A DNA stretch of 38,998 bases, from NCBI RefSeq assembly GCF_021272185.1, contig NZ_JAJSEC010000015.1, positions 1 through 38,998 on the forward strand, in the 5' to 3' direction. Each line of letters starts with the position of its first letter. The stretch's first letter is position 1. A model generated the notes under the pieces. That model was not told the origin of the DNA and did no database searches. It saw nothing but the letters and a program-made list of their open reading frames with translations. This DNA is from Roseivivax sp. GX 12232 (GTDB taxonomy: Bacteria > Pseudomonadota > Alphaproteobacteria > Rhodobacterales > Rhodobacteraceae). Made by a program: the position numbers and the translations under genes. Below, one piece after another: positions 1 to 38,998 of this stretch.

Positions 1-42
1 CACAACACACACGTATCTCTCAAACGATGACACAAACACCAC

Positions 43-119
<77 letters not shown>

Positions 120-130
120 AATCGAAAAAG

Positions 131-158
131 CCCCGTGGCAAAACGCCCGGGGATTTCT
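131..158 (+). terminator. Possible terminator after tRNA-fMet
   Basis: CCCCG at 131-135 can pair with CGGGG at 148-152 and is followed by ATTTCTT. The stem is short and the T-run imperfect, so this is only a plausible transcript end for the tRNA. Confidence 0.4.
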
Positions 159-273
159 TGCGTTTGGGGGCTGCCAGTCAGAGTGTTTAGCCGGAAGTTC
201 GAACTCCCACCGGTTCTATTCTCATGTAGCAAGGCAATTCGTCCGGGATTTTATTCCGGCCGAGACGTCGCGC

Positions 274-771
274 TTACCGTCCCAGGCTCTGCATCGTCTG
301 CCGCGTCTCGGAAATCAGCTTTTCGGTGTCGGCGACGCCGTCGGTCATATGCGAGACGGCTTCGGACAGGTGGTTGGCTTTGGAGCCATTGGGGTCGCCC
401 AGTTTCAGGATTTGCTTCAGTTCGTCATTTGTCGATCGGCCGGCCGCTGCGATCTGCGGGATCTGCCGTGGGTCCGAGGCAGAGACAAATTTGCCGGCGC
501 CGATCTGCCGCATAGCAGAGGCATCGGACTTGGCGCGCTCGTCTTCGCTTGGGACGAAGAAGTAGATCAACGTGCCGCTCAGGAGAACCAAGCTGGCGGT
601 GCGCGACAGCAGGGCGGGGCCTCCGATGAGCAGGTGCCCGATGAATATGCAGATCACGCCGATGCCGAAGGCGTTCAGGAACCCGGTGCTGGCGCTGGAC
701 AGAAACTCGACCAACAGGCTGTCGGGGTCTACGCCGATGCCAATTATAAGGTTCTGCAGGAAGTCTTTCAT
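274..771 (-). CDS. Hypothetical membrane protein, 165 aa
   Basis: I do not recognise this protein. Two hydrophobic segments are visible, about residues 30-50 (FGIGVICIFIGHLLIGG) and 53-72 (ending LIYFFV). A polar C-terminal half of about 90 residues follows, rich in charged and small residues and probably helical. A GAGG ribosome binding site lies just upstream of the ATG at 769-771. It stands alone on the minus strand between the tRNA and the first catabolic operon. Frame and codon use look genuine (GC-rich third positions), but no motif suggests a role. Confidence 0.6.
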   Translation of the reverse strand: MKDFLQNLIIGIGVDPDSLLVEFLSSASTGFLNAFGIGVICIFIGHLLIGGPALLSRTASLVLLSGTLIYFFVPSEDERAKSDASAMRQIGAGKFVSASDPRQIPQIAAAGRSTNDELKQILKLGDPNGSKANHLSEAVSHMTDGVADTEKLISETRQTMQSLGR

Positions 772-1295
772 TCGGGCCTCGCCGCTGTTGCTCCTCGGCT
801 CGATGACCGATCTCTGTCCCGAGCCGTGACAGTGAAATAAGGCAACCTCTGGGCACCCGACAGGCGCGAAAGGGGGTGGGCTCGGACAACCTTAGGTCCG
901 TCGTGGAATGGTTGTCATCGGAGGGTCGGCTATGGCGAAGAGTTGAGGGGCGGGAGTGCCAGGGGGCGCGCCAGCATTGGTGCAGTGCCCGCGTGCTTCC
1001 ACGGACGATGAACTGATGAGCGTTCAGGGCGGGTGGCAGCCTTGGGAGGGTCACGGCGTCTCACATGGGCGTTCGTAATTCTCCTGAAATCAATGACCAA
1101 GCCGCCTCCTGACTTCACATCGACCCCCCGCCTCCTCGATCCCATCCCCACGGAACCCTAGCTCCAACACCCCCCAAACCTCCCCCCAACCCCCGCCCTC
1201 CACGAGAGCTCCTTTCGCGATTTGGCGTGTTCAGTTTCCCGCATTCCGCTCTAAAATGCGAAAGGCAAGGCGCAGCTACGGAGGAGGCAGCCAGG
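772..1295. other. Intergenic region upstream of the amidohydrolase operon
   Basis: No convincing gene is seen. The stretch 1141-1200 is C-rich (repeated CCCCC runs). The last 90 bases hold CTTTCGCG at 1212-1219 and AAAATGCGAAAG at 1253-1264. The latter is identical over 12 bases to the right half of the palindrome at 8912-8930, so this is the likely promoter/operator zone for the gene at 1296. Confidence 0.6.
1253..1264. promoter_or_regulatory. Operator-like half-site AAAATGCGAAAG
   Basis: The 12 bases equal the right half of the perfect palindrome at 8912-8930 upstream of the aconitase X genes, and lie 32 bases upstream of the GTG at 1296. A matching left arm (CTTTCGC) is 41 bases further upstream at 1212-1218. 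Function as a regulator site is inferred from placement only. Confidence 0.35.
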
Positions 1296-2354
1296 GTGAT
1301 CGACGCGGATTTCCATGTCCCGCAATGCGCGGTGGGCGATCTCTTGCCCTATCTCGACGACTACTGGCGGGCGCAGGTCGTGGACCGCGAGCTGCCCTCG
1401 ATGCCGTTCCGGCTCAGCTCTTATCCCGCCGGGTCGCCGCTCACGGTGAACCCGGAGATGCGCGAGCTGGGCGTCTCGGAGGCGCTTGACACCTACGGCG
1501 TGAAGCTCGCCGTCAGCTCGATGCTGCACGGGGTGGTCGGGCTGCACAATCCCGACATGCGCGCGGCGCTCATGGCGGCGGTCAACGACCACCTCGCGGC
1601 GACCTGGCTCGCGCAGGAGCCGCGGCTCCGGGGCTCGATCTACGTCTCGGGCGAGGATCCCGAGGCCGCCGTGGCCGAGATCGAGCGGCTCGCGGGCGAC
1701 GCCCGCTTCGTGCAGGTGCTCATGCTGGCGATGCAGGACCTGCCGCAGGGGCATCGGCGCTACTGGCCGATCTACGCGGCGGCGGAACGGCACGGGCTGG
1801 CGGTGGCGATCCACGCGGGCGGGCTCTACCGCCTGCCGCCGAGCGTGGCGGGCTGGCCCTCCTACCAGTTCGAGGACTACGTGGCGCAGAGCCAGGTCTT
1901 CGAGAACATCCTGGTCTCCTTCCTGGGCGAGGGGGTCTTTCAGAAGTTCCCCGACCTCAAGCTGGTCTTCCTGGAGTCGGGGTTCGGCTGGCTGCCGACG
2001 ACGCTCTGGCGCACCGACAAGACCTGGCGCGGCACAAGGCAGGAGGTGCCCTGGCTCGACCGGCGGCCCTCGGAAATCGTGAAGGGCCGGGTCTTCCTGT
2101 CGCTGCAGCCCGTGGACATGCCCGGGCCCGAGGAGTTGGCGCGGATCCTGGCCCATATCGGCACGACCGAGATGCTGCTCTTCTCCACCGACTACCCGCA
2201 CCGGCAGTTCGGGCCCGAAGGTCCGCTGCCCGCGGGGCTGCCCGAGGCGGCGCTTCCGGGCATCCGGGGCGAGAACGCGCTCAACGCCTATCCGCGGCTG
2301 GCCCGCGACCCCGCGGCCAAGGCTGCCGCCGCATCCCTGGAGGTGACCCCATGA
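1296..2354 (+). CDS. Amidohydrolase-family (COG2159-like) TIM-barrel protein
   Basis: A 352-residue metal-dependent TIM-barrel hydrolase or decarboxylase of the amidohydrolase-2 group, which includes LigW- and LigJ-like lyases on aromatic or unsaturated acids. Visible signatures are IDADFH (D5, H7) at the first strand, AIHAGG (H173), LVFLESGFGW (E227) and LLFSTDYPH (D299). The first metal-binding position is Asp rather than His, as in the DxDxH branch of the family. The GTG start at 1296 is chosen because GGAGGAGG at 1280-1287 precedes it by 8 bases and residue 2 begins the conserved core; an ATG at 1227 would add 23 unlike residues. The TGA overlaps the next ATG (ATGA). Substrate unknown; the partner genes suggest a carboxylated or ring-derived compound. 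Confidence 0.85.
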   Translation: MIDADFHVPQCAVGDLLPYLDDYWRAQVVDRELPSMPFRLSSYPAGSPLTVNPEMRELGVSEALDTYGVKLAVSSMLHGVVGLHNPDMRAALMAAVNDHLAATWLAQEPRLRGSIYVSGEDPEAAVAEIERLAGDARFVQVLMLAMQDLPQGHRRYWPIYAAAERHGLAVAIHAGGLYRLPPSVAGWPSYQFEDYVAQSQVFENILVSFLGEGVFQKFPDLKLVFLESGFGWLPTTLWRTDKTWRGTRQEVPWLDRRPSEIVKGRVFLSLQPVDMPGPEELARILAHIGTTEMLLFSTDYPHRQFGPEGPLPAGLPEAALPGIRGENALNAYPRLARDPAAKAAAASLEVTP

Positions 2355-3466
2355 CCCTGACCGAGGCTCCGCGCCCGGGCACGCGGGAGGCATCCGCGCG
2401 CCAGAAGCTGCGCATCGTCGATTGCGACATCCACCCCGCGCAGGCCTTGCCGAGCGCGCTCTATCCCTATCTCGAGAAGCGCTGGGTCGATCACCTCGAG
2501 ACCCATGGCACCTTCATCCGCCAGGCGCTGGTGGGCCAGCTCTCCTATCCGCGCATGACCGCCAACGGCATGCGGGTCGACGCCAAGCCCGAGGCGGGGC
2601 CGGCGGGCTCCAGCCTGGAGCTCTTGCGCAGCCAGCATCTCGACCGGCTGGGCATCGAGACCGGCCATCTGGTGGCGCTCGGGCGCGGCGGCATGGAAGA
2701 GCGCAATCCCGACCTGTCCGCCGCCATGGCCCGCGCGGTCAACGACTGGCAACTGGCCGAATGGGTCGAACCCGAGCCACGGCTGCGCGCCGGGCTGGTG
2801 ATCCCCCAGGACAACCCCGAGGCCGCGGTGGCAGAGATCGAGCGCCGCGCCGGCGATCCGCGCTTCTGCCAGGTGGTCATGTCGACCCGCCCGAACGAGA
2901 CGCTGGGCGCGCGGAAATACTGGCCGATCTACCGCGCCATCGCCGAGGCGGGGCTGCCGCTCTGCCTGCATCCGGCGGGCTATTCCTCGGGCAAGCCCTC
3001 GACCGGCACCGGCTGGCCGAGCTTCTACTTCCAGGAACACTACAGCTTCGTGCCGGGCAGCCAGGCGCTGGTCACCAGCCTGGTGATCGAGGGCGTCTTC
3101 GAGGAGGTGCCCGACCTGAAGATCGCCATCATCGAGGGCGGCTTCTCCTGGGCCCCGGCGCTCGGCTGGCGCATGGACAAGCATTTCGACACCTTCCACC
3201 GCGAGGTGCCGCATCTGCGCGAGAAGCCCTCGGACTACATGCAGCGGCACTTCTGGTGGGCGACCCAGCCCATGGAGGAGCCCAAGAACGGCCGCCACAT
3301 CGAGGAGGTCATCGACTGGATCGGCTGGGACCGGATCCTCTATTCCTCGGACTATCCCCATTGGGACTACGACGACCCCCATCACATCTTCAAGTTTCCG
3401 CTCGATGCCGACCGGCGCGAGGCGGTCTTCGGCGGCAACGCCCGCAAACTCTACGGTTACGCATGA
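2351..3466 (+). CDS. Amidohydrolase-family (COG2159-like) TIM-barrel protein, second copy
   Basis: A 371-residue paralogue of the preceding gene with the same architecture: VDCDIHP (H28), LCLHPAG (H207), IAIIEGGFSW (E262) and ILYSSDYPHWDYDDP (D334). These are the expected metal and catalytic positions of amidohydrolase-family decarboxylases, hydratases and hydrolases. It starts at the ATG overlapping the upstream stop (ATGA) and ends overlapping the Rieske gene in the same way, so the three products are translationally coupled. Two divergent copies in tandem may form a hetero-oligomer or catalyse successive steps; the sequence does not decide. It is not LigI: length and motifs differ from the PDC-hydrolase group. 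Confidence 0.85.
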   Translation: MTLTEAPRPGTREASARQKLRIVDCDIHPAQALPSALYPYLEKRWVDHLETHGTFIRQALVGQLSYPRMTANGMRVDAKPEAGPAGSSLELLRSQHLDRLGIETGHLVALGRGGMEERNPDLSAAMARAVNDWQLAEWVEPEPRLRAGLVIPQDNPEAAVAEIERRAGDPRFCQVVMSTRPNETLGARKYWPIYRAIAEAGLPLCLHPAGYSSGKPSTGTGWPSFYFQEHYSFVPGSQALVTSLVIEGVFEEVPDLKIAIIEGGFSWAPALGWRMDKHFDTFHREVPHLREKPSDYMQRHFWWATQPMEEPKNGRHIEEVIDWIGWDRILYSSDYPHWDYDDPHHIFKFPLDADRREAVFGGNARKLYGYA

Positions 3467-3879
3467 CACGGCACGTTCTGGCAAAAGTGGATGATTTCGC
3501 CGACCGCGAGGTGCGGCGCATCGAGGCGGGCGGCAAGCCGCTCTGCGTGGCGAAGGTCGACGGGCGGTTCTTCGCCCTGATCGACCGCTGCCCGCATGGC
3601 GGCGCGCCGCTCTCGGGCGGGCGGCTCACCGGCACGGTGGAAAGCGACGGGCCGGGGGACTACCGGCTCTGCCGCCGCGACGAGATGCTGAAATGCCCCT
3701 GGCACGGCTGGGAGTTCGACCTTGCCACCGGCCAAAGCTGGAGCGACCCCAAGGCCACCCGCACAAGGGCGCTCAGCCCCGAGGCCATGCAGGGCGCGGA
3801 GGTGGTCAAAGGGCCCTATGTCGCCGAGACCATCCCGGTGGAGATCGACGGAACCTATCTTGTCGTCGATCTGCCCTGA
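3463..3879 (+). CDS. Rieske-type [2Fe-2S] ferredoxin
   Basis: A 138-residue single-domain Rieske protein. Cluster ligands are CPHGG (C43, H45) and CPWHGWEF (C78, H81), the classical CxH...CxxH pair, with a slightly long inter-motif loop. No transmembrane or catalytic oxygenase domain is present, so it should be a soluble electron carrier. The start at 3463 (ATGA overlap with the upstream TGA) gives a normal ferredoxin length; the open frame extends far upstream but only as an alternate frame of the amidohydrolase gene. No oxygenase alpha subunit is encoded beside it, so its electron acceptor is unclear. The FAD oxidoreductase at 7485 or an enzyme elsewhere are possibilities. Confidence 0.9.
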   Translation: MTRHVLAKVDDFADREVRRIEAGGKPLCVAKVDGRFFALIDRCPHGGAPLSGGRLTGTVESDGPGDYRLCRRDEMLKCPWHGWEFDLATGQSWSDPKATRTRALSPEAMQGAEVVKGPYVAETIPVEIDGTYLVVDLP

Positions 3880-3889
3880 CCCCGGGCGC

Positions 3890-4360
3890 TCAGGCGAGCA
3901 TCCGGGCGAAGGCGGCGCGCATCTCCTCCATGTCCGGCTGGCCAGGGTAGGACAGGGGCGGCGCGGGGGTGACCGTGACCCAGGCGCGGCGCCGGTCGGT
4001 GAAGATCTCCGCGCAGGGGCGCAGCCAGTCCGGGTCGTCGAGCGTGCCGGCCTTGAGGCTCACGAAGGGGCTGCCCTCGGCCCGCACGTGCCAGAGCCGC
4101 GTGCCGCAGTCGGGACAATAGAGACAATGCATCGACCGGCCCGAGGCCGCCTGCCGCGCGAAGGTGGCGGGGGCGCCGGTGACGCGCAGGCTCTCGGCAT
4201 GGACCTGCAGCGACTGCCCGAAGGCGCTTCCCGACTGGCGCTGACAATCCCGGCAATGGCAGATGTAGAAGGCCGCGGGCGCCGCGCCGATCTCGTAGCG
4301 GATCGCGCCGCATTGGCAGCCGCCGCCGAGCGGCAAGTGGGGCAGGGCAATCTCGGGCAT
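3890..4360 (-). CDS. GFA (CENP-V/GFA domain) family protein
   Basis: A 156-residue zinc protein of the glutathione-dependent formaldehyde-activating-like family. Zinc motifs are visible: CQCGAIRY near residue 15, CHCRDCQRQSGSAF near 34, and CPDCGTRL near 82. Many members have no proven Gfa activity, so a role in formaldehyde handling is only suggested. The idea is attractive because the aromatic locus 12 kb away contains a VanAB-type demethylase, an enzyme type that releases formaldehyde. It is convergent with the Rieske gene (10 bases between stops) and divergent from the exporter gene at 4429. GAGG lies upstream of the ATG. Confidence 0.85.
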   Translation of the reverse strand: MPEIALPHLPLGGGCQCGAIRYEIGAAPAAFYICHCRDCQRQSGSAFGQSLQVHAESLRVTGAPATFARQAASGRSMHCLYCPDCGTRLWHVRAEGSPFVSLKAGTLDDPDWLRPCAEIFTDRRRAWVTVTPAPPLSYPGQPDMEEMRAAFARMLA

Positions 4361-4428
4361 GGGCGCCTCGTCTCTTGGGGTCTGCCGCGATCATTCCCGC
4401 CCGGGGCTTCGGCTGCAAGGGGCGGGGC

Positions 4429-5646
4429 ATGAGCGGCCCCGCGGCGCGGGCGGCGCGCTTCCTCGATCCCGCGACGCCGCCGACGCTCGGCACGCTGATC
4501 GCCGTGACCGGCGTCGCCGCCATGTCGATGAACATCTTCCTGCCCTCGCTGCCGCGCATCGCCGAGGATCTGGACGCGGGCTACGGGGCGGTGCAGCTCT
4601 CGGTCGCGCTTTATCTTGCCAGCACCGCGGTCATGCAGGTCTTCCTGGGCCCGCTGGCCGATCGCTACGGGCGGCGGCCGGTGCTGCTCGGGGCCTTCGC
4701 GCTCTACATCGCGGCGAGCCTCGTCTGCGCCCTGGCCGAAAGCCTCGCGGTCTTTCTGGGCGCGCGCATGGTGCAGGCGGCGGTCTATTCCGGGGTGATC
4801 CTGGCGCGCGCCATCGTGCGCGACCTTGCCGGGCCCGACGAGGCGGCGGCGCGCATCGGGGCGGTCACCATGGGCATGGCGCTGGTGCCCATGGTCAGCC
4901 CCGCGCTTGGCGGGCTGCTCGAGGACCTTTTGGGCTGGCGCGCCTCCTTCTGGCTGATGACGGTGCTGGGCGCGCTCGCCATGGCGCTCATTTGGCGCGA
5001 CCTGGGCGAGACCGGCCCGCGCGCCTATGCGAGCCTCGGCGCGCAGCTGCGCGGCTATCCCGAGCTGCTCGCGGCGCCGCGCTTCTGGGCTTACAGCCTC
5101 GCGGCGGCCTGCGCGGCGGGCACCTTCTTCGCCTATCTCGGCGGCGCGCCCTTCCTCGGCAGCCATGTCTTCGGGCTGGCGCCGGTGGAGCTGGGGCTGC
5201 TCTTCGGCTCGACCTCGCTGGGCTATGTCTGCGGCAGTTTCCTCTCGACCCGGCTGTCGGCGCGGCACGGGGTGCTGCGCATGACGCTGGCGGGCTCGCT
5301 GACGACGACGCTGGCCATCGCGCTCTCGCTCGCGCTGTTCCTGCTGGGTCTCGGCAGCGCCTACAGCTTCTTCGGGCTCACCGTGATCGTGGGCGTGGGC
5401 TACGGCATGACGCTGCCCAATGCGACCTCGGGCGCGCTGTCGGTGCGCCCACACCTGGCGGGCACTGCCAGCGGGCTGGGCGGGGCTCTGATGATCGGCG
5501 GAGGGGCCGCGCTCTCGGCCTTTGCAGGCGCGGTCATGGTGCCCGGCGCCGGGGCCGAGCGGCTGCTGCTGATCCAGGGGGCGGCCTCGCTCACCGGGGT
5601 GGTGGCGACGCTCTTCATTGCCCGTCGCGAGGGATTGCGCCGGTGA
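4429..5646 (+). CDS. MFS drug/metabolite exporter, Bcr/CflA family
   Basis: A 405-residue protein with 12 predicted transmembrane segments. Motif A is visible as GPLADRYGRRP after the second helix, and LPSLPRIAEDL between helices 1 and 2 is typical of Bcr/CflA DHA1 transporters. Start 4429 gives the usual family length; an ATG 54 bases upstream would add a non-hydrophobic tail without a clear ribosome site. It is divergent from the GFA gene and ends about 120 bases before the dehydratase gene. It could export a toxic substrate or intermediate of the surrounding pathway, or act in general drug efflux; sequence alone does not tell. Confidence 0.85.
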   Translation: MSGPAARAARFLDPATPPTLGTLIAVTGVAAMSMNIFLPSLPRIAEDLDAGYGAVQLSVALYLASTAVMQVFLGPLADRYGRRPVLLGAFALYIAASLVCALAESLAVFLGARMVQAAVYSGVILARAIVRDLAGPDEAAARIGAVTMGMALVPMVSPALGGLLEDLLGWRASFWLMTVLGALAMALIWRDLGETGPRAYASLGAQLRGYPELLAAPRFWAYSLAAACAAGTFFAYLGGAPFLGSHVFGLAPVELGLLFGSTSLGYVCGSFLSTRLSARHGVLRMTLAGSLTTTLAIALSLALFLLGLGSAYSFFGLTVIVGVGYGMTLPNATSGALSVRPHLAGTASGLGGALMIGGGAALSAFAGAVMVPGAGAERLLLIQGAASLTGVVATLFIARREGLRR

Positions 5647-5656
5647 TCCCGCTCAC

Positions 5657-5675
5657 CTTTCGCAAAACGCGAAAG
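5657..5675. promoter_or_regulatory. Operator-like palindrome CTTTCGC-N5-GCGAAAG
   Basis: Perfect 7-base arms (5657-5663 and 5669-5675) lie 93 bases upstream of the dehydratase ATG. A degenerate second copy (TTTCG-N5-CGCGA) lies at 5700-5714, about 42 bases downstream. Together they flank an AT-rich stretch (GAATTATTTT at 5682) likely to hold the promoter. A related perfect palindrome precedes the aconitase X genes. Confidence 0.45.
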
Positions 5676-5767
5676 CAGAAGGAATTATTTTCCATATTGT
5701 TTCGTGAATCGCGACAGGCGAAGGTCGATGCAAGAGATGAGGCCCGATCACCGGGCAGGGAGGGAAC

Positions 5768-7483
5768 ATGGCGCGTCGCCGTCTGAAAGCGTCGGAACTG
5801 CGGTCGAACTTCGAGCCGGGAAGCTCCCGTTGGGCGGTCCGCCGGGCGCAATGGCGGGCCCTGGGGCTCAGCGATGCGGATATGGAAAAGCCCAAGATCG
5901 CCGTGGTGAACACCTCCTCGGAGATCGCCATCTGCTTTTCCCACCTCGACGGCATCGCCAAGCGCGCGAAAGAGGCGATCCGCGCCGCGGGCGGGCTGCC
6001 TTTCGAGATCCGCACCACCGCGCCCTCGGATTTCATCCTCTCGGCGGGGCGGCGGGCGACCTACATCCTGCCGTCGCGCGATCTGATCGCCAATGACGTC
6101 GAACTGCAGGTCGAAGGGCCGCAGCTCGACGGGATGCTGATGTTGACCTCCTGCGACAAGACCGTGCCGGGGCAGCTCATGGCCGCCGCGCGGCTCGACA
6201 TCCCGACGCTCATGGTGGTCTGCGGCTACCAGGCCTCGGGCGAAATCGCGGGCGAGCACGTCGACATCGAGGAGGTCTTCCTGCACGCGGGCTACCACGC
6301 CCAGGGCGCGACCAGCTTCGACCGGCTGAAGGAGATGAGCGAACAGGCGATCCGCTCGCCGGGGGTCTGTTCGGGCATGGGCACCGCCAATTCCATGCAT
6401 TCGGTGACCGAGGCGCTTGGCCTGGCGCTGCCCGGCGCGGCCCCGGTCGCGGCCAATTCGCCCGCCATGTGGGACCAGGTCGACCGCGCCGGCGCGCGGC
6501 TCGTCGAGATGATCTGGGAGGACCTGCGCCCGCGTGAGATCCTGACGCCCGCGGCCTTCCGCAACGCCGCGCGGGTGAACCTTGCGCAGGCCGGATCGAT
6601 CAACTGCATCAAGCACCTGCAGGCCGTGGCGCTGGAGGCGGGCGCGGATGTCGACCTCTACGAGACCTTCGACCGCGAGTCCGACCGCATCCCGGTGCTG
6701 ACCGCGGTGCGGCCCATCGGCAGCCACAGCATCGAAGCCTTCGAGGCTGCGGGCGGCGCCCGGGGCACGATGAAACGGCTTGAACCGCTGCTCGAGACCG
6801 AGGCGCTGACCTGCACCGGCCAGACGCTTGCGGCCAACCTCGAGGGCGTGGAGATCACCGATGACGCGGTGATCCGCCCGCTCGACGATCCCCATGCCAG
6901 CGAACCGGCGATCGTGCTTCTGAAAGGCACGCTCGCGCCCAACACCGGCATCGTGAAGGTCGGGCTGCGCACGCCCGACCGCAAGCTGACCTTCCGCGGC
7001 CCGGCCCGGGTCTTCGAGACCTCGGCCGACGCCGAGGCGGCGCTCTCGGCCGGGCGCATCAAGCCCGGCGACGTGCTGGTCCTGCGCCGCCAGGGCGTGC
7101 GCGGCGGCCCCGGCATGGGCGGCGCCTCGCGGCTGGTCTTCGCGGTCGAGGGCGCGGGGCTCGGCCCCGAGGTGGCGGTGGTCACCGACGGCCAGCTTTC
7201 GGGCCTCGTGAACAAGGGGCTGGTGGTCGGCGAGGTGCAGCCCGAATGGGCCGAGGCCGGCCCCATCGCGCTGGTCGAGGACGGCGACACGATCGCCATC
7301 GACGTGCGCGAGAAGCGCCTCGACCTCGAGGTTTCGGCCGCCGAACTGGCCCGCCGCCGCGCCGCTTTCATCCCGCCCGAGCCGACCACCGATTCCGGGT
7401 GGCTCTCGGTCTACGAACGCACGGTCAGCGATCTGCGCAAGGGCGCCTCGCTGATTCCCGACGCCCGCCGAAAGGAGAAATGA
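5768..7483 (+). CDS. IlvD/Edd-family dehydratase
   Basis: A 571-residue Fe-S dehydratase of the dihydroxy-acid / sugar-acid dehydratase family, which removes water from a 2,3-dihydroxy acid to give a 2-keto acid. Cluster cysteines fit the family: SEIAICFSH (C56), TSCDKTVPG (C129) and GVCSGMGTANSM (C201). The C-terminal domain carries GGPGMGGASRLVFAVEGAG and VVTDGQLSGLVNKGLVVGEVQPE, the latter replacing the canonical TDGRFSGG form. That change, and its place in a catabolic locus, argue against a biosynthetic IlvD and for a sugar-acid or novel substrate. GGGAGGG precedes the ATG. The FAD oxidoreductase starts one base after the stop, so the two form an operon. Confidence 0.9.
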   Translation: MARRRLKASELRSNFEPGSSRWAVRRAQWRALGLSDADMEKPKIAVVNTSSEIAICFSHLDGIAKRAKEAIRAAGGLPFEIRTTAPSDFILSAGRRATYILPSRDLIANDVELQVEGPQLDGMLMLTSCDKTVPGQLMAAARLDIPTLMVVCGYQASGEIAGEHVDIEEVFLHAGYHAQGATSFDRLKEMSEQAIRSPGVCSGMGTANSMHSVTEALGLALPGAAPVAANSPAMWDQVDRAGARLVEMIWEDLRPREILTPAAFRNAARVNLAQAGSINCIKHLQAVALEAGADVDLYETFDRESDRIPVLTAVRPIGSHSIEAFEAAGGARGTMKRLEPLLETEALTCTGQTLAANLEGVEITDDAVIRPLDDPHASEPAIVLLKGTLAPNTGIVKVGLRTPDRKLTFRGPARVFETSADAEAALSAGRIKPGDVLVLRRQGVRGGPGMGGASRLVFAVEGAGLGPEVAVVTDGQLSGLVNKGLVVGEVQPEWAEAGPIALVEDGDTIAIDVREKRLDLEVSAAELARRRAAFIPPEPTTDSGWLSVYERTVSDLRKGASLIPDARRKEK

Positions 7484-7484
7484 G

Positions 7485-8801
7485 ATGTCCTACGGACGCC
7501 CCATAAACCCCGAAACCACCATCGTCCGCCACTCCGGCGAGGTGCCCCACCGCGAGATCGAGGTCGACCTCTGCGTCGTCGGCGCGGGCATCTCCGGCAC
7601 CACCACCGCGCTTGAGGCGGCGCGGCTCGGCCAAAGCGTGGTCATCGTCGACGGGATGCCGGCGCTTGGCGGCCAGGCGGTCAATTCGATCATCGGCACC
7701 TTCTGCGGGCTTTACCGCAACGGCACCCACGGCCATCGCTTCACCTTCGGCATCGTCGACGACATGCTCGACTGGCTCGAACGCGACGAGGCGCTGCACT
7801 ACCGCCATGGGCCGATGACCACGGTGGTGCATTACAACGAGATCTCGCTGTCGCGCTGGGTCGAGACCCGGATCGACCAGGCCGGGGTGATCCCGGTGAC
7901 CGGCGCCACCCTGCGCGGCGTCACCACCGAGGGCCGGCGCATCACCGCGCTGCATCTGGTGACCCGCTACGGCGACGTGACGATCCGCGCCCAGGGCTTC
8001 GCCGATTGCTCGGGCGACGCGGCGCTGACCTATCTCGCCGGTTTCGAATGCCGCGAGCCGGTCGAGAAGATCTACGGCTCCCAGCAGGCGGTGGTCGAGG
8101 GCATCAAGGTCGACGTGGAGCCGCCCGCCCGCGAGGAGCTGGCCCAGCGCATCGCCGAGAAGGCCGAGGACTACGGGTTGATCCGCAAGAACGGGCTGAT
8201 GTTCTACTTCCCCGGCAAGGATGTCGCGGTGATGAACATGACCCACGTGGAGACGCCGCTCGATCCGATCGAGGCCTCGCGCACCGGGCTCATCGGCAAG
8301 GACCAGGTCGACCGGGGCATCCAGCTTCTTCGGCGCGAATATCCAGAGATCTTCGGCGAGATCACCGTGCGCTCCTACGGGCTGCCGGGCATCCGCCAGA
8401 CCCGCTGGATCAAGGCCAAGCACCACATCGTGGTGGACGAGGTGGTCAACCAGGTGAAATTCGACGACGCCATCGCCCGGACCGCCTGGCCGATCGAGCT
8501 GCACAACGCCGCCGAGGGCTTCGTCTGGACCACCTTCGACGAGGATCACACCCATTACGTGCCCTTCTCCTCGATGATCTCGCCCGAGGCCGACAACCTT
8601 GTCGCCGTGGGCCGCTGCATCGACGGCGATCCGGCGGCGCTGTCCTCGGTCCGGGTCATGGGTCCCTGCATGGCGCAGGGCATGGCCGCGGCCAATGCGC
8701 TGGAGCTCGCGGGCAGCGGCTCGGTGCACCAGCTCGACATCGGCGCGCTGCAGGACCGGGTGCGCGACAACCTCGACCGCACCGACGGCGTGGCGCCCTG
8801 A
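7485..8801 (+). CDS. FAD-dependent oxidoreductase
   Basis: A 438-residue flavoprotein with an N-terminal Rossmann fold (LCVVGAGISGTTTALEAARLG, glycines near residues 33-38) and a second FAD signature, ADCSGDAALTYLAGFE. The stretch MPALGGQAVNSIIGTFCGLY is typical of the FAD_oxidored (PF12831) group. The C terminus has VAVGRCIDGD and a final GPCMAQGMAAANALEL flavin-contacting segment. AAAGGAGA at the end of the dehydratase gene provides the ribosome site. It probably oxidises or reduces the substrate or product of the co-transcribed dehydratase, perhaps exchanging electrons with the Rieske ferredoxin; that pairing is inference only. Confidence 0.87.
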   Translation: MSYGRPINPETTIVRHSGEVPHREIEVDLCVVGAGISGTTTALEAARLGQSVVIVDGMPALGGQAVNSIIGTFCGLYRNGTHGHRFTFGIVDDMLDWLERDEALHYRHGPMTTVVHYNEISLSRWVETRIDQAGVIPVTGATLRGVTTEGRRITALHLVTRYGDVTIRAQGFADCSGDAALTYLAGFECREPVEKIYGSQQAVVEGIKVDVEPPAREELAQRIAEKAEDYGLIRKNGLMFYFPGKDVAVMNMTHVETPLDPIEASRTGLIGKDQVDRGIQLLRREYPEIFGEITVRSYGLPGIRQTRWIKAKHHIVVDEVVNQVKFDDAIARTAWPIELHNAAEGFVWTTFDEDHTHYVPFSSMISPEADNLVAVGRCIDGDPAALSSVRVMGPCMAQGMAAANALELAGSGSVHQLDIGALQDRVRDNLDRTDGVAP

Positions 8802-8911
8802 GACGGAAAAAAGGCAAGAAGACCATGACATTCCCTCGCGCAGCGCAGATCCTGGAAGACCGGAGCATCCGGGCCCGGCGCTGCCGTGCGCGGGGGATGG
8901 GGCAGGACGGC

Positions 8912-8930
8912 CTTTCGCAAAATGCGAAAG
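8912..8930. promoter_or_regulatory. Operator-like perfect palindrome upstream of aconitase X genes
   Basis: CTTTCGCA-AAA-TGCGAAAG: perfect 8-base arms with a 3-base centre, 70 bases upstream of the ATG at 9001. It differs by one base from the 19-base site at 5657-5675, and its right half recurs at 1253-1264. The 199-base gap 8802-9000 otherwise holds no convincing gene. Confidence 0.45.
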
Positions 8931-9000
8931 ACCTCAACGCAATATCGCTTCTTATCGCACGAGGCGGGGCTGGCTACAGTGAGGGCAGGGAGGACATGAC

Positions 9001-10284
9001 ATGCGCTTGAGCGATGCCGAACAGGCCATGCTCGACGGCCAGGAGGGCCAGGCCAAGGCCCGCGCGATGGACCTGCTCCTGCGCTACGGCGAGGCGCTCG
9101 GCGCGGAGCGCATGGTCGAGGTCGCCCATGTCGCCGGCACCTGGTCCGCGACCACGCCTTTCGTGCAGGCGGGCCTGAAGCGCCCCGACGATTTCGACAG
9201 CATCTTCTCGCGGTTCAACCTCGATTCCGACGCGGTGGTCGAAGTGCCTCGCGCGGTGGTGCCGACCTGCCAGCTGATCCACGGGATCGACACCCGCAAC
9301 TACGCTGCGCAGGGCTTCTCCGACGACCAGGCCGATCTGCAGCGCGCTTCGGAGCGGTTCTTCGGGTCGCGCGGGGTGCAGTGGAACTCCACCTGCACGC
9401 CCTACCAGGTCGGCCAGACCCCGCTTCGGGGCGATCACCTGGCCTGGATGGAAAGCTCCGCCGTGGTCTATGCCAACGCGGTGCTTGGCGCGCGCACCAA
9501 TGTCGAGGGGCGGGAATCGACCGGCGCCGCCTCGATCACCGGGCGCATTCCCTACTTCGGGCTGCATATCCCCGCGAACCGCTTTGCCACCCATCTCGTG
9601 CGGGTCGAGGTTCCGGTCGAGAGCATGATGGACTGGGGCCTCCTGGGCTACGCCCTGGGCGAGATGGTCGCCGAGGACATCCCCGTCCTCGAGGGCATCA
9701 CGTGTAAGCCCGAACCGGAATGGCTGAAGCATTTCGGCGCGGCGGCGGCCTCTTCGGGCGGGGTGGAGATGTATCACATCCCCGGGCTCACGCCCGAGGC
9801 CGACAGCGTCGAAGAGGCGCTCGGCGGCCAGGCCCCGCGCGTCGTGCACCGCTACGGCGCGGCCGAGCGGCGGCGCGCCTGGGAGGCGCTCAACGGGGCC
9901 AACACCCGCGACGACGTGAATTTCGTGATGCTCGGCTGTCCGCATAATTCGGCCAAGCAGATGTGGCGCATCGCTGAGCTGCTGGAAGGCAAGCGCCTGC
10001 ACGACGGCGTGGCGCTCTGGGTGCATACCCCGCGCCAGATCCGCCATCTCTGCGACGAGAGCGGCATCACCGAGATCATCGAGGCCGCGGGCGCGCTGGT
10101 CATGTCCGACAGCTGCCCGGCGATCAACCGCATGTTGCCCGAGGGCACCGAGGTCATCGCCACCGACAGCTGCAAGCAGGCCCATTACCTGCCCGCGATC
10201 AGCGGCAAGCCGACCTGGTTCGGCGGGCTGGAGCATTGCATCGAGGCGGCGCTGACCGGGCGCTTCCGGGGGAGGCCGGAATGA
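9001..10284 (+). CDS. Aconitase X large (catalytic) subunit, DUF521
   Basis: A 427-residue protein of the AcnX superfamily, Fe-S dehydratases. Characterised members include cis-3-hydroxy-L-proline dehydratase and archaeal phosphomevalonate dehydratase. The N terminus (LSDAEQAMLDG, then AHVAGT near residue 40) and the cysteine motifs NSTCTPYQVGQTP, MLGCPHNSAKQMW, SDSCPAINRMLPEGT and TDSCKQAHYLP are the family signature. In this operon the small domain is a separate downstream gene, as in two-subunit AcnX types. A GGGAGG site precedes the ATG, and ATGA overlap links it to the small subunit. The next genes are a TRAP transporter, so the substrate is probably imported, but it cannot be named from sequence. 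Confidence 0.92.
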   Translation: MRLSDAEQAMLDGQEGQAKARAMDLLLRYGEALGAERMVEVAHVAGTWSATTPFVQAGLKRPDDFDSIFSRFNLDSDAVVEVPRAVVPTCQLIHGIDTRNYAAQGFSDDQADLQRASERFFGSRGVQWNSTCTPYQVGQTPLRGDHLAWMESSAVVYANAVLGARTNVEGRESTGAASITGRIPYFGLHIPANRFATHLVRVEVPVESMMDWGLLGYALGEMVAEDIPVLEGITCKPEPEWLKHFGAAAASSGGVEMYHIPGLTPEADSVEEALGGQAPRVVHRYGAAERRRAWEALNGANTRDDVNFVMLGCPHNSAKQMWRIAELLEGKRLHDGVALWVHTPRQIRHLCDESGITEIIEAAGALVMSDSCPAINRMLPEGTEVIATDSCKQAHYLPAISGKPTWFGGLEHCIEAALTGRFRGRPE

Positions 10285-10763
10285 GCGCACCCGACAAGAC
10301 CGATCAGACCGACATGACCGATCAGACCGACATGGCCGGCGAAACCCTGGTGATCCAGGGCCGCGGGGTCGTCGGCGGCGTGGCCGAGGGCGAGGCCTTC
10401 GTCACCCGCGAGACGGTCTCGGGCTGGGGCGGCATCGACGCGCGCAGCGGCACGATCACCGAGCAGCGCCACGAGAAGCGCGGCGAAAGCTTCGCCGGCA
10501 AGGTGCTGGTCTTTCCCGGCGCCAAGGGCAGCTCGGGCTGGTCGCATTATTTCCACGCCACCCGGCGGCTGGGCACCGCGCCCAAGGCGATGCTCTTCAC
10601 GGTGATGACCACCAAGGTGGCGCTGGGCGCCGTGGTCACGCGGGTGCCCGCGGTGACCGAATTCGACCGCGATCCCTTCGAGGTGATCGAGGACGGCGAC
10701 TGGGTCCGCGTGGACGGGGACAAGGGACGGGTCGAGGTGGTCAAACGGCCACCCCGGCGCTGA
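10281..10763 (+). CDS. Aconitase X small subunit, DUF126
   Basis: A 160-residue protein containing the DUF126 swivelling domain that completes the AcnX active site. IQGRGVVGGVAEGEAFV, SGWGGIDARSGTI, LVFPGAKGSSGWSHYF and FEVIEDGDWVRVDGDKGRVEV are family hallmarks. The ATG overlaps the large-subunit stop (ATGA) and GGAGG lies just before it. The first 18 residues are unusual: two exact in-frame copies of an 18-base unit encode TDQTDM twice ahead of the conserved domain (10299-10334). The domain could also be started at the ATG at 10332, which would omit the repeat. Confidence 0.92.
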   Translation: MSAPDKTDQTDMTDQTDMAGETLVIQGRGVVGGVAEGEAFVTRETVSGWGGIDARSGTITEQRHEKRGESFAGKVLVFPGAKGSSGWSHYFHATRRLGTAPKAMLFTVMTTKVALGAVVTRVPAVTEFDRDPFEVIEDGDWVRVDGDKGRVEVVKRPPRR

Positions 10764-10833
10764 TCGGCAGGCGGCGGAGGTTCAAGACCGCAGGCGATCG
10801 GCGACGACATGGTAAGTCAAGGAGGAGAAGACC

Positions 10834-11946
10834 ATGAATGCACCTAAGACAAGCGTAGCGGCGCTTGCCGTCCTCGCGCTGAGCGGGCCGGCAATGGCCG
10901 ACGAGTTCATCTTCGGGTCCTGGTTCGGGGTGAACCACTCGGTGAACGCCAAGGGGCTCGCCCCCTATTTCGAGCTTCTGCGCGAGAAATCCGACGGCGA
11001 GATCGACTGGGACCTGGTGCCCGGCGCGCAGCTCGCCTCGGGGCCGGGCACGCCCGAGGCGGTGGCCACCGGGCTCATGGACGCGGGCATCGCCATCGCG
11101 CCCTACCAGCCGCGGATGATGCCCAACACCAACTTCGTCTTCTCGCATTCGCTGCCCGGCGACGACGCCCTGGCCGCGACCGGCGCGATGAACGAGACCA
11201 TCATGCTGGGCTGCTCCGGCTGCCAGGACGAATACCGCAACAACAACGCGGTGGGCTTCGCGGGCTATTCCACGACGCCCTACCGCTTCATGTGCCGCGA
11301 CATGGTCGACGAGGTCTCCGACCTGCAGGGCAAGAAGGTCCGCGCCTCGGGCGGCGGCGTGAAGATCAGCGAGATCGCCGGCGCCACCCCGGTTTCCATG
11401 TCGCCCGCCGAGGCCACCACGGCGCTCGAGCGCGGCACGCTCGACTGCGTCTTGGGCGCGGTCTCCTGGCTGCGCTCCTACGGCTACATGGACGTGGTCG
11501 AAAGCGTGGTCGACAGCCCGATGGGCATGGGCGGCCCGCCGATCATGATGTTCGTGAACCGCGACAGCTGGGGCGCCATGACGCCCGAGATGCGCGCCAT
11601 GCACATCGAGCTGGCCCCCGACCTCGTGGCCGGTGCCGCCTATGACGGCCAGGTCACCTACGACGCGGACATCATCGCCGCCGCCAAGGAGGCCGGCGTG
11701 GCCTTCCCCGAAGGCGGAGAGGATTTCGCCGAGGTCATGGCCACCCATGACACCAACCAGCGCGCCGCCAATATCGCGGCGGCCGAGGATGCGGGCGCCA
11801 GCGATCCGCAGGCGGTTCTCGACTACTACACCGCCGCCTACGAACGCTGGCAGGGGCTTCTGGACGAGCGCGGCCGCGACCGCGACGCCTTCCGCAGCCT
11901 GCTGTGGGACGAGGTCTATGCCAAGGTCGACCCCGAGTCGCTCTGA
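10834..11946 (+). CDS. TRAP transporter substrate-binding protein (DctP family)
   Basis: A 370-residue periplasmic binding protein with a Sec signal peptide (about 22 residues, ending AMADE). The family feature GKKVRASGGGVKISEIAGATPVSMSPAEATTALERGTLDC is present; its conserved Arg usually contacts the ligand carboxylate. Extra cysteines occur in LGCSGCQDEY, FMCRDM and LDCVLG, a pattern I associate with one TRAP binding-protein subfamily and likely to form disulfides. GGAGG is upstream of the ATG. It follows the AcnX genes by 70 bases and is followed by a strong hairpin and the Q and M subunits, so it probably delivers the substrate of this locus. Confidence 0.92.
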   Translation: MNAPKTSVAALAVLALSGPAMADEFIFGSWFGVNHSVNAKGLAPYFELLREKSDGEIDWDLVPGAQLASGPGTPEAVATGLMDAGIAIAPYQPRMMPNTNFVFSHSLPGDDALAATGAMNETIMLGCSGCQDEYRNNNAVGFAGYSTTPYRFMCRDMVDEVSDLQGKKVRASGGGVKISEIAGATPVSMSPAEATTALERGTLDCVLGAVSWLRSYGYMDVVESVVDSPMGMGGPPIMMFVNRDSWGAMTPEMRAMHIELAPDLVAGAAYDGQVTYDADIIAAAKEAGVAFPEGGEDFAEVMATHDTNQRAANIAAAEDAGASDPQAVLDYYTAAYERWQGLLDERGRDRDAFRSLLWDEVYAKVDPESL

Positions 11947-11960
11947 GCTGGACCACACCG

Positions 11961-11988
11961 GGCGGGGCGGGCTCCCTGCCGCCCCGCC
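11961..11988 (+). promoter_or_regulatory. Intercistronic hairpin between dctP and dctQ
   Basis: GGCGGGGCGG (11961-11970) pairs perfectly with CCGCCCCGCC (11979-11988) around an 8-base loop, with no T-run. Such stems in TRAP operons are expected to protect the dctP message or attenuate read-through, giving more binding protein than membrane subunits. Confidence 0.65.
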
Positions 11989-12009
11989 ACAACTCGAATG
12001 AGGCATCGC

Positions 12010-12579
12010 ATGAAAGCGGTTAAGGCGCTCTACGACGGCGCGATCACGGTCTCGGCCTGGGTCGCGGGTGTCGCCACCTTCCTGATGATGATCATGGTGA
12101 CCGCCGATGTGATCGGGCGGAACCTGTTCAACCATCCGATCACCGGCACGGTCGAGATCGTATCGAACTACAACATGGTGATGCTGGCCTTCCTGCCGCT
12201 TGCGCTGATCGCCAAGGAGCGGGGCCATATCATCGTGGAGCTTTTCACCGGCTGGATGAAGCGCCGCGCCCGGACCGCGCTGGATGCCGCCATGGCGGTG
12301 GTCACCCTGGTCTATGTCAGCGCCTTCACCTGGAAGGCCATAGATATCGCCCAGTCTAAGACGCGGATCCGCGACGCCAAGGAATCCGGCGCCGGCTTCA
12401 TCGAGATCTGGCCGGCGCGCTGGGTCGTGGTGATCGGCTTCGGGCTCATGGCCGTGGTGGTCGCCGTGGTGCTGGTCAAGGACCTGCGCGCGGTCCTGCG
12501 CGACGACGGATACGACGACGGCGACGACGGCGCGGGCCATATCCGCGACGCCCTCGAGGAAGGGGAGGTCAAGCTGTGA
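12010..12579 (+). CDS. TRAP transporter small permease (DctQ family)
   Basis: A 189-residue membrane protein with four predicted helices and the family motif VIGRNLFNHPITGTVEIVSNY after helix 1. ERGHIIVELFTGWM before helix 3 is also typical. The start at 12010 is preferred because GAGG at 12000-12003 precedes it at normal spacing; an in-frame ATG at 11998 has no clear ribosome site. The C terminus carries an unusual Asp/Gly-rich stretch (DDGYDDGDDG) before the end. The stop overlaps the GTG of the large permease gene. Confidence 0.92.
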   Translation: MKAVKALYDGAITVSAWVAGVATFLMMIMVTADVIGRNLFNHPITGTVEIVSNYNMVMLAFLPLALIAKERGHIIVELFTGWMKRRARTALDAAMAVVTLVYVSAFTWKAIDIAQSKTRIRDAKESGAGFIEIWPARWVVVIGFGLMAVVVAVVLVKDLRAVLRDDGYDDGDDGAGHIRDALEEGEVKL

Positions 12580-13895
12580 GCGATGCACTTCTCGGTTTCG
12601 GCAGTCTCGGCCTGATCCTGGTCCTGATCGCCATTCGCATTCCCATCGGGGTCGCGCTGGGCGTGGTCTCCTTCCTGGGCTTCACATTGGTCCGCAACGA
12701 GAAGGTCGCCTTCTCGGTGATGATGTCCACGCCTTTCGAGGTGGCCTCGAAATGGGGTCTCTCGGCGATCCCGATGTTCATCCTGATGGGCGCCGTGGCC
12801 CATGCCACGGGCATCAGCCAGGCGCTTTTCCGCGCCGCCAGGGTCTGGCTCTCGGGCCTGCCGGGCGGGCTCGCGGTGGCGACCAACCTTTCGGCGGCGG
12901 GCTTCGCCGCGGCCTCGGGCTCCTCGGTGGCGACAGCGGCCACCATGGGCCGGATCGCCATCCCAGAGATGCTGCGCGCGGGCTATGCCCCGAGCCTGGC
13001 CACCGGGGTCGTGGCCTCGGCCGGCACGCTCGGCGCGCTGATCCCGCCTTCGATCCTCTTCGTGATCTACGGCGTCTTCGCCGAGGTCTCGATCACCAAG
13101 CTGCTGATCGCCGGGGTGATCCCGGGCCTGCTGACCGCCGGGGTCTACACCCTGATGCTAATCGGGCGCTGCTACTTCGATCCCAGCGTCGCCCCGCCGC
13201 TCGACCGGACCATCGACCGGGCCGAGCTCTGGCGGATGCGCTGGACGTCTCTGGCGCCGGTCTGGCCGCTCCTGGTGCTGATCATCGGCATCATCGGCGG
13301 GCTCTACGGCGGCATCGTCACCCCGACCGAAGCCGGGGCCGCCGGGGCCGCGCTGGCCTTCGTGGTCGCCGCGCTGCAGGGCCGGCTCACCCGCGGGGTG
13401 GTCACCGAAAGCATCATGGAGGCGGTGAAGACCACCGCGCAGCTCCTCTTCGTGGCCTATGGCGCGGTGATGTACACCCGCTTCCTGGCGCTGATCGGCT
13501 TCCCCGATCTGCTGGTCGCCATGATGGGCGACTGGGCGGTCGACCCGGTGCTGATGCTGGTGGCGATCTCGCTGATCTACATCCTCCTGGGGATGTTCCT
13601 CGACCCGCTGGGCGTGCTGCTTCTGACGCTGCCCATCGTGCAGCCGATCTTCGCGGCCCTCGGGCTCGATCCGATCTGGCTGGGCGTGATCGTGGTCAAA
13701 TACATCGAGATCGGGCTTCTGACGCCGCCGGTGGGCTTCAACGCCTATGTGGTCAAGAACGTGGTCGGCGACGCCATCCCGCTCGAGACCATCTTCCGGG
13801 GCATCGGCTGGTTCCTGGCCTGCGAGGCGGTGATCATGGTCCTGCTCCTGGGCTTCCCGGAAATCTCGCTCTGGCTGCCGAACTCGATGCAGTAA
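12576..13895 (+). CDS. TRAP transporter large permease (DctM family)
   Basis: A 439-residue multi-pass protein of the DctM/IT superfamily. Recognisable segments are IPIGVALGVVSFLGF, AIPMFILMGAVAHATG, AASGSSVATAATMGRIAIPEM, GTLGALIPPSILFVIYG and LGMFLDPLGVLLLTLPI. The GTG start overlaps the dctQ stop (GTGA) and has GGGGAGG 7 bases upstream. It energises uptake with a sodium gradient in partnership with the two preceding proteins. It converges on the LysR gene with only 10 bases between the stop codons. Confidence 0.94.
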   Translation: MSDALLGFGSLGLILVLIAIRIPIGVALGVVSFLGFTLVRNEKVAFSVMMSTPFEVASKWGLSAIPMFILMGAVAHATGISQALFRAARVWLSGLPGGLAVATNLSAAGFAAASGSSVATAATMGRIAIPEMLRAGYAPSLATGVVASAGTLGALIPPSILFVIYGVFAEVSITKLLIAGVIPGLLTAGVYTLMLIGRCYFDPSVAPPLDRTIDRAELWRMRWTSLAPVWPLLVLIIGIIGGLYGGIVTPTEAGAAGAALAFVVAALQGRLTRGVVTESIMEAVKTTAQLLFVAYGAVMYTRFLALIGFPDLLVAMMGDWAVDPVLMLVAISLIYILLGMFLDPLGVLLLTLPIVQPIFAALGLDPIWLGVIVVKYIEIGLLTPPVGFNAYVVKNVVGDAIPLETIFRGIGWFLACEAVIMVLLLGFPEISLWLPNSMQ

Positions 13896-13905
13896 GCGCG
13901 GGGCC

Positions 13906-14799
13906 TCACCGGTCCCAGGGGGCCGGGTCGAACTCTTGCCTGAGGTGCTCGATCATCGCGAGCACCTCGGGCTTGTTTCGTTTGTGGCGCGGCACCATGG
14001 CCTTGAACCAATAGGGTTCGATGGGGAAATCGGGCAGCAGCACCTCGAGGTCGCCGGCCTGGATCGCCGATCGGGCGAGGAACTCGGGCGCGATGGTCAG
14101 CCCCTGGCCCTCGACCGCGGCATCGACGAGCAGCCGGCTGTCGTTCACCGTGAAGCGCGCGCGGATGTCCACCGCGACCGGCCCGCTGCCGCTCGAGAAG
14201 GTCCAGGAGAGGCCCACCGGCACGAAGGCCAGGCAGTCGTGACCGAGGATGTCGGTGGGGCTTTGCGGCCGGCCCTTGGCCTCGAGGTAGCCCGGCGATG
14301 CCACCAGCACGCGCGGGTATTCGCAAAGCGGGATCTCGTCGACGCTGGCGAAGGACTGGGGCAGGGCGCCCAGCGCGATGTCGAGCCCTTCCTCCAGCGG
14401 GTTGACCAGCCGGTCCATGAGCAAGAGCTCGGCCGAGACGTCGCGATGCGCCTCGAGGAAGCGCGCGATGGAGCGGCCCACGAACATCGTGCCGATGGTG
14501 GTGGGCGACTTGATCCGCAGGCTGCCCGACATGTCCCGCCCCGGCGCGCGAAATTCCGAGATCGCCTCTTCCAGCTCGACGACCAGGAGCTGCAGCTGCG
14601 GGCGCAGCCGCTCGCCCTCGGGGGTGAGGCTGAGCTTGCGGGTGGAGCGGTGGAAGAGCGGCTTGCCGACCTCGTGCTCCAGCCGGTTGACGCGCTTGGT
14701 GATGACCGAGGGCGCGGTGCCCAGCTCGCGCGCCGCGGCCGAGAAGCCCCCGCTGCGGGCGGTCACGAGGAACGCCTTGATATCAATGAGCATCGTCAT
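13906..14799 (-). CDS. LysR-family transcriptional regulator
   Basis: A 297-residue regulator. The N-terminal winged helix-turn-helix reads IDIKAFLVTARSGGFSAAARELGTAPSVITKRVNRLEHEVGKPLFHRSTRKLSLTPEG in overlapping pieces typical of the CrgA/DsdC-like LysR group. It is followed by a periplasmic-binding-fold effector domain (SGSLRIKSPTTIGTMFV to the C terminus). It lies convergent to the TRAP operon, so it does not share its promoter, but is the only regulator in the 1296-13895 locus and is the first candidate for its control. Its own upstream region contains a 7-bp perfect stem (14912-14918 with 14924-14930). Confidence 0.93.
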   Translation of the reverse strand: MTMLIDIKAFLVTARSGGFSAAARELGTAPSVITKRVNRLEHEVGKPLFHRSTRKLSLTPEGERLRPQLQLLVVELEEAISEFRAPGRDMSGSLRIKSPTTIGTMFVGRSIARFLEAHRDVSAELLLMDRLVNPLEEGLDIALGALPQSFASVDEIPLCEYPRVLVASPGYLEAKGRPQSPTDILGHDCLAFVPVGLSWTFSSGSGPVAVDIRARFTVNDSRLLVDAAVEGQGLTIAPEFLARSAIQAGDLEVLLPDFPIEPYWFKAMVPRHKRNKPEVLAMIEHLRQEFDPAPWDR

Positions 14800-15528
14800 G
14801 GGATGAGAGCGCCACGCTGGTGTCGCGCGGTCAAGGGGAAAAGGGGGGGGGCTTGAGCGTTGTCTGAGGTGAGACCCTGGGACTGGGAGAGCGGTTCATG
14901 TTGAGGACGGTCGGCCCGGATCACGGGCCGTGTGACCACTGAGGACGAGACTTCCAAGAGACGGCACCAGACGCGCCGTGCCAGCGGCGGTTCTAAACAG
15001 CTACCCAATCGAGACGACGGTGAACCCACATCGGTTCACTGCCCAAAGGCAGGTGCTTTTCGCCACCATCTCGGATCACCCCTACCACCCCCTCAACCCG
15101 TCCCTACAGAGGGCGCGCGCCGGACCGGGGGCCGGCGCTGCTGACATCCGGGCGATGCGCTTTATCCCAGCAAGGTCAGGAAAAGCTGTGAGCTAGGCAC
15201 GCCACTCCAAGGAGCGCCGGCCCAAGGGGCCGGTCCGGCGCGCGCCCGGCACCTTCGGTGCAATTCGGGCGCAAGAGGGCCGAGGTCAGTGCGCAGGTCG
15301 AAGGGACCTGCGGGGGGCGAGGGCAGGGCAGAAAGGCGCGGAATGGGCTGGAGCGCCCCGGAATGACCGCCACTGCGTGGCGTCCGAGACTGAAAATCAG
15401 ACCCGCATGTCAGTCCGCGCGGCCGCGGTGGATTGAGCCGGTTCACCGCCCTCTAGGCAGATCAATGAACGACCTCGGGCCTTCGCCTCAGTAGGCCTGC
15501 GCGCAGAAAGCCCTCATCCCCCCAGCCC
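14800..15528. other. Gene-poor region with a structured repeat
   Basis: About 730 bases without a credible gene. It holds the hairpin CGGCCCG-GATCA-CGGGCCG (14912-14930), the first copy of the ~170-bp dispersed repeat (15109-15278), and an unremarkable GC-rich stretch to the end of the VanB-like gene. The short open frames here cross the repeat and show no protein-like conservation. Confidence 0.7.
15109..15278 (+). repeat. Dispersed ~170-bp structured repeat, copy A
   Basis: Layout: left arm 15111-15139, 16 variable bases, core 15157-15180 (GCGCTTTATCCC ... CAAGGTCAGG), 32 variable bases, right arm 15213-15247, then a small hairpin (GCACC-TTC-GGTGC is disrupted here to GGTGC-A). The right arm is the inverted complement of the left over 18 plus 11 bases with a 6-base bulge, so the whole unit can close as one large stem. 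Copies B and C keep identical spacing. AGAGGG occurs at both edges of this copy. Confidence 0.85.
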
Positions 15529-16497
15529 TCACGCCCGATACCCGATGTCGATCCGCGCCTTGCCGCCGACGAGGCGCGAGACGCAGGCGCACATCTTGTC
15601 GCCGGCCTGCTTCTCGCTCTCGGAGAAGAACACGTCGCGGTGGTCGAGCGTGCCGCTGGCCTCCAGCACATCGACCGAGCAGAGCCCGCATTCGCCGCGC
15701 TGGCAGTCGTAGATCATCTCGACCCCGGCCTCGAGCAAGGCGCTCAGGAGCGTCTCGTCCTCGGCCACGGTCACCGTGCGCTCGAGGCCCGCGACCTCGA
15801 CCTCGAAGGGCCGCTCGGCATGGGCGCCGCTGTCGCCGAAGACCTCGTAGCGCAGCCGGCTGATCGGCCGGCCCGCCGCCGCCCAGGCGGATTTCGCCGC
15901 CTCGAGCATGGGCAGGGGCCCGCACATGTAAAGCTCGGCCTCCGGGTGCAGCTCGGCGATCAGCGCGTGCAGATCCGGGCGCTCGCCGTCGGCGTCGCTG
16001 TAAAACCGCGCGCGCGGACCCAGAAGCGCCTCGAGCTCGGCGCGATAGGCCATGGCCCCGGGCCGCTCGGCCCCGTAGTGCAGCGCCACATCCGCCCCCC
16101 GCGCGGTCAGCGCGCGGGCCATGCCGAGGATCGGGGTGATCCCGATGCCACCCGCGAGAAGCAGATACTGCGGCGCGCGCCAGGACAGGGCAAAGCGGTT
16201 CTCGGGCAGGGTCACCCGCACGCGGTCGCCCTCGGAGAGGCTCCAGATATAGGCCGAGCCGCCGCGGCTGTTCACCCGCCGCTTGACCGCCACGCCCAGC
16301 GTGCCCTCGGGGCTCGGCACGCAGGTATAGGAGCGCAGCGTCGTACCGCCGCCCAGCGGCACCTCGATCCGCAGGTGGCTGCCGGGGTCGAAGCCCGGCA
16401 GCTCCGCCTCGGGGGCGAAACACACCCGGCGCACGTCCTCGGCGATGTCCTCGGTGCTGACGACCCTTGCGTCGACCCAGTGATCGGCCTGTTTCAT
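15529..16497 (-). CDS. vanB: VanB-like reductase (PDR/VanB family ferredoxin reductase)
   Basis: A 322-residue reductase supplying electrons from NAD(P)H to the neighbouring Rieske oxygenase. Domain order is a flavin domain (RSYTCVPSPEGTLGVAVKR), an NAD domain (LLLAGGIGITPILGMARAL; ELYMCGPLPML) and a C-terminal plant-type [2Fe-2S] ferredoxin (YDCQRGECGLCSVDVL, with a later CACV). The start at 16497 follows GGAG and lies 5 bases after the oxygenase stop; a longer frame upstream overlaps the oxygenase gene and is rejected. VanB is a family-level name: the pair could act on vanillate, syringate or 3-O-methylgallate. Confidence 0.88.
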   Translation of the reverse strand: MKQADHWVDARVVSTEDIAEDVRRVCFAPEAELPGFDPGSHLRIEVPLGGGTTLRSYTCVPSPEGTLGVAVKRRVNSRGGSAYIWSLSEGDRVRVTLPENRFALSWRAPQYLLLAGGIGITPILGMARALTARGADVALHYGAERPGAMAYRAELEALLGPRARFYSDADGERPDLHALIAELHPEAELYMCGPLPMLEAAKSAWAAAGRPISRLRYEVFGDSGAHAERPFEVEVAGLERTVTVAEDETLLSALLEAGVEMIYDCQRGECGLCSVDVLEASGTLDHRDVFFSESEKQAGDKMCACVSRLVGGKARIDIGYRA

Positions 16498-16502
16498 GGC
16501 TC

Positions 16503-17540
16503 TTACTCCGCCGCGATGTCGGCGGTGTCGCGTTCGCGCGCGACCATCCGGTCGATCAGCTTGCGCGCCCACATCGAGCCGCCGTCGATGTTGAGGTTGT
16601 AGAAGACGTGGTCGGGGTTGTCGTCGATGGCCTTCTGCTGGGCTTCGAGGATCTCCTCGTCCTCGCGGAAGATGCCCGAGACACCCTCGACGATGCGCTG
16701 GGTGAGGCTCTGTTCCTCGGTGCGGAATGAGCGCGCGAAGCCCCAGAAGTAATGGCAGGTCTTGTCGGTCTCGGGGGTGATCGTGTTCAGGACCATGCCG
16801 CGCACGCCCTTGGACAGATCGCCCTCGGGCACGCCGGTGCCGGTCGGCGCCACGCCCACGTCGATGGCGATGGTCGAGGGCGCCTCGAAGTTGATCACCT
16901 GCCAGCGGTCCACATGCTCGGCCTGGCCCAGGTTCTCGGCCCAGAAGGGCGGGGCGGTGATGTCCTCCATGATCCGGGTCACCGTGGCGGTGGTGTCGGT
17001 ATGGGTGACGCTGAAGGGCGCCTCGGCCACCGCGCGGTTGCCAATCGAGGAGCCGTGCACGAAGGTCTCATGGGTCAGGTCCATGAGGTTGTCGACCACC
17101 AGCCGATAGTCGCATTTGGCGTGGATCACCCGCCCGTCCGAGACCCACTCGGGGTCGTCGTGCCAATGCAGATCGGGCACCAGCGCGGGATCGGCCAGGG
17201 CCGGATCGCCGGGCCAGACCCAGATGAAGCGGTGTTTCTCGACCACCGGGTAGCTGGTCACGCAGGCCGAAGGATTGATGGTGTCCTGGGACGGCATGTA
17301 TACACAGCGGCCCGTGTCATCAAATTCCAGCCCGTGGTAGGCGCAGATCACATTGTCGCCGTGCAGCTCCCCCTTGGAGAGCGGCAGCAGCCGGTGCCAG
17401 CAGGCGTCCGCCAGGGCCGCGGCCTCACCATTTTCTTTTCTGTAAAGGACAATCGGCTTGTTGCAGATGCGGCGGGAAAACAGCTTCCGGCCGATCTCAT
17501 TGTCGGTGGCGGCAACGTACCAGGCATTCAGAGGGAACAT
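16503..17540 (-). CDS. vanA: VanA-like Rieske oxygenase (aromatic O-demethylase), alpha subunit
   Basis: A 345-residue Rieske non-haem iron oxygenase of the vanillate O-demethylase type, which oxidises a methoxyl group to release formaldehyde and a phenol. The Rieske motif is CWH (C47, H49) with CAYHG (C66, H69). The mononuclear iron site is visible in VVDNLMDLTHETFVHGSSIG (D150 bridging, H157, H162 plus a downstream Asp). Length matches VanA. An 18-bp palindrome (17572-17589) lies 32 bases upstream of the ATG, the same core found at the other promoters of this locus. The gene heads a two-gene operon with the reductase. The exact substrate among vanillate, syringate and 3-O-methylgallate is open. 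Confidence 0.9.
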   Translation of the reverse strand: MFPLNAWYVAATDNEIGRKLFSRRICNKPIVLYRKENGEAAALADACWHRLLPLSKGELHGDNVICAYHGLEFDDTGRCVYMPSQDTINPSACVTSYPVVEKHRFIWVWPGDPALADPALVPDLHWHDDPEWVSDGRVIHAKCDYRLVVDNLMDLTHETFVHGSSIGNRAVAEAPFSVTHTDTTATVTRIMEDITAPPFWAENLGQAEHVDRWQVINFEAPSTIAIDVGVAPTGTGVPEGDLSKGVRGMVLNTITPETDKTCHYFWGFARSFRTEEQSLTQRIVEGVSGIFREDEEILEAQQKAIDDNPDHVFYNLNIDGGSMWARKLIDRMVARERDTADIAAE

Positions 17541-17571
17541 GGCGGTCTCCAGTTCAGTCGTCTTGGGGTCA

Positions 17572-17589
17572 TTTCATGTATACATGAAA
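17572..17589. promoter_or_regulatory. GntR-type operator: 18-bp perfect palindrome upstream of vanA
   Basis: TTTCATGTA followed by its exact complement TACATGAAA, 32 bases upstream of the oxygenase ATG. The core TGTATACA recurs at 24245-24252 and 25105-25112. FadR/FCD-type GntR regulators commonly bind TGTnnACA-like palindromes, and such a regulator is encoded at 24328-25047. Confidence 0.75.
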
Positions 17590-17696
17590 ATTCGGGTCGA
17601 AGCCATGCCTTGCCGCGGTTTTGGCGGCTCACAGAGGTCGCATGGCGGGGTTTTCTTGCGTTTGAGGCCTCTCTGCGGCCTCGGGTGGTCAGGTCG

Positions 17697-18014
17697 TCAC
17701 GTGGTCAGCGGTTCGATCCGCTCGGCGCGGAAGCCGTCGGCCAGGCGGGTCAGCGTGTAGCCGGTTACCAGCCCGCCGGTGAAGAAAGGGTCGCCCTCGG
17801 CGAAGGCGCGGGCATCCTCGGGGCTCTCGGCCTCGAGGATGCCGAAGTTGCCGATCCCGGTGCCCGCCTCGTTCCAGAGCGCCGAACCGGTCAGCACCTT
17901 GGCGCATCCCGCGCCGCCCGAGGCGACCCAGGCGCGGTGCTCGGGGCGCAGCGCGTCGCGGCGGGCGGGCACATCGGCGCCCTCGGCGTGGGTGCAGACC
18001 ATCAGGAAATACAT
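17697..18014 (-). CDS. YciI-like (DUF/YCII-related) protein
   Basis: A 105-residue ferredoxin-fold protein. MYFLMVCTHAEGADVPARRDALRPEHRAW, LTGSALWN, GNFGILEAESPEDARAFAEGDPF and YTLTRLADGF match the YciI/muconolactone-isomerase-like pattern with the conserved His and the D-P-F stretch. Start 18014 is chosen because its ATG overlaps the ligB stop (TGATG). As the last gene of the ring-cleavage operon it may act on a ring-cleavage product as an isomerase or lactone-processing enzyme, but family members are mostly uncharacterised. Downstream, 17664-17682 can form a 6-bp hairpin without a T-run. Confidence 0.8.
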   Translation of the reverse strand: MYFLMVCTHAEGADVPARRDALRPEHRAWVASGGAGCAKVLTGSALWNEAGTGIGNFGILEAESPEDARAFAEGDPFFTGGLVTGYTLTRLADGFRAERIEPLTT

Positions 18015-18856
18015 CAGCCCGCGTTCTCCAGCAGCACCATGCCCGCGCCGGTCATCGAGGCCGGGGCGAAGTAATGTTTGTGCAGGGTCTTCACCTCGGC
18101 ATCCATGCAGCCGCGCATCACCAGCCACATGATCAGCTCGGCTCCCTCGGAGCCGAACTCCTCGATGTACTCCTCGCGTGTCATGGCGCGGTAGCGTGCC
18201 GGATCGGCGCCGATCTTGGCGACCCATTCGCGGTCGGCCTCGGGGTTGATGAAGCCCGCCCGCGCGCCCTGGAGCTGGTGCGACAGCCCGCCGGTGCCCA
18301 GGACCACGACCTTTTCGTCGGTCGGATAGCTCTCGATCGCCTGGCGCAGAAGCTCGCCCAGCTCCCACATGCGCTGCGGGGTGGGGATCGGATACTGGAT
18401 GGTGTTCACCAGGATCGGCACGACCTTGACCGGCCAGGCCTCGGGGCGGCCGAAGACCAGCTCCATCGGCACCTGCATACCGTGATCCACGTCCAGCTCG
18501 CGGCAGAGCATCGGGTCGAAATGGCCCTCGACCATGCGGTCGGCGAGATGCCAGGCAAACTCGCTCGCGCCCTCGAAGGTCGGGATCGGGCGCGGGCCCC
18601 AGCCCTCGTCGGCGGGGCGGTATTCATCCGCCACCCCCAGCGCCAGGGTCGGCACCCGGTCGAGGAAGAAGGAATTGCCGTGGTCGTTGAAGATCACCAC
18701 GGCGATGTCGGGCTTCTTCTCGGCGATCCACTCCTGCGCCGGGGTGTAGCCGTCGAAGAAGGGTTTCCACTCTTCGCTCTCGCGCAGGCCCTTGTCGATG
18801 GCCATCGCGATGGAGGGCACATGGCTTGTTCCCAAGCCGCCAATCAGTTCAGCCAT
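18014..18856 (-). CDS. ligB: Extradiol ring-cleavage dioxygenase, LigB-type catalytic subunit
   Basis: A 280-residue type II extradiol dioxygenase very like the beta subunit of protocatechuate 4,5-dioxygenase. Iron ligands are visible: H12 (GTSHVPS), H59 (FNDHG) and a Glu in GSEGAEL (237/240). H193 in GTGGLSHQLQG is the catalytic base position and H125 lies in DVDHG. PADEGWGPRP also matches LigB. It is encoded separately from LigA, unlike the fused GalA/DesB enzymes. With no LigC or LigI nearby but GalD, GalB and GalC present, gallate or 3-O-methylgallate is a likelier substrate than protocatechuate. Its ATG lies within the end of the upstream LigA frame (8-base overlap), so the two are coupled. 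Confidence 0.92.
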   Translation of the reverse strand: MAELIGGLGTSHVPSIAMAIDKGLRESEEWKPFFDGYTPAQEWIAEKKPDIAVVIFNDHGNSFFLDRVPTLALGVADEYRPADEGWGPRPIPTFEGASEFAWHLADRMVEGHFDPMLCRELDVDHGMQVPMELVFGRPEAWPVKVVPILVNTIQYPIPTPQRMWELGELLRQAIESYPTDEKVVVLGTGGLSHQLQGARAGFINPEADREWVAKIGADPARYRAMTREEYIEEFGSEGAELIMWLVMRGCMDAEVKTLHKHYFAPASMTGAGMVLLENAG

Positions 18857-19925
18857 TGGTCACCTTCCCCAGCCGTGTGTCGAGAAACTCCTGCAGTTCC
18901 ATGCCCGCCTGCGCGGCGCCGATCTCGCGGATCGGGGTCGGGTCGACGGCGGAAATCTTCAGGATATAGAAGAGGTTGCCCCCAAGGCGCACCATCTCGG
19001 CCCAGTCCCGGGCAAGAACGGCGGCGCGCTGCTCGGGGCTCAGGACGAAGCGGTCGAGATAGGCCCCTTCGTCGGCGAGGAAGGCCGCGCGGCCCTCGGG
19101 CGTGGAAAGCCCCATGGCCATCTTGTTGAGCTCGTATCCGGCATTGGCGCGCCTGCGGTCGAACAGCGGCGTGTCAGGAATGCGGTCGCCTTGGGACATG
19201 GCGGGCTCCTTTCCGGTGGCGGCTTGCGGCAGCCCGGCGGCCCAATCGGCGATCACGCCGGCGGTGGCCCGGGGCTGTTCGACCGGGGCGAAATGCCCGG
19301 CCTCCTCGATGATCCGCAGCTCGGCCTGCGGGCAGAGTGCGGCGATTTCCTCGTGCTGGGCGATGGGGCTCCATTGGTCCTGCCGCCCGACGACCAGAAG
19401 CATCGGCCCGGCGAAATCGCCGATTGTCGCGGCGGCATCGGGGCGGGCGAGCAGGGCGCGCATCTGGCGGGCGTGGATCTCGGGTGTCATGCGGCGCACC
19501 ATGGCCTGCAGGCCCGAGAGCACCTCGGGGTCGGGCGCCCGCCCCTCGGCCATCATGCCGGGCAGCCAGCGTTCGGCCAGCGCCTCCATGCCCTCGCGGG
19601 CGGAGAGCGCGATCATCGCCTCGCGCTTCTCGGCCTCGCCGGGGCGGGCGGCATGGATGCCGGTGTTCAGAAGCGCCAGCCCCGCGATGCGGTCGGGCGC
19701 GATGCGGGCCATCTCCATGGCGACGCGGCCGCCCATGGAATGCCCGACGGGCACCAGCGGGCCCTCATGCGCGGCCAGGAGGTCGCGGGCCATCTCGGGG
19801 ATGTCACCTTGGGTGGTCACATCGGCCAGGGCGGGTCTCTGCCCGCCCGCCTCGAGCGCGGCCCGCGTCGCGGTCCAGACATGACCGTCGGAGATCAGGC
19901 CCGGGATCAGGAGAAATGTGGTCAC
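18849..19925 (-). CDS. Alpha/beta-hydrolase fused to LigA (dioxygenase alpha subunit)
   Basis: One uninterrupted 358-codon frame. Residues 1-240 are an alpha/beta-hydrolase with triad candidates S63 (VGHSMGG), D183 (VVGRQDQWSP) and H211 (EAGHFAPVEQP). From residue 243 the sequence is LigA: RRANAGYELNKMAM, DEGAYLDRFVLSPEQRAAVLARDW and RLGGNLFYILK. At the junction a strong AAAGGAG site sits 7 bases before an internal ATG (19199), so free LigA (116 aa, 18849-19199) may also be made. Cleavage of 3-O-methylgallate can give a methyl ester (CHMOD) that must be hydrolysed, a reaction suited to this hydrolase. A frameshift or lost stop between two formerly separate genes is the alternative. It overlaps ligB by 8 bases. 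Confidence 0.85.
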   Translation of the reverse strand: MTTFLLIPGLISDGHVWTATRAALEAGGQRPALADVTTQGDIPEMARDLLAAHEGPLVPVGHSMGGRVAMEMARIAPDRIAGLALLNTGIHAARPGEAEKREAMIALSAREGMEALAERWLPGMMAEGRAPDPEVLSGLQAMVRRMTPEIHARQMRALLARPDAAATIGDFAGPMLLVVGRQDQWSPIAQHEEIAALCPQAELRIIEEAGHFAPVEQPRATAGVIADWAAGLPQAATGKEPAMSQGDRIPDTPLFDRRRANAGYELNKMAMGLSTPEGRAAFLADEGAYLDRFVLSPEQRAAVLARDWAEMVRLGGNLFYILKISAVDPTPIREIGAAQAGMELQEFLDTRLGKVTNG

Positions 19926-19934
19926 CTCGGCCTC

Positions 19935-21239
19935 CTAGTTGAACATCGTGTTGGGCAGGAAGAGCGAGATCTGCGGGAAGGCGATCAGCACGCCCAGGAC
20001 CGCGATCATCGCCAGCCAGAAGGGCAGGACGCCGCGGAAGATCTGGCCCAGCGGCACCGCCTTGGCGACAGATTTCACGATAAAGACGTTGATCCCCACC
20101 GGGGGCGAGATCAGCCCCATCTCCAGCGTCAGCACCACCAGCACGCCGAACCAGATCGGGTCGATGCCCAGTTCGACCACCACCGGGAAGAAGATCGGCA
20201 GGGTGAGCACCAGCATGGCGAAGCCTTCGAGGAAGCAGCCCAGCACCAGGTAGACAAGCAGGATGAACAGGAGCGTGCCCAGCACGCTGAGGTCCAGCGC
20301 GTCCAGGAAGTTGCCCACCGTCTCGGTGATATGGGTCAGCGCGAAGAAGGGGTTCAGCAGATGCGCCGCGATCAGGATCAGCATGACCGTGGCGGTGGTC
20401 ACCACCGAGCCGCGCACCGATTGCACCAGCTCGCCCAGCGTCAGCCGGCGGGTGGCGAGGCCGTAGATGATCGCGAGGCCCGCGCCGACGCCGGCGGCCT
20501 CCTCGGGCGAGAAGAAGCCGCGGTAGATGCCGCCGATGGTCACCAGAACCAAGACCAGGATCGGCAGGGCACCGGCCACCGCGCGGCGCTTTTCGACGAA
20601 GCTGGTGCTCGGGCCCTTGGGGCCGAACTCGGGGCGCAGCAGGCAAAGCGCGAAGACCGTCAGCACGAAGACCAGAAGCAGCAGGAGCCCCGGCAGGACA
20701 CCGGCCATGAAGAGCCGTCCGATGCTCTGCTCGGTCAGGATCGCGTAGATCACGAAGCCGGTGGAGGGCGGGATCAGGATGCCCAGCGTGCCCCCGGCCG
20801 CGACGCTGCCGGTCGAGAGGCGCGGGTCGTAGTTGAAGCGCTCCATCTCCTGCAGGCTCACCTTGCCCATGGTCAGCGCCGAGGCCACCGAGGAGCCCGA
20901 GAGCGCCGCGAAGCCGCCGCAGCCGATGATCGTCGCCGAGGCGAGCCCGCCGCGCACATGGCCGATCAGCGCATAGGCGGCGTCATAGAGCTGCCGGCTC
21001 ATGCCGGTGGCCGAGGCGACATTTCCCATCAGGATGAAGAGCGGGATCACCACCAGTTCGGGCTTGGCGGCGAGCGTGAAGGTCTCCGAGGCCAGGAGCC
21101 CGCGCGCCACGGTCCAGCCGTCGATGATCCAGAGCCCGAGGAAGCCCACGAGGAACATCGCGAAGGCCACGGGGATGCGCAGAAGCAGCAGCGCCAGAAG
21201 CGCGGCGATGCCGAGGATGCCGATCAAGCCGCTGCTCAT
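19935..21239 (-). CDS. TRAP transporter large permease (DctM family)
   Basis: A 434-residue multi-pass permease. IPVAFAMFLVGFLGL, VVIPLFILMGNVASATG, AALSGSSVASALTMGKVSLQEM, GTLGILIPPSTGFVIYA and LGCFLEGFAMLVLTLPIFFP are the DctM signature. The ATG at 21239 overlaps the dctQ stop (ATGA). It lies between the LigM-like gene and the ring-cleavage genes on one strand with short gaps, so the importer is probably co-transcribed with the pathway it feeds; a methoxylated aromatic acid is the expected ligand. Confidence 0.94.
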   Translation of the reverse strand: MSSGLIGILGIAALLALLLLRIPVAFAMFLVGFLGLWIIDGWTVARGLLASETFTLAAKPELVVIPLFILMGNVASATGMSRQLYDAAYALIGHVRGGLASATIIGCGGFAALSGSSVASALTMGKVSLQEMERFNYDPRLSTGSVAAGGTLGILIPPSTGFVIYAILTEQSIGRLFMAGVLPGLLLLLVFVLTVFALCLLRPEFGPKGPSTSFVEKRRAVAGALPILVLVLVTIGGIYRGFFSPEEAAGVGAGLAIIYGLATRRLTLGELVQSVRGSVVTTATVMLILIAAHLLNPFFALTHITETVGNFLDALDLSVLGTLLFILLVYLVLGCFLEGFAMLVLTLPIFFPVVVELGIDPIWFGVLVVLTLEMGLISPPVGINVFIVKSVAKAVPLGQIFRGVLPFWLAMIAVLGVLIAFPQISLFLPNTMFN

Positions 21240-21736
21240 GGGGTCTCCTTGCGGATGTCTTTGCGGGTCAGCGTCAGCTCGAGCGCCCGGACCGCCAGCC
21301 CCAGCGCGGCGACCAGCGACATGAGCGCGAGGCCCCACTGGAACCAGGCGCGCGGCAGGCGCAGGAGGTTGGTGGACATGTTCAGCATCTGGCTGAGCCG
21401 GGCCGCCTCGATCACGGTCAGGGCGATCATCACGAAGATGACGCAGCCGAGGACCGCGGTGAAAATGTCGATGGCGCGGTTGAGCGCCGGGGAGTAGCGC
21501 GGCTCGAGAAGGTCGACGGCGATATGCCCGCCCTCGCGGTCGCAAAGCGCCATGCCCCCGAAGACCAGGAGCGCCATGCCCATGGTGATCAGGTCCTGGC
21601 TGCCGAAGAGCGGCGCGCCGAAGCTCCGGCCGACGACATCCACCAGGATGACGCCGACCAGGGCCAGGAGGCAGAGCCCCCCGACCAGGGCGGACAGGCC
21701 GATGAGCCCGTCCGCGATTTTGCGCAGAAGCGTCAC
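21236..21736 (-). CDS. TRAP transporter small permease (DctQ family)
   Basis: A 166-residue, four-helix membrane protein. VILVDVVGRSFGAPLFGSQDL follows helix 1 and DREGGHIAVDLLEPRYSP precedes helix 3, both typical of DctQ. The GTG start begins directly after the TAA of dctP, so translation is likely to be reinitiated by the same ribosomes. This differs from the other two TRAP operons here, where a stable hairpin separates P from Q. Confidence 0.92.
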   Translation of the reverse strand: MTLLRKIADGLIGLSALVGGLCLLALVGVILVDVVGRSFGAPLFGSQDLITMGMALLVFGGMALCDREGGHIAVDLLEPRYSPALNRAIDIFTAVLGCVIFVMIALTVIEAARLSQMLNMSTNLLRLPRAWFQWGLALMSLVAALGLAVRALELTLTRKDIRKETP

Positions 21737-22717
21737 TTACTCGGCCCTCATCGCCGCCAGCGCCTCGGCGCCGCCGACACCCTCGACGTAGCCGTTGACC
21801 ACCTCGGCCACGGCCTCGGAGAAGGCGGTGATCTCGTCCTCGGAGAGGTCGATCACGGTGTTGTCGCCGCTGGCGCGGGCCTTGCCCATGGCGTCGTCGG
21901 CCTGGGCGTTCCAGGCGTCCTCGGCGGATTTCGACAGCGCCATGCCGGCCATCTCGTCAAGCGCCGCGCGGGCCTCGTCGCTAAGCCCGTCATAGGCGCC
22001 CTGGTTCATCACCGTGTAGAAGGACAGCCGCCCGAGGTTGGCGCCCAGGGTGTAGCTGTTGGCCACCTCGTCGAGTTTGAAGTCGTTGAGGGTCGAGGCC
22101 CCGGTGATCACCCCGTCGATCAGCCCGGTCTGCAGCGCGTTGTAGACCTGGTTGATGGGCATCTGCACGGGCGTGCCGCCCAGGGCTTCCAGCACCTGCG
22201 CCGAGGTCGCGCCCGCGACGCGGATCTTCAGCCCCGAGACGTCCGCGGGCGTGCGGATGTCGTGGTCCTTCATGATGAAGATGTTCGGCTCCGATGTCCA
22301 AAGCGCCAGCGGCACCGTGCCCGGGAACTCGTCGGAGAGATGCGCGTCGAAGGCCGCCCAGAGCGCCTCGTAGCCGGGCTTCTCCAGCGGGATCGCGTCG
22401 GGCAGCTCGACGATCATCGTGGTCTCGAACTGCGAGGAGGTGTAGCCGGGCAGGCCCCAGACCATGTCGGCCACGCCCTGCACGGCGCGCACGTATTGCT
22501 CGACCGGGCCCGCGCCCAGCTCGCCGCCGTGGTAGCCGCGCACGCTCCATTCGCTGCCGGTGGCATCGCTGAGCGTGGCGTTCAGCGGCTCGATGACGCT
22601 GGGGTTGATGGTGTGGAAGGGCGGCGTGAAGTTGGCGAACTTCAGCTCTTCGGCCTGGGCGGCGCCGGCCAGAAGGCAGGCGGTCGCGGCGAGGCCGGCA
22701 AGGCGTCTCTGGATCAT
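21737..22717 (-). CDS. TRAP transporter substrate-binding protein (DctP family)
   Basis: A 326-residue periplasmic protein with a Sec signal peptide of about 22 residues (LAATACLLAGAAQAEE). The ligand-binding core is recognisable: TPADVSGLKIRVAGATSAQVLEALGGTPVQMPINQVYNALQTGLIDGVITG, with the conserved Arg in KIRV expected to bind a carboxylate. It follows the LigM-like gene by 85 bases that contain two GC-rich hairpins. Context makes an aromatic acid such as syringate or vanillate the likely ligand; no sequence feature proves it. Confidence 0.92.
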   Translation of the reverse strand: MIQRRLAGLAATACLLAGAAQAEELKFANFTPPFHTINPSVIEPLNATLSDATGSEWSVRGYHGGELGAGPVEQYVRAVQGVADMVWGLPGYTSSQFETTMIVELPDAIPLEKPGYEALWAAFDAHLSDEFPGTVPLALWTSEPNIFIMKDHDIRTPADVSGLKIRVAGATSAQVLEALGGTPVQMPINQVYNALQTGLIDGVITGASTLNDFKLDEVANSYTLGANLGRLSFYTVMNQGAYDGLSDEARAALDEMAGMALSKSAEDAWNAQADDAMGKARASGDNTVIDLSEDEITAFSEAVAEVVNGYVEGVGGAEALAAMRAE

Positions 22718-22739
22718 GGTGGGTTCCTCCCTGGAATAC

Positions 22740-22788
22740 GGCGGCCCCGCGGGGTCCGCCAGAACGACGGGGGCCGGGCGGCCCCCCG
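22740..22788 (-). promoter_or_regulatory. Two GC-rich hairpins between ligM and dctP
   Basis: GGCGGCCCC (22740-22748) faces GGGGTCCGCC (22751-22760), and GGGGGCC (22769-22775) faces GGCCCCC (22780-22786). Neither is followed by a T-run on the minus strand, so partial attenuation or processing of the operon transcript is likelier than full termination. Confidence 0.5.
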
Positions 22789-22802
22789 CGATGCGCGTGC
22801 CG

Positions 22803-24221
22803 TCAGGCGCTGACGGTCGACTTGGTGCGCCAGCTGTCGGCGTAGTTCTCGCGCGCCTCCTTGGCGTAGGGGGTCGGCGCGACCCGGACCCGGATCTCGG
22901 CCTGCCGGTGGGTCTCGGTCGAGGTCTTCTCGGTCGGCTCGGGCTCGCCCCATTTCAGCGTCAGCACGTCGCCCACCTCGACCGAGGGCGCGACCACGCC
23001 GAGGCTCAGGAGGCAGCGTTCGTTGAAGCTGTAGCCGTTGAACATCGACATCCCGACCATCTTGCCGCGCTCGTCGCAGACCATGTCGGCGCTGGAGGAC
23101 GCGTAGTTCGGCTGCGGGAAGTCGATCCACTTGTAGGGCGTGCCTTCCTCGAAGGAGGAGGCGATGACCTTCAGCACGTCCTCGCGGTTCCACTCAAAGG
23201 TGACCTTCTTGCGGTTCGAGGGCTTGCCCTTGAGCGCGGCCAGGGCCTCCTTGCCGATGAAGTCGTCCTTCTTCCAGCCGATGTAGAAGTCGTAGCCCAG
23301 CTCGAAGGGATTGACGTAATAGTCCTCGATGTTGTCCGAGACGAAGGAGCCGCCGATCGCGCCGGCCGCCTCGTAGCTGTCGGCGCCAAGCCAGTCGCGA
23401 TAGGCCGCCAGCATCCCGTCGCCGGTGTAGATCCCCGGCAGGGGCGAGGGAATCCAGCCCGATTCCAGCGTGTTGGTGGAATAGGCGCGGCTGCCGCACT
23501 GCACGAGGTTCACGCCCGCGTCGCGTGCCGCCTGCAGGATGGTGGACTGGATGTAGTCCTTGTCCTTGTAGGGGCCCCAGACCTCGAGGCCGGGCGCGCC
23601 GGACATGCCGTGGCGCAGGGCCTGCACGCGCTTGGAGCCGATGTTGATCCAGTCGACGTGGAAGAACTTGATCTCCGGCACCGGGCCGCCGTTCATCTTC
23701 TCGAAGATCTTCGGCGCGTCGGGGCCCTGGATCTGGAAGCGGTAATGCTCGCGCACCACCCGCTCGCCTTCGGGCCGCGAGGGCGAGCGCGGATCGTAGC
23801 GCAGCCGCACGTTCCACTGCCCGTAGGCGGCGGCGAACATCAGCCAGTTCGAGGTCGGCGTGCGGCCCACGAGGATGTATTTGTCCTCGCGCTCGCGGAA
23901 GATGATGTGGTCGCCGATGACATGGCCGTTCGGCGTGACCGGCACGAAGTGCTTGGCGCGGTTCAGGTCGAAATTGGCGAAGGAGTTGATGCCGTGGTGC
24001 GACAGGAAGGCCGTGGCATCCGGTCCCTCGACGATCAGCTCGTCCATGTGGTGGGTCTGGTCGAAGAGCACCGCGCTCTTGCGCCAGGCCTCCTGTTCGG
24101 TGCGCCAGTTCGAGAACTCCGGCGCGACGACGGGATAGACATACATCCCGATCTTCGAGTTGCGCAGCAGGTTCACCGGATTGCCGGCGGCGGCAATGGC
24201 AGCAGCTAGGCTGTTGGTCAC
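22803..24221 (-). CDS. ligM: Tetrahydrofolate-dependent aromatic O-demethylase (LigM-like, GcvT fold)
   Basis: A 472-residue protein that transfers the methyl group of a methoxylated aromatic acid (vanillate or 3-O-methylgallate in LigM) to tetrahydrofolate. Long identical stretches to LigM as I recall it include YVYPVVAPEFSNWRTEQ, LFDQTHHM, RHGMSGAPGLE and NTLESGWIPSPLP. Y247 (SRAYSTNT) coincides with the catalytic Tyr247 of LigM, with R120 and H57/H58 near its R122 and H60. The GTG at 24221 is chosen because GGGAGG lies 7 bases upstream and the length then equals LigM; an ATG 15 bases earlier precedes the ribosome site. It heads a seven-gene minus-strand operon running to 17697 under a TGTATACA site. 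Syringate (DesA-like) activity is possible. Confidence 0.92.
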   Translation of the reverse strand: MTNSLAAAIAAAGNPVNLLRNSKIGMYVYPVVAPEFSNWRTEQEAWRKSAVLFDQTHHMDELIVEGPDATAFLSHHGINSFANFDLNRAKHFVPVTPNGHVIGDHIIFREREDKYILVGRTPTSNWLMFAAAYGQWNVRLRYDPRSPSRPEGERVVREHYRFQIQGPDAPKIFEKMNGGPVPEIKFFHVDWINIGSKRVQALRHGMSGAPGLEVWGPYKDKDYIQSTILQAARDAGVNLVQCGSRAYSTNTLESGWIPSPLPGIYTGDGMLAAYRDWLGADSYEAAGAIGGSFVSDNIEDYYVNPFELGYDFYIGWKKDDFIGKEALAALKGKPSNRKKVTFEWNREDVLKVIASSFEEGTPYKWIDFPQPNYASSSADMVCDERGKMVGMSMFNGYSFNERCLLSLGVVAPSVEVGDVLTLKWGEPEPTEKTSTETHRQAEIRVRVAPTPYAKEARENYADSWRTKSTVSA

Positions 24222-24242
24222 GTCACTTCCTCCCAATCGTGT

Positions 24243-24254
24243 CGTGTATACATG
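24243..24254. promoter_or_regulatory. GntR-type operator upstream of the ligM operon
   Basis: CGTGTATACATG with the exact core TGTATACA at 24245-24252, one base short of the perfect 12-bp palindrome seen at 25103-25114. It lies 22 bases upstream of the LigM start codon, a position that would block transcription or initiation when occupied. Confidence 0.7.
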
Positions 24255-24272
24255 GGTAAGCTGTTTTAACGC

Positions 24273-24299
24273 CGGGGCAAGAAGAATCTTTTGCCCGGG
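24273..24299 (-). terminator. Possible hairpin terminator/attenuator after gntR
   Basis: GGGCAA (24275-24280) pairs with TTGCCC (24291-24296), extendable with one mismatch to nine positions, between the gntR stop and the ligM operator. On the minus strand it is followed by CGTTAAAAC rather than a clean T-run, so it is a weak candidate. Confidence 0.35.
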
Positions 24300-24327
24300 G
24301 TCCCGGCGCGGCTGCCGCGCGGGGCGC

Positions 24328-25047
24328 TCACTTCGAGACCAGCGCGAGCGAGGCCGCGCCCCCCTCGGAGGACTGCCGCTCAGTGACCAGCCGATGGGCG
24401 TTGCGGCGGGCGGTGCGGGCGTGTTCGCGGGCCAGGAACTCGGCGCGGGATCCTTCGCGCGCGCCGATGGCGCCGAGGATCGCGCGGTGCTGCTCCTGCG
24501 CCATGGTCAGTGTCTTGCGGAACCGGGTCACCTGGCTCTCGTCGTCGAGGAAGGCCGAGGGCGAGGCAAAGGGCAGGGCGGTCACCCGCTCGATCTCGTG
24601 GCGGATCACCCGGCTGCCAGCCATCCGCGCCATGAGATCGTGAAACTTTGAATTTTCTTTTGCATACAGGTCCATATCGATCTCCTCGGCCTCGAGGATG
24701 CGGTCGATTTCGCGCAGGATGACCTCGCCTTCCTTCTGATGTTCCGGGGTGATCCCGCGCTCTGCCGCGAGCCGTGCGGCGGTGCCCTCCAGGGTGCCCC
24801 TGAGCTCGATCGTATCGAGCACGTCGCGCATCTCGAAACGGCGGGCCTTGAAGCCGCCGCCGGCGATGCGTTCCAGCAGCCCTTCCTCGGCCAGTTTCGA
24901 CAGCGCCGCGCGGACCGGCGTGCGCGAGATTTCGAGGTCGTTCGCCAGCGCCACCTCGTAGAGGCGTTCGCCGCCCGCGATGCTGCCGTTCAGGACCCGC
25001 TGACGGAGCGTGATGAGGGCGCGTTCGGTATGGGTTTTGGAGGACAT
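24328..25047 (-). CDS. GntR-family regulator, FadR/FCD (VanR-like) type
   Basis: A 239-residue repressor-type protein. The winged helix-turn-helix is visible in GERLYEVALANDLEISRTPVRAALSKLAEEGLLER, and an all-helical FCD effector domain follows with metal-site histidines in ENSKFHDLM, QEQHRAILGAI and FLAREHARTARRNAH. Start 25047 (MSSKTH) gives the family length; an ATG at 25113 lies inside the operator and is unlikely. It is divergent from the galB operon and upstream of ligM, and the three promoter regions of the locus share a TGTATACA palindrome, including its own. It probably represses the locus until an aromatic acid or ring-cleavage intermediate binds. Confidence 0.92.
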   Translation of the reverse strand: MSSKTHTERALITLRQRVLNGSIAGGERLYEVALANDLEISRTPVRAALSKLAEEGLLERIAGGGFKARRFEMRDVLDTIELRGTLEGTAARLAAERGITPEHQKEGEVILREIDRILEAEEIDMDLYAKENSKFHDLMARMAGSRVIRHEIERVTALPFASPSAFLDDESQVTRFRKTLTMAQEQHRAILGAIGAREGSRAEFLAREHARTARRNAHRLVTERQSSEGGAASLALVSK

Positions 25048-25102
25048 TCTGCTGCCTGTGATGAAACACTTTGTGACGAAGAGGCTAGCATTTTCCCGTC
25101 GC

Positions 25103-25114
25103 CATGTATACATG
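25103..25114. promoter_or_regulatory. GntR-type operator between gntR and galB
   Basis: Perfect 12-bp palindrome CATGTATACATG, 56 bases upstream of the gntR start and 103 bases upstream of the galB start. It could control both divergent units and provide autoregulation. Confidence 0.75.
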
Positions 25115-25216
25115 ATACGACATCAGACGCGGCGGAAATCGTCCCATCGGATGTGATTCGCCCCGCCGCGCGGGCCCGTCCGGGCGCCGCGGCACGCCAA
25201 GGGAGGAGAGGGCGCG

Positions 25217-25942
25217 ATGACGAAGACGGCTCTGGTGATCTCGGCCCATGCGGCCGATTTCGTGTGGCGCTGCGGCGGCGCCATCGCGCTGCATGCCGCG
25301 CAGGGGATCGAGGTGACGGTGGCCTGCCTCAGCTTCGGCGAGCGCGGCGAAAGCGCCCGGCTCTGGAAGGAAGGCAAGAGCCTCGAGGAGGTGAAGGCCT
25401 TGCGCAAAAGCGAGGCCGAGGCCGCCGCCGAGGCGCTGGGCGCGCATCGCCTGGTCTGCTTTGACCTCGGCGACTACCCGCTCGAGCTGGACCGCGCCGA
25501 CAAGATGCGGCTCGTCGACCTGATCCGCGAGGTGCAGCCCGGCTTCATGCTGAGCCACTCGCGTTACGACCCGTATAATACGGACCACAGCTACGCCACG
25601 CAGCTCGCGCTCGAGACCCGGATGATCGCCCAGGCCTGGGGCCACAATCCCGGCGAACAGGTGCTCGGCGCGCCGCAGCTCTACCTCTTCGAGCCGCATC
25701 AGACCGAACAGATGGGCTGGAAGCCCGACACTTTCCTCGACATCACCCCGGTCTGGGAGCGCAAGGAGGCCGCCATGCGCTGCATGAACGGCCAGCAGCA
25801 CCTCTGGGAGTATTACACCCGCGTCGCCCAGCAGCGCGCCAACCACTTCAAGCGCAACTCCGGCGGCCAGTCCGGCGGCCGCGACTGCCGCTACGCCGAG
25901 GGCTTCGAGTCGGTCTTCCCGCGCACGGTGGACGCGCTGTGA
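25217..25942 (+). CDS. galB: 4-oxalomesaconate hydratase, GalB type (PIG-L family)
   Basis: A 241-residue PIG-L/LmbE-fold metalloenzyme. The zinc motif reads SAHAADFVWR (H11, D14) with the third ligand in YNTDHSYA (H124). The HAADFVWR variant and the context match GalB of Pseudomonas, in which this fold hydrates 4-oxalomesaconate to 4-carboxy-4-hydroxy-2-oxoadipate rather than deacetylating a sugar. A GGGAGGAG site precedes the ATG. It leads a plus-strand operon with VOC, MetF-like, aldolase and tautomerase genes. The unrelated LigJ performs the same step in sphingomonads. Confidence 0.85.
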   Translation: MTKTALVISAHAADFVWRCGGAIALHAAQGIEVTVACLSFGERGESARLWKEGKSLEEVKALRKSEAEAAAEALGAHRLVCFDLGDYPLELDRADKMRLVDLIREVQPGFMLSHSRYDPYNTDHSYATQLALETRMIAQAWGHNPGEQVLGAPQLYLFEPHQTEQMGWKPDTFLDITPVWERKEAAMRCMNGQQHLWEYYTRVAQQRANHFKRNSGGQSGGRDCRYAEGFESVFPRTVDAL

Positions 25943-26919
25943 CCGGGGGCGGGGCCACACCGCCGCCCGGCTGGGGCGAAATCGCCCACCTCGGCCATGT
26001 CGAGCTTCTGACCAACCGCTTCGAGGAGAGCCTCGACTTCTTCACCCGGGTCTACGGGCTCAAGGTCTCGCTTCAGGAGCCGGACTGCGCCTACCTGCGC
26101 GCCTGGGACGACTACGAGTTCCATTCCCTGAAGCTCACACGCCACCACACCACCGGCGTCGGCCATATCGGCTACCGCGCCGCCAGCCCCGAGGCGCTGG
26201 AGGCCCGGGCCGAGGCCATCGCCGCTGCGGGCCACAAGGTCCTGGGCTGGGACGAGGGCGACGCCGGCCATGGCCGGGCCTTCCGCTTCGAGGATCCCTT
26301 CGGCCATGTCTTCGAGATCTACTTCGACACCCGCCGCGCCGAGCCCGCCCCCGAGGACCGCCCGGCGCTGAAGAACATGGCCTCGCGCTTTCACGCGCAG
26401 GGGGCCTGCCCGCGCCGGATCGACCACCTGAACCTCCTGGCCTCGGACGTCTCGGTCTTCCGCAACTTCATGCAGGACTGCCTCGGCGCCCGCGTGACCG
26501 AGATGATCCAGCTCGACAACGGGCGGATCGGCGGTTGCTGGTTCACCATCAACAACAAGACCTACGACCTGGCCTGCACCGAAGAGCAGGGCGGCGGGAC
26601 CGCGCGGCTGCACCATGTCACCTATGCCACCGACCAGCGCGAGGACATCCTGCGCGCCGCCGACATCTTCCTGGAGAACGGCGTCCACATCGAGACCGGC
26701 CCGCACAAGCACGCGATCCAGGGGACCTTCTTCCTCTACGCCTGGGAGCCCGCCGGAAACCGGGTCGAACTGGCCAATGCCGGGGCGCGGCTGATCCTCG
26801 CCCCGGATCACGCCCCCGTCGTCTGGACCGAGGCCGAGCGCCGCAAGGGCCAGGCCTGGGGGCTGAAGACCATCGAGACCTTCCACACCCACGGCACCCC
26901 GCCCGTGGAGCAGAGATAG
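25939..26919 (+). CDS. Type I extradiol dioxygenase-like (VOC family) protein
   Basis: A 326-residue two-module VOC protein, like catechol 2,3-dioxygenases. Iron ligands fit: an N-terminal-module His in AHLGHVELLT (17/20), then in the C-terminal module His in RLHHVTYATD and Glu in GNRVELANAG. RRIDHLNLLASDV opens the second module. The GTG start overlaps the galB stop. The presence of both a type I and a type II (LigAB) ring-cleavage enzyme in one locus is notable; this one may open a different ring (a catechol or methoxycatechol) or act on a side product. A non-dioxygenase VOC role cannot be excluded. Confidence 0.82.
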   Translation: MTGGGATPPPGWGEIAHLGHVELLTNRFEESLDFFTRVYGLKVSLQEPDCAYLRAWDDYEFHSLKLTRHHTTGVGHIGYRAASPEALEARAEAIAAAGHKVLGWDEGDAGHGRAFRFEDPFGHVFEIYFDTRRAEPAPEDRPALKNMASRFHAQGACPRRIDHLNLLASDVSVFRNFMQDCLGARVTEMIQLDNGRIGGCWFTINNKTYDLACTEEQGGGTARLHHVTYATDQREDILRAADIFLENGVHIETGPHKHAIQGTFFLYAWEPAGNRVELANAGARLILAPDHAPVVWTEAERRKGQAWGLKTIETFHTHGTPPVEQR

Positions 26920-26930
26920 GAGCGCCCGCC

Positions 26931-27851
26931 ATGACCGTTCTGCCGTTTTCCAACCCGAAAGGCCCCGCGCGGGCCTCGCACGAGGCGCGCGAACTGCTCT
27001 CGGGCTTCTCGATCGAGGTCATGCCCCGCACCGCGGCGAAGATCCCGGATTTCCGCAAGATCCTGCCGCCCGGCACCCGGGTCTATATCGCCCAGATCGA
27101 GGGCACGCCCTTCGACGACATGCTTGCGACCGCCCGGCGCCTGCAGGAGGAAGGCTTCACCGCCATGCCGCATCTGCCCGCCCGGCAGATCCGCGACCGC
27201 GCCACGCTGGAGACCTGGCTGAGGCGCTACCGCGAGGAGGCGGGTGTGCGCGAGGCGCTGGTGATCGCGGGCGGCGGGGCGCGGCCCGTCGGCGCCTATG
27301 ACAGCTCGCTTCAGTTGCTGGAGACCGGGCTTTTCGACGCGTTGGGCTTCACCCGGTTGCATGTGGCGGGCCACCCCGAGGGCAGCCGCGACATCGACCC
27401 CGACGGCTCGGACCGCGAGGTCATGGCGGCCCTGCGCTGGAAGGCGGAGTTTGCCGCGCGGACGGACGCGAAGATTGGGCTTGTCACCCAGTTCGCCTTC
27501 GATCCCGACCCGGTGCTGTCCTGGGCGCGGAGGCTGGCCGAAGAGGGCGTGGCGCTGCCGGTGCATGTGGGCCTTGCCGGGCCGACCAAGCTGCACACGC
27601 TGATCAAGTTCGCCGTGGCCTGCGGGGTGGGCCCCTCGCTCGGCGTCTTGCAGAAGCGCGCGCGCGACCTCACCCGGCTGGCGACCCCCTTCACCCCCGA
27701 CGCCATGCTCGCGGCGCTTTCCGAGGCGACGGCGGCGCGGGATGCGGGGCATATCGCGGGCGTGCATCTCTTCCCCCTCGGCGGGCTCAAGGCCACCGCG
27801 GAATATGCCACGGACACGCTGGCGCAGGCCCCCGCAAGAGCGCGGGGCTGA
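26931..27851 (+). CDS. Methylenetetrahydrofolate reductase-like protein (MetF family)
   Basis: A 306-residue TIM-barrel protein. VYIAQIEGTPFDDMLATARRLQEEGFTAMPHLPARQI is the MetF-type active-site and folate region, and VIAGGGARPVGAYDSSLQLL and VAGHPEGSRD are flavin/folate contacts. Sequence and length fit the divergent MetF-like branch rather than housekeeping MetF. TAGGAG precedes the ATG at 26931; an open frame extends 400 bases upstream only as an alternate frame of the VOC gene. Its place beside a LigM-type demethylase indicates that it converts the methyl-THF produced there back to methylene-THF, the role assigned to MetF next to LigM in Sphingobium. Confidence 0.85.
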   Translation: MTVLPFSNPKGPARASHEARELLSGFSIEVMPRTAAKIPDFRKILPPGTRVYIAQIEGTPFDDMLATARRLQEEGFTAMPHLPARQIRDRATLETWLRRYREEAGVREALVIAGGGARPVGAYDSSLQLLETGLFDALGFTRLHVAGHPEGSRDIDPDGSDREVMAALRWKAEFAARTDAKIGLVTQFAFDPDPVLSWARRLAEEGVALPVHVGLAGPTKLHTLIKFAVACGVGPSLGVLQKRARDLTRLATPFTPDAMLAALSEATAARDAGHIAGVHLFPLGGLKATAEYATDTLAQAPARARG

Positions 27852-27854
27852 GCC

Positions 27855-28526
27855 ATGGGAGTTGTTGTCCAGAACATCGACCGCGCCGATCCATCGGTGA
27901 TCGAAGGTCTCGGCCGCGCCGGCGTCGCCACGGTGCACGAGGCGCAGGGCCGCAAGGGCTGCCTCGCCTCCCACATGCGGCCGATCTACACCGGGGCGCG
28001 CATCGCCGGCTCGGCGGTGACCATCAGCGCGCCGCCCGGTGACAACTGGATGCTGCATGTCGCCATCGAACAGCTCCGCGAGGGTGACATCCTGGTGCTC
28101 GCCCCGACCTCGCCCTGCGACGCGGGGTATTTCGGCGACCTGCTCGCGACCTCGGCCCGGGCGCGTGGCGCGCTGGGCCTGGTGATCGAGGCCGGGGTGC
28201 GCGACATCCGCGAGTTGACCGAGATGGGCTTCCCGGTCTGGTCCCGCGCGATCAGCGCCCAGGGCACCGTGAAGGAGACGCTGGGCTCGGTGAACGTGCC
28301 CGTGGTCTGCGGCGGCCAGGCCATCGCGCCGGGCGACGTGATCGTCGCCGATGACGACGGGGTCTGCGTGGTCTCCCGCGCCGAGGCATCCGAGGTGCTG
28401 GCCCGCGCCGAGGCCCGCGAGGCCGCCGAGGAGGAGAAGCGCCGCCGCCTCGCGGCGGGCGAGCTGGGCCTCGACATCTACGACATGCGCGGGCGGCTGG
28501 CCGAGAAGGGCCTGCGCTATGTCTGA
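27855..28526 (+). CDS. galC: 4-carboxy-4-hydroxy-2-oxoadipate aldolase (LigK/GalC, RraA-like)
   Basis: A 223-residue RraA-fold class II aldolase splitting 4-carboxy-4-hydroxy-2-oxoadipate into pyruvate and oxaloacetate, usually with oxaloacetate decarboxylase activity. Family features are [41 protein letters not shown] (R116, D117: substrate and metal positions), [21 protein letters not shown] and the C-terminal LGLDIYDMR seen in proteobacterial CHA aldolases. It starts 3 bases after the MetF-like stop and overlaps galD by 8 bases, so the last three genes are tightly coupled. Confidence 0.9.
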
Positions 28527-29595
28527 CGGTCCGGGCGGTCTGCCCTGCCTCTGGATGCGCGGCGGCACCTCCAAGGCCGCGGTCTTCCTGGCGCGCGATC
28601 TGCCCGAGGATCCCGCGGCGCGCGACGCGCTGCTTCTGCGGGTCATGGGCAGCCCCGATCCACGCCAGATCGACGGGCTCGGCGGAGGCGATCCGCTGAC
28701 CTCCAAGGTGGCGGTGCTGGCGCCCTCGACGCGGCCCGGCGCGGATGTCGACTACCTTTTCCTGCAGGTCTTTCCCGACCGCGCGCTGGTCTCGGACGCC
28801 CAGGGCTGCGGCAACATCCTGGCCGCCGTGGGCCCCGCCGCCATCGAGCTGGGGCTGGTCGCCGCCGGAGAAGGCGAGACCCGGGTGGCGATCCACATGG
28901 TCAACACCGGCGAAGAGGCCCAGGCCGTGGTCGCCACACCCGGTGGCCGGGTCGGCTACGACGGCACCGCGCGCATCGACGGGGTGCCGGGCGCCCATGC
29001 GGCGGTGGCGCTGTCCTTCGGCACGCTGGCGGGCGCGCTCTGCGGGGCGCTTCTGCCGAGCGGCCGGGCCGTCGACCGGATCGAGGGCGTGGACTGCACG
29101 CTGATCGACAACGGCATGCCCTGCGTGCTCATGGCCGCCGAGGACTTCGGCCTGACCGGGCGCGAGAGCCCCGAGACGCTCGAGGGCGACGCCGCGCTCA
29201 AGGCCCGGATCGAGGCGATCCGCCTGGCCGCCGGGCCGATGATGGGGCTGGGGAATGTCTCGGAGAAAAGCGTGCCGAAGATGACGCTGGTCTCCGCACC
29301 GGAAGGCGATGCGCTGATCGCCACGCGCTCTTTCATCCCGCACCGGGTGCACCGTTCGCTGGGCGTCTTCGCGGCGGTCAGCGTGGCGACCGGGGCGCTG
29401 CTCCCCGAGGGCCCGGCCCGCCGCGTGGCCCGCCCGACGGGTCAGGAGGCGGGGGCCTATGTCGTGGAGCATCCCGCCGGCGCGCTGACGGTGCTTCTGT
29501 CGCAGGACGACAGGGGGGCCGTGACCCGCAGCGGCTTCCTGCGCACCGCGCGAAAGCTGATGGCGGGCGAGGTCTTCCCGGCGCCTGAGGGGTGA
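28519..29595 (+). CDS. galD: 4-oxalomesaconate tautomerase, GalD-type (PrpF family)
   Basis: A 358-residue PrpF-fold isomerase (two diaminopimelate-epimerase-like domains). Motifs: [13 protein letters not shown] at the N terminus, [34 protein letters not shown] (C97 as catalytic thiol position), [13 protein letters not shown] in the second domain, and the late [20 protein letters not shown]. GalD interconverts keto and enol forms of 4-oxalomesaconate before hydration by GalB. Together with GalB and GalC it completes the lower gallate pathway; a generic PrpF aconitate isomerase is less likely in this context. No clear terminator follows. Confidence 0.9.
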
Positions 29596-29833
29596 GTTGG
29601 CTGGTGTATTGCGCTGGGCGGGGCAGTCAGACAGCGGCAGGGTGATTGGGCGATATTGACCGTTCTGAGGGGGCGGTTGTTGGGGCGGCGCTTCGAGGTG
29701 CCCTCGCCACCGATGGCCCCCGGACTCAGCGCGCTAAATCAATCATTCTCAGTGATTTGCCCGGCGAAGCTCCAGTGAAGCGAACTCCGGCCGGATCTAC
29801 CTGATGCCAGTTCCACCCCGCCGCGCCACCCGC

Positions 29834-30049
29834 TCAAGCGTCGAGCCACATCACCAGCGAGGTGCCCAGCAGCACCGCCAGCGCGAGATAGCCCGCGAGC
29901 TTGGCGCCGAAGCCCTGCGGAGGCCCGGGCGGCAGCGGCTCGGCCTCGATGTCCGGGGCGGGCTCGTCGGTCAGGATCAGGTAGGCGAACATCCCGATCA
30001 GTGCCAGCCAGGCCAGAGCGACCACCAGCCCCGAGGCCGTCGCGGTCAT
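29834..30049 (-). CDS. Small hypothetical membrane protein, 71 aa
   Basis: Two hydrophobic helices are visible, residues about 7-26 (VVALAWLALIGMFAYLI) and 52-69 (YLALAVLLGTSLVMWL), joined by an acidic/proline linker with PPGPPQG. Its ATG overlaps the stop of the preceding small gene (ATGA). I recognise no family; the pair may form a small membrane complex. Confidence 0.6.
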   Translation of the reverse strand: MTATASGLVVALAWLALIGMFAYLILTDEPAPDIEAEPLPPGPPQGFGAKLAGYLALAVLLGTSLVMWLDA

Positions 30050-30273
30050 CGCAGGAATCCCCAGAGCAGCGCCGCGACGCCGAGGCTCAACCCGCAGGAG
30101 ATCAGCGCGGTGACCTGCACCGCGCCGCTCGCGACCCGCTCGGGGTCGGCGCGCCGTCCGCGCAGCACAGCGCGCAGGAAGCGCGTCTCGACATAGGCGG
30201 CGGAGAGCGAAATCGTGAGGTAGACCTGCGCGACCGCGGCGAAGCCGAGAACGACAAGCAAGGAGGCGGACAT
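30046..30273 (-). CDS. Small hypothetical membrane protein, 75 aa
   Basis: An N-terminal helix (LLVVLGFAAVAQVYLTISL) and a C-terminal helix (ALISCGLSLGVAALLWGF) flank a basic cytoplasmic-looking loop (RFLRAVLRGRRADPE). AAGG lies upstream of the ATG. It is coupled to the following 71-aa gene and shares two-helix architecture with it; function unknown. Confidence 0.6.
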   Translation of the reverse strand: MSASLLVVLGFAAVAQVYLTISLSAAYVETRFLRAVLRGRRADPERVASGAVQVTALISCGLSLGVAALLWGFLR

Positions 30274-30681
30274 TTCGGATGCCTTGAAAGCGGGGACAGC
30301 CCCCGGGCCGCAGCGGCCAGAGAGGCATCTGTGGCGCCGCCGGGCGCTTTGCCAGAGGGGGTGGGGGAATTATTTTTGGGGGAGGCTGGGAAGCTGGGGC
30401 CTTGGTGCTTCAACCAGCAGGCGCGGAGCAGCGGGTTCGGACCTGCGCTGGCTGCGCCGGCTAGAGTGAAATGAAGCGGGGACCGGTGAGCGACGCCACT
30501 CCGTTCCGGGAACGCCCCGCGATCTGCTCAAGGGCCTATTGCCAGGGCCCCTGCGGACCGCCGCCCGAGCCCCCACCCAGCCCCGCAAATATTCCCCCGC
30601 GCTGACCTTGCGGAACGGCCTCGCGCGCCTGATTTCTCTTCAGCCGTCACGCGACGGTTTTTCCGCAAAGGACACCCGAGA
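30274..30681. other. Intergenic region with G-rich tract
   Basis: About 410 bases with no gene seen. 30357-30399 has five G-runs (5, 5, 5, 3, 4) around an AATTATTTTT stretch. AAAGGA near 30667 serves as ribosome site for the next gene. No clear terminator or operator. Confidence 0.5.
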
Positions 30682-31080
30682 ATGTATCTTCTCTATGCCG
30701 CGGGGGCGAGCCTGGCCGGGCTCCTCGTCATGGCGGCGCTCTATGCCTGCAAGCGCTATTTCCGGCCCGGTGCGCTCCTGCGCGGGCAGATGGTCGACAT
30801 GCTCCTGATCTCGCTCCTGGTCGGCGTCCTGCCCTTGGCACTCGGGGCGCTGGGGGTCTTCGCCACGCGGCCCCTGGTCGAGATCGCGCCCCTGGGCCTG
30901 CCGCTCGCGGCGGCTCTGCTGGCGCTGAGCCTCGCGGGGCTCGGCCTGACCGCGCGGCTCTTCCGGCTGACAATGCTGCTGGTCAAGGCCGAGAGCGCCC
31001 CCAAGGCCAGCGTCACGCCCCTGCCGCCGCGCCCGCGCACACCGGTCAGCCCGGCGCCGCGGATGCGGCGGGCGGCCTGA
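30682..31080 (+). CDS. Hypothetical membrane protein, 132 aa
   Basis: Three hydrophobic segments, about residues 3-22, 40-61 (LLISLLVGVLPLALGALGVF) and 70-92 (PLGLPLAAALLALSLAGLGL), then a basic, proline-rich cytoplasmic tail (TPLPPRPRTPVSPAPRMRRA). AAAGGA precedes the ATG. I recognise no family. It is followed by a repeat-rich intergenic region, so it is probably transcribed alone. Confidence 0.6.
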   Translation: MYLLYAAGASLAGLLVMAALYACKRYFRPGALLRGQMVDMLLISLLVGVLPLALGALGVFATRPLVEIAPLGLPLAAALLALSLAGLGLTARLFRLTMLLVKAESAPKASVTPLPPRPRTPVSPAPRMRRAA

Positions 31081-31160
31081 GGGGGGCTTTGCGCGGCGGT
31101 TCTGCGGGGCCGCCGCGTTGGTGTTGGGTGTGGGACCTAAGAGGCGGTCCTCGAAGGCTT

Positions 31161-31320
31161 TCCTTTCACGCCAAAAAAACGCACGCCGGTGCCGCTGGGT
31201 CTGCTTTCGCCGTGCGAAAGCCGCGCCGTGGCCGCTGCGCGCGGTTTCGCAAAGCGAAAGCGGATCCGAGGCCGCCGCGCCTGCTTTCGCGATGCGAAAG
31301 CACTTCCTCGCAACGGGCTC
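31161..31320 (+). repeat. Tandem array, 40-bp period, centred on TTTCGC-N3-GCGAAA palindromes
   Basis: Units begin at 31201, 31241 and 31281, with TTTCGC at exactly 31205, 31245 and 31285 and GCGAAA 9 bases later each time. Centres differ (CGT, AAA, GAT). Units 1 and 3 form GCTTTCGC-N3-GCGAAAGC with 8- and 9-base arms. A degenerate unit at 31161-31200 keeps only the right half. The period is not a multiple of three. Confidence 0.8.
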
Positions 31321-31324
31321 CACG

Positions 31325-31495
31325 GAGGGCGCGCGGCGGACCGGGGGCCGGCGCTGCTGCGCTTTGAGCAAGGCGCTTTATCCCGGCAAGGTCAGGGCTA
31401 GGGGCATGCTAAGCGCGCCACCCCAAGAAGCGCCGGCCCATCGGGCCGGTCCGGCGCGCGCCCGGCACCTTCGGTGCTGTTCGGGCGCAAGTAGG
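31325..31495 (+). repeat. Dispersed ~170-bp structured repeat, copy B
   Basis: Same layout as copy A: left arm from 31327, core 31373-31396, right arm from 31429, then GCACC-TTC-GGTGC. The distances from start to core and from start to right arm are identical to copies A and C (48 and 104 bases). The left arm has a local GCC-to-GGC change that weakens one pair. It begins 4 bases after the 40-bp-period array. Confidence 0.85.
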
Positions 31496-31806
31496 GGCGG
31501 GGGTGCGGTTGAGGGTGCGCGTGCCAATGAGAGGGTTGCTAGGCAGTTTGCCAAGCAGTCTGTTTGCGGACCTTCGGAGCGCAGAAAACATCCCCTCTAG
31601 CAGGGTCCGCGCGAGTTGCCATTCTGCTCCAAATTCACTCCCGCCAACACACCCCCAAACCGCCCCGACACCCCCCCAAAACCACCCCGCCCGAATTATT
31701 TTCACCGCCCCCCCGCGCGCCATCTTGAAAGCCCCAGGGGGCACACCGATTTGCTTGAGGCTCGGGCGGGCTGTCCGCCCCAGACACTCCACAGGAGAAC
31801 TCAGAC

Positions 31807-32052
31807 ATGCGTCGTGCAGCAGTTGGTGCCATGGTGGTCGCTCTGTTCGCGGCCCCGGCTTTCGCCCTCACCGTGTCGGACGTCGACACCGATGGCGACA
31901 GCCTGGTTTCCTTCACCGAAATGGCGGTGGCCTACCCTGACCTGACCGAGGCGCTCTTCGCCGAGATCGACACCAGCGACGACAGCCTCGTCGATGAGGC
32001 CGAGCTTGCCGCCGCCCTCGACCAGGGCGTGATCCTGGAGCCCGCCGAGTAA
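31807..32052 (+). CDS. Secreted EF-hand calcium-binding protein, 81 aa
   Basis: A Sec signal peptide (about 20 residues, ending PAFA) is followed by two EF-hand loops: DVDTDGDSLVSFTE (canonical DxDxDxxxxxxE) and EIDTSDDSLVDEAE. The mature protein is only about 60 residues and strongly acidic, so it should bind calcium in the periplasm or outside the cell. AGGAG precedes the ATG. A small membrane protein and a Na+/Ca2+ antiporter follow on the same strand, suggesting a calcium-related group. Confidence 0.88.
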   Translation: MRRAAVGAMVVALFAAPAFALTVSDVDTDGDSLVSFTEMAVAYPDLTEALFAEIDTSDDSLVDEAELAAALDQGVILEPAE

Positions 32053-32103
32053 CCGCGCAGCCCCGCAAAGGCGCGCGCGCTCGGCGACAGAAGGATCGCT
32101 CCC

Positions 32104-32277
32104 ATGGCCATGACCCCCTATGCGCCCAAACAGACCCAAATGTGGGCCTGGGGCGGCGCGGCCGTCGCGGCAATCGTGGTGATTGTCGCGCTCGGCTACG
32201 GCTTCGACTGGTTCGGCGGCGCGGCCCCGGAAACGGGGACCCCGGCGGCCGAGGTGGCGGCCCCCGCCGCCCAGTGA
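32104..32277 (+). CDS. Small single-pass membrane protein, 57 aa
   Basis: Short gene with AAGGA upstream of the ATG. The N terminus is MAMTPYAPKQTQMWAW, then one transmembrane helix (GGAAVAAIVVIVALGYGF) and an Ala/Pro-rich tail ending in AAQ. It lies 51 bases after the EF-hand gene and may be co-transcribed with it. No family recognised; the helix plus correct ribosome site support it being real. Confidence 0.55.
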   Translation: MAMTPYAPKQTQMWAWGGAAVAAIVVIVALGYGFDWFGGAAPETGTPAAEVAAPAAQ

Positions 32278-32349
32278 GCCCAGAGGCATCGTGACGACAA
32301 GGCCCCCGGCGGCGATGCGCCCGGCGGGGGCCACCGCGGCCCCCCCGGA

Positions 32350-32426
32350 CCCCGCAAAACGGCGGGGGCGGAGCAGGACGCGGCCCCCCGGTCCCCGCAA
32401 AACGACGGGCACGGGGCTGGACGCGG
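32350..32426 (+). repeat. Imperfect direct repeat, 43-bp period
   Basis: CCCCGCAAAACG at 32350 and 32393 begins two related units that both end with GGACGCGG. It lies in the gap between the small membrane protein and the antiporter, whose stretch 32278-32558 shows nothing else. Confidence 0.5.
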
Positions 32427-32558
32427 GCGCCCGGCATGGCACATGGGCGCATAACGGGGCATTGATGCCCTGAGGCCATAGCGCAGGCCGGGGCCCGGGA
32501 CGGGCCGGGCGGCGCGCAACGCAGGCGCAAGACAGGCACAAGACAGGGGACCAAGCTC

Positions 32559-33539
32559 ATGGATATCTGGCTGCCGCTTCTCGGAGGGCTGGTGCTGCTC
32601 GTTGCGGGCGGGGAATTCCTCGTGCGCGGCGCCGTGCAGGTGGCGACCGCGCTCCGGGTCTCGCCCCTGGTCATCGGCCTGACGCTGGTGGGCTTCGGCA
32701 CCTCGACGCCGGAGCTGGTGACCTCGGTGCAGGCGGCGCTGAGCGACGCGCCGGGCATCGCCTACGGCAATATCGTCGGCTCCAATATCGCCAATATCCT
32801 CTTGATCGTCGGCTGCGCGGCGCTGATCAGCCCCATGGTCGTGGCCTCCTCGGCGCTGAAGCGCGACGGGGCGGTGATGCTGGCGGTGGCGCTGATCTTC
32901 GCGGGGCTCGCGGCGCTGATGCCCATGGGCCGGCTCATCGGGCTGGCCTTCGTGCTGGCGCTGGCGCTCTACATCTACATGGCCTTCCGGCAGGAGCGCG
33001 CGGCCTCCGAGGCGAACCATGGCGCGGTCTACGACAAGAGCCTGGCCCTGCAGGAGACCGACGCGGCGCTCACGCCCGAGGGCACCCCGCGCCGGGCGCT
33101 GATGATCTCGGGGCTGATCGCGCTGGCAGGGCTGGTGCTGGTGGTCTTCGGCGGGCGTTTCCTGGTGACAGGCGCGGTGAGCCTCGCCCGCAGTTTCGAG
33201 ATTTCCGAGACGGTGATCGGGCTGACCATCGTGGCGGTGGGCACCTCGATGCCGGAACTGGTGACCTCGGTGGTGGCGGGTCTGCGCAAGCAGGGCGATG
33301 TGGCCTTCGGCAATATCGTGGGCTCGAACATCTACAACATCCTCGGGATCGGCGGGTTCACCGCGCTGATCGCGCCGGGGCCGGTGCCGGTGGAGATCCT
33401 GCGCTTCGACAACCTGGTGATGCTGGGCGTGTCGGTGACGCTGGTGGCCTTTGCCTGGACCGGCCTGCGCATCGCGCGCTCCGAAGGGGCAGTGCTCTTG
33501 GCGGGCTACGTTGCTTATCTTTGGGTGATCTGGCCCTGA
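32559..33539 (+). CDS. Calcium/sodium antiporter (CaCA family, YrbG-like)
   Basis: A 326-residue, roughly ten-helix exchanger. The two inverted alpha-repeats are clear: GFGTSTPELVTSVQAAL with GNIVGSNIANILLIVG, and AVGTSMPELVTSVVAGL with GNIVGSNIYNILGIGG. The conserved Glu and Asn/Ser residues of these repeats bind Ca2+ and Na+. It expels calcium using the sodium gradient (possibly with potassium). A purine-rich AGGGGA lies before the ATG. The upstream secreted EF-hand protein makes a shared calcium role plausible. Confidence 0.93.
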   Translation: MDIWLPLLGGLVLLVAGGEFLVRGAVQVATALRVSPLVIGLTLVGFGTSTPELVTSVQAALSDAPGIAYGNIVGSNIANILLIVGCAALISPMVVASSALKRDGAVMLAVALIFAGLAALMPMGRLIGLAFVLALALYIYMAFRQERAASEANHGAVYDKSLALQETDAALTPEGTPRRALMISGLIALAGLVLVVFGGRFLVTGAVSLARSFEISETVIGLTIVAVGTSMPELVTSVVAGLRKQGDVAFGNIVGSNIYNILGIGGFTALIAPGPVPVEILRFDNLVMLGVSVTLVAFAWTGLRIARSEGAVLLAGYVAYLWVIWP

Positions 33540-33920
33540 GCGGCTTTTGCAGGGGCTCGCCAGCGCGGGCGGAGAAAGAGGCGAGCGCGCGCCACCTTGC
33601 CGTGCGCTCGAGTGCGGGCCGTTGAGGAAGGGTTACCGCTCCCCGCGCGCCCCAGAAAAACAGGGCCTCTCCGCAGATTCTGCCTCCAATCCGCACCCCT
33701 GAAACCCGCGCCCCGACACCCCCGCGCCCCGGGGCTAGCCTGCGGTTTTCCCACCGGATTCCCGCAAAACTCCGTAGCACTGGGTATTCCGTGGGCCAGA
33801 TGTTGCGGCTAGGGTCTGCGCACTCACGATCCGCTTGGGGAGGGCGGTGACGTCTGCGCATCACGCTGCGCCCGCGTCCGAAATGACCCTCCCGAGCCTT
33901 AAAAAAACTGGGAGGATATC
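33540..33920. other. Intergenic region upstream of the TakPQM-like operon
   Basis: About 380 bases, no gene seen. The last 20 bases hold an A-run and a GGGAGG ribosome site. No repeat or operator stands out. Confidence 0.5.
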
Positions 33921-35009
33921 ATGGATCGTCGTTCATTCCTGAGAACGTCCGCACTTGGCGGCAGCGCGGCAGCCGCGTCCACGCTGGCCGCTCCGGCCTA
34001 TGCGCAGGGCCAGCGGACGCTCACCATGGTCACGTCCTGGCCCCGCGGCTTCGCGGTGCTGGACGATGCGGCCAGCTACCTCGTCGACTACGTCAACAAG
34101 CTCTCCGACGGCGAGCTGACCATCGAGAAGAAGGCCCCCGGCGAGCTGGTGGGCGCGCTCGAGGTCTTCGACGCGGTCTCCTCGGGCCAGGCCGACATGT
34201 ACCACTCGGCCGACTACTACTTCGTCGGCCAGCACCCGGGCTGGGCCTATTTCACCGCCGTGCCCTTCGGCGGCACCGCGCAGGAAGTGACCAACTGGTA
34301 CTACCACGGCGGCGGCCAGGAGCTGCATGACGAGCTGGGCTCGATCTTCAACCTCAAGGGCCTGATCGCCGGCAACTCCGGCTCGCAGTCGGGCGGCTGG
34401 TTCCGCAACGAGATCTCCTCGGCCGAGGACTTCAACGGTCTGAAGTTCCGCATGCCGGGCCTCGGCGGCCAGGTGCTGGGCAAGCTCGGCGCCTCGGTGC
34501 AGAACATCCCCGGCGGCGAGCTTTACCAGGCGCTCTCCTCGGGCGCGCTCGACGGTCTGGAGTGGGTCGGCCCGATGGCGGACGAACGCGCCGGCTTCCA
34601 GGAAGTCGCGAAGATCTACTACACCGCGGGCTTCCACGAGCCGGGCTCGGCGCTCTCGGCCAACGTCAACCTCGACGTCTGGAACGACCTCACCGAGAAG
34701 CAGCGCAACATCCTGTCGATCGCCTCGCAGGCGGTGACGCACTACCAGCTGGCCGAGACCCTGGCCAACAACGGTGCGGCGCTGGCGCGTCTGCAGAGCC
34801 AGGGCGTGCAGACCCTGCAGTTCCCCGACGACGTCTGGGATGCCTTCGGCGCGGCCTCCAAGGAGGTCCTCGACGAGAACATGGGCGACGAGCTCTTCGC
34901 GAAGATCCGCAACTCCTTCGACGAGAGCCTCGCGGCATCGGCCTCCTGGATCAACAAGTCGGACGGCTACTACGTGCAGCAGCGCGTCCGCGTGCTCGGC
35001 CAGGGCTGA
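33921..35009 (+). CDS. TRAP transporter binding protein, TakP-like, Tat-exported
   Basis: A 362-residue periplasmic protein. The N terminus has a twin-arginine motif (MDRRSFLRTS) and an alanine-rich hydrophobic region ending AYAQG, so it is probably folded before export. TMVTSWPRGFAVLDDAA, GQADMYHSADYYFVGQHPGWAYF, KFRMPGLGGQVLGKLGASVQNIPGGELYQALSSGALDGLEWVGP (in pieces) match the TakP/DctP-7 branch that binds 2-oxo acids with a cation. GGGAGG precedes the ATG. A strong hairpin follows the gene before the membrane subunits. Confidence 0.9.
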   Translation: MDRRSFLRTSALGGSAAAASTLAAPAYAQGQRTLTMVTSWPRGFAVLDDAASYLVDYVNKLSDGELTIEKKAPGELVGALEVFDAVSSGQADMYHSADYYFVGQHPGWAYFTAVPFGGTAQEVTNWYYHGGGQELHDELGSIFNLKGLIAGNSGSQSGGWFRNEISSAEDFNGLKFRMPGLGGQVLGKLGASVQNIPGGELYQALSSGALDGLEWVGPMADERAGFQEVAKIYYTAGFHEPGSALSANVNLDVWNDLTEKQRNILSIASQAVTHYQLAETLANNGAALARLQSQGVQTLQFPDDVWDAFGAASKEVLDENMGDELFAKIRNSFDESLAASASWINKSDGYYVQQRVRVLGQG

Positions 35010-35028
35010 TCGACAACTCAAACCAACA

Positions 35029-35056
35029 GGGGGTCCCGCCATCGCGCGGGGCCCTC
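35029..35056 (+). promoter_or_regulatory. Intercistronic hairpin after takP-like gene
   Basis: GGGTCCCGC (35031-35039) pairs with GCGGGGCCC (35046-35054) with one G-U pair and a 6-base loop; two more pairs extend it. There is no T-run. Its position matches the hairpin after the first dctP (11961-11988). Confidence 0.6.
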
Positions 35057-35109
35057 ACGCGTAATCGCTGACAGGCGTCCGGGCCGCGAAGACCCGGCGA
35101 GGGGGAGCA

Positions 35110-36048
35110 ATGGAAGAAGAAGCGATCGGCCTTGGCGGGGCCTTCGCGGCACTGGGCTCTGGCATAGTCTGGGTGCTTCAGAACATCGCGATGGCATTCT
35201 ACAACTTCGGCTACGCGGTGACCCATCCCGGCCTCTGGCTGGACTGGTCCAACCCCGAGGCGATCATGCGGGTCGTCTACTACGGCGGCTCGGTGGAATT
35301 CTTCTTCGTCGTCTTCACCTTCTTCCTGGTGCTGACCGCGGTCGGCATGTGGAAGAACAAGATCCTCTGGGGCACGGTGATCGGCCTCGAGGCCCTGGCC
35401 AACACGCTGGGGCGGATCTTCTGCTGGGCGGGCCTCCTGATGGTCCTGCAGCAGGTGGTCATCGTCTTCATGCAGCGGATCTTCACCCGGCCCGACATCT
35501 CCTTCGGCTTCGGGGTGCCGCTCGAGTTCGACATCTCCTGGTGGGCCGAGGAGCTGAAGCTCTACAACGCGCTCGTTGTGGCGCTCTGCCTGACCTATAC
35601 CTTCGTGCAGAAGGGCCATGTCCGCGTCGACCTGATCTACGCGGCGGTCAGCTACCGCACCAAGCGGGTGATCGACATGTTCGGCAGCCTGGCCTTCATG
35701 CTGCCCATGGCGACGCTGATCTGGATGTATGCCTGGTACTTCCTCTGGCGGCACCTGATCGTGCCCAAGCCCTCGGCCTCCGAACCGCTCGAGCGGCTCG
35801 TGATGAAGGCCCGGGTGCTGCGCTGGAACGTCGAGACCATCGGCTTCAGCCCGAACGGCTTCACCGGCTATTTCCTCTTCAAGATCCTCCTTCTGGCCAT
35901 TGCCGGCCTGATCTTCCTGCACGGCATCGCCTTCTTCTACCGCTCCTACCTCGAGTGGAAGGAAGGGCCCGAGAGCGAGGACAAACATCTCGACATCGAC
36001 CGCCTCGACGATCCGGTCGAGGAGCACGCCCAGCGCGTCGACATCTAA
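35110..36048 (+). CDS. TRAP transporter small permease, enlarged (TakQ-like)
   Basis: A 312-residue membrane protein, nearly twice the usual DctQ length. Extra helices occur at the N terminus (VYYGGSVEFFFVVFTFFLVLTAVG), before the DctQ core (LEALANTLGRIFCWAGLLMVLQQVVIVFMQRIF). KGHVRVDLIYAAVSYRTKRVID is the standard DctQ motif. The extended form is typical of the Tak-type branch. The C terminus is a charged cytoplasmic tail. GGGGGAGC precedes the ATG. Confidence 0.9.
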   Translation: MEEEAIGLGGAFAALGSGIVWVLQNIAMAFYNFGYAVTHPGLWLDWSNPEAIMRVVYYGGSVEFFFVVFTFFLVLTAVGMWKNKILWGTVIGLEALANTLGRIFCWAGLLMVLQQVVIVFMQRIFTRPDISFGFGVPLEFDISWWAEELKLYNALVVALCLTYTFVQKGHVRVDLIYAAVSYRTKRVIDMFGSLAFMLPMATLIWMYAWYFLWRHLIVPKPSASEPLERLVMKARVLRWNVETIGFSPNGFTGYFLFKILLLAIAGLIFLHGIAFFYRSYLEWKEGPESEDKHLDIDRLDDPVEEHAQRVDI

Positions 36049-36066
36049 GGGGCAGGGACAAGAGAC

Positions 36067-38421
36067 ATGCTATTCGGACTGGACGGGGTCGAGATCGGCC
36101 TGATCATCGTCTTCATCACGCTCTTTTCGGCCATTCTCTCGGGCTTCCCGGTGGCCTTCGCGATCGGCGGGGCGGGGGTCATCTCCTTCGGGATCATCGC
36201 CGCGCTCGACAGCGCGGGGCTGTTGATCCACCAGGCGATCGACACCAACACGCAGGCCTTCGCGGATGTGGTCTCGACCGGGATAAACCCCGACGCCATA
36301 TCGATATTCACCCATCCCGAGCTGCCACGATACGCCACCGGGGTCTTCCCCGACGGCTGGCAGACGGCGCTTGACCGCAACGTCTCCTTCATCGTCAACC
36401 GGATCAACGAGCGGGTGCTCGCCGGCCAGTCGATCGAGACGCTCTTGGCGGTGCTGATGTTCGTGCTGATGGGCATCGTGCTCGAGCGCTCGAAGATCGC
36501 CAACGACCTTCTGACCACCATGGCGCGGGTCTTCGGCCCGCTGCCGGGCGGCCTCGCGGTCTCCATCGTGGTCGTCGGCGCCTTCCTCGCGGCTTCGACC
36601 GGCATCGTCGGCGCAACCGTGGTGACCATGGGCCTCCTGGCCCTGCCGACCATGCTGCGCAACAACTACTCGCCCGAGCTGGCCACCGGCGTGATCGCCG
36701 CCTCGGGCACGCTGGGGCAGATCATCCCGCCCTCGATCGTGATCGTGCTTCTGGGCACCTTGGCGGGCGATCTCTATTCCGCCGCGCAGGAATCCCGCGC
36801 CCAGCTCGCGGGCTGCACCGACGCGCTGACCTACCTGGGCGAACCGGCCGTGGTCTCGGTCGGCACGCTTTTCCAGGCGGCGCTTCTGCCGGGCATCCTG
36901 CTCGCGCTCCTTTATGCGGGCTATGCCTTCGTCTACGCGCTCTTCAATCCCTCCAAGGCCCCGGCCGTGGAGCTGGCGGGCGCCACCGGCGAGGTCATCA
37001 CCCGCGGCGAGAAGCTGACCTGGTTCCTCTTCGCGCCCATCGCGATCATCGTCGGCACGGTGCTCTTCGCCAATGTCGGCATCGTCGGCTCGCAGGACAC
37101 CACGGTGAACAGCTTCACCACCAGCGGCGAGGCGGCCTCGCTGCGGACCAATGTCGACGCCCAGTGCCAGGCCTCGATGATCGAGCTGCACGGCCAGGAG
37201 GCCTGGGACCGCGCGGTCGAGGAACAGCGGGCCATCGACCAGGGCGATGGCGGCGTCGAAAGCACCCGCCTGAGCGACGAGCAGGTCGCCGAGGCCGAGA
37301 TCCTCAAGGCGCAGAACGCGGCGCCCATCGGCACCGGCATGAGCATCCTCGCGATGATCTTCGGGCTTATGCTGGTGGTCGGCCGGGGCATCGCGCCCAC
37401 CGACGAGCCGAAGCCGCTGATCGTGGGCACCGCCGGCGTGCTGCTGCTGCTTCTCCTGGACGTGGTGGTGATCGCGCCGACGACCTCGGCCTCGGCCACG
37501 CTCTTCTGGATGGTCGTGCCGGGGGCGATGATGCTCTACGGGGCGAAACACGCCGCCGCCCGCATGGGCCGGAACGAGCTGATCCGCGTGGTCTTCCCGC
37601 CGCTCGTGCTGATCGTGGCGGTGCTGGGTTCGATCCTCGGCGGCATCACCAACCCGACGCCCGCCGCGGCGCTGGGGGCCGCGGGGGCGATCATGTTGGC
37701 CGCCTACCGCAAGCTGCGCGAGCAGAACCGCGACACTTGGGTCATCGTCTACGCGACGCTGGCGGTGATCGCGACGATCCTGATCGGCATCAACTTCGAT
37801 CTGAGGATCAACACCGAGGTGGTCTCGGCGGGCAGCTGGTTCGGGTTCTTCCTGGCCTATGGCGCCTATGCCTTCGCCTTCTTCGGGCTGCTCTATGCCT
37901 GCTGGGTGCTCTTCACCTCGGGCGTTCTGACGCCCGCGGTGCGCGAGACGGCCAAGGTGACCTCGATGGTCTTCACCATCCTGATCGCCTCGCAGCTTCT
38001 GAACCTGGTGGTGATCTCCTTCGGGGGCGAACACTACATCCAGAAGTTCCTCCAGAGCTTCGACAACGAGTTCAAGGTCTTCCTGATCGTGATGCTCGTG
38101 CTCTTCGTGCTGGGCTTCGTGCTGGACTTCCTCGAGATCATCTACATCGTCGTGCCGATCGTCGGCCCGGTGATCTACGGGGGCTCCTTCGATCCGAAGT
38201 GGGTGACCATCATGATCGCGGTGAACCTGCAGACCTCCTTCCTGACGCCGCCCTTCGGCTTCGCGCTGTTCTACCTTCGCGGGGTGGCCCCGAAGGAGGT
38301 GACCACGGGGCATATCTACCGCGGGGTCGCGCCCTTCGTGCTGATCCAGGTGGTGGGGCTGGCGCTCCTGTGGTTCTTCCCGGGCATCGTGACCATCGTG
38401 CCGGACCTGATCCCGAACTGA
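36067..38421 (+). CDS. TRAP transporter large permease, enlarged (TakM-like)
   Basis: A 784-residue permease, against about 430 for ordinary DctM. The DctM core is split: FPVAFAIGGAGVISFG at the N terminus, AASTGIVGATVVTMGLLALPTML and GTLGQIIPPSIVIVLLG in the middle, and GFVLDFLEIIYIVVPIVGPVI with SFLTPPFGFALFYLRG at the end. Three hydrophilic insertions are visible, about residues 60-120, 235-265 and 340-425, plus extra helices between about 425 and 570. It starts 18 bases after the small permease stop and ends before a rho-independent terminator. Confidence 0.92.
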   Translation: MLFGLDGVEIGLIIVFITLFSAILSGFPVAFAIGGAGVISFGIIAALDSAGLLIHQAIDTNTQAFADVVSTGINPDAISIFTHPELPRYATGVFPDGWQTALDRNVSFIVNRINERVLAGQSIETLLAVLMFVLMGIVLERSKIANDLLTTMARVFGPLPGGLAVSIVVVGAFLAASTGIVGATVVTMGLLALPTMLRNNYSPELATGVIAASGTLGQIIPPSIVIVLLGTLAGDLYSAAQESRAQLAGCTDALTYLGEPAVVSVGTLFQAALLPGILLALLYAGYAFVYALFNPSKAPAVELAGATGEVITRGEKLTWFLFAPIAIIVGTVLFANVGIVGSQDTTVNSFTTSGEAASLRTNVDAQCQASMIELHGQEAWDRAVEEQRAIDQGDGGVESTRLSDEQVAEAEILKAQNAAPIGTGMSILAMIFGLMLVVGRGIAPTDEPKPLIVGTAGVLLLLLLDVVVIAPTTSASATLFWMVVPGAMMLYGAKHAAARMGRNELIRVVFPPLVLIVAVLGSILGGITNPTPAAALGAAGAIMLAAYRKLREQNRDTWVIVYATLAVIATILIGINFDLRINTEVVSAGSWFGFFLAYGAYAFAFFGLLYACWVLFTSGVLTPAVRETAKVTSMVFTILIASQLLNLVVISFGGEHYIQKFLQSFDNEFKVFLIVMLVLFVLGFVLDFLEIIYIVVPIVGPVIYGGSFDPKWVTIMIAVNLQTSFLTPPFGFALFYLRGVAPKEVTTGHIYRGVAPFVLIQVVGLALLWFFPGIVTIVPDLIPN

Positions 38422-38445
38422 TCGGGTCTGGAGAGAGAGTGGAGG

Positions 38446-38477
38446 CGCCGCGGGGCAGGGTTCCGCGGCGTCTTTTT
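38446..38477 (+). terminator. Rho-independent terminator of the TakPQM-like operon
   Basis: CGCCGCGG (38446-38453) pairs perfectly with CCGCGGCG (38463-38470) around a 9-base loop and is followed by TCTTTTTT. It starts 25 bases after the permease stop codon. Confidence 0.92.
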
Positions 38478-38505
38478 TGTTTGAGCGGGGAGGGGTTTGG
38501 GGGTT

Positions 38506-38589
38506 GGTCTCTGGTCTCTGGTCTCTGGTCTCTGGTCTCTGGTCTCAGGTCTCAGGTCTCAGGTCTCAGGTCTCAGGTCTCAGGTCTCA
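38506..38589 (+). repeat. Heptanucleotide tandem array, 12 units
   Basis: Five exact copies of GGTCTCT (38506-38540) are followed without interruption by seven exact copies of GGTCTCA (38541-38589). The one-base switch in mid-array suggests stepwise expansion by slippage. Flanking text (GGTCGCG, TGGTCGCTGGTTGCTG) looks like decayed units. Confidence 0.97.
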
Positions 38590-38662
38590 GGTCGCGCGAG
38601 CGCTGGTCGCTGGTTGCTGCTCGTTGGCCATTGGCCCGGTCGTGACCCGTTGGTCACTTGTC

Positions 38663-38690
38663 GTTGGCCGTTGGCCGTTGGCCGTTGGCC
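38663..38690 (+). repeat. Heptanucleotide tandem array, 4 units of GTTGGCC
   Basis: Four exact GTTGGCC units, followed by the partial unit GTTGG, 73 bases after the GGTCTC(T/A) array and with the same 7-base period. Confidence 0.9.
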
Positions 38691-38818
38691 GTTGGTTACC
38701 GGTTGCCGGTCATGGCTCGTCGGTCCCGCAAGCGCCGATCCGCGGGCGACGCCAACAGACAAACCACTGCACAACCCGAAACAGCCGCCCCAAACCCCCT
38801 TCTCAACCCACCCCACCA

Positions 38819-38988
38819 GAGGGCGCGCGCCGGACCGGGGGCCGGCGCTGCCGACGACTGAGCTATGCGCTTTATCCCACCAAGGTCAGGACTAGCGGCG
38901 ATCTATTCGCTTCGCCCACAAGAGCGCCGGCCCATCGGGCCGGTCCGGCGCGCGCCCGGCACCTTCGGTGCTGTTCGGGCGCAAGAGG
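38819..38988 (+). repeat. Dispersed ~170-bp structured repeat, copy C
   Basis: Left arm from 38821, core 38867-38890, right arm from 38923, then GCACC-TTC-GGTGC. Spacing is identical to copies A and B. The 25 bases before copies A and C are also similar (CTCAACCC, then C-rich, then ACAGA or CCAGA). Confidence 0.85.
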
Positions 38989-38998
38989 CGCGGCGTCA

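Follow-up and report, generated by a model that had tools for sequence, protein, structure and literature searches.

Ring opening of 3-O-methylgallate yields CHMOD, a methyl ester that cyclises to PDC (PMC8091115; PMC6888825; papers with PMC numbers are cited here from excerpts, to which our statements about them are limited) and whose half-life has been put at about 70 min (PMC12314914). In Pseudomonas sp. NGC7, MgaAB, MgaC and MgaD combine a LigAB-type 3-O-methylgallate dioxygenase with an alpha/beta hydrolase for CHMOD. Loss of this hydrolase, MgaC, leads to PDC at 95% of syringate, and according to the excerpted text a LigI-like gene was not found in the strain (PMC12314914). The NGC7 enzymes are separate proteins: MgaA is GalA-like (47% to the GalA C-terminus, 21% to SYK-6 LigA), MgaC and DesC share only 13%, and the isomerase is SnoaL-like (PMC12314914). 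LigAB of Sphingobium SYK-6 (PDB 1B4U) is likewise built from alpha and beta subunits.

Two kinds of fused proteins are also related to the present case. LigA is part of a fused polypeptide in the single-chain gallate dioxygenases GalA and DesB and in the alpha/beta-fused protocatechuate 4,5-dioxygenase (NF009912). PcaDC, presumably the protein also named PcaL, unites 3-oxoadipate enol-lactonase with 4-carboxymuconolactone decarboxylase, thus joining an alpha/beta hydrolase to a neighbouring step of aromatic catabolism.

Here we describe a locus in a 38,998-nt stretch of DNA from Roseivivax sp. GX 12232 (the window), in which an alpha/beta hydrolase is fused in frame to LigA. It shares the logic of the NGC7 system, and both have a Van-type demethylase, a GntR regulator and GalBCD and lack LigI (PMC12314914), but the hydrolase is joined to LigA only in the window, where a YciI-like gene is found instead of the SnoaL-like one. 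Unlike the GalA-like MgaA, the window LigA is matched better by LigA models than by that for gallate dioxygenase. In GalA/DesB and NF009912 the partner of LigA is LigB, whereas here it is an enzyme acting later in the pathway, and ligB is a separate gene, which sets the locus apart from a single LigB-LigA chain. The partner and the reaction also differ from those of PcaDC (NF051488, 94 bits against a cut-off of 390). We found no description of a hydrolase-LigA fusion in the literature searched, most subscription journals lying outside that search; for the NGC7 paper a count of the words gives 0 for "fusion" and 3 for "fused", the instances shown referring to reporter and tag constructs (PMC12314914). 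The domains and the pathway are already known, and what is new is their joining.

A hydrolase and LigA in one reading frame

The fused open reading frame was read as 358 uninterrupted codons up to a stop at 18851-18849 (Table 1). Abhydrolase_1 covers residues 42-216 (56.4 bits, over the Pfam cut-off) and LigA (PF07746) residues 266-351 (96.9 bits against a cut-off of 25.3). The triad residues lie in the motifs GHSMGG (Ser63), GRQDQWSP (Asp183) and EAGHF (His211) and are invariant in all 27 aligned hydrolase rows, which come from the loci collected. A sequence-only reading of this DNA had proposed a single open frame with a triad S63/D183/H211 followed by LigA from residue 243. Frame reading, Pfam and the alignment bear this out, confirming a hydrolase-LigA frame with two intact domains. 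An alpha/beta hydrolase with Ser-Asp-His is what is expected of a CHMOD methylesterase with MgaC/DesC function, and the fused hydrolase is of this kind, a candidate for that function by fold and triad.

An AlphaFold model from an 11-row alignment (mean pLDDT 83.6, pTM 0.64) was mostly above 80 in the hydrolase and mostly 67-92 in the helical LigA part. As modeled, the fusion is two domains on a flexible link, with no fixed relative placement. Among the best 50 listed Foldseek matches, nearly every row is an alpha/beta hydrolase by name or title, including a Thermogutta esterase, a feruloyl esterase, BioH and an enol-lactonase, and no LigA chain is among these 50.

Table 1. Features of the fusion gene and its surroundings in the window
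Feature	Position	Strand	Remarks
Fused ORF: alpha/beta hydrolase, linker, LigA	18849..19925	minus	358 aa, GTG start at 19925 behind AGGAGG
Alpha/beta hydrolase domain	19227..19925	minus	residues 1-233; Pfam, triad, AlphaFold domain, Foldseek esterase matches
Catalytic codons of the hydrolase domain	Ser63 19739-19737, Asp183 19379-19377, His211 19295-19293	minus	
Linker	19158..19226	minus	about residues 234-256; pLDDT <50 at 235-245
AAAGGAG, Shine-Dalgarno-like	19206..19212	minus	6 bases before internal ATG 19199-19197
LigA domain / possible free LigA	18849..19199	minus	Met243 to stop
ligB, catalytic beta subunit	18014..18856	minus	Pfam 202.8 bits, cut-off 26.3
YciI-like gene	17697..18017	minus	behind ligB; same place in 10/13 pair loci
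VanA-like Rieske oxygenase	16503..17540	minus	VanA_C over Pfam cut-off
VanB-like ferredoxin reductase	15529..16572	minus	
TRAP transporter DctM, DctQ, DctP	19935..22717	minus	Pfam, synteny
LigM, tetrahydrofolate-dependent vanillate/3-O-methylgallate O-demethylase	22803..24236	minus	NF047885 643.1 bits, cut-off 580
GntR-family regulator	24328..25113	minus	Pfam
PIG-L family protein, GalB-like	25217..25942	plus	
GalC/LigK, 4-carboxy-4-hydroxy-2-oxoadipate aldolase	27855..28526	plus	over curated cut-off
GalD, 4-oxalomesaconate tautomerase	28504..29595	plus	NF033377, over cut-off

The start of ligB overlaps the 3′ end of the fusion gene by 8 bases. LigB His12 and His59, which we take to be iron-ligand histidines (the third ligand presumably being a Glu), are invariant in 16/16 aligned rows, one of them truncated, and are common to the window and SYK-6 LigAB. 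With a LigA domain, an adjacent LigB, both over their Pfam cut-offs, and the ligand histidines kept, the pair belongs to the LigAB class III extradiol dioxygenases. A gene set such as that in Table 1 takes a methoxylated aromatic acid to pyruvate and oxaloacetate. The LigM gene scored 540.9 bits with the DesA model, below its cut-off of 800. No NCBIfam model reached its cut-off with the PIG-L protein; GalB, we assume, belongs to this family. The cluster also holds a plus-strand gene for a catechol 2,3-dioxygenase-like protein, and an in-frame piece at 27030-27848 had no Pfam or NCBIfam family match at the limits used. Two amidohydrolases at 1227-3466 were considered as LigI/LigJ, for which no support was found: the solved structures closest to them are of other amidohydrolases, and a search of NCBIfam at E 1e-5 added none.

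Relatives, junctions and a second fusion

Matches over threshold, the window's own genome included each time, were found in 11 of 394 family genomes (E 1e-45), 6 of 385 class genomes (E 1e-45) and 7 of 398 phylum genomes (E 1e-40). Within the genus (9 genomes searched), a full-length match to the fusion was present only in the window's own genome. The family survey draws a single genome from nearly every genus sampled (394 genomes from 393 genera) and could thus overlook close relatives that share the fusion. To the survey matches we added five loci from named genomes; 20 larger stretches were taken, one of them (L078) for a lone LigA.

The hydrolase lies directly before ligA in 13 loci, the window included. 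Eleven pairs are separate genes, spaced from an 8-base overlap to a 51-base gap (6/11 overlap), and two are fused: the window and locus L061 of genome G234. Closest to the window are Roseinatronobacter (L034) and a Rhodobacteraceae MAG (L033), with 68 and 67% identity in the hydrolase and 88 and 85% in LigA; their two genes are adjacent yet separate, with a stop before or across the LigA ATG. The L034 stop, TGA, lies five codons before this ATG; counting back from the ATG, the window has GGA at that position (Gly238, 19214-19212). The stretch from the last Trp to the ATG is two codons longer in the window than in L034.

In L061 a single frame of 340 codons encodes both domains, each over its Pfam cut-off, and the hydrolase Ser, Asp and His are kept. 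Its junction is shorter than that of the window, and there is no ATG at the LigA start. Codons 181-270 hold four in-frame starts: GTG 185 in the hydrolase (−8.5 kcal/mol), GTG 222 near the hydrolase end (−3.0), and ATG 254 and ATG 256 inside LigA (−4.7 and −2.2). Only one LigA match was found in the G234 genome, whose sole alpha subunit thus appears to be the fused protein.

When the hydrolase, LigA and LigB were combined in one tree (627 columns, 13 rows), the fused rows were placed in two different, well-supported clades. One shared origin of both was rejected (log-likelihood 242.83 lower, AU p = 2.07e-5), indicating that the fusion arose twice. It therefore looks real and recurrent, at two stages and with separate origins, which counts against both sequencing error and isolated mutation. 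The sequence-only reading had taken a stop before the ATG in close relatives as a sign of one or the other. Such stops do occur in L034 and L033, yet the finding stands, given the second, independent in-frame fusion in G234. The search for the domain pair in other genomes turned up that second fusion, and a junction without a stop occurs in 2/13 pairs.

These results bear on whether two ordinary genes were merged by a sequencing or assembly error at the junction, which we consider extremely unlikely. One base change would restore a stop at the L034 position, but the genome is 99.69% complete with 0.56% contamination, an error at one of three bases is estimated to be far rarer than 2/13 fused pairs, a single indel would shift the hydrolase stop into LigA, and one base cannot produce the G234 fusion. 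We thus set an artefact aside as the main reading in view of the second, differently built fusion. The window's own fusion is known from one genome, and an altered stop could in principle be a base error.

PF07746 matched 43/394 family genomes, in which six frames have at least 330 codons, four being LigB-LigA chains and the others the two hydrolase fusions. It matched 22/275 class genomes, with eight such frames: that of the window, LigB-LigA chains in L123 (two) and L124 (one), L125-L127, in which a LigB-like part is followed by a weak LigA-like tail, and L070, in which the hydrolase terminates in a different frame from LigA. Among these 394 family and 275 class genomes there was no third hydrolase-LigA fusion.

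We propose that two neighbouring genes became fused when the stop separating them was lost, the old LigA ribosome site being retained. Decay of the fused hydrolases was set aside; the triad and other residues invariant in the 27 rows are retained. The tip branch of the window (0.28) is inside the range of the 11 unfused rows (0.07-0.34), and L061 has the longest among all 13 (0.41). Differences are about twice as frequent at third codon positions as at first or second ones.

The 13 pair loci often carry ligM (8/13), gntR (9/13), yciI (10/13) and TRAP genes (6/13), the stretches being unequal in length. In five further loci (L059, L062, L064, L067, L069), whose stretch is without ligAB, the hydrolase occurs with ligM. 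On pPDL2, a hydrolase 46% identical to that of the window adjoins an NTF2-family gene, LigB and LigA, the same content as mgaC, D, B and A of NGC7 (PMC12314914). On a TomTYG72 plasmid the gene after the hydrolase is of the gcvT type, with metF, folD, a Van-type pair and an annotated PDC hydrolase gene nearby, and in Roseomonas the hydrolase is downstream of ligA and ligB. A uniform role of the hydrolase is opposed by L068 and L075, where no cluster gene was found beside the homologue in the stretches examined, and by a Sinorhizobium homologue (38%) located elsewhere, beside a 3-hydroxyacyl-CoA dehydrogenase gene and with no ring-cleavage genes in its neighbourhood.

Candidate substrates of the dioxygenase and the hydrolase

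A LigI query had no match in the window's genome at E 1e-3; as a control, it matched 34/120 family genomes at E 1e-10, with 53-61% identity in 11 and lower identity in the rest. A LigC orthologue was also absent from this genome, the best matches being pieces 28-35% identical. Of 12 genomes tried, the same query recovered orthologues (76-100%) in 8, its own included. It gave only weak matches in G234, G358 and G364, in each of which the single LigA match adjoins the hydrolase. Protocatechuate 4,5-cleavage in its usual form is therefore unlikely in the window's organism, and PDC would probably be a dead end for it.

Could the enzyme still be a protocatechuate 4,5-dioxygenase with an unrelated hydrolase? 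SYK-6 LigAB is the nearest solved structure by sequence, but TIGR02792 reached 81.5 bits against a cut-off of 108.6, the LigC orthologue and LigI match are missing, and Phe103 of SYK-6 LigA is replaced. On the first two of these grounds the protocatechuate route is unsupported, and we regard this reading as very unlikely overall.

At the place of Phe103, SYK-6 LigA, which has no hydrolase, and the hydrolase-bearing window LigA (position 90) differ, the latter having Ile. All 13 hydrolase-LigA pairs have Ile, Val or Met there. A replacement is nevertheless not a unique mark of hydrolase-linked LigA, as 21 of 35 other LigA frames (one per locus) carry Val or Met and 14 carry Phe. In SYK-6 LigAB, substitution of Phe103 can make the enzyme more active on gallate and 3-O-methylgallate, some of the mutants outperforming DesZ; the excerpts name no mutant with Ile (PMC10094722). 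We consider Ile at this place compatible with activity on gallate and 3-O-methylgallate, not diagnostic of it.

For the hydrolase, a methoxyaromatic ester appears the likeliest substrate. Family-level matches include many esterases and 3-oxoadipate enol-lactonase, and the cluster has its catechol 2,3-dioxygenase-like gene, so that the hydrolase might act on another ester or lactone of aromatic catabolism, the tether being general; the Sinorhizobium homologue outside aromatic genes agrees with this. The repeated linkage to LigM and LigAB and the precedent of MgaC (PMC12314914) make this distinctly unlikely. CHMOD chemistry, as the sequence-only reading had suggested, fits the cluster, the absence of LigI and LigC and the MgaC precedent (PMC12314914), and we infer it from context and analogy. 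Against it, LigM could convert 3-O-methylgallate to gallate, the opening of which needs no esterase, and LigAB2, a second LigAB of Novosphingobium, prefers gallate (PMC8091115).

Proposed hand-over of CHMOD and a possible internal LigA start

On balance, the fusion is probably a bifunctional alpha subunit of a class III ring-opening dioxygenase, whose tethered hydrolase would cut CHMOD en route to GalD, GalB and GalC. LigA of the fusion would pair with LigB and open 3-O-methylgallate, and probably gallate, the former giving the methyl ester CHMOD. The hydrolase, on its short flexible linker, would ride on the N-terminus of LigA, the subunit bordering the active site; in SYK-6, LigA bearing an N-terminal His-tag was co-purified with LigB, and the alpha and beta subunits meet at the active site (PMC10094722). 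The tethered esterase could then meet CHMOD as it leaves the active site and convert it to 4-carboxy-2-hydroxymuconate and methanol before cyclisation, with less lost to PDC, and GalD, GalB and GalC would complete the route. Tethering an esterase to this subunit would favor CHMOD capture. Since no LigI or LigC orthologue was found in the 4.12-Mb genome, which has one LigA match, CHMOD that cyclised to PDC would probably be lost to the organism. Fusion is not needed for the two enzymes to occur together, as 11/13 adjacent pairs are separate genes.

The ATG of Met243 lies at the point where free LigA starts in relatives, and its AAAGGAG is present as the sequence-only reading had stated, although at 6 rather than 7 bases. 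Its pairing energy with the anti-Shine-Dalgarno (−8.2 kcal/mol) is the best among the 24 internal in-frame ATG/GTG/TTG codons of the fused ORF. Among 230 internal in-frame ATGs from 25 further long ORFs of the window, 19 have equal or better values, so strength alone is within chance and was rejected as proof of such a start; its position argues for it more strongly. The retained site probably allows some free LigA to be made alongside the fusion. An internal start is thus plausible, but free LigA as a needed part of the design is not, as the G234 fusion has no LigA start. Isoform genes such as aerR of purple bacteria give two products differing at the N-terminus from one gene (PMC6199135); the same is possible for the fusion, for which dual products are suggested by sequence only.

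The retained site is also compatible with chance read-through of little functional weight, in which a recent stop loss is tolerated while the internal site makes the working LigA, and the two enzymes work as they would if unlinked. The unfused closest relatives, with TGA in L034 against GGA in the window, and the occurrence of the fusion gene in 1/9 genomes of the genus are in line with this. The G234 protein, which lacks a LigA start before the domain, retains both domains over their cut-offs and the triad, and is seemingly the sole LigA there, argues against it. We regard read-through as unlikely, though it is the weightiest of the alternatives; these overlap, and the weights we give them need not sum to one. 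Returning to the tethered esterase, we offer more tentatively, as a possibility we somewhat doubt, the fuller picture of a recurrent machine, evolved at least twice, in which the dioxygenase hands an unstable methyl ester directly to its esterase and, in the window's organism, the internal start mixes hydrolase-bearing and bare alpha subunits within a complex.

PDC, the rival fate of the intermediate, is a wanted polymer building block. If true, the proposed hand-over would be a natural example, from lignin (syringyl) catabolism, of an oxygenase channelling its product to a hydrolase. The two fusions, one with and one without an internal LigA start, and the 11 unfused pairs form a comparison set for the effect of the tether on the CHMOD/PDC split.

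A YciI-like gene at the ligAB loci

In 10 of the 13 loci in which the hydrolase directly precedes ligA, the window counted, a YciI-like gene lies 3′ of ligB, and its product may be an isomerase acting on the ring-cleavage product. In the mga system, the 3-O-methylgallate route of Pseudomonas sp. NGC7, the isomerase slot is taken by the SnoaL-like MgaD (PMC12314914), whereas in the window the YciI-like protein may fill it. At two loci from the hydrolase searches (L059 and L062), the YciI-like gene immediately follows the hydrolase, and the fetched stretches of both are without ligAB.

Window genes other than the fusion
Feature	Position	Strand	Location
Two adjoining amidohydrolases	1227-3466	+
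Aconitase X and its swivel domain (two adjacent genes)	9001-10763	+
YciI-like gene	17697-18017	-	behind ligB
Catechol 2,3-dioxygenase-like protein	25939-26919	+	within the gal genes

Other dioxygenase contexts

Plasmid pPDL2 of Sphingobium fuliginis (L110) carries the hydrolase, an NTF2-family gene, a gallate-dioxygenase-like LigB and LigA as one block, which looks like mgaC-D-B-A; the organophosphate hydrolase gene opdA is nearby. The window's catechol 2,3-dioxygenase-like protein scores 289.8 bits, below the model cut-off of 320.2. Its relatives (77-82%) lie close to the hydrolase at L065 and L071, and in Roseomonas the hydrolase is followed by a gene annotated as catechol 2,3-dioxygenase-like. 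Class III dioxygenase chains from two genomes in another family of the same class (L125-L127; frames of 364-429 codons) have the LigB-like part first, then a weak LigA-like tail.

Genes away from the fusion

The best PDB matches of the adjoining amidohydrolases, 6m2i_A and 6m1w_B, are different chains of the same entry group, which suggests a two-subunit amidohydrolase. A second TRAP transporter lies on one side of the aconitase X and swivel genes, a dehydratase/oxidoreductase pair on the other.
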